Of a stretch of 32,231 bases of DNA, positions 1-32,231 are shown in pieces. Both the position numbers and the translations under genes were made by a program. How positions within the stretch are numbered: the stretch's first letter is position 1; every line of letters starts with the position of its first letter. The notes under the pieces are model-generated. The model searched no databases and was not told the DNA's origin. It saw nothing but the letters and a program-made list of their open reading frames with translations. This DNA is from Planctomycetota bacterium (lineage in GTDB: Bacteria; Planctomycetota; Planctomycetia; Pirellulales; Pirellulaceae), in assembly GCA_029979005.1 (NCBI GenBank), contig JAPOIJ010000042.1:1-32231 (forward strand). Reading direction: 5' to 3'.

Positions 1-1
1 A

Positions 2-205
2 ACCCGCTTGGATGATTGCAAATCAGCCCACCCTTGTTGGAAAATATTCTGGGATGGTTTTGAAATTCATGGGAAAGTTTTGCGAATTGAACAAGTGACT
101 TGTAAACTTGGAGTTTCGTATCGCCCGTTGACTGAACGCGGTGACACCACAGAGCGGTTGCGAGAATCCGAGAAGGCCGTGGAGTTATTTTTTTGCAAAC
201 CCTGA
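2..205 (+). CDS. 3' end of a truncated gene, unidentified
   Basis: The reading frame is open from the left edge of the window to a TGA at 203-205, so this looks like the C-terminal part of a gene that begins upstream. A TTG at 8 could act as a start, but nothing supports it. About 67 residues are visible. The segment around KLGVSYRPLTE followed by DTTERLRES loosely resembles the C-terminal end of NAD-dependent epimerase/dehydratase (dihydroflavonol-reductase-like) proteins, where a LGY-x-P-R-P-L motif precedes a final helix. The residues before it do not fit that family well, so the assignment is weak. The stop lies 12 bases before the ATG of the next gene on the same strand, which suggests co-transcription. 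It could also be a chance open frame. Confidence 0.35.
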   Translation, partial: TRLDDCKSAHPCWKIFWDGFEIHGKVLRIEQVTCKLGVSYRPLTERGDTTERLRESEKAVELFFCKP

Positions 206-217
206 TGAGCTTTGAAA

Positions 218-1147
218 ATGAATTTGAGACTATGTGCTGTGGTGGGAACCGTTTTTGTTTTGTTGTCTGGTAGTAACTTCCTGTCTGCTCAGGATCGACC
301 ATCGATTGAGATTTGGCCAACGGGACTTCCGGCAGGATCGGTTATCTTGCCTCCCGCGAAAGTGAAGGCGCTGAAAGCAAAAGAGAAAGTTCATCCGCGC
401 GGCCATGTGCTTTATTGCGACACACCGACGCTAACTGTGTATCCTGCTGATCCCAAAATAGCGACTGGCTGTGGTGTCGTTATTTGTCCTGGCGGTGCTT
501 ATCAAGTTTTGGCGTGGCAACACGAGGGTGTTCAATTGGCCGAGTGGTTTAATTCCATTGGTGTGACAGCGTTCATTCTTAAATATCGAGTGCCACGACG
601 GATACCAGACAAAATCCACTGGGAGCCAATGCAGGATGTACAGCGGGCGATCCGTGTCGTGCGTCGGGATGCAGACAAATTTAAAATCGCCAACGATCGA
701 ATCGGAGTGCTTGGTTTTTCGGCAGGTGGTCACCTGACCGTTATGGCTGGTGTTCAATACGATACGCCATGCTACGAGCAGGTGGATGAAGCAGATTCTT
801 TAAGTGCGCGGCCGGATTTTATTTGTCCAATTTACGCGGCCTATCTTGGTGATGGGTATTCGGATGCTAAGCCTGAATTAGGTTCGCTGGTCAAAGTGAC
901 TGCTCAAACGCCTCCTGCTTTTATGGCGGTGACCTGGGATGATAAATTTCGGGGCGCTCAATCTGCGCTGTTGTTTGCAAAGCTAAAAGAGCACGGCGTT
1001 CCCGCGGAATTTCACGGGTATTCCAAAGGGGGACACGGTTACGGAATCCAAGAGTCTGAACTGCCTGTTTCAAAGTGGCATCATCAGCTCGCCAGTTGGT
1101 TAAAAGTTTCTGGCTTTCTCGATCCGGAAACGATAGCCTTGAAGTGA
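218..1147 (+). CDS. Secreted alpha/beta-hydrolase (esterase, acetyl-xylan-esterase-like)
   Basis: A serine hydrolase of the alpha/beta fold, about 309 residues, probably removing acyl groups from carbohydrates outside the cytoplasm (inferred from the family and from the sulfatase next door). A hydrophobic N-terminus ending near SAQ looks like a signal peptide. The oxyanion-hole strand CPGGAY lies near residue 92, the nucleophile elbow GFSAGG has its Ser at about 168, an Asp lies in TWDD near 241-242, and the catalytic His in GGHGYG is at about 273, so the triad is complete. The ATG at 218 is preferred because it leads directly into the signal peptide; an in-frame TTG lies at 212. The gene is followed after 24 bases by the EF-hand peptidase gene. 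The exact substrate cannot be read from the sequence. Confidence 0.85.
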   Translation: MNLRLCAVVGTVFVLLSGSNFLSAQDRPSIEIWPTGLPAGSVILPPAKVKALKAKEKVHPRGHVLYCDTPTLTVYPADPKIATGCGVVICPGGAYQVLAWQHEGVQLAEWFNSIGVTAFILKYRVPRRIPDKIHWEPMQDVQRAIRVVRRDADKFKIANDRIGVLGFSAGGHLTVMAGVQYDTPCYEQVDEADSLSARPDFICPIYAAYLGDGYSDAKPELGSLVKVTAQTPPAFMAVTWDDKFRGAQSALLFAKLKEHGVPAEFHGYSKGGHGYGIQESELPVSKWHHQLASWLKVSGFLDPETIALK

Positions 1148-1171
1148 CAACGCTTCTTTTGAAAGTTAATA

Positions 1172-2683
1172 ATGAGAATATTTGTGATTGGTTTGGTCGC
1201 TTTTGTAGCGGCAGGTTCGGCTTGCGATGCTCAACAATCGATTCCGCATGTCGACGAGCTGATGAAGCAATACGATCTTGATCAGAACGGTCTACTTGCT
1301 GCGTCAGAGGTTGCAGGTAGTCGTTACGCCCGGCAGTACAATCGCTGGGATACTGATAGTGACGGTGCGGTTTCGAAAGAAGATGTGATTCAATTTCGAG
1401 CAAAATTTGGAATTGCAGCCGATGGTAGTCGCATGAGTAAGCCATCGAGTTTGCCAAGACCAGTATCACCTCAAAGTCTTAAGATCCCCAGCATCGATTC
1501 ACTGCTCCGCGTGGACCGAGATCATCCACCGACACGACAGTTGAGTTCGAATTCCGAATATATTCTTCGGACGAAATCTCACGAGATCGCCGGTGAGGCC
1601 TACGTGGTACTCACCGATCACACGGATTCCAATTACCTTGATTCGCTGAAACAGTTGGCTGATCATCACGGGGGGGATTTAATACAGGTGGAAGATCTTG
1701 CCCGGGTGGGTGAATCGGAGTCTGAGCTAGAGCGTTTGCGAGAGGAGTTGCGGCGGCGAAAAGTGAAATGGGTAGCGATCGCTCCTCGTTTGGAGACATT
1801 TCGAGAAAACACCGTTTTAGGGGCATGGGAATTATTGAGTTCTCTCGATTCGGATGTTGAACTCGATTGCCAGCCCGGTTTTCTTGTGGCATCAGACTTT
1901 CCCGCATTTAAGAATTTGATTGACCAATCCATCCACTACTCATCGGTTCGCTCGAAAGACTTGCGGCCGTTTGCGATTAGCCAAGTTCAGAATTCAACGG
2001 AAACCCGATCGCTTCAAAAATCAGCAATGTTGAAATCCCATTTTAAAGAATCTGGAATTGCAGTTCCGATTGTTGCGATTTATGGTGCTCAGGCAGATGC
2101 AGCTCCAAGATTGCCAGGAGAGCAAGTCTGGAATCTAAAAGTTGAATCCAGGAAAAAATTTATTCAAACAATGCCCCCTGACGCTACAAAATCGTTACGA
2201 GATTCCAACCTTGTGGTCATGCATGGGCACGGAATTCCCGGCATGTCTTGCAGCCTCGATGTAGACGGTCTACCCACAGATATGTCGGGAAAAATCCTTC
2301 TATCGGGATCGTGCTTTTCGGCGTCGCCGGTAACGTCAGACCTGCCAGCGATGCGTCAGGCTCCGGGAGGTTACGAAGTTCAACAGCGAGATGCGTTTAT
2401 TTTGCGTGCCATTGATAATGGTGCGGTCGTTGCGTTTGGCCACCAACGGTTGAGCAGTGGCTTTCCGCATTTGTATCCTGTATTAGAGTCATGGGTGGCA
2501 GGACAAACCGTCGGTGCTGGTTACCAGCAACTAATCAATGCACTCATTGAGTTAGGTGATTTTAAACCGGGTAAATTCTTGATTCAGAAGGATCAAATAA
2601 ACAATAAACGGCTACCGCAAAACCGTCTTTTGTATGTGGTGATTGGTGACCCTGCTCTACAGCCAATTCAGCAAACGAACTAA
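1172..2683 (+). CDS. Secreted EF-hand protein with gingipain/caspase-like (clan CD, C25-like) peptidase domain
   Basis: A predicted exported protein of 503 residues. An N-terminal signal peptide (residues 1-20) is followed by two adjacent EF-hand loops: D35-x-D37-x-N39-G with E46, and D60-x-D62-x-D64-G with D71. After a Pro/Ser-rich linker (85-125), a alpha/beta region begins near 140 (EAYVVLTD). It carries a clan-CD-like dyad: VVMHGHG with His351/His353, then a hydrophobic strand ending in SGSC with Cys381. The C-terminus has YVVIGDPAL (488-496), like the GDP-x-L end of the gingipain (C25) fold. The likely role is calcium-dependent proteolysis at the cell surface or in the periplasm; this is inference. 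The divergent sequence means an inactive homologue is possible. It lies between the esterase and sulfatase genes in one run of + strand genes. Confidence 0.65.
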   Translation: MRIFVIGLVAFVAAGSACDAQQSIPHVDELMKQYDLDQNGLLAASEVAGSRYARQYNRWDTDSDGAVSKEDVIQFRAKFGIAADGSRMSKPSSLPRPVSPQSLKIPSIDSLLRVDRDHPPTRQLSSNSEYILRTKSHEIAGEAYVVLTDHTDSNYLDSLKQLADHHGGDLIQVEDLARVGESESELERLREELRRRKVKWVAIAPRLETFRENTVLGAWELLSSLDSDVELDCQPGFLVASDFPAFKNLIDQSIHYSSVRSKDLRPFAISQVQNSTETRSLQKSAMLKSHFKESGIAVPIVAIYGAQADAAPRLPGEQVWNLKVESRKKFIQTMPPDATKSLRDSNLVVMHGHGIPGMSCSLDVDGLPTDMSGKILLSGSCFSASPVTSDLPAMRQAPGGYEVQQRDAFILRAIDNGAVVAFGHQRLSSGFPHLYPVLESWVAGQTVGAGYQQLINALIELGDFKPGKFLIQKDQINNKRLPQNRLLYVVIGDPALQPIQQTN

Positions 2684-2727
2684 CGGGTTGATTTTAAACA
2701 AACACTCAAAACACGAGTAACGCGAAT

Positions 2728-4530
2728 ATGTATTTTCAGATTTTCTCTTTGTCTTTTCTTTTTTCGTTCGCTGCGGGGATCTTCAGCCTACCATCTGTTG
2801 GTATGGCAGACTCAGAGGTGAATCTTGAGGATCGACCCAATGTGATTGTTTTCCTTTCGGATGATCAGGGTTACGGTGATTTCAGCTACACTGGAAATCG
2901 AGACTTGGCCACGCCCAACATTGACGGACTGGCACGTGATGGCGCATTTGTTGAGCAGTTTTTTGTCTGTCCAGTCTGTTCTCCTACACGGGCAGAATTT
3001 CTCACCGGCCGATATCATCCTCGCGGGGGTGTTTTTTCAACGGGAGCCGGTGGCGAACGACTGGATCTTGACGAATCGACGATCGCTCAGGCGTTCCAAG
3101 CGGCGGGGTACGCGACCGCAGCCTTTGGGAAATGGCACAACGGAATGCAGGCTCCTTATCATCCAAATTCTCGCGGATTCGACGAGTACTACGGATTCTG
3201 CAGTGGTCACTGGGGAAATTATTTTGATCCGGTTCTCGATCACAACGGACAAATCGTGCGAGGCAAGGGATTTATCATCGATGACTTTACGGATCATGCG
3301 ATTGACTTTATTGAGAACCATCAGAAGAAACCTTTTTTCATCTATCTTCCTTACAACACTCCGCATTCACCCATGCAGGTGCCTGATAAGTACTGGAATA
3401 AATTTAAAGAAAAGCAGCTAACTCAGATGCCAAATTCTGGAGCCGTCAAGAAAGGCAAAGGCATTGATCATGCTCGCGCGGCTTTAGCGATGTGTGAAAA
3501 TATTGATTACAACGTTGGCCGGGTTTTAGAGAAATTGGATGAGCTAAAATTAGCGGATAACACAATTGTTCTGTACTTTTGTGATAATGGTCCTAACGGC
3601 CCGCGTTACAACGCCGGCTTCAAAGGCAGAAAAGGATCCACCGACGAAGGCGGAGTCCGCACGCCTTTATTCGTTCGCTGGCCGGGAGTGATCCCTGCAG
3701 GCAACAAAGTAAATTTGGTAACCGGTGCGATTGATTTGTGGCCCACGTTAACTTCTCTTTGCCGGATTCCTCTCAATGAACAACAAGATCATCCATTAGA
3801 TGGGATTTCGTTTGATCTGGAATTGAAAGGAGCCAAGGTAAAACGAAGTCCGCGATATTTTTTTAATGCATGGAAAGGAAAGGTCAGTGTCAGAACACAA
3901 CAGTACCGGTTGGATAACAAAGGCGTGTTGTATGACATCATGCAAGACCCCGGTCAGCAAACACCCGTTACGGATCGTCCAAAAATAAAACAGGAGTTGC
4001 AGGCCGCAGTGGACAACTGGAAGTCGACAGTGCTGACCGAGTTAGTGGAAGAGCAGCGGGTGTTTCCGGTTGGGCATCCGAGTATGTCAGCAACCCAGTT
4101 GCCAGCGAGAGACGCAGAGGTCACCGGCGCGATTAAGCGATCCAATAAATTTCCTAATTGTTCTTATTTTGGTAACTGGGTGAGTCGAGAGGATACAATT
4201 TCGTGGCCGGTCGAGGTTATGAAATCTGGAAAGTTTCGTGCGGAAGTTTATTACTGCTTAGCGAAAGAAAATGTAGGCGTTGATTTGCAATTGTCGATGG
4301 GCGGTCATCAGATAAATAAAGTGGTCAATGAGGCAAACGACCCCCCTGCCCTCGGTGCTGAAAACGATCGATCAACTCGGGGCGAGTCACTGGTCAAGGA
4401 TTTCAAAGCTCTCGATATGGGAGTGATTGAGTTAGAACAAGGAGTCGGTCGCATTGAGTTACGGACTTTGGAGATGCCCGGTAAGGAATCGATCGAATTC
4501 CGTCTTCTTATGTTGACTCGAATCGAGTGA
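2728..4530 (+). CDS. Type I sulfatase (arylsulfatase family), secreted
   Basis: Hydrolyses sulfate esters, most likely on sulfated polysaccharides or glycans. The 600-residue product starts with a signal peptide ending near GMA (residue 27). Metal ligands Asp45/Asp46 lie in FLSDDQGYGD. The signature C84-S-P-T-R88 contains the Cys that is converted to formylglycine. GKWH near 130 supplies the Lys/His pair, and FCDNG plus GFKGRKGSTDEGG supply the remaining active-site residues. The catalytic part ends around residue 430. The last ~150 residues form an extra beta-rich region (NCSYFGNWVSRED onwards) that resembles the accessory domains seen on planctomycete sulfatases and may bind carbohydrate. 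No sulfatase-maturing enzyme is encoded in this window. The gene is 44 bases after the peptidase gene and 7 bases before the folate enzyme. Confidence 0.93.
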   Translation: MYFQIFSLSFLFSFAAGIFSLPSVGMADSEVNLEDRPNVIVFLSDDQGYGDFSYTGNRDLATPNIDGLARDGAFVEQFFVCPVCSPTRAEFLTGRYHPRGGVFSTGAGGERLDLDESTIAQAFQAAGYATAAFGKWHNGMQAPYHPNSRGFDEYYGFCSGHWGNYFDPVLDHNGQIVRGKGFIIDDFTDHAIDFIENHQKKPFFIYLPYNTPHSPMQVPDKYWNKFKEKQLTQMPNSGAVKKGKGIDHARAALAMCENIDYNVGRVLEKLDELKLADNTIVLYFCDNGPNGPRYNAGFKGRKGSTDEGGVRTPLFVRWPGVIPAGNKVNLVTGAIDLWPTLTSLCRIPLNEQQDHPLDGISFDLELKGAKVKRSPRYFFNAWKGKVSVRTQQYRLDNKGVLYDIMQDPGQQTPVTDRPKIKQELQAAVDNWKSTVLTELVEEQRVFPVGHPSMSATQLPARDAEVTGAIKRSNKFPNCSYFGNWVSREDTISWPVEVMKSGKFRAEVYYCLAKENVGVDLQLSMGGHQINKVVNEANDPPALGAENDRSTRGESLVKDFKALDMGVIELEQGVGRIELRTLEMPGKESIEFRLLMLTRIE

Positions 4531-4537
4531 TTTTAGA

Positions 4538-5152
4538 ATGGAGACCTCCCCACACCTTAAGGAACTTCGGAATTCAATACGTTTCGCTCGGAAATCGGTA
4601 GCCGATCCTCTGCGAAAGCAGTGGAATGAGCAAATTGCCGCTCACCTTTTTGAGACAAATGAATATCAAGCGTCCCATCGCATTGCCGGGTTTCTTGCGT
4701 TTGACGGCGAGGCTGATCCAAAATGCGTGATGAATCAAGCAATTGAAGATGGAAAACAGGTCTTCGTCCCCTTGATGCAAGGGAAGACTGAGCCATTGCT
4801 CTTCATCGAATGGTTCCCGGATATCCAGTTGAGGCTCAATCGATTTGGAATTGAAGAACCGGTGCCGTCTGAAAGCTCGATTGTGCCTGCTACGTCACTT
4901 GAGTTGGTCATTACTCCGCTGGTGGCATTTGACGCAGTGTGCAATCGAATTGGAGTTGGCGGAGGATTCTACGATCGAACGTTTGAGTTTCTGAACCCGG
5001 AAAATGAACATTTCAATCATTCCAGCGGCACTGCGATGATCGGCTTCGCATTCGAGTTACAAAAGCTAGATAGGATCCATGCCAAATCCTGGGACGTCGG
5101 TTTAGCAGGTGTGGCTACCGAGGCGGGGGTTTATCGTCCCCGCGTCGTTTGA
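4538..5152 (+). CDS. 5-formyltetrahydrofolate cyclo-ligase
   Basis: Cytosolic ATP-dependent enzyme that converts 5-formyl-THF to 5,10-methenyl-THF in one-carbon metabolism. The 204-residue length fits the family. Conserved features are an N-terminal Lys/Arg-rich helix (KELRNSIRFARK), the FGIEEP substrate-pocket motif near residue 103, and the hallmark TPLVAFD followed by RIGVGGGFYDR (about 127-147), where the family usually has GxGGGYYDR. The ATG is 7 bases after the sulfatase stop, so translation is probably coupled. A housekeeping folate gene at the end of a secreted-hydrolase run is odd and probably reflects chance operon building. A hairpin with a T-run follows at 5201-5231. Confidence 0.9.
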   Translation: METSPHLKELRNSIRFARKSVADPLRKQWNEQIAAHLFETNEYQASHRIAGFLAFDGEADPKCVMNQAIEDGKQVFVPLMQGKTEPLLFIEWFPDIQLRLNRFGIEEPVPSESSIVPATSLELVITPLVAFDAVCNRIGVGGGFYDRTFEFLNPENEHFNHSSGTAMIGFAFELQKLDRIHAKSWDVGLAGVATEAGVYRPRVV

Positions 5153-5200
5153 ATCGAGTGGCTAACTCGAATTGTCTTACGAGGGAGCGACCAAACTGTC

Positions 5201-5231
5201 CGTGCAATTACTAGCGAAATTGCTCGTTTTT
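5201..5231 (+). terminator. Rho-independent terminator after the cyclo-ligase gene
   Basis: Arms CGTGCAATT (5201-5209) and AATTGCTCG (5218-5226) pair with one T/T mismatch around an 8-base loop and are followed by five Ts (5227-5231). It lies 48 bases past the cyclo-ligase stop and touches the stop codon of the convergent gene, so it would end + strand transcription between the two units. Confidence 0.5.
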
Positions 5232-5631
5232 AATTGGGTTGAATTCGCTCGCCCAGTTTTCCTTGAATGTTCGAAGCTAGTTTTTGAATTTCTAGCAATA
5301 ACTGTTTTTCGGACTTGTTGCCGATCGAATATTTATCGAGCATTGAAGCCATCCAGTCCCCTTCTTCTACATCGACCTCGCCGGGTGAATTCATGTCAAA
5401 GATGATCAATCGAGAAATCGATGTAACAAAAAAGGCAGACCATTCAGGGCAGTTCTCATCGTTCTGATTGAGCGAATGATTGACTCTCAGCAATTGTTCC
5501 ACTTCGGTTTTATCAATCACCCAATCTTGGCGAACGAAATCTTCCAGATACTTTACCTGCTCGGCGTTAATGGAAGAGTTGTCAAAGATCTCTTTTAATA
5601 CGTCTCGAACGGGATGGTTCGCTGAACCCAT
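5230..5631 (-). CDS. Uncharacterised small acidic helical protein
   Basis: I do not recognise a named family with certainty. From the ATG at 5631 it encodes about 133 residues, mostly helical, acidic and soluble, with no signal peptide or membrane segment. It contains DWVIDKTEVEQLLRVN, then a conserved-looking NCPEWSAFFVTSI block, then EVDVEEGDWMASML and EKQLLLEIQ. The repeated pattern of D-x-x-I/V-x-x-x-E before a W or L helix resembles TerB-like or EF-hand-like helical proteins of unknown role. The 5631 start is chosen because AGGGA precedes it by 7 bases; an upstream in-frame ATG at 5685 has no ribosome binding site and would add 18 residues. It lies downstream of pdxA on the same strand with a 143-base gap. 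Confidence 0.6.
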   Translation of the reverse strand: MGSANHPVRDVLKEIFDNSSINAEQVKYLEDFVRQDWVIDKTEVEQLLRVNHSLNQNDENCPEWSAFFVTSISRLIIFDMNSPGEVDVEEGDWMASMLDKYSIGNKSEKQLLLEIQKLASNIQGKLGERIQPN

Positions 5632-5638
5632 GATTGGT

Positions 5639-5643
5639 TCCCT
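5639..5643 (-). promoter_or_regulatory. Ribosome binding site AGGGA deciding the start of the small acidic protein
   Basis: On the minus strand AGGGA lies 7 bases before the ATG at 5631, while the upstream ATG at 5685 has nothing comparable. This favours the shorter protein. Confidence 0.45.
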
Positions 5644-5774
5644 AAAAATTGCTAATGTTGGACTTAAAAATTCAGTTGTCACCATGTTAACACTTTACTC
5701 GCAAATTGTTGAGAAGGTAGTTTGAAAAGTCTTATGGTGATGTATTCGTTTCCGCCTCTGAATTATTGGTATTT

Positions 5775-6767
5775 TTAGTTTGATAATTTTACGGCGAGGT
5801 TTACTGCTGATATTAAGCTTGAAATATCGGCCTTTCCTTGCCAAGCGATATCGAGGGCGGTTCCATGGTCGACGCTGGTGCGAATGAGGGGAAGGCCAAG
5901 AGTAATATTGACACCCGTGTCAAAGTTTAAGGCCTTGAAGGGTATTAATCCCTGATCGTGATACATGCAGATGTAACCATCCGTCTCTTTGCGTTTCCAC
6001 GGGAGGAACGCGGTGTCTGGAGGAATAGGGCCGGCAATATGAACGCCTTCCTCAGTTGCGCGGGTAACTGCGGGAAGAATGATATTTTCTTCTTCGTTCG
6101 CCCCGAACAGACCCCCTTCGCCAGCGTGCGGATTTAGCCCCAACGCGATCAATTGTGGCCGGCGGCCGAGTATCCGCGCCAGCGCCTCGTCAGTCAGTGA
6201 AATTACCTCATGAATTCTGTCGGTGGTCATCAATTCTGGAACTTCATGATAGCCCACGTGAGTCGTTACGAGACTGCAGCTGAAAGTGGGGGCTGTCATC
6301 ATCATGCAGAAACGATCGGATCTTGCCCGGTCGGCAAATAGTTCGGTGTGGCCAGGGTACTCAATTCCCGCCATTCGCCAGGCCTCTTTGTGGATTGGCC
6401 CTGTGACGACTGCGTCCGTGTCTCCGGAAATTGCCGATGCAATGGCGGATTCGATAAATTGAAAAGAGGCTTTACCTGTGTGGGCACTGATTTGCCCGGC
6501 GACTAAGTCGGCTCCCACGTCACTGGCGAGGTCGATGAACGTTGCGGGAGCATCCGTTTGCTGACCAGCGAGCTTGCCCTGAACAACGGCGCATTCGGGA
6601 AAGCTAATCCCCATATGTGCTGCTGTTTTTTGGATGGCGGTTAGGTCGCCAAAAACAACGGGGTGGCATTCTCTAAGTACAGACGTTGTCGACAAGAGCT
6701 GTAGGCAAAGTTCTGGTCCAACGCCGGCAGGGTCGCCCATCGTGATCGCAATGCGGGGGGATTTCAA
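5775..6767 (-). CDS. pdxA: 4-hydroxythreonine-4-phosphate dehydrogenase PdxA
   Basis: NAD-dependent dehydrogenase that oxidises 4-phosphohydroxy-L-threonine in the DXP-dependent pathway to pyridoxal 5'-phosphate; acts in the cytosol as a dimer with a divalent metal in each active site. The 330-residue length fits the family. Visible motifs are ITMGDPAGVGPE at the N-terminus, PGHTELFADR (138-147), LNPHAGEGG (211-219), MYHDQGL (268-274) and the ending RTSVDHGTALDIAW. The three metal-binding His residues expected for the family match His170, His214 and His270. The start is a TTG: the frame upstream closes with a stop before any ATG. The gene diverges from the ABC importer genes. PdxA paralogues can also act in sugar-acid breakdown, so a catabolic role beside the importer cannot be excluded. 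Confidence 0.93.
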   Translation of the reverse strand: MKSPRIAITMGDPAGVGPELCLQLLSTTSVLRECHPVVFGDLTAIQKTAAHMGISFPECAVVQGKLAGQQTDAPATFIDLASDVGADLVAGQISAHTGKASFQFIESAIASAISGDTDAVVTGPIHKEAWRMAGIEYPGHTELFADRARSDRFCMMMTAPTFSCSLVTTHVGYHEVPELMTTDRIHEVISLTDEALARILGRRPQLIALGLNPHAGEGGLFGANEEENIILPAVTRATEEGVHIAGPIPPDTAFLPWKRKETDGYICMYHDQGLIPFKALNFDTGVNITLGLPLIRTSVDHGTALDIAWQGKADISSLISAVNLAVKLSN

Positions 6768-6822
6768 GGAAAAGTACTCTCTGTAGGGTGCGAGTCAAAA
6801 ACTGAATTTTGCAACAAACCAA

Positions 6823-6828
6823 ATTATA
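6823..6828 (-). promoter_or_regulatory. Possible -10 element for pdxA
   Basis: A perfect TATAAT on the minus strand lies about 55 bases before the pdxA start codon. No good -35 hexamer is found 16-18 bases upstream of it, so it is only a candidate. Confidence 0.3.
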
Positions 6829-6844
6829 CACGCAAATGTGACGA

Positions 6845-6866
6845 CGAAAGATCTTGCTTTCGAAAG
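6845..6866. promoter_or_regulatory. Operator-like overlapping inverted repeats between pdxA and the ABC importer
   Basis: CGAAAG (6845-6850) and CTTTCG (6857-6862) form an inverted repeat with a 6-base spacer, and the right arm overlaps the perfect 10-base palindrome CTTTCGAAAG (6857-6866). The site lies between the divergent starts, beside the candidate pdxA -10 and about 80 bases upstream of the importer gene, where a repressor could control both. No regulator gene is present nearby. Confidence 0.35.
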
Positions 6867-6943
6867 GATAAATTCAGTGATAGAATGAGCAAACGCGGAT
6901 TCGAAGTTAGCGTTCCATATTCCATCTTTTGTAAGACGTCATC

Positions 6944-7933
6944 ATGTCACGAAATTTGTTTTCATCGATTGTCACAGTAATTCTGTTGGTTGTTATTGGT
7001 TGTGGTTCCGGTGAGAAACCGGCAGCGTCCTATAACGGTAAACCGCTTAAGTTAGCCGTGATTCCCAAAGGCACAAGTCACGAATTTTGGAAGTCAGTCC
7101 ATTTTGGTGCGGAGAAGGCGGCAAAAGAACTTGGGAATGTCGAAATTGTTTGGCGTGGACCAGTGGTTGAAAGTGACACGGGGAGTCAGATAGAGGTAGT
7201 CAAAAATATGATCACGCTGGGAGTCGATGGAATTGTCTTAGCTCCAAACCAAAAAGGCGGACTCGTCGATGCTGTGGAAGAGTCGATTGATGAGAATATC
7301 CCGGTCGTGATTTTCGACAGCGGCCTTGATGAAGGGCCGGAAATTGCCGGTTACGTCGCCACAGATAACTTCAAAGGCGGTCAATTAGCAGCGGCTGAAA
7401 TGGCAAAGGCGATCAATGAAAAGGGAAATGTAATTCTGCTTCGTTACCTTGCCGGTAGTGAAAGTACGGAACAGCGGGAGAACGGTTTTTTGGAGGGTCT
7501 GAAAGAATTTCCAAAAATCAAAGTCGTTTCATCGGATCAGAGAGGTGGAGATAACGCGACTTCCTCCAAAGAAAAAGTGGATCAATTGTTGCAATTATTT
7601 GGTGATGATCTCGCCGGTATTTTCGCTGTTTGTGAGCCCAATGCAAACGGCACCCTCGAAGCCTTAAAGAATGCGGGGCTTGATGGCAAAGTAAAATTTA
7701 TTGCATTTGATCCCAGTGATGCGTTGATCGAAGGATTGAAGAACGGATCTTGCGCGGGAATCGTGCTGCAAGACCCGGTCGAAATGGGATACCGAAGTGT
7801 TCTGACACTCGTCGATCATATTCAGGGTAAGACGGCGGAGCCATTTACTTCGACCGGAGAGTATGTCGCAACGCCCGATAACATGGATGACAAACAGATT
7901 AAAGAACTGTTGACGCCTGCGATCTTTGAATAA
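6944..7933 (+). CDS. Sugar ABC transporter substrate-binding lipoprotein (RbsB-like)
   Basis: Captures a sugar or related small molecule outside the inner membrane and hands it to the permease encoded downstream. The N-terminus has a short hydrophobic segment ending in a lipobox, VVIGC with Cys20, so the mature protein should be lipid-anchored. The 329-residue body follows the periplasmic binding protein type I fold of the ribose-binding family: KLAVIPKGTSHEFWKSVHFG at the start, GVDGIVLAPNQ, IPVVIFDSGLD, GYVATDNFKGGQLAAAEMA, GIFAVCEPNANGTLEAL and KFIAFDPSDALIEGLKNG. The ligand cannot be read with confidence. The ATPase gene begins about 70 bases downstream and the permease follows, giving a complete importer. 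Divergent pdxA lies upstream. Confidence 0.93.
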   Translation: MSRNLFSSIVTVILLVVIGCGSGEKPAASYNGKPLKLAVIPKGTSHEFWKSVHFGAEKAAKELGNVEIVWRGPVVESDTGSQIEVVKNMITLGVDGIVLAPNQKGGLVDAVEESIDENIPVVIFDSGLDEGPEIAGYVATDNFKGGQLAAAEMAKAINEKGNVILLRYLAGSESTEQRENGFLEGLKEFPKIKVVSSDQRGGDNATSSKEKVDQLLQLFGDDLAGIFAVCEPNANGTLEALKNAGLDGKVKFIAFDPSDALIEGLKNGSCAGIVLQDPVEMGYRSVLTLVDHIQGKTAEPFTSTGEYVATPDNMDDKQIKELLTPAIFE

Positions 7934-8004
7934 ACGTTGGGACTGGGCTGGCGCATTTAACTGAATTGACTTTTGACATGATTGCACGCGAGAGGCAGGA
8001 CGCG

Positions 8005-9489
8005 ATGAGAGGTCAGTCAATTCTCGAAGTCAATGAAATTTGCAAAACGTTCGGGCCGACAAAAGCACTGAGGGGTGTCGATCTAAAGGTTCGTTCGGGT
8101 GAAGTTCTGGCATTGATCGGAGAGAATGGAGCTGGAAAGAGTACGCTCTTGAAAATATTGAGCGGAGCTCATCGCGCGGATTCCGGTCAAATGTTGATCG
8201 GCGACCGTCCTTTCCGCCCTTCTGGCCCGTCCGATACGAGGCAGTCCGGTGTGGCGATGATTTATCAAGAGTTGAATCTGGCTCCGGAGTTAAGTGTCGA
8301 GGACAACCTGCTGCTTGGCCATCGCGGAACTGGTGGCGGCCTGTTGATTCGGAATCGCCAGCGATCGAAAGTACTGGAGGCGCTCAAAACGGTTGGCCTT
8401 GATGGAATAAGCCCGATGGCAATCGTGGGTGAGCAGTCCATTGCAACGCAACAGATGATTGAGATCGCCCGAGCTTTGGTTGCTGAGGCACGAATCATTT
8501 TGTTTGATGAACCGACCAGTTCGCTTCCTCAAAAAGATGTCGCTCGTCTGTTTTCAATTATTAATGACCTGAAAAAGCGTCAAATAGGAATGGTTTACAT
8601 CAGCCATTTTCTCGAAGAGGTTCGAGAGGTGGCGGATCGTTATGCAGTATTGCGAGACGGAGAAAATGTCGGCGAAGGAAAATTGGAAGACGTCGAAGAC
8701 GATACGATTGTTTCGATGATGGTCGGAAGAGATGTTGAAAATCTATTCCCAACCGTCCCCCACTGCCCTGGAGAGCCATGGGTAAAGATTCAGGATTTGA
8801 CGGGTTTCCCCTATCCCAAAAAAATCAACATTGAGCTTCGGCGAGGGGAGATTTTTGGAATTGCCGGCCTTGTTGGGGCTGGGCGCACAGAGTTGATCCG
8901 CACGGTTTTTGGTTTGGATCATCTATCGACCGGAAGTGTGTCGGTAAATGGAGAATCTGTCCGTTCGTCAATTGGCGAACGCATCAAAGCCGGTTTTGGA
9001 ATTATTTCAGAGGACCGTAAGAACGAAGGTTTGGCGCAGAATCTCTCAATCATTGACAATCTCACGCTCAGCCGACTCGCAGACTACACAACCCTGGGTG
9101 TGCTCAACTTAAACCGAAGAAAGCAAACTGCTGAAAAGTTGCTAAATCGAGTGCAAGTGAAGTGCAAGTCGAGCGGCCAGGCGGTGTCCGAGTTGTCGGG
9201 TGGAAACCAGCAAAAAGTTGCAATCGCGAGAATTATTCACCAACAGGCAGACATTCTCTTAATGGATGAGCCGACCAAAGGAATTGACGTTGGAACCAAG
9301 GCAGAGGTTTATCGAATGCTTGGCGAATTGGCTGCGACTGGCAAGACCATTATTTTTGTCAGTTCTTATCTGCCCGAGTTGTTGGCAGTATGTGATCGCA
9401 TTGGTGTAATGGCACGAGGAGAATTGCGGGATGTCAGAGATACTTTGGACTGGACAGAAGAAGAAGTCATGAGAGTGGCAATTGGATAA
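8005..9489 (+). CDS. Sugar ABC transporter ATP-binding protein, two ATPase domains (RbsA-like)
   Basis: Powers sugar import by ATP hydrolysis. The product of about 494 residues contains two fused nucleotide-binding domains, as usual for the ribose/galactose class. Domain 1 has Walker A GENGAGKST (about 39-47) and Walker B ILFDEPTSSL; its signature region is weak (GEQSIATQQ). Domain 2 has a degenerate Walker A (GLVGAGRTE), a proper LSGGNQQK signature and Walker B LLMDEPTKGID. The asymmetry is normal for this family. The ATG at 8005 is preferred because GAGAGGCAGGA lies just before it and the protein then begins as usual (SILEVNEICKTFG); in-frame starts at 7966 (TTG) and 7978 (ATG) would add 13 or 9 residues. 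It sits between the binding-protein and permease genes. Confidence 0.94.
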   Translation: MRGQSILEVNEICKTFGPTKALRGVDLKVRSGEVLALIGENGAGKSTLLKILSGAHRADSGQMLIGDRPFRPSGPSDTRQSGVAMIYQELNLAPELSVEDNLLLGHRGTGGGLLIRNRQRSKVLEALKTVGLDGISPMAIVGEQSIATQQMIEIARALVAEARIILFDEPTSSLPQKDVARLFSIINDLKKRQIGMVYISHFLEEVREVADRYAVLRDGENVGEGKLEDVEDDTIVSMMVGRDVENLFPTVPHCPGEPWVKIQDLTGFPYPKKINIELRRGEIFGIAGLVGAGRTELIRTVFGLDHLSTGSVSVNGESVRSSIGERIKAGFGIISEDRKNEGLAQNLSIIDNLTLSRLADYTTLGVLNLNRRKQTAEKLLNRVQVKCKSSGQAVSELSGGNQQKVAIARIIHQQADILLMDEPTKGIDVGTKAEVYRMLGELAATGKTIIFVSSYLPELLAVCDRIGVMARGELRDVRDTLDWTEEEVMRVAIG

Positions 9490-9565
9490 GACAATCAATT
9501 CAAACACAAGCGATAGAAGTGATCATTTTCATTGGCGATAGAAATAGAGCGAGCCTCAAACTTAG

Positions 9566-10645
9566 ATGAATTTCCGAAGAATTTTAAAGACTATTTTCCA
9601 ATCTCAGCTTGGGCCAATTTTTGCACTGGCTTTCATTTTAATGTTGTTCGCAATTGCTGATCAGCGATGGAGTTCGGGTAACTATCTTTCTCCGAGAAAC
9701 TTTCGTGTGATGATGAATTCTGCCGCGCTGATTGCCGTGCCGGCGTTAGGGATGACTATGATTATCATTGCCGCGGGAATTGACCTGTCGGCTGGGACTG
9801 CGCTCACGTTGTGCGGTACGGTTCTCGCAACCCAATTCAAATATGCCGCGGTTGCTTCCGGCGAACCCGGGTTTTTCTGGGTAGTACTTCAGGCGGTCGG
9901 CTTGACCTTGTTGACCGGTTGTCTGTGCGGATTGGTCAATGGAGGTTTGATTAGTTTGACGAAAGTTGTGCCGTTTATCGTGACCCTTGGAACGATGACA
10001 ATTTTTCTTGGCATTGGCCAAATCATTTCAAGAGAGTCAACCGTTTATGCAGACGAAAAGAATATTCCGGGATGGCTGAGTGACTTTTGCTATACCGGTT
10101 CCAATTCAGAGCGTTACCTCAATTTTGGTTTTCTTCCGAATATCCCCAATAGTGTTTTGCTCACGCTGATTCTTGCGATCGCCGTCGTTTTGTTATTGCG
10201 ATACACGGTCTTTGGTCGCAATGTATTTGCAATAGGGTCAAGTGAGTCGACGGCACGTCTATGTGGCGTCAATGTCCCCTTTACGATCATTACTGTTTAT
10301 ACGCTTGCTGGAGTTTTTGTTGCTCTTGGAGGATTGATGTATTACGCCAACGTAAAGAACGGAAATCCCTCCGATGGAATGGGTAAAGAGCTTGAAATAA
10401 TTGCTGCAGTCGTCCTTGGAGGGGGCAGTCTCAGCGGTGGACGAGGTTCAATACTGGGGACGCTCATGGGGGCATTGATCATTACGGCGATCCGCAGCGG
10501 TTGCGCTCAGCTTTCCATTCTAAATACATACACCCATATAATTATCGGTGGAATTATTATTGTCGCAGTGATTGTTGACCAGCTGCGGCACGGTTCACCC
10601 GAGTGGTTTTTCCGTCTGCTGCCTGCGAAAAATACGGAAAGTTAA
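9566..10645 (+). CDS. Sugar ABC transporter permease (RbsC-like)
   Basis: Inner-membrane channel subunit of the importer, 359 residues with about eight to ten hydrophobic helices starting near residue 15. Family hallmarks are MIIIAAGIDLSAG (about 64-76), the loop GRNVFAIGSSESTARLCGVNV with its conserved A-x-x-x-G-V pattern, and the cytoplasmic GGGSLSGGRGSILGT block near residues 288-302, all typical of the branched-chain/ribose permease superfamily. It follows the ATPase gene after 76 bases. Its stop is only 6 bases from the stop of the convergent cytochrome gene, with no hairpin between, so the two transcripts probably overlap at their ends. Confidence 0.94.
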   Translation: MNFRRILKTIFQSQLGPIFALAFILMLFAIADQRWSSGNYLSPRNFRVMMNSAALIAVPALGMTMIIIAAGIDLSAGTALTLCGTVLATQFKYAAVASGEPGFFWVVLQAVGLTLLTGCLCGLVNGGLISLTKVVPFIVTLGTMTIFLGIGQIISRESTVYADEKNIPGWLSDFCYTGSNSERYLNFGFLPNIPNSVLLTLILAIAVVLLLRYTVFGRNVFAIGSSESTARLCGVNVPFTIITVYTLAGVFVALGGLMYYANVKNGNPSDGMGKELEIIAAVVLGGGSLSGGRGSILGTLMGALIITAIRSGCAQLSILNTYTHIIIGGIIIVAVIVDQLRHGSPEWFFRLLPAKNTES

Positions 10646-10651
10646 TGCGAC

Positions 10652-13600
10652 TCAATTAGTTTTTTTCTTCTTAAGCGTGGATAAGTATTCCACCAAATCA
10701 ACCAATTCATCCGTGGTTAACTCTTTGTGGAGGTCAGCAGGCATCAGCGAAATTTGTTGTCGTTTCCGGGCGTCAACTTCATCCACTGGAATGTTGTGTT
10801 GGATCCCTTTGTCATCTTTGATCTGAATTTCCAAATCGGTTTCTCCGAGGAGAACTCCCGTAATACTGCGACCGTCTGACTTTTGAATCATCCAGTTCTC
10901 GTAGTTGTGGCTAATTCCAGCCGATGGGAACAAGATAGATTCATACAGGGCAAGTTTGGATAATTTATTTCCAATCTCAGAAAGATCGGGGCCGACCTCA
11001 ATTCCTTTGCCGTTAACGATATGGCATTTCGCGCAGGTACCGGCATTCTCAAACACAAGTTGGCCTCTTGCGGCATCTCCCTTACGTTTGCTTAGCTGAT
11101 CCATCGAGGGAAGCGGTTGGCTGTTTTTAGTGGCTGCAATTGGAAACAGTTCATTGGCCTTTTGCCGGATGTCGTTCCAGCGAGCACTGTGAAGTGTGGC
11201 TTGAATGGCAGGAAGGGTTCCCGGGTCAATCTTCTCTTTTTTCGTTATCCAGGCGAGTACTGTTTGCGCCCCGGATTGACTTTCCCCCATCTTCCTAATC
11301 GCATAATTTCTCAATGACAAATCAAAGAATCGCTGTTTTGCAATTCCCGTAAGAATGGTTTCTCCTGCTTTGGTTCTTGAGTTGGCCAGCGCATCACAGA
11401 GGCTTTGCTGTGTTTCAGGTGGTGAGTGGAGGATTAGATCTTTAACACGTGTATCTTGTTTCTTATCCAGCAATAATTTCATGGCATCGGCCGCCAATTG
11501 AGGATTGGAGGAATCGGCACTTATTTTTAATACATCTGCATAAAACTGTTTAACTGAAAAACGCCTAATGAGAGAGATGAATTCGGGCGTTCCTCGTTTT
11601 TGCTCAATGAATTGATTTAATTTTTTCACTTGGTTCTCGTCAAGGGAATCGAGGGTTAATCGATTCGCTGACTCGATCAAAACAACGTTTGATTTTTCAT
11701 TTTCGTAGTCGGCATTACCGAACGCGATTTCGGCAAGAACACTTGATTTGTCATCCGAATTCAAAAAGTCAATTGCTCGGAAATAACGTTTGGCTTGATC
11801 GGCAGAGGTAGACGGGTGTTTAATAATCTCCCCGAGTTCTGCCATAGTGGTTTTGCCGCGGGATCGCCACAACACATCTCTCATTTCTTTGGAAGCCGTT
11901 GGGTCTCCTGATGAATTGGCTCGCCATTTGGTGAGGCAGACATCCCAGTGGTTTTCTGCGGCAATCCCGAGCGCTTCCAGGAACCACCTGTCGGGAGAGC
12001 GGTACATTGATGCGATGGTTGCCCAGGTTTCAACTAATCGTTCGGCTTCTTGAGGCGACGGATCGAGCATCCATTGACGCATTCCAATTAGGACTGCTCG
12101 CATCAATGCAGGGCTGGCATTTTTGAAGTTAATGTCGTCACAAATATCGGAAAAGGCTATCTGACCTTGCAGTAATACCGCCAAGCGGATCGCTGTAATT
12201 TGCAAGTCGACATTAGAGTCGCTTAACCCCGATTCAATGTATTTGAGTTTTTGTGGTTTAGGAATGTTGAGTTTTCCCAGGGCCCACAAAGCACGGGCGC
12301 GGTAGCGAGGATTGTCTTGACCCCATAAAGTTTCAAGGGCAGCAACTGACCGGATTCCAAAATCCTGTAATGCTTTCCAAGCGAGGTAGCGGGTCGCTAG
12401 GTTTGGACTGCACAAAGCTTGAGCGGATGATTCTGGAGTGGAGAAATCGACCGCAGGCGACTTGTACTTCGCTCCAGCGTTCTTCGCGGTTACGCGGAAT
12501 AAGCGACCTCGCTGCACATCTTGCATGCGATGCCCTCCCACTCCCGGATCGTACCAGTCGGCAACGATTAAGGAGCCGTCAGGAGCCACGCAAACATCCG
12601 ATGGACGGAACCAGCGATTTTTTTCGGCGCCGTCAATCATATTGACGATGGAAGCGGAGTAGCCTGCGCCGGAAACTTCGACCGGATATGCGCGAACAAT
12701 GTTAGGCCCAGCGTCGCAGTGGATCATTTGGTTTTGAAAAACCTGAGGAAGAGAGTCGCCTTCGTAAACGCAAATCCCCGTGGGAGAGCCAGCGCCGGTG
12801 ATCAATAGATTGGGGACGATCCCCGGATCGTTTTGATACCAGTGCCGTGTTGGAACGTCCGGGTGCATGCCGGTTCTTTGCGTTCGCCAGCCAGCTCCAG
12901 TTTTTTGATCCGTGTAGCCATAGTTTCCAAATGGCATCACAAAGTTAATTCGTGTGGCGCGGTTGCCGTCATCGTCGTTGTCGGATTGCCAGAGTGACCC
13001 AAAAGAGTCGATGCAGACTTCCCAGTTGTTGCGGAAATTCCAGGCCAGTGTTTCAAAATCCGAGCCGTCGAGATTGCACCGAAAAATCATTCCCTGATTG
13101 TAAGGGCGGCTGTTGGCAATCACTGGATTGCCTGCTTTGTCGATGATTTGCTTTCCGTCTTTGTCCTTAATCTGACGACCACTGTTGCCAAAATTAAAAT
13201 ACAGTTTCCCGTCGGGGCCGAATACAAATGCATGAATTCCATGATCGTGTTGTGTTCCTCCGATCCCCGTGAAGAGTACCTCTTTACGATCGGCTTTCGA
13301 ATCACCATCAGAATCGATTAGGTAAAAAACCGAGTCGTTCGCGGATACCAAAACGCGATCTCCAAGAATACATATGCCATGAACCGAATCAATATCGCGT
13401 CCCTGATAGAACACTGTTTGGCTATCCGCTTTTGCGTCGCCATCGGTGTCTTCTAAGATGAGAATCCGGTCACCCTCCTCACGGGGTTTGGAGTCGCCAT
13501 TTCGAAATTGCCGATAATTAATAACTTCGCAAACCCAAACACGACCGAGGTGGTCAATGTCGATGTTGGTAGGATTCGCCATCATTGGTTCCGAGGCAAA

Positions 13601-13780
13601 CAGTTCGACATCCAGTTCCGGATGAATAGCAAATTGTCCAATGGCGTTTTCAGATTCATGAACTTTGTCGGTCTGTCCCATAACCCAGTTCGCGTTTCCA
13701 GCGGTAATGATTAGCATTAATCCGAGCGCGAGTTGATTGATCGAAAACGGCAGACGGCAGTGAGCAAGGTTTAGATTCAT
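10652..13780 (-). CDS. PVC-type secreted dehydrogenase-like protein with HEAT-like region and C-terminal heme c domain
   Basis: A predicted periplasmic oxidoreductase of about 1042 residues. After a signal peptide (LGLMLIITAGNA) comes a sorbosone/glucose-dehydrogenase-like beta-propeller typical of planctomycete proteins (FAIHPELDVELFASEPMMANP, then GRVWVCEVINY and DGDRKAD-like calcium loops). A helical HEAT-like middle section spans about 450-850. The C-terminus has a cytochrome c motif C916-AKC-H920 with a probable Met ligand in SLMPADL (Met1013). This matches the planctomycete families known as membrane-bound dehydrogenase N-terminal (TIGR02604) and CxxCH (TIGR02603). The substrate is unknown; sugars or sugar acids are likely. 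The ATG at 13780 leads into the signal peptide. A GTG at 13915 would add 45 residues but lies inside the preceding terminator-like hairpin. Confidence 0.88.
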   Translation of the reverse strand: MNLNLAHCRLPFSINQLALGLMLIITAGNANWVMGQTDKVHESENAIGQFAIHPELDVELFASEPMMANPTNIDIDHLGRVWVCEVINYRQFRNGDSKPREEGDRILILEDTDGDAKADSQTVFYQGRDIDSVHGICILGDRVLVSANDSVFYLIDSDGDSKADRKEVLFTGIGGTQHDHGIHAFVFGPDGKLYFNFGNSGRQIKDKDGKQIIDKAGNPVIANSRPYNQGMIFRCNLDGSDFETLAWNFRNNWEVCIDSFGSLWQSDNDDDGNRATRINFVMPFGNYGYTDQKTGAGWRTQRTGMHPDVPTRHWYQNDPGIVPNLLITGAGSPTGICVYEGDSLPQVFQNQMIHCDAGPNIVRAYPVEVSGAGYSASIVNMIDGAEKNRWFRPSDVCVAPDGSLIVADWYDPGVGGHRMQDVQRGRLFRVTAKNAGAKYKSPAVDFSTPESSAQALCSPNLATRYLAWKALQDFGIRSVAALETLWGQDNPRYRARALWALGKLNIPKPQKLKYIESGLSDSNVDLQITAIRLAVLLQGQIAFSDICDDINFKNASPALMRAVLIGMRQWMLDPSPQEAERLVETWATIASMYRSPDRWFLEALGIAAENHWDVCLTKWRANSSGDPTASKEMRDVLWRSRGKTTMAELGEIIKHPSTSADQAKRYFRAIDFLNSDDKSSVLAEIAFGNADYENEKSNVVLIESANRLTLDSLDENQVKKLNQFIEQKRGTPEFISLIRRFSVKQFYADVLKISADSSNPQLAADAMKLLLDKKQDTRVKDLILHSPPETQQSLCDALANSRTKAGETILTGIAKQRFFDLSLRNYAIRKMGESQSGAQTVLAWITKKEKIDPGTLPAIQATLHSARWNDIRQKANELFPIAATKNSQPLPSMDQLSKRKGDAARGQLVFENAGTCAKCHIVNGKGIEVGPDLSEIGNKLSKLALYESILFPSAGISHNYENWMIQKSDGRSITGVLLGETDLEIQIKDDKGIQHNIPVDEVDARKRQQISLMPADLHKELTTDELVDLVEYLSTLKKKKTN

Positions 13781-13839
13781 GGAAAACCAATCAACAATTA
13801 AAGGGTTAGGCTGTTGATGAATTTTAACAAATTCAAAGG

Positions 13840-13856
13840 AACGGTGGGGAACCGTT
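13840..13856 (-). repeat. Inverted repeat upstream of the cytochrome gene
   Basis: AACGGT and ACCGTT flank a 5-base spacer, 60 bases before the preferred start of the heme protein. It lacks a T-run, so it is more likely an operator or a mRNA hairpin than a terminator. Confidence 0.3.
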
Positions 13857-13897
13857 TGTTGCATTGCCTCGCAAAAAAATGCCATGCGATGCGAGCG

Positions 13898-13926
13898 AAA
13901 AACAAGCACATTCACTTGCTTGTCTG
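13898..13926 (-). terminator. Terminator-like hairpin spanning the stop codon of the toroid protein gene
   Basis: On the minus strand ACAAGCA (13923-13917) and TGCTTGT (13908-13902) pair around an 8-base loop containing the TGA stop, with possible G-U and A-U extension, followed by TTTT. It would end the four-gene ExbB/ExbD unit and separate it from the cytochrome gene. Confidence 0.55.
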
Positions 13927-16900
13927 GTAAAGAGGTAGCATTCGATGACGAACCTCAAGTGAAAGTAAATTCATGGTTGTGACATACAGTCGCCCGCCGA
14001 ATCCGCCCCAGCGATCGGGAACAGGACGGTAAGGGTTCCAGCTGCCAGCGAGATCTCCGGATTTTTCCTGAGATCGAATGAGCATGGGCCGCAGGAGATT
14101 ATTCCATTGGTTCCAACGCTGCCCGTCGACGAACTTTAAAACCTGGGTGGCGTAATACCAGTAATAAGTATCTCTGACCTGAGGACTCGTGTCTCCTGGA
14201 AGCTGGGATTGCAAAAGATAATCTGCACCTGCCAATAACCGCGGATCGTTTTTATCCCAGCCGGTATAGATCCGCATTAGTAAACCAACCGATGTCATCG
14301 AAGGCGTTGGCTTACGTCCCTGTATTCGAGAAATACCTTTTGAATTAATGGCAAATGGATCATACCGATAGATCGACGGATTATCAGGTGCAGCAGCCAC
14401 TTCAAGCCAATCGTCAATCGATCGAAAGGTTTCGGGATCCACATCCAGTCCGGCCAGTCGTCCACTTTGAAGCGCCATCATCATCCATCCCGAAACGGAG
14501 GTGTCGGAGGTGAGGTTTCCCGGTTGGTCAAAGTACCGCCAGCCTCCGCGGCGTGGATCCTGGGTTGCCTGAATGTAGTCCAGTGCTTTTTGAACTGGAA
14601 TTTTCAGCCGTTCATCCTGTGTCATTCCGTAGGCTTCCGTAAGCGCGAGGGTAGCAATCCCGTGACTATACAGCCGGCACGCATTGTTTGATTTCAAATT
14701 GCTCGGGACGTATAGCCCGCCATTTTCGGATTGGTTATCAAGTAGCCACTGAATAGCTCGATCAATCTGAGTCGCGTACTTAAATTCTCGATGATTAAAA
14801 CCAGCGCCTTGAAATGCGAGCACGGCCAGTCCAGTTGCCGCGGTATCGCTTTCCAGTTGCATGATTTTTTGACGCGAGCCAGAATCAAATCCACCGAGCG
14901 TCCAGTTTCCCTGTTGCGTCTGGTATCGGGCTAAGAATTCAAGTCCAAGCTGAATCGAAGCCTCCGTCGTTGGTTCGCCAGAGCTGGACATGCCGTTGGG
15001 TGTCCGGTTTTGAAAAGCCTCCTGGGCGAGAACTGCATCGGGATTGAGGGCAGGTGTGCCGCCGGCAGTTTTACTTCGAAAGCGGGTTTGCGGTGTTGGC
15101 TGTAATTGCGGGCTGTCGGTTGAGGCTGGGCGTTCCATGATGCCTGCCGAATCAGCAGGTCGAAGTCCAAGTCCAGCCGATCCTTCGGGGGCTTTAACTT
15201 CAAGGGCAAGGCTTGAATTATCTGAAACTTCGGATCGCTCAATTTTTGCCATGGCATCGCCACCGGCGTCCGAATTGGTTTGAGATTTTTTGCCTCCGTT
15301 TTGTGAATTTGCCGAATCAAATTTCACGGTTGCATTAATCGAAGGCGCGACTGGCCCTGTGCGTGACCCCGAGTTTTGCTTCGTTCTCACGGCGGATGCG
15401 ACGGCGCTGTTCGACGCTGGAGTTTTGCCACGCTTTCCAGATTCGCTCATGCGAGGCAGAGCGGACGAGATGGAATTCACCGAGGCCGCTGGTGATGTTA
15501 AGGCAATTTCAGTCGAGGCATTCAATCCGCCGCTGCTACTGCCCGCTGTTTGTTTTTCAACTCGGGTTTTCTGAGCATCGAGGGAATCAGTGCTGCCTTT
15601 CGTTGTCGTTGGGTTTGCTGATTTTGTTTGCGAGGTTCCCTCGCCTGCCTCTGCTAATGAACGAATGGTCGGCGCCTGAGCGAGTCGAGTCCGCTGGTTG
15701 CCCCGTTGGTTTTTGAGTTGTTCGTCGTCATCACCGGGACTTGCTTCCTCGGTGTTTTGATTGGCTTTTTGGCGCGAGTCAGATAACTGATTTGAAATAT
15801 TGGTGGTGCCCGCGTCAGCGATTTCACCCGAATCGGCTGCGGCCCACTTTTCTGAACCGGAGGTTGATTCCGCGACCGATCGCGAGTCAACGTTCAATTC
15901 AGCGGAATTGTCCAGAGCTTCAGTTGAAGGAGGTGCAGGCAGTGCGTTAGAGGGAGCTGAGACGGCGGCGACCGTGTTTGCTACGAGCGATGGTTGAGAG
16001 TTGGAGCGTTGTTTTGACCGGCGGGTAGATTCTGGATTAAGTTCTGAAATTTCGGTTTGGCCACCGCCGGACCGGCGCTCAGATTTTCGTTCAGAAACTA
16101 CTTTGGTAGGCCCCAGATCAATCATGCTGGTGCCTTTGGCTGCAGATTGACTGTCGCGGGATTTCGTAGCTGCTGCATCAACCGAAGCGGCCGAAGATTC
16201 GGTGGTTTTATCACTCATGGTTTTTCCACCCGCCAGCTTTGCAGGAGCCGTAGTGTCTGCCATTAAAATATTTGTAGGTTGGGCATTTTTGCCAGAGGAT
16301 CGTCGTTTGGTTGATTTTTGCGACGATGTCAACATTTCCGGACTGTCGGCTCGACTCAAATTGCGGGTTCGCTTCGCCGAATCAGAGGCCTGCGCTGCAG
16401 GACTGGTTTCACCACCATCGAATCGTTCCAGGTTTTTTGTTTTTCCCGAACCGGCAATTCCGGCCGAGTCGCGGGTAATCGAAATTGTCTTTGAATTTTG
16501 CTCCCGCGAGTTTTGAGTTGACTCCGGAGAGCGCACAGGTTTTTCAACTGCCAGGGTTGTCGAGGCAATACTGGATTGAACGACCGATCGTTTCGGGGTT
16601 GAAAGTTGTGAAGTTGGTTCGGAAATACTGGGCTCTTTAGTAGGGCTGCTTTTGCGATTTACAGATTTTGCAATTTGAGGTTGACGACTGAGTGTGGGTG
16701 AGGGTTGCTGGTTAAGCGAGGGCCGGCTTGCTCGATCTCGCGTTGGGCGTCGAGTCACTTGAGCAGCCGATTGAGAAGGTTGATTGGGGGACGGCTGGAC
16801 GGCGGTTGCCGATTCAATTTTTTGAGGGGTCGCAGAAGGCTTGGTAAGAATAGGCACCCGCGGATCGCTTCTTCTGACATTGGCACTAGCTGCTGATGCA

Positions 16901-17757
16901 GCGGGTTCACTTAAGGCCTGATTGAGCCGGGCGTTTTGAGCGCGGCTTGCCGACGGTGTGATGGGAGTGAGCTGGCTTTCAGAGAGAGCCTTTTGTAATT
17001 TCGGCTGGACTGGTGGGGTCGAATTTTCTGGCTGACGCTGGGTGACGTCGGCGCGAGCAGAATCGCTCGCGGTAGTTGGTTGAGAGGCGGCCGGTTGAGA
17101 GATTTTTTGGTTTTCGAGAGTCGATTTTCCCGAGACCGTTGGTTGGGCGGTCGATATTTTTGTTTGGCGTTTTAGTTGTGATAATTCTGGACTTTGCCTG
17201 GGGATGGTCTGTGATTTTATTTTTTGTGGTGTGATTTGCGGGTTTGAGTCCGGTTGATTTTCGATGACCGGCACTGGTTGAGTTTCTGTTACAGTCGCAG
17301 TTTCTATTTCTCGATTGATGTCGACAACGGGTTCAGGGGTTGGCTGGGCATTTGGTTCTTCGAAAACGAACGCTGCTTTCCGGTCGCTTATTTCGATAGT
17401 CCGGACAGGTCGCTGGACCACCTTTTGAGAAGGCTCTTCGAAACGATTTTCAAAAATATTCGTGACAGCGGCGGCGAAGATGATCACTAGGTGTATGGCA
17501 AGGCTGGCGATAATTGCCAACTGAAGCGAGCGTCGGACTCGATAGTTTTTGATACTAAATAGAAAGAAAAGAGCCATGATCGCAAACACAGGCAGGCCCA
17601 TCAGTCCGGCCCACATCCAGGGTCCCTGAAGAAGCGTTGCGACGGCGCCTGAAGCGATCCCGACCAACACCGTTAACGCAACCAGAATCGGCCAGAATTG
17701 CTGGTCGAAGGATGGTTGCCGTTGCGGCGTTATTTTTTGGACCGTTCGTCGCTTCAC
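13912..17757 (-). CDS. Giant membrane-anchored protein: TonB-like N-terminus, long disordered linker, C-terminal squalene-cyclase-like toroid
   Basis: A protein of 1281 residues with an unusual layout. Three hydrophobic helices lie at about 21-42, 50-68 and 78-99; the third (SLAIHLVIIFAA, His89) resembles a TonB anchor helix. Residues ~105-930 are a low-complexity Ser/Thr/Gln/Ala/Pro-rich stretch, starting with proline-rich segments like the TonB spacer. Residues ~933-1281 form a prenyltransferase/squalene-oxidase-repeat alpha/alpha-toroid, with repeats such as QTQQGNW, QSENGG, QDPRRGGWRYF, DTSVSGW and RWGGFGG. I see no squalene-cyclase DxDD acid motif, so it is probably a binding or scaffold domain and not a hopanoid enzyme. 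The start is GTG. The gene follows ExbD by 47 bases, so energy coupling through ExbB/ExbD is a reasonable inference. No TonB C-terminal domain is present. Confidence 0.85.
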   Translation of the reverse strand: MKRRTVQKITPQRQPSFDQQFWPILVALTVLVGIASGAVATLLQGPWMWAGLMGLPVFAIMALFFLFSIKNYRVRRSLQLAIIASLAIHLVIIFAAAVTNIFENRFEEPSQKVVQRPVRTIEISDRKAAFVFEEPNAQPTPEPVVDINREIETATVTETQPVPVIENQPDSNPQITPQKIKSQTIPRQSPELSQLKRQTKISTAQPTVSGKSTLENQKISQPAASQPTTASDSARADVTQRQPENSTPPVQPKLQKALSESQLTPITPSASRAQNARLNQALSEPAASAASANVRRSDPRVPILTKPSATPQKIESATAVQPSPNQPSQSAAQVTRRPTRDRASRPSLNQQPSPTLSRQPQIAKSVNRKSSPTKEPSISEPTSQLSTPKRSVVQSSIASTTLAVEKPVRSPESTQNSREQNSKTISITRDSAGIAGSGKTKNLERFDGGETSPAAQASDSAKRTRNLSRADSPEMLTSSQKSTKRRSSGKNAQPTNILMADTTAPAKLAGGKTMSDKTTESSAASVDAAATKSRDSQSAAKGTSMIDLGPTKVVSERKSERRSGGGQTEISELNPESTRRSKQRSNSQPSLVANTVAAVSAPSNALPAPPSTEALDNSAELNVDSRSVAESTSGSEKWAAADSGEIADAGTTNISNQLSDSRQKANQNTEEASPGDDDEQLKNQRGNQRTRLAQAPTIRSLAEAGEGTSQTKSANPTTTKGSTDSLDAQKTRVEKQTAGSSSGGLNASTEIALTSPAASVNSISSALPRMSESGKRGKTPASNSAVASAVRTKQNSGSRTGPVAPSINATVKFDSANSQNGGKKSQTNSDAGGDAMAKIERSEVSDNSSLALEVKAPEGSAGLGLRPADSAGIMERPASTDSPQLQPTPQTRFRSKTAGGTPALNPDAVLAQEAFQNRTPNGMSSSGEPTTEASIQLGLEFLARYQTQQGNWTLGGFDSGSRQKIMQLESDTAATGLAVLAFQGAGFNHREFKYATQIDRAIQWLLDNQSENGGLYVPSNLKSNNACRLYSHGIATLALTEAYGMTQDERLKIPVQKALDYIQATQDPRRGGWRYFDQPGNLTSDTSVSGWMMMALQSGRLAGLDVDPETFRSIDDWLEVAAAPDNPSIYRYDPFAINSKGISRIQGRKPTPSMTSVGLLMRIYTGWDKNDPRLLAGADYLLQSQLPGDTSPQVRDTYYWYYATQVLKFVDGQRWNQWNNLLRPMLIRSQEKSGDLAGSWNPYRPVPDRWGGFGGRLYVTTMNLLSLEVRHRMLPLYQTSK

Positions 17758-17804
17758 TGACGTCGCTCTTGGTTAAGGTTCAGAAAGGCTGAGGCGCGAT
17801 AGGC

Positions 17805-18218
17805 TTAATTTTCATCAATCGTCGCCGTGAAATCATGAATGCCGACTTTTTTACAAATACCAATCGCAATGGCGACAGGTTCCCAGTCTGATTTTCTGTC
17901 CGCGCGGATGACAACTGTTTGCGTGAGCGGGTTATTAGCTTTTGCCCGGCTAAGAATCTGTTCAACTTGTTCCGGTTGTCGGAATGCGCCATCAATGTAA
18001 TAGCGGCCTTGTTCGTCGACGTTGATTACCATTTCGGCCGGTTGAGCCGAGGCCGGTAATGCTTCAGAAACGCTCGGAAGATTGAGGTCGAGTTCGCGTT
18101 CTTCCTCAGAAAAACGCGATGACACCAAAAAGAAAATCAGCAACAGAAATACAACATCGATCAATGGCGTGATGCTGAGAGAGCCAACTGCGGATGTCCG
18201 TTTTATTTTTACTGCCAT
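17805..18218 (-). CDS. ExbD/TolR-family biopolymer transport protein
   Basis: Inner-membrane partner of the ExbB/TolQ-like protein in a proton-driven motor. The 137-residue length fits the family. A short basic cytoplasmic N-terminus (KIKRTSAVGSLSITPLIDVVF) leads into one transmembrane helix (about 17-35) carrying Asp21, the residue that takes up protons in ExbD and TolR. The periplasmic domain follows, with LDLNLPSVSEA, MVINVDEQGRYYIDG and the strand VVIRADRKSDWEPVAIAIGICKKVGIHDF, which are typical. It lies 63 bases after the ExbB-like gene and 47 bases before the TonB-like toroid gene. Whether it works in TonB-type uptake or Tol-type envelope maintenance cannot be told from the sequence. 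Confidence 0.94.
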   Translation of the reverse strand: MAVKIKRTSAVGSLSITPLIDVVFLLLIFFLVSSRFSEEERELDLNLPSVSEALPASAQPAEMVINVDEQGRYYIDGAFRQPEQVEQILSRAKANNPLTQTVVIRADRKSDWEPVAIAIGICKKVGIHDFTATIDEN

Positions 18219-18281
18219 GGAATTACCGGTGAGGAATGTATTGCGGGATTTCTTTTATCTCCAAGTTCAGGTCGCGAAATT

Positions 18282-19187
18282 TCATTCGGTCGTTTTTCGA
18301 CCGGTGGATTTGTTTGGCGGAACGGGTTCGTCGAATCCTTGCGTGTATCTCACCTGCCCTTCGTATCGTTCGAACTGAGGTAGAAGGTTGTAGACCATTT
18401 CTTCAATTTGATTCATTAACTGGATGATTCGATTTTCGAAGTGATGCGACAGAATGGCTGCAGGAATGGCAATCACGAGGCCGACCATTGTCGTTACTAA
18501 CGCGACATAAATTCCATTGGCAAGCGCGACGCCTCGGTTTTGACCGGGATTGATTTCGGCCAGTTGGGTAGTGTCGTAGAAAGCCTGAGTGATGCCCCAA
18601 ACCGTCCCCAGTAATCCAATCAGAGGCGCAATGGCTGCAGCAAGAGCAAGCCATGAAGTCATTTGGCTTAGTCGCGTTGCTTCTCTTTGGCTGGATTCAG
18701 AAACCGCGTTTTCCATTTCCATCTGCGGTCGCCCGACCTTTACCAGCATCGAGCGAATGACATAAGAGGCTGAGGACGGGTACTGTTGACAGGCCTGGTA
18801 AACACCTCGCGGATCAAGTCCGTTTGGTGATTGACTCAAGTTAGAAATTTGATTGATTAAAGCGTGCGGAAAGATCTTCTCTCGACGCAGTGCCATAAAT
18901 CTCTCGATAGCAATGGTGACAACGACTAGCGAAAGCGCTGCAAGTGGAAGCATGAACCAGCCACCCTGGGTGAGCAACGAGAGAAAATTAATTCCTGTTT
19001 TTGCGGCTTGCTGCGATTCCGCGGATGCGGGGGGAGCGGTCTGCGGCGGGGTAAACTCAGGTGCATTCGGAGGATTCACCACCGTTGCCCTAACGGCGGA
19101 TTCGCTGAGAACAATAATTGAAATCATCAGAAATCCGAAAACGATGGCAGAGGTCAATCGTTGATTCAGTCGACAAAAAAGCGTCAT
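18282..19187 (-). CDS. MotA/TolQ/ExbB-family proton channel protein
   Basis: Inner-membrane proton channel subunit, 301 residues. An extra N-terminal hydrophobic segment (about 13-34) followed by a Pro-rich stretch (38-55) looks like a signal peptide with a periplasmic extension, as found in longer ExbB variants. The core helices are at about 76-96 (GGWFMLPLAALSLVVV), 178-201 (with the conserved PLIGLLGTVWGI, Thr195 in the channel) and 225-247 (GIYVALVTTMVGLVIAIPA). The C-terminal cytoplasmic helix ENRIIQLMNQIEEMV follows. The minus-strand GGAG five bases before the ATG supports this start. The gene lies between the TPR gene (72 bases upstream) and exbD-like gene, making a TPR-ExbB-ExbD-toroid operon. 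Confidence 0.94.
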   Translation of the reverse strand: MTLFCRLNQRLTSAIVFGFLMISIIVLSESAVRATVVNPPNAPEFTPPQTAPPASAESQQAAKTGINFLSLLTQGGWFMLPLAALSLVVVTIAIERFMALRREKIFPHALINQISNLSQSPNGLDPRGVYQACQQYPSSASYVIRSMLVKVGRPQMEMENAVSESSQREATRLSQMTSWLALAAAIAPLIGLLGTVWGITQAFYDTTQLAEINPGQNRGVALANGIYVALVTTMVGLVIAIPAAILSHHFENRIIQLMNQIEEMVYNLLPQFERYEGQVRYTQGFDEPVPPNKSTGRKTTE

Positions 19188-19191
19188 AAGA

Positions 19192-19195
19192 TCTC
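19192..19195 (-). promoter_or_regulatory. Ribosome binding site GGAG for the ExbB-like gene
   Basis: GGAG followed by a short spacer before the ATG at 19187. It is one of the few clear Shine-Dalgarno sequences in this window. Confidence 0.4.
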
Positions 19196-19233
19196 CGAAA
19201 TGGTAAAGCCGGAAGCAGGAGGTGATTTTGTGA

Positions 19234-19253
19234 GATGCCTGCAGTGTGGCATC
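19234..19253 (-). repeat. Hairpin in the TPR-ExbB intergenic gap
   Basis: GATGCC and GGCATC form a perfect 6-base stem around an 8-base loop, just after the TPR gene stop. There is no T-run, so it may be an mRNA-stabilising or processing hairpin that changes the ratio of TPR protein to ExbB/ExbD. Confidence 0.35.
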
Positions 19254-19259
19254 AGTGGT

Positions 19260-22200
19260 TTACTGGAATTTCATTTTTTTTAATTGTTCCAGTTGTCGAC
19301 GAGCTTCTGGAGCAAGTTTGTCGTCGCTGTAGTTTTTCAAGAGGTATTCGAATTGTTTTATAGCGGCAGCGGTCAGTATCGCTTGCTGGTCCCGGGTGGC
19401 ATTTTTGATTTGCACAGACGAACATCGAGCCGCTTCGTAGATCGCATAGGCCTGCCACGGTCGCACTTCCGGTTCCGCTTGAAGACCATTGAATCCGTAA
19501 TAAACCTTTTTGAATTCTTTGATCGCGTCTGCAAATTGTTTATTTCCAAATAGCGAGTCGCCAACCATGCACCTGGCGCGGGCGCCAGTTTTGCCTTCGT
19601 TGTTTGCGGCGAGGTTGAAGTACTTGAGTGCGGTTTTGGAGTCTCTTAATCCGCTATGAGCCATGCCGATTTCCAGCATGGCATCTTCTTGCATGGGTAC
19701 TCCAGCCGGTGACTTATTCGGATCAAGGGTTTCGAACGGTTCAAGTAATGCGAGCGTTTCTTGATATTGCTTTATCTGATTAGCACTCTGGGCGGCATGG
19801 ACTCGCGCCAACCATTGAATCTTAGGCTCAGTTAAGGTTGATTTAGAAACAGCTGGTAATGCAGCCTGATACGCTTTCAGTGCCGAATCATAATCTTTTA
19901 AACGGTAGAGTGATTCAGCCATCATGAAGAGTCCATCGGCAGCCAAGTCACCTTCCGGGAATCGCTTGATTTGATTCGAAAACTGATCACCTGCTTCTTT
20001 GAATTTGTTTTGTTTGTAATGGGACCAAGCCAGTTTGTAGGCTGCTTTTTCAAGAATTTCGTTCTCAACTTGTGAGTCGAGGCAGAGTTGGTAGGCGGCG
20101 ATTGCATCGTCATATTTTTTTTGACTGTAAAATTCTGAGCCGATATGAAAGTTGGACTCGGGAGCAAGTGAACTGTCAGGAAATTTCGAAGCGAGTGTGC
20201 GAAAGTTATCCATCGCAAGTTTTTCTTGATTGTTTGAGCGAAGCCCCCAGGCTAATTCATAAAGGTAGCGATCCATTTGTTTGGAAGTGTTGAACTCATT
20301 AACGAGCGTCTGGAAAGTCTTAGTAACATCGGTCCATTGTTGGGCATCAATATGTGCAAGGCCAAGATCGTAAAGCGCGTTTTCTTTTCTGGCGGCATCT
20401 GGTTCCGACGCGAGGAACTCGTTGAGGTCATCGATCGCAGCTTTCGGGTTGCCAAGTTTTCGTTGAGCGCTGGCGCGTCCGGTTCTTGCTAGATTAGCCA
20501 GGTCGTTGTCGGGGAATTGCGAGATCAATTTTGTGAATGTTTTCTCGGCCGCCTGATTTTGACTGAGCTGGAGTTGGCAGTAAGCGGCGTTGTAAAGAGA
20601 GAAAGGAGTGAATTTCGTCGGTGATTCGAGCATATTGATCACTTGGAAATGCTCGAGCGCACTTTTGTACTTTTCCTGCTCATAATCGAATTCGCCAAGG
20701 CGATAATGAAGTTCGGTGGCAAGCGGTGAGTTGGAGTAGGTCTTGAAAAAAGTATCGGCGGTTGCGGTCGCTTCGGCGTTCTTTTTCTGAGCAAGCTGAG
20801 ACCGGCAAAGGGTCAGAAGGGTTTCCGCCGTTCGTTTCCACTGCTTATTCGCTGCTAAAGATTTGGCTAAGGATTTTTCAGCTTTGGCGAATTGGCTCTG
20901 CTTGAATTGGCTCGACCCAATCCAGAACTCAACCTCTGACAATTGACTGGCATCGATTTCATTGGATGCGGTGAGTGGTTGTAGTTTTGAGATGGCCTCT
21001 GAGTAGTTTTCGCTAATGTAATCAGCAACAGCAGAGCGAATGATCCAGCGATTTACTTTCGAGTTTCCGTTGAACTGGGCGATTAGTTGATCATATGTTT
21101 TCTTGGCTTCCCCTGGTTCGTCGTTCAATAACTGTGCCTCCGCCTTGATCTCCACGGTGTCAGGTAGCAGGTCGTTAGCGGGGAAGGTGGACTCAAAAGC
21201 GTTTGCTGTTTTTATCGCTGTTTCAAAGTCACCGGTGTCAAGCGAAGTGAATGCGGAGCTGTGCAGCGCGAGCGGCGCTAATTCACTGGTTTGATAAGAC
21301 GTTGCAATATTGTCAAACATCGCGATGGACGATTTGCGTTTGTCCGGGATCGCAAAAGCAGCGTCTGCTTGATCCATCAAGAGGTTGATCCATCCGATTG
21401 GTTTTTTCTCGTTAGACTTAACCTTGCTGATTTGTTTTTTGGCAATCGCAAAGGCTTTGGAGGGTTCATCAGATTTTAGATAGATACCGGCCAGCCAATG
21501 CGCAGCCAATGTTCCATTGACGGGGTCGACCTTGATCGCTCGCTCTAATAATGGAATTGCTTTTTCAGGTTGTTTCGCATCGAGGTAATTACGTCCTGCG
21601 TTGGCGAGGGCTTCGTTAGCTAACGGAGAATCGGGAGTATTTGCTATTTCTTCGAACAAAATTGCAGCACGTTGGAATTTCTCTAGCTCACGGGAACATA
21701 CGGCAAGTTCGTATTTGGCTTCGTCGATGATGGTTTCAGAAGGTGCGTCTGAGTTTGGTTTGTCTGGGCTGACAATTGATTCAAGGATGGATTCCGCCTG
21801 TTTGAGTTTTTCAGTAGCGGCTTGCGGGTTGTTTTGAGCTGAATCTTTTTGAGCGAGTTTGACTAAGTTGGATGCGGTTCTCGACTGAATTTCAGTTAGG
21901 AGAGGACTGTTCTGTTCTGCGGCAACGATGCTGGCTTTTTGAAAAAAATCAGAAGCTTGTTCATACTGCTGTAATTGATCGTGAAGATCTGCCACGGCGA
22001 ATAGGGATTCGAGTTGAAACGCAGGCTCTGGAAGATTGAGTATTTTGGAGTAGGCTGCGAGTGCTTTCTTACGATCTCCCAACGCTTCGAATGCGTTGCC
22101 TTGAAAGAAAAAGGCTTGGTCGGCATTTTCGAATTGCGGGTTCTTTTCAATTAATTCGGAAAATGTTTTTACTGCTTCGTTATATAGTTTTCTGGATTCC

Positions 22201-22658
22201 TTTGATTTGGATTCGTTCGCTAAATTCTGTCCCGCCTGGAATTGTGTGAAACCAAGGTAGAGCATCGCTAAGGGTTTCTTGGTGGTTTCTGCATCGGTTA
22301 GTTTTTCGAGTGAGGCTCGAAATTGAGGGATCGCTTGAGTTGGTAACTCAAGTTTCAAATAACAAACCCCGGCATTGTAATGAGCTTTGCCGATCAGTTT
22401 TGAAGTTGGGTGTTCTTTGATTAACGTTTCCCATTGTTCAGCTGCGAATTCGAAGTCATCGCCGTTTTGAGCTGAGGATGCTGTTTGGGCAATTTTCATT
22501 GCAGCGGATTCGTCCTGGAAGGGAGAAGCATTGAGTCGCGCCAGCGACAGTTGAGTCATGCTTAACCCAACAACGATGAGTAAGATTGCTCTTACAGGGC
22601 GCCAAAGAGATTTAGGTTGCCAAGGCATGCTGATTTTGTAGAAGTATTCGTTGTTCAT
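19260..22658 (-). CDS. Very long exported TPR protein, first gene of the ExbB/ExbD unit
   Basis: A protein of 1132 residues made almost wholly of tetratricopeptide-like helix pairs after an N-terminal signal peptide (hydrophobic core about 24-38, ending LSLA). Repeated patterns include AHYNAGVCYLKLELPTQAI, ALANAGRNYLDAKQPEKAI, YKSALEHF, YDDAIAAYQLCL and DGLFMMAESLYRLKDYDSAL, spaced about 34-38 residues. Such arrays act as protein-binding scaffolds. Export plus linkage to ExbB/ExbD recalls the periplasmic TPR protein YbgF/CpoB that accompanies the Tol system, but this one is far longer and the link is inferred. An in-frame ATG at 22628 is an alternative start; neither has a clear ribosome binding site. 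Upstream lies the 0.7 kb gene-free region holding its promoter. Confidence 0.9.
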   Translation of the reverse strand: MNNEYFYKISMPWQPKSLWRPVRAILLIVVGLSMTQLSLARLNASPFQDESAAMKIAQTASSAQNGDDFEFAAEQWETLIKEHPTSKLIGKAHYNAGVCYLKLELPTQAIPQFRASLEKLTDAETTKKPLAMLYLGFTQFQAGQNLANESKSKESRKLYNEAVKTFSELIEKNPQFENADQAFFFQGNAFEALGDRKKALAAYSKILNLPEPAFQLESLFAVADLHDQLQQYEQASDFFQKASIVAAEQNSPLLTEIQSRTASNLVKLAQKDSAQNNPQAATEKLKQAESILESIVSPDKPNSDAPSETIIDEAKYELAVCSRELEKFQRAAILFEEIANTPDSPLANEALANAGRNYLDAKQPEKAIPLLERAIKVDPVNGTLAAHWLAGIYLKSDEPSKAFAIAKKQISKVKSNEKKPIGWINLLMDQADAAFAIPDKRKSSIAMFDNIATSYQTSELAPLALHSSAFTSLDTGDFETAIKTANAFESTFPANDLLPDTVEIKAEAQLLNDEPGEAKKTYDQLIAQFNGNSKVNRWIIRSAVADYISENYSEAISKLQPLTASNEIDASQLSEVEFWIGSSQFKQSQFAKAEKSLAKSLAANKQWKRTAETLLTLCRSQLAQKKNAEATATADTFFKTYSNSPLATELHYRLGEFDYEQEKYKSALEHFQVINMLESPTKFTPFSLYNAAYCQLQLSQNQAAEKTFTKLISQFPDNDLANLARTGRASAQRKLGNPKAAIDDLNEFLASEPDAARKENALYDLGLAHIDAQQWTDVTKTFQTLVNEFNTSKQMDRYLYELAWGLRSNNQEKLAMDNFRTLASKFPDSSLAPESNFHIGSEFYSQKKYDDAIAAYQLCLDSQVENEILEKAAYKLAWSHYKQNKFKEAGDQFSNQIKRFPEGDLAADGLFMMAESLYRLKDYDSALKAYQAALPAVSKSTLTEPKIQWLARVHAAQSANQIKQYQETLALLEPFETLDPNKSPAGVPMQEDAMLEIGMAHSGLRDSKTALKYFNLAANNEGKTGARARCMVGDSLFGNKQFADAIKEFKKVYYGFNGLQAEPEVRPWQAYAIYEAARCSSVQIKNATRDQQAILTAAAIKQFEYLLKNYSDDKLAPEARRQLEQLKKMKFQ

Positions 22659-22758
22659 AGAATTGTTTCGTTGGCGCCCCGTAATTACACCCTTCCCGAC
22701 GCGTGAATGATGTGTATCGGAATGAGAATTAGTATTGGAGATAATTACCGCCGTTGAG

Positions 22759-22772
22759 TCATTTTAAAATGA
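22759..22772. repeat. 14-base perfect palindrome upstream of the TPR operon
   Basis: TCATTTTAAAATGA reads the same on both strands. It lies 100 bases before the TPR start and could be an operator, although AT-rich palindromes also occur by chance. Confidence 0.3.
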
Positions 22773-22993
22773 ATTGCTTTTCACTAAGCCAGTGATTCCA
22801 CTGGAAAGTCAGCGAACCGTTCGATTGAACCGGAAAACTGATTGATTTAGATCACCACCCGCAACCTATTTTTGACATCAAATGCGTTGGAGGCAAATTG
22901 TTATCCAAATACCCAATCGGGTATGCATGGGTGATCTGATTTCAGTGTAAACCGAATCGGTGCTATTTTCTTTTAAACCCGCGTATTGAGGTC

Positions 22994-23179
22994 TTCAGGT
23001 CGCAAGAAAACAGACTGTCTTGGCTGGTTTTGCCAAAATTCAGAGACTTTGCTAAGCGTTTCGGGAGTTTGAGTTTTTGGGTGGTTGGGGTGGCCAAAAT
23101 AGGGGAATGCCGGATATACGGGGTAAAACGGGAGCCATACGATCCTAAAAAAGAGGGCTTTTGTGATTTGCGACCTGAA
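22994..23179. repeat. 12-base inverted repeat enclosing 162 bases
   Basis: TTCAGGTCGCAA at 22994-23005 is matched exactly by TTGCGACCTGAA at 23168-23179. The enclosed stretch has no recognisable gene. It could be a small non-autonomous mobile element, the ends of a structured RNA, or a repeated intergenic element; no target-site duplication is obvious. Confidence 0.45.
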
Positions 23180-23238
23180 AATAGCCGAACCCTCCGAAGT
23201 GAGACGTAAAATAACGTGTACAAAGTCCCTGATTCTTG

Positions 23239-23256
23239 TAAGATTAGGTAATCTTA
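23239..23256. promoter_or_regulatory. 18-base operator-like palindrome upstream of the prepilin gene
   Basis: TAAGATTA and TAATCTTA flank a central GG, giving eight paired bases per arm, 121 bases before the prepilin ATG. The size and symmetry fit a dimeric regulator site. No regulator gene is next to it. Confidence 0.4.
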
Positions 23257-23364
23257 TCCCAACTCATAACCTGATGAATTTTGCCGGCCATTTATCCCAC
23301 CCGGTCCTGTGATCTTCATATTGAAGCGCTGTTCTTTTCAATTGAGAGCACGCGATAATCTGCC

Positions 23365-23370
23365 AAGGAG
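23365..23370 (+). promoter_or_regulatory. Strong ribosome binding site AAGGAG for the prepilin gene
   Basis: AAGGAG lies six bases before the ATG at 23377. It is the clearest Shine-Dalgarno sequence in the window and fixes the start. Confidence 0.65.
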
Positions 23371-23376
23371 AATCTT

Positions 23377-24675
23377 ATGTCGTTCAGCCAGTCTCAATAT
23401 CGCACGTTCTCTCGACGTGGTTTGACTTTGATCGAGATCATGATCGCGTTAACCATGACTCTGATTGTTCTCGGCGCGATGATGCAGGCTTTTCAATATG
23501 CCAGCGGCCAAATGCAAATGGGTCGGGCAACGATGGAGATGGCCAATCGGCTGCGATCTGCAGAGGAGCTATTGAGAAGTGACCTCAGCAATCTGACGGT
23601 TGAGCCGCGACCCTACACTGAGACAACCAATCCTAATGGTTACTTAGAAATTGTAGATGGAGCGATGCGGGACAAGACCAACGCCGCGGGGATTAACAGT
23701 TACCTTGGCGATGTAGATGACGTGATCGCGATGACGGTGCGAAGCGATGGACAGTTTTTTCGCGGACGTCATATCCCAGACAATACCACCAACTCGAAGG
23801 TGATTGAGTCATCGATCGCGGAAATAATGTGGTACACGACCTTTGTCGATCGAAATACGGATTCTCTAATTGACTTTGATGAGAGTGTAAAAGTTCATCG
23901 ACGCGTTTTACTGATTCGACCTGACATGGGGCCATGGGAAAATCTTACTCTTAATCAGGTAACCACTCTGATGCAGAATAACGATATTTCATGTCGCGTC
24001 GTCTTTGACCAAGATGCCAATGAATTCAATGTCTACGCGAACAGCCTCAGCGATCTTGCTGTGAGACGAAACCGATTTTGTCATCAGTGGCTCAATTACA
24101 ACAGTTCTGAACCAAGTGTAGATGTAAATTGGCCCAATTTCCTAGACAGATCTTTGATTTCCACTTTTCAACCCGTGGAGGGAAATGACATTGTTCTCAC
24201 GGATGTTGCCAGTTTTGATTTACAAGTTTACTCGCCGGATGTCACTCTAAGTCTGGATACGGATACACCGGTGGCGCCTGCTGATCCCGGGTTCCCCGCC
24301 GCTGCGACGCAGATTTCAGCGGGCGATTTCGTCGATCTCGTTTGGAACGCGCCGGTAGATTTTCGAGGTAGCCGTTTCAACTTTGCCCAGCAGGCATGGC
24401 GAAACGGTTTTCCTGCAGCGGAAGCATTTTACGATACCTGGACCCCCGTCTATGAGAGCGATGGATTTGATCAAGATAATGATAGTTTGATCGATGAAGG
24501 AACCAATGGCTTAGACAATGGCGGTCCGCTTGCTCCCGATGATGATTCAGAGCGTGAAACACGTCCGCCCTACCCTTACCCGGTTCGTGGCGTCAAGGTA
24601 AGCATTCGACTGATTGAAAAAACGACGAATCAAGTCTACCAGTCATCGGTGGTTCACTCCTACGTGCCAGAATAA
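23377..24675 (+). CDS. Prepilin-type protein, GspJ/PulJ-like, with calcium-loop motifs
   Basis: A 432-residue protein with a type IV prepilin N-terminus: a short basic leader ending SRRG15, then LTLIE with Glu at mature position +5, and a hydrophobic helix (about 16-40). Prepilin peptidase would cut after Gly15. The layout fits a minor pseudopilin of a type II secretion or type IV pilus-like machine, closest to GspJ, but it is about twice the usual GspJ length. Two segments look like EF-hand-type calcium loops: D158-x-N160-x-D162 ending at Glu169, and D365-x-D367-x-D369 with Asp373. The rest is predicted beta-rich. No other secretion genes flank it, as the secretin-like gene is 6 kb away. A strong AAGGAG supports the start. 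Confidence 0.85.
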   Translation: MSFSQSQYRTFSRRGLTLIEIMIALTMTLIVLGAMMQAFQYASGQMQMGRATMEMANRLRSAEELLRSDLSNLTVEPRPYTETTNPNGYLEIVDGAMRDKTNAAGINSYLGDVDDVIAMTVRSDGQFFRGRHIPDNTTNSKVIESSIAEIMWYTTFVDRNTDSLIDFDESVKVHRRVLLIRPDMGPWENLTLNQVTTLMQNNDISCRVVFDQDANEFNVYANSLSDLAVRRNRFCHQWLNYNSSEPSVDVNWPNFLDRSLISTFQPVEGNDIVLTDVASFDLQVYSPDVTLSLDTDTPVAPADPGFPAAATQISAGDFVDLVWNAPVDFRGSRFNFAQQAWRNGFPAAEAFYDTWTPVYESDGFDQDNDSLIDEGTNGLDNGGPLAPDDDSERETRPPYPYPVRGVKVSIRLIEKTTNQVYQSSVVHSYVPE

Positions 24676-24766
24676 ATGGCGTCAGCGGGAATGTAAATGA
24701 TGGCGGTTCGGGTTACCTTGGACGGTTAAATTTCCATTGATTTGAGTCTTCTGTTGGTACAATTTC

Positions 24767-25210
24767 TTGGCTGATCTTCACACCATTCGGCTACATGGCC
24801 CCTGGACCGCTCAGGTTCTGGATTCTCAAAACGGTTGCGACGTTGCATCGCCTGAATCCCGCCAGACAATTCCTTCAGACTGGGGGAATTGGTTGGGCTC
24901 GTCATTTTGTGGACGTGTCGAGTATCGCCGCCGATTTGGTTTGCCGACTCAGTTGGATCCTAATCAGGCAGTTTGGCTCGTTTTCGAATCCGTTGATTTT
25001 GAAGCTTCGATCACTCTCAATGAAATCGAACTGGGAACGTTGCGTTTAGGGGATTCCCCGTTTCGAGCTGAAGTCAGGCAGCGGTTGCTACATTCGAACT
25101 ATTTGAATGTAATTGTTGAACTTCCGTCTGAAGTGGATCGAGGCGAACGAAATTCAATGGCAGGTGGTTTAATTGGATCGGTTCGGTTGGAGATTGCTTC
25201 GAGCGACTGA
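24767..25210 (+). CDS. Small jelly-roll protein like the sugar-binding domain of family 2 glycoside hydrolases
   Basis: A 147-residue protein that seems to be one beta-sandwich. The sequence GPWTAQVL, PSDWGNWLGSSFCGRVEYRRRF, WLVFESVDFEASITLNEIELGTLRLGDSPF and LNVIVELP follows the N-terminal sugar-binding domain of family 2 glycoside hydrolases, which has Y-R-x-x-F, a V-D-x-x-A strand, N-G-x-x-L-G and a N-x-L-x-V strand. No catalytic domain follows and no signal peptide is seen, so it may be a cytoplasmic stand-alone carbohydrate-binding module or a remnant of a longer enzyme. The frame has only a TTG as a likely start, after a stop 24 bases upstream. No operon partner is evident. Confidence 0.65.
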   Translation: MADLHTIRLHGPWTAQVLDSQNGCDVASPESRQTIPSDWGNWLGSSFCGRVEYRRRFGLPTQLDPNQAVWLVFESVDFEASITLNEIELGTLRLGDSPFRAEVRQRLLHSNYLNVIVELPSEVDRGERNSMAGGLIGSVRLEIASSD

Positions 25211-25520
25211 TTTAAGCGCCGCGGTTTTTAGGTGCGGTTATCTTTGTTTTCAGAGCGATAAAAACCGGTCTCTAACAGTAGTTGTTAAACTTTACCGATT
25301 GAGTTGGGTTGCTGGGTTGTGCGGGCGAAGTGCCGGTTTTAACACCTATTCCGGCGAATTTCTATGATTGCAGCGTAGATTCCTAGCCAAACTTTCGATG
25401 AAAAAAATGGTGTATCCCGCCATTTGAACGACGATTTTTCGTCCCGCCGCCAGATCAATCCGAAGTAAATTCCATCGCCATTACTTCCGGATTTTTGTTT
25501 ACAAGTATGTGAATTTTACG
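25211..25520. other. Intergenic region of about 310 bases with no recognised gene
   Basis: I see no coding signal, no tRNA-like structure and no strong terminator here. It presumably carries the promoter of the exopolysaccharide chain-length gene that follows. Confidence 0.5.
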
Positions 25521-27572
25521 ATGACCGGTTCTGACTCAAACCAGCGACTCGACTACGTTTTGTTAACGCTCTATCGTTACAAATTCGTTTGGATTGCGCC
25601 TGCGATTCTAGGCGCTGTCATAGCATTTTATTATGCGACGATGTTAAGCCCGCAAATCTGGTCTGCCCGGCAATCCATGATTGTGCGAGATGATCTGCTT
25701 GGTCAGTCGTTCAAGCCTGGGCGTTTTGACTCCATCGAGTCCATGAAGTCAGCACAGGAAACTATTCTTGAGATCGCCCGTCAGCCGCAGGTCATTCGGA
25801 ATGCAATGACTAAACTGGGGCCGCCTGAGAGTTTAAAAGGTGAGGCGGCGATCGCTGAGTGGCCAGATGAAGAAACAATCGAAGACATGCAGGACGCGGT
25901 CTTGATTCACGCACCTAACGGAGCGGAATTTGGAAAGACCGAAGTAATTGTCCTCAACGTGAAGCAAAGTACTCCGGAGCGGTCGCTCAAGTTTATCGAG
26001 TTGCTACTCGTCGAAATCATCGCCAAAGTCGATGAAGTTCGTTCAATGCGTTTGCAGAGTATGGAAGTTGAGCTAACCCGCGTTCGTGATGCCGCGATGG
26101 CAGAGCTCAATAAATCGAAAGAGAAGCTGACCCAAATGGATAAGTCATTGGGTTCAGATATCGCAACGATGAACGCGTTGAGTGATCCCCAAAACAGCGA
26201 CAATTCAATAAAAAGAGATATTTCACAGATTCGCATTGAGTTGCGAGAGGCAACGCTTCAATTAGAAAAGCGCACCGCGTTGCTGTCGCAATTAGAAGAA
26301 GCCAAAACAAAACCTGATCGTATCCTCGGACTTTCAGCGGAAATGATCGGAATTCTGCCGGCGCTTGATGATCTAAAAAAAGAGATGATCGAAAAGCAAG
26401 CTCAGTTCGCCGTGACCACAGGGCTATACCAGCCAGGTCACCCGAAGTACGCAAGGTCGGAGAAAGCGATTGAGGCGATGCGGGAACAAATTCATCTCGA
26501 AATCGATCTTTGTGTTGCCGCGATGCAAAACGAGGTCAAAGATGCCCAGACGCGATGGTCGCGGTTAGACAAAGAGATGAACTCTCTTGATGACCAACTT
26601 ACCAAGCTTAGTGAAAACAGAACCGAACTACTGACGCTTGTCGCCGAGTTGAAAGAGCGTACGGAAATTGCGAACAAAGCTCAATCCAACCTAGCGGAGA
26701 TCAAGAGTTTAGCCGAGGCTGGAGTCTCTAATCTAATCGCCCGAGTGGACGAGCCTCAGGTGTCCACGCGACCGGACGGCCCGGGGAAAAAGCTAAAGAT
26801 ACTGGTTGGCGGTTTTGCTGGATTGATGCTTGGCCTCGGCGTTGTACTTCTGATTGCCCCTCCGAGTGATCCAGAGCAGTTTTGGTTTGGTGGAGGACCT
26901 GACGGTGGCGGCCCGGATTCAGATAGCCCGGAAGATCATAGCCCGCGATCGACAATCGAAAATCCCTCGAGTCAATATCCAATTATGCCGGAGACTACCG
27001 GTTCAGCACCTGCTTATGGTTCTTATGGTGTTTCCTCACAGGCTCCTTCGGTTGCTGATTTATTAGCCGCCTCACAAGAGGTTTTGTCCTCGCCGGTTAG
27101 CTCACCCCAAGCCACAGCAACTTTGCCTCAGGAAGTCAAAATTCGGCCTGCAAAATACGACCGACGAAAGCGTCGATTTGTTGTTCGGCCAGAGGGCCAA
27201 GCGGCTTTGCCAACGGAATCCGAAGCTTTGCAACAAGACCTGCGGGGGCAGTCAAGCGTGAGTCCGCGCTCGAGTGAAACTCAAGCGGTAGAGCTTGTTG
27301 ATCCTCGAAGTTTTCCTAAAAACTCAGACGCTCCCAAGCTCAAGCGGCGAAGTCCCAGCGTGCGAGCAGTTGATCTCGCAAAAACAGCCGCTAGGGAAGA
27401 TGCCGCTTTCCAGCGGACGGTGTTAGGTGATAAAGAGTCCACGGATGCCCCAAGTGTCTCTCGAACGCAAGGTGAACCGATGGGTATTCCGGAGCAAATT
27501 CAAAAGCTCAGCGACTCGATAGCGAGGTATGCAAACCCTAATCCGATGGACTCGCCCCGAGACGGCGACTAG
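25521..27572 (+). CDS. Wzz/GumC-like exopolysaccharide chain-length and export protein
   Basis: Inner-membrane polysaccharide co-polymerase, about 683 residues. The N-terminal membrane helix (FVWIAPAILGAVIAFYY, near 24-42) is followed by the Wzz periplasmic start (SPQIWSARQSMIVRDD), a long coiled-coil region (about 180-415, rich in Glu/Lys/Leu heptads) and a second helix (ILVGGFAGLMLGLGVVLLI, about 424-445). The remaining ~240 residues are Ser/Pro/Gln-rich and disordered, lying in the cytoplasm. No Walker motifs of the fused tyrosine kinase occur, so this is not a kinase-fused form. ATG 25521 is chosen over the GTG at 25509, which adds four residues. It is convergent with the glycosylphosphotransferase gene, a normal partner in exopolysaccharide synthesis. 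Confidence 0.85.
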   Translation: MTGSDSNQRLDYVLLTLYRYKFVWIAPAILGAVIAFYYATMLSPQIWSARQSMIVRDDLLGQSFKPGRFDSIESMKSAQETILEIARQPQVIRNAMTKLGPPESLKGEAAIAEWPDEETIEDMQDAVLIHAPNGAEFGKTEVIVLNVKQSTPERSLKFIELLLVEIIAKVDEVRSMRLQSMEVELTRVRDAAMAELNKSKEKLTQMDKSLGSDIATMNALSDPQNSDNSIKRDISQIRIELREATLQLEKRTALLSQLEEAKTKPDRILGLSAEMIGILPALDDLKKEMIEKQAQFAVTTGLYQPGHPKYARSEKAIEAMREQIHLEIDLCVAAMQNEVKDAQTRWSRLDKEMNSLDDQLTKLSENRTELLTLVAELKERTEIANKAQSNLAEIKSLAEAGVSNLIARVDEPQVSTRPDGPGKKLKILVGGFAGLMLGLGVVLLIAPPSDPEQFWFGGGPDGGGPDSDSPEDHSPRSTIENPSSQYPIMPETTGSAPAYGSYGVSSQAPSVADLLAASQEVLSSPVSSPQATATLPQEVKIRPAKYDRRKRRFVVRPEGQAALPTESEALQQDLRGQSSVSPRSSETQAVELVDPRSFPKNSDAPKLKRRSPSVRAVDLAKTAAREDAAFQRTVLGDKESTDAPSVSRTQGEPMGIPEQIQKLSDSIARYANPNPMDSPRDGD

Positions 27573-27642
27573 AAGAGGTTGTTTGCGAGGCTGCTTAGGA
27601 TCAAGCGATTGGAATCTCGATTCGCCTTACGTCCACTGGAAA

Positions 27643-29058
27643 TTAATAAGCGTTCTGTTTTGAGAAAACAACGGTAAAGGTTTGAAGGATGATTTTTAAA
27701 TCAAGCCAAATCGACCATTCTCGGATGTATTGATGGTCGAAAAATACACGTTTTTCCATCTTGTCCAGCGTCTCCGTTTCTCCGCGACAACCATTCACTT
27801 GAGCAAGGCCGGTGATGCCAGGTTTGACTTTATGGCGAAGCATATAGCCTTCGATTTGACTCCGATAGAATTCGTTGTGGGAGTTGGCGTGCGGGCGAGG
27901 TCCCACCAGCGACATCTTTCCTGAAATGACATTGAAGATTTGGGGTAATTCATCAAGAGATGTGCGTCTTAGGAATCCGCCGATAGGTGTTAAGCGCCGG
28001 TCATTTTTAGTTGCCTGGACGACTTTGTCACCATCTTCCATCACGTTCATGCTTCGGAATTTCCAAACCAGAATTTCTTTTCCATCCAGCCCGTAACGTT
28101 TTTGCCGGAATAGAATTGGTCCGCGCGAGGTTAGTTTCACTGCTGCGGCAATGATTAACATTGGAATTGCAAGTAGAGTGATTCCCAAAGTGCCGAGCAC
28201 AATATCGACTCCACGTTTCAGAATTCCATCTACACCGTAAAACGGATTTTCAGAAACGCTAACCACGGGTAGGCCCTGAATATCAGTCCAGCGCGAATTG
28301 AGCATCTGAAAAACAAATAAATCGGGAACGATATAGACGGAAGCCGTTGTGTCAGCCAGTGCTTGAATGAGACTTCTAATTCGTTTTTCAGCACGCATTG
28401 GAAGCGAGATAAAAACGACCTGGACATCGCCTGATTTTGCACTTTCAATGAGGGTGTCAATCTTGCCAAGATTGACTGAAATATCTTCCGGTAGATCGCC
28501 GGTTCTCTCTTCGGGGCGGTCGTCATAGTAACCTAAAAATCGGAGCCCCAGATCTGGCGCTGCGCTAATGTTCCGGACAAGGTGAATCCCTAAATCGTTG
28601 ATGCCAACGACGGCATAGCCGCGAGAGTGAATCCCCTTGGCTTGCGACCACTTGCAATACCAGCGGTATAAGATTCGTGCCGAAAGAGAAATGATGATCG
28701 TAAAGCTGAACCAAAGGGCGAGTGAACCTCCAGAAAGTTCGGTCGAGTAAAGGCTGAAATGCCCGAGAAATGAAAGCATTATGATTGTGATGACCGAAGC
28801 GATCACGCTGCAAATTGCTTCTTTTTCAAAACGAATGCCTCGCCAGCTTCGGTACAACCCGGAGATTTCGGCAGAGATGTTAAAAATCCCAATTGCCACT
28901 AAGCCAATAACAATCGTGGATTGACTGTTCGCACTGGGAATCCAGATGATCAGCATCATCAAACCACTAATGATTGCGACCGCGTCGATTAATTTCATGG
29001 TTAATCGTGGCCACGAATCGTGTTGGCTGATTCGCTGCTTGGGGCTCGGTTGGGACAT
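27643..29058 (-). CDS. Exopolysaccharide polyprenyl glycosylphosphotransferase (WcaJ type)
   Basis: Starts exopolysaccharide repeat-unit assembly by moving a sugar-1-phosphate, probably glucose, from a nucleotide sugar to undecaprenyl phosphate at the inner membrane. The 471 residues show four N-terminal membrane helices (from about residue 20 to 125), a CoA-binding-like middle domain (YAVVGINDLGIHLVRNI onwards), a fifth helix (VLGTLGITLLAIPMLIIAA) and the catalytic C-terminal domain. Signature motifs are SRGPILFRQKRYG, WKFRSM, LDELPQIFNVISGKMSLVGPRP and KPGITGLAQVNG, including the Asp-Glu pair of the family. The length and motifs fit the undecaprenyl-phosphate glucose phosphotransferase group. 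The convergent Wzz-like gene is 70 bases away. Confidence 0.93.
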   Translation of the reverse strand: MSQPSPKQRISQHDSWPRLTMKLIDAVAIISGLMMLIIWIPSANSQSTIVIGLVAIGIFNISAEISGLYRSWRGIRFEKEAICSVIASVITIIMLSFLGHFSLYSTELSGGSLALWFSFTIIISLSARILYRWYCKWSQAKGIHSRGYAVVGINDLGIHLVRNISAAPDLGLRFLGYYDDRPEERTGDLPEDISVNLGKIDTLIESAKSGDVQVVFISLPMRAEKRIRSLIQALADTTASVYIVPDLFVFQMLNSRWTDIQGLPVVSVSENPFYGVDGILKRGVDIVLGTLGITLLAIPMLIIAAAVKLTSRGPILFRQKRYGLDGKEILVWKFRSMNVMEDGDKVVQATKNDRRLTPIGGFLRRTSLDELPQIFNVISGKMSLVGPRPHANSHNEFYRSQIEGYMLRHKVKPGITGLAQVNGCRGETETLDKMEKRVFFDHQYIREWSIWLDLKIILQTFTVVFSKQNAY

Positions 29059-29417
29059 GAAACGGGAATAGGAAAGATTAGATGTTTAATAGGCTCGCCA
29101 AAAAGTAGAGAGCAGTGAATCCGAGTGGAACCATTGGAGAAAGATAGGTTGCGAATTCGCGATCCGTTCCCGAATTGGGATGAGGAAAGGAATACGGGTT
29201 ACCAAAAAAATCGATCGTGAGGTTTGAGACCCATTTGGGGGATCTGCAGGAACATCAATGTTGGTTTTTTCGGAGGGAGCCAGTTGGGGAACGATCCACG
29301 TGATGCAAAAATGCATCAAATCGGGCGATTGCCGAGGAAATCCCTGTGATTCGCGCAGCGCCGAGGAGGCCGTTGCAGCGAATTAGTTCGGGTAGTCATT
29401 CAGAATTGACAAAAAGA
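29059..29417. other. Intergenic region between glycosyltransferase and ketosynthase genes
   Basis: About 360 bases with no convincing gene; a 77-codon open frame on the minus strand has no family resemblance. It holds the inverted repeat at 29301-29318 and presumably the promoter of the glycosyltransferase gene. Confidence 0.5.
29301..29318. promoter_or_regulatory. Operator-like inverted repeat upstream of the glycosyltransferase gene
   Basis: TGATGCA and TGCATCA are exact inverted copies around AAAA, an 18-base element about 240 bases upstream of the glycosyltransferase start. It may bind a dimeric regulator of exopolysaccharide synthesis; this is inference. Confidence 0.35.
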
Positions 29418-30737
29418 TTACTGATATTTTTGAATGACAACTGAGCTTGCCTGGCCTTGAGGCGTCACATTGAGATTGATGAAAGAGTCGCCGGCCACGA
29501 CGTCATTGGTTTGGACGGCGTTTATGGGGCACTGTTCATCAAGGTCATCGCAGTTCATTATCGGGAATAACGACCCTTTCTCCATTGCCATCAAACTCGC
29601 TGCGATTTCAACAATCCCGCATCCGCTACCGAGGTTACCCATGTAACTCTTGGCTGCAGTAACTGGAGTGTTGTTCATGACATCCGCGATGGCGAGTGAT
29701 TCTTGAAGATCGCACTCAGGTGATCCGAGTCCGTGGGCGTGGACATGGCCAATGTTAGAAGCATCTATCCCAGAGTTTTCGATTCCACTGATGAGGACGT
29801 TCTCGAGCGCCTTCTGATAATTTGCTGCCCCATTTTTATCTGCCACGCAAGAGGACCCGTAACCTACGACTTCACCGAGAATGTTGGCTCCTCGTTTTTC
29901 AGCAGAAGAAAGTTCCTCAAGAATTAAAACGCCCGCCCCTTCTCGCAGTGTCATGCCGGTTCGGTTTTTATCAAAAGGTCGGCATGCTTTAGTCGGGTCT
30001 CCACCGGCAGATTCCGTGTGCCGGTCGGCGAGCTGCTCTTGAAGCGCGATGTGTACGGTACGAAGCGGGTGGATTCGAGAACCGGTAGAACCGGCGACCA
30101 TGAAATCAGCCGAGCCGCGCTGGATGATCGTTGTTGCTTCCGCAATGGCTAAATTGGCTGAAGCTTCCCGGACGGTAATTGAATTGCTGGGGCCGCGCAG
30201 ATCGTTGTAAATGGCGACGTGGCTGGCGGGCATGTTGGGTAGATATTTTAGTAACCAAAGTGGCTCAACTTTAGTCAGCCCTTGTTCAGCCCATTGATCA
30301 AAGCAGAACTTTTCATCCGCGTCTAAACAGGCGCGAATTCCCTCGACGAAATCGAGGGGACTGGTGATGATGTAATCGCTTCCGAAGAGGGTGCCAATTC
30401 GGCTGGGGTCGATGCTGCCTGATTCGAGTCCCGAATCGGTCAGTGCTAACTGAGCGGCAGCCGCGCCGAGTTGAATTTCCCGGCACATCAGTCGAAGCCC
30501 TTTTTTAATGCTTCGTTGTAATTTTTTTTCCAACGGACCAAAGCTGTCGATATTGCCAGTGAAATCGGTGCACTCACCGCCAAAGTCAGAGGGGAAATGT
30601 TCCGTGGGCAAATTGGATAGCAAACGGACACCGCTCTTTTGCTGACTGAGCGAATCCCAAAGATCAGTGGATGAACTGCCAATAGGGCTGATCAAACCCA
30701 TTCCTGTAATGACAACGCGGCGATCTGATTGGGCCAT
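29418..30737 (-). CDS. Beta-ketoacyl synthase homologue with degenerate catalytic triad
   Basis: A 439-residue thiolase-fold protein of the FabF type, covering the full family length: RRVVITGMGLISPIG at the start, GSDYII, RGPSNSIT, DFMVAGSTGSRIHP, RPFDKNRTGMTLREGAGVLILEE, HAHGLGS and AAKSYMG. The residue where FabF has the acyl-accepting Cys (seventh after GPS) is Glu191. The first His is kept (His335), the Lys is kept (Lys363), but the second His is Asn368. It therefore should not condense acyl chains by the usual route and resembles chain-length-factor or decarboxylating partner subunits, which also lack the Cys. No acyl carrier protein or intact ketosynthase gene is nearby. The start ATG lacks a ribosome binding site. 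Confidence 0.85.
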   Translation of the reverse strand: MAQSDRRVVITGMGLISPIGSSSTDLWDSLSQQKSGVRLLSNLPTEHFPSDFGGECTDFTGNIDSFGPLEKKLQRSIKKGLRLMCREIQLGAAAAQLALTDSGLESGSIDPSRIGTLFGSDYIITSPLDFVEGIRACLDADEKFCFDQWAEQGLTKVEPLWLLKYLPNMPASHVAIYNDLRGPSNSITVREASANLAIAEATTIIQRGSADFMVAGSTGSRIHPLRTVHIALQEQLADRHTESAGGDPTKACRPFDKNRTGMTLREGAGVLILEELSSAEKRGANILGEVVGYGSSCVADKNGAANYQKALENVLISGIENSGIDASNIGHVHAHGLGSPECDLQESLAIADVMNNTPVTAAKSYMGNLGSGCGIVEIAASLMAMEKGSLFPIMNCDDLDEQCPINAVQTNDVVAGDSFINLNVTPQGQASSVVIQKYQ

Positions 30738-30961
30738 GGAATGAAAAACTTTGGGCGAAAGTTTTAAAAAGGGATGAAAATAATGCGTCTCGAACCAAGA
30801 GCCGCAGCGAAATTTAAACGTGTAGGACAGTCGGCGGCTAATTTTAGCCGTGCTTTCCAGATTGTATTCTAGGCTTCTTGCCGGAGTCGTCGAGGTGACT
30901 TTCGTTAATTAAGTAGGCTCGATCCGAAGTTCCCTCCGGCGACCCTCGAGGAAACTCCAGT

Positions 30962-32231
30962 TCATGGTAATTTTACGGGGGCGGTCGATTTATTTGCAGT
31001 TTGAGGAATAGTCGCGTTTTGCGCCGGACCGCGATACTCAATAAACAGGAGAGCTTCGGCATGATTTGATTTTTGGGGTAGACCTGGAATTCGGAGGCCG
31101 ACCCCGTCATTTTCCGGTTCAGGCGATGCAACCACCCCGCAGCTGAGCATCAGCACTTGGTCGTTACGCCAACGAAATCGCTCGTGCAGTCTCCAGCTTA
31201 CGAGCTGAGGGATTTGGAGAGTGACTTCCTGTTTTGTGCCGTTCCCTACCGGCACATCAACTTTTACTTTGGCTAGTTTTTCGACCTGGTCGACGTCGCA
31301 TTTGATCACGGCCTCAATGGTCGAATTGTCCATTGAGGACAGGCAGCTCAGTTCTAGGCGATACCCTTCATCGATGCGGCTCTGCTGAGGCTGGAAGGCG
31401 GGGACCTGGTTGGGAATCCACTTTAGATTTCGGACAAATTCGACAGGTGTAATTTTTTCGACCACCATCGTTTGCCCGTCATGATTGGTAAGTCGACCCG
31501 AGTTGTGTTTTCGGGTTTCCGGTCGCTGAGCGAGCGAGTTGATCAAGAGGGCTGCATTTTCCTTGGAGAGGATCCAGGCTTCTGTGCCCGGAGTTGCGAC
31601 ATTGATTGGCTGCAGGATCGTGTAAAAATCGGATCGCCAATTTGGTTTTTCGATCGTCAGCATGTGAAGGTCGACATTCTGAACTTGACCGCGGGTTCGA
31701 TTAAATCGTTCCACAATATTCTTGACGACTTTTTGAATTTCAGGAGTGTGGTAAACGTAAAGTTTTTCTTTGTCGGCATTCAAGATTCCCAACGGACGGT
31801 AGAACCACATCTCAGTTCCCGTTTCTCGTAAGATCCAGTCGACGATCGATCGTTCCGGTTGTTTGTTGTTGGTGATTTTAGATGTATAGGGAGTGATGTC
31901 GTATTCTTGCCAGATCTGCCCAGCAGCACTCGGAAGGTCGTTGGGAGGTTTTGCGAAACTCGCTACCACGGTGTTGGGTGCTGCCGGGGTGGCGTTGTTT
32001 GCAGATGGTTGAGCGGATGGCTGAGGTTTTGAGGTGGCCAACGGTTGGGCTACCGCGGGATTAGCAGGAGTAGCGCTCGAAGCGGGTGGTTGAGGTTTGG
32101 GTTGAACTGGAAATGCCGCGACGGCAATGCCTGTAGAGGAATTCAAATCGGTTTCATTGCTGGCAGGAGCAACAAAGGATGAGGCTTTGGGCTGGGAGGG
32201 GTTCTGCCACGGTGCCGCTGCGGCGGTGGTG
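30962..32231 (-). CDS. Secretin-like exported protein, 5' end outside the window
   Basis: The frame stays open to the right edge, so the N-terminus is missing; at least 420 residues are present. The visible part opens with a low-complexity Pro/Ala/Gln/Ser-rich linker, then a region resembling a secretin ring-building domain (LYVYHTPEIQKVVKNIVERF followed by QVQNVDLHMLTIEKPNWRSD), then a beta-rich part. The C-terminus (PQLVSWRLHERFRWRNDQVLMLSCGV through LRIPGLPQ and ALLFIEYRG) loosely follows the secretin core of type II secretion proteins, where a dG-Q-x-x-x-x-x-G strand precedes the I-P-x-L loop. It may be a divergent secretin or a secretin-derived protein. The match is weak, and the missing N-terminus would decide. 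It ends 225 bases upstream of the ketosynthase start. Confidence 0.6.
   Translation of the reverse strand, partial: TTAAAAPWQNPSQPKASSFVAPASNETDLNSSTGIAVAAFPVQPKPQPPASSATPANPAVAQPLATSKPQPSAQPSANNATPAAPNTVVASFAKPPNDLPSAAGQIWQEYDITPYTSKITNNKQPERSIVDWILRETGTEMWFYRPLGILNADKEKLYVYHTPEIQKVVKNIVERFNRTRGQVQNVDLHMLTIEKPNWRSDFYTILQPINVATPGTEAWILSKENAALLINSLAQRPETRKHNSGRLTNHDGQTMVVEKITPVEFVRNLKWIPNQVPAFQPQQSRIDEGYRLELSCLSSMDNSTIEAVIKCDVDQVEKLAKVKVDVPVGNGTKQEVTLQIPQLVSWRLHERFRWRNDQVLMLSCGVVASPEPENDGVGLRIPGLPQKSNHAEALLFIEYRGPAQNATIPQTANKSTAPVKLP

Follow-up and report, generated by a model that had tools for sequence, protein, structure and literature searches.

We analyzed a stretch of 32,231 nucleotides (the window) from contig JAPOIJ010000042.1 of a Planctomycetota bacterium belonging to the Pirellulaceae. 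At its center is an ORF of 1281 aa (positions 13912–17757), which an earlier note had described without giving its strand. The ORF is real, lies on the minus strand and starts with GTG, as it does in close relatives. We refer to it as the anchor-linker-toroid gene, a proposed force transducer. The genes upstream of it are also on the minus strand. The nearest, at a spacing of 47 nt, codes for an ExbD/TolR protein of 137 aa (17805–18218; PF02472, E-value 6.1e-22), followed further upstream by genes for an ExbB/TolQ protein of 301 aa (18282–19187; PF01618, 4.6e-25) and for a large TPR protein of 1132 aa (19260–22658). The motor motifs are kept in both motor proteins: TPLID with the proton-site Asp in ExbD, and GTVWG, ALVTT and AIP, with the Thr and Pro, in ExbB. 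The TPR protein has ten tol_pal_ybgF-type stretches (237.9 bits, cut-off 90.1); the earlier note had overlooked it as a member of the cluster. Downstream, a PVC-type cytochrome gene (10652–13915) was considered as part of the system and rejected for its patchy presence near the toroid gene. Among the compared loci it was found in L007–L012, L019, L024 and, more weakly, L074, and not in L013–L018, L020–L023 or L025. The 4-bp overlap between the two ORFs is probably an ORF-calling artefact, because in L008, L009, L011 and L012 the cytochrome ORF has 1041 aa and starts ~130–145 nt past the toroid gene.

The line between orthologues and the wider family was read from scores (above ~330 bits versus at most 256), with the tree as support. 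Class A, the group of the window protein, forms a single clade (support 99/92; 28 class-A rows in the tree). An orthologue was found in 54 of 60 Pirellulaceae genera and none in the other six, such absences being soft because several genomes are incomplete MAGs. Truncated rows (6 of the 54 orthologues; L197; L019 and L059; the second toroid ORFs of L136 and L149), a toroid-like ORF of 46.8 bits in L100 and the placeholder L104 were left out before counting, and the remaining rows are related throughout. The placement of the gene directly behind ExbB and ExbD, as the earlier note had it, is borne out here and in the family: among the 48 Pirellulaceae orthologues with a complete start, ExbD lies upstream in 45 and ExbB in 42. 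Both are absent upstream in L073, L158 and L162, and ExbB alone in L071, L153 and L186. The TPR gene is upstream in 35/39, once nine of the 48 rows with less than 5.5 kb of upstream sequence are set aside (three of these nine, L069, L073 and L165, do show it). Elsewhere in the order, seven more class-A members have a complete start, and ExbD lies upstream in all of them. Across 25 compared loci, TPR and ExbB each occur in 23 and ExbD in 18 (BLAST clustering) or 24 (profile), while the next most recurrent families occur in 9, 7 and 7.

The 1281-aa protein has three predicted N-terminal membrane helices, a linker of ~830 aa and a single toroid domain. The helices, which the earlier note had reported with a His in the third, comprise residues 24–42 (17632–17688, minus strand), 51–69 (17551–17607, minus) and 80–98 (17464–17520, minus); they were defined by a hydropathy window rather than a dedicated predictor, which in some class-A members finds two instead of three. 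The third helix carries Ser85-x3-His89 (codons within 17491–17505). This is the motor-docking, first half of the SHLS motif of TonB and TolA. The second half (x6-Leu-x3-Ser) is replaced by Ala96 and Asn100. According to PMC12215075, this second half is less conserved for Ton, and cryo-EM places the motor contacts at Ser16/His20 of TonB and Ser18/His22 of TolA. In 55 aligned anchors, position 89 is occupied by His (47) or Asn (8) and nothing else; Asn has been reported as a full substitute for His20 of E. coli TonB (Swayne and Postle 2011). Position 85 is more permissive (Ser 40, Cys 9, Gly 5, Ala 1), so that Ser is missing in 15/55. On the motor side, we found no clear counterpart of the ExbB/TolQ Trp that meets the anchor His; a Val stands four residues past the conserved Ser86 in 24/30.

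The toroid family is phylum-wide. It was sampled by hand-picking 18 loci at class level and 20 at phylum level (in the phylum set a single locus from each genome) from the listed high-scoring matches, so that the sample covers genomes with strong toroid matches. Most sampled members outside class A have no local ExbB/ExbD. The adjacency expected from the earlier note therefore stands for the orthologues and fails for the sampled wider family. The Ser-x3-His helix is nevertheless present in 35 of the 42 hand-picked toroid proteins outside class A and missing in seven (in 4/20 of the phylum sample). As background, hydrophobic helices near the N-terminus were scanned for the motif in control ORFs of the fetched loci. 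At a hydropathy threshold of 2.0, stricter than that used for the toroid proteins, 1 of 111 ORFs has it; at the toroid proteins' own threshold of 1.6 the figure is 9 of 228 (first 150 aa). A further toroid-like protein of the same genome, encoded beside ExbB/ExbD genes (L127), lacks the motif. Plasmid-borne relatives were looked for and discarded, as there was no match. These data bear on the idea that the His and the neighboring motor genes reflect coincidence or history, the protein being a plain membrane-anchored binding protein. The orthologues without local ExbB/ExbD and the many wider relatives with none nearby would suit it. We consider it very improbable in view of the restriction of position 89 to His or Asn in 55/55 anchors, the excess of Ser-x3-His over background and the conservation of the cluster across genera, even though these counts are not independent because the rows are related.

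The linker proper (residues 150–929; 14971–17310, minus strand) is rich in Ser, Ala, Thr, Pro and Gln by composition and nearly free of aromatics (four in residues 150–905). From the third helix to the toroid there are 833 aa, in agreement with the ~830 given earlier. A repeat-built linker was rejected, since a search for tandem repeats in it found none. Three conserved islands (all minus strand), not remarked on in the earlier note, interrupt this sequence. Islands 1 (residues 424–480; 16318–16488) and 2 (512–575; 16033–16224) are present in long-linker orthologues, while island 3 (848–925; 14983–15216), delineated by conservation directly before the toroid, also occurs, more weakly, in some short-linker orthologues. 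Packing of island 3 on the toroid was not seen in a second structural model, in which the island is unstructured (pLDDT <50 for residues 1–90 of the model; 69.4 for the whole model).

The toroid (residues 930–1281; 13915–14970, minus strand) was tentatively assigned from profiles and an AlphaFold2 model. It matches Pfam SQHop_cyclase_C with an E-value of 1.2e-5, slightly below the cut-off (24.9 versus 26.1 bits). In a PDB-sequence profile search it matches squalene-hopene cyclase (2.8e-7 for the whole sequence, the best single stretch scoring only 17.4 bits) and also cellobiose 2-epimerase. A QW-type motif (QTQQGNW) begins at residue 946. The best model has 12 longer and two short helices (mean pLDDT 80.4, pTM 0.84). 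DxDD is the defining catalytic motif of squalene-hopene cyclase. In the toroid it is not conserved, D-x-D-D occurring in 2 of 20 rows and only in a variable loop, and the cyclase equivalog TIGR01507 scores 15.5 bits against a cut-off of 431.1. These results agree with the earlier description of a squalene-cyclase-like or prenyltransferase-like C-terminal domain lacking the conserved acid motif, and a true cyclase is rejected. Elsewhere in the genome, a different gene encodes a cyclase-like protein with DADD, which aligns with the toroid over only 76 columns in a profile comparison. Across 120 toroid rows, some of which come from identical or nearly identical genomes, conservation reaches 90 per cent or more at 35 polar or aromatic positions. 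Of these, 18 lie at −4 to +12 from the starts of six alternate helices and three at the other six; we infer which helices face inward. Such conserved residues would fit an enzyme too, as would the matches to squalene-hopene cyclase and cellobiose 2-epimerase. A membrane-tethered periplasmic enzyme acting on envelope glycan or lipid, with anchor and ExbB/ExbD mainly placing or gating it rather than pulling, is however unlikely: there is no known catalytic signature, and both the His/Asn constraint in the third helix and the conserved motor genes are left unexplained. Because the closest solved sequence relatives are squalene-hopene cyclases, the protein could also be a carrier derived from them, energized by ExbB/ExbD and handing hopanoids or isoprenoids across the envelope; such lipids may exist here, given the separate DADD gene. 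The richness of the conserved positions in Tyr, Trp, Arg, Asp and His speaks against this carrier, which we regard as very improbable.

Neither TonB_C nor a TolA C-terminal domain was detected in the window protein (Pfam and NCBIfam, E-values up to 1), consistent with the earlier proposal that the toroid takes the place of the TonB C-terminal domain. Among 19 genomes of the genus, TonB_C matched in none, the receptor Plug domain in one and TolB_N in none; TolB_N was likewise absent from all 30 relatives searched, the search controls (E. coli, Caulobacter, Bacteroides) being positive. In the window's own genome, which is 92.5 per cent complete, neither Plug nor TonB_C was matched. Of the 30 relatives, six have TonB_C and every one of these has a match to Plug as well, so that canonical TonB tracks receptors. 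An ordinary TonB serving TonB-dependent receptors through an odd C-terminal domain would account for the anchor and ExbB/ExbD; given a genome with neither Plug nor TonB_C, and their co-occurrence in 6/6 relatives, we find it scarcely credible.

The protein shares with TonB and TolA the Ser-x3-His motor helix, a periplasmic linker and ExbB/ExbD or TolQ/TolR partners. It differs in lacking their C-terminal domain, in its two or three predicted membrane helices and in its very long linker; TolB_N is unmatched in all 30 relatives and Plug in its own genome. Squalene-hopene cyclases and prenyltransferase-like toroids show weak but consistent profile similarity to it, and may also resemble it in putative QW-type repeats and in an alpha/alpha arrangement of the modelled helices; the cyclases are chains of 631 aa with DxDD, whereas here there is a single domain of 352 aa, periplasmic by topology. 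The TPR protein resembles CpoB/YbgF in its above-cut-off NCBIfam repeats and TolQ/TolR-like neighbors, yet it is 1132 aa long, has many repeats and belongs to a genome without a TolB_N match. Another close parallel in design is a published kind, the vWA force transducers of PVC bacteria (PMC12204202, 2025). As described there, they likewise have an SHLS-type Ser/His membrane helix, a disordered linker and a foreign C-terminal globular domain, and their genes adjoin TPR, tolQ-like and tolR-like genes. By the same account, their head is a vWA fold instead of a toroid (the window protein has no vWA match in Pfam), their tolR-like genes come as a pair instead of one ExbD, their domain II has ~100 residues versus 426–1834 in class A, and they lack the extra membrane helices. 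One such vWA transducer (L126) is encoded in the window's own genome; its anchor is of the same type, and its gene has TPR, ExbB and two ExbD genes as neighbors. Among the matches listed from the open PMC literature, no toroid or squalene-cyclase-like transducer was found.

Taken at the level of sequence, the anchor motif, the domain order, the gene cluster, its conservation and the lack of TonB_C and TolB matches in the sampled genus point to a trans-envelope force transducer that runs on the proton motive force and has a ligand-binding toroid where TonB and TolA have their C-terminal domain. We consider this reading probable. As in TonB and TolA, the Ser and His (Ser85 and His89) would let the third helix dock on the ExbB pentamer, the hairpin of the first two helices being a likely addition of this clade. 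ExbB/ExbD would supply the force and move the arm, much as the earlier note proposed in having the toroid moved or loaded by the proton motive force, and the long flexible linker would span the periplasm. The toroid would be the working end in place of a domain that acts by beta-strand addition, its conserved residues holding a ligand that is probably an envelope component, e.g. a glycan or lipid. The TPR protein is a likely periplasmic partner and may contact the linker, perhaps reading its conserved islands. More tentatively, planctomycetes may possess several arms per genome that are driven by such motors and end in an enzyme-like toroid. Some would be encoded beside their motor and many others would be served in trans, and the family would do the job of Ton/Tol arms in this lineage and perhaps phylum-wide. 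The proton motive force would then act through the toroid on an envelope ligand or reaction, not on receptors or Pal, and the operonic long-linker form could be the Pirellulales counterpart of Tol-Pal.

Planctomycetes lack FtsZ (PMC8871954), and their cytoplasmic membranes are mostly invaginated (PMC5147048). Their toroid proteins resemble the TonB/TolA arms with which other bacteria pull on the outer membrane, but have an unrelated ring-shaped working end; in the window's own family the toroid gene usually clusters with three others, among them those of a proton-driven motor. The range of heads on such motors would thereby be widened beside the vWA heads reported in 2025, and a very large family, marked here in Pfam mainly by its squalene-cyclase-like signal, would gain a function. 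The combination of a new head with a conserved motor is a concrete, testable candidate for energizing or holding the planctomycete outer membrane, a question sharpened by the lack of a TolB match in the order sample and of a TonB_C match in the genus.

The toroid gene (13912-17757, minus strand) starts with GTG and codes for a 1281-aa protein consisting of an anchor, a linker and a squalene-cyclase-like toroid head. Upstream of it, on the same strand, lie in turn the genes for a TPR protein (19260-22658, minus; 1132 aa with ten tol_pal_ybgF stretches, 237.9 bits versus a cut-off of 90.1), an ExbB/TolQ protein (18282-19187, minus; PF01618, 4.6e-25) and an ExbD/TolR protein (17805-18218, minus; PF02472, 6.1e-22). 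According to sequence comparison, ExbB retains the channel's Thr and Pro motifs, and ExbD its Asp; the alignment revealed no clear counterpart in this ExbB of the Trp by which E. coli ExbB meets the His. Most simply, the toroid protein would be a force transducer of the TonB/TolA type whose head is a toroid and whose motor is the adjacent ExbB/ExbD pair. It would work like TonB and TolA but is not a member of either by its C-terminal domain. We infer that it docks on the motor and pulls, and that the toroid has a ligand. The gene downstream (10652-13915) codes for a PVC-type heme-binding protein (TIGR02604) and its true start probably lies about 130 nt into the ORF as called.

The window protein has three hydrophobic helices (residues 24-42, 51-69 and 80-98). 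By the positive-inside rule, we read its linker and toroid as putatively periplasmic because positive residues occur at the N-terminus and in the segment joining helices 2 and 3. The third helix, SLAIHLVIIFAAAVTN, was compared with the SHLS motif of TonB/TolA anchors. The first, motor-docking half of this motif (Ser-x3-His) corresponds to Ser85 and His89, present in 16/17 and 17/17 aligned sequences, respectively, the window included; the second, Leu/Ser half was not found in the window protein. In E. coli, Ser16/His20 of TonB contact ExbB, and Ser18/His22 of TolA contact TolQ, as stated in PMC12215075. Among 55 anchors of class A, our own label for the operonic, long-linker orthologues (48 from Pirellulaceae genera and seven from other parts of the order), position 89 is His in 47 and Asn in eight, and position 85 is Ser in 40, Cys in nine, Gly in five and Ala in one. 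Asn was reportedly found by Swayne and Postle in 2011 to substitute fully for TonB His20 in E. coli.

The gene order is conserved among orthologues. An orthologue is present in 54/60 Pirellulaceae genomes (one per genus), 48 of them with a complete N-terminus within the fetched stretch. In these 48, ExbD lies upstream of the toroid gene in 45 and ExbB in 42; TPR does so in 35 of the 39 Pirellulaceae orthologues with at least 5.5 kb upstream. Beyond Pirellulaceae, ExbD accompanies all seven class-A members of the order with a complete start, and all four genes occur together in L096, a member from outside the order. BLAST clustering of 25 hand-picked class-A loci assigned TPR to 23, ExbB to 23 and ExbD to 18 (24 by profile), the next-commonest families occurring in 9, 7 and 7. 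Three class-A orthologues have no ExbB/ExbD upstream; position 89 is Asn in one of them (L162) and His in the other two (L158, L073). Two orthologues extend past the toroid, L013 by ~350 residues (1632 aa in total) and L014 by ~65.

The linker is 833 aa long in the window protein and spans 426-1834 aa, with a median of 919, in Pirellulaceae class-A orthologues. It is more than a mere spacer: three islands are more conserved than their surroundings (1 and 2 within 16033-16488; 3, just before the toroid, at 14983-15216). Beyond the training set, the profiles of islands 1 and 2 matched seven and eight long-linker orthologue loci, respectively. Among short-linker proteins, the island 3 profile matched L064 and L068 below E 0.01, L066, L067 and L070 weakly, and failed to match L065 or L072. 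The best match of any of the three profiles to a non-toroid protein had an E-value of 0.22. Island 3 is unstructured in the second predicted model. The islands are candidate docking peptides, with the TPR protein or ExbD as possible partners.

The C-terminal domain comprises about 350 aa, and its closest named relatives are in Mariniblastus MAGs (99 and 98 per cent). Pfam SQHop_cyclase_C matched it at 1.2e-5, below the family cut-off. A 20-row toroid profile searched against structures matched squalene-hopene cyclase (2.8e-7, best single stretch 17.4 bits) and also cellobiose 2-epimerase (4.1e-6). D-x-D-D is not conserved, being present in 2/20 rows, in a variable loop only. The best of five AlphaFold2 models from these rows (mean pLDDT 80.4, pTM 0.84; pLDDT 58.1-69.4 for the remaining four) has 14 helices, of which two are short and twelve longer. 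An alignment of 120 toroid rows, 74 of which score as class A and 46 of which do not, has 35 polar or aromatic positions with conservation of 90% or more. Eighteen of them fall at -4 to +12 from the starts of helices 2, 4, 6, 8, 10 and 12 of the twelve, and three stand in the same relation to the other six. If the even-numbered helices are the inner ones, as we presume, the conserved residues would encircle one of the toroid's two openings.

Toroid relatives are present in 118/118 sampled genomes of the class and in 82/89 of the phylum sample, five of the 89 belonging to the class; three genomes of the latter sample (G234, G213, G269) have 23-24 matches each, some clustered on a contig. Among the members with a complete start that fall outside class A, a predicted TM helix bears Ser-x3-His in 35/42: 4/4 in the window's own genome (a fifth relative, cut off by a contig end, was left out), 15/18 in the class-level set, which takes in the Pirellulaceae paralogues L114 and L115, and 16/20 in the phylum set. 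Three further members from the order have it in 2/3 cases. The frequency in control ORFs was 1/111, or 9/228 at the same threshold as the toroid rows. Most members outside class A possess a single TM helix followed by ~100-160 aa of linker, and are not immediately preceded by ExbB/ExbD within the fetched stretch; L057, L107 and L112 have two TM helices and directly follow ExbD. A tree of 72 toroids groups class A into one clade (support 99/92) and these three ExbD-linked members into another (100/99).

Searches that gave matches in each control (E. coli, Caulobacter and Bacteroides) found TonB_C in 0/19 genomes of the genus and 6/30 relatives overall, Plug in 1/19 and 9/30 (eight over the cut-off) and TolB_N in 0/30, many of these genomes being incomplete MAGs; all six with TonB_C also carry Plug. 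The window's own genome has eight MotA/ExbB matches, the vWA cluster described below being among them. A toroid-like protein on its contig C96 (L127, 7611-9488 with 4502-6447) lacks a Ser-x3-His helix and adjoins ExbB and two ExbD genes. Contig C47 (L151, 1522-3351) encodes a distinct protein of 609 aa that is squalene-cyclase-like and has a DADD motif, next to an ORF resembling, by eye only, uroporphyrinogen decarboxylase. High salinity induces exbB (RB12053) and exbD (RB12055) of Rhodopirellula baltica, as noted in PMC2754498.

Contig C173 of the window's own genome (L126, 9822-10817) codes for a vWA transducer whose anchor carries SLLLH, adjoined by TPR, ExbB and two ExbD genes. This cluster is of the kind described in PMC12204202, in the text of which the words 'toroid', 'squalene' and 'prenyl' are absent. 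Alongside these vWA proteins, the toroid-headed protein would represent a new transducer variant.
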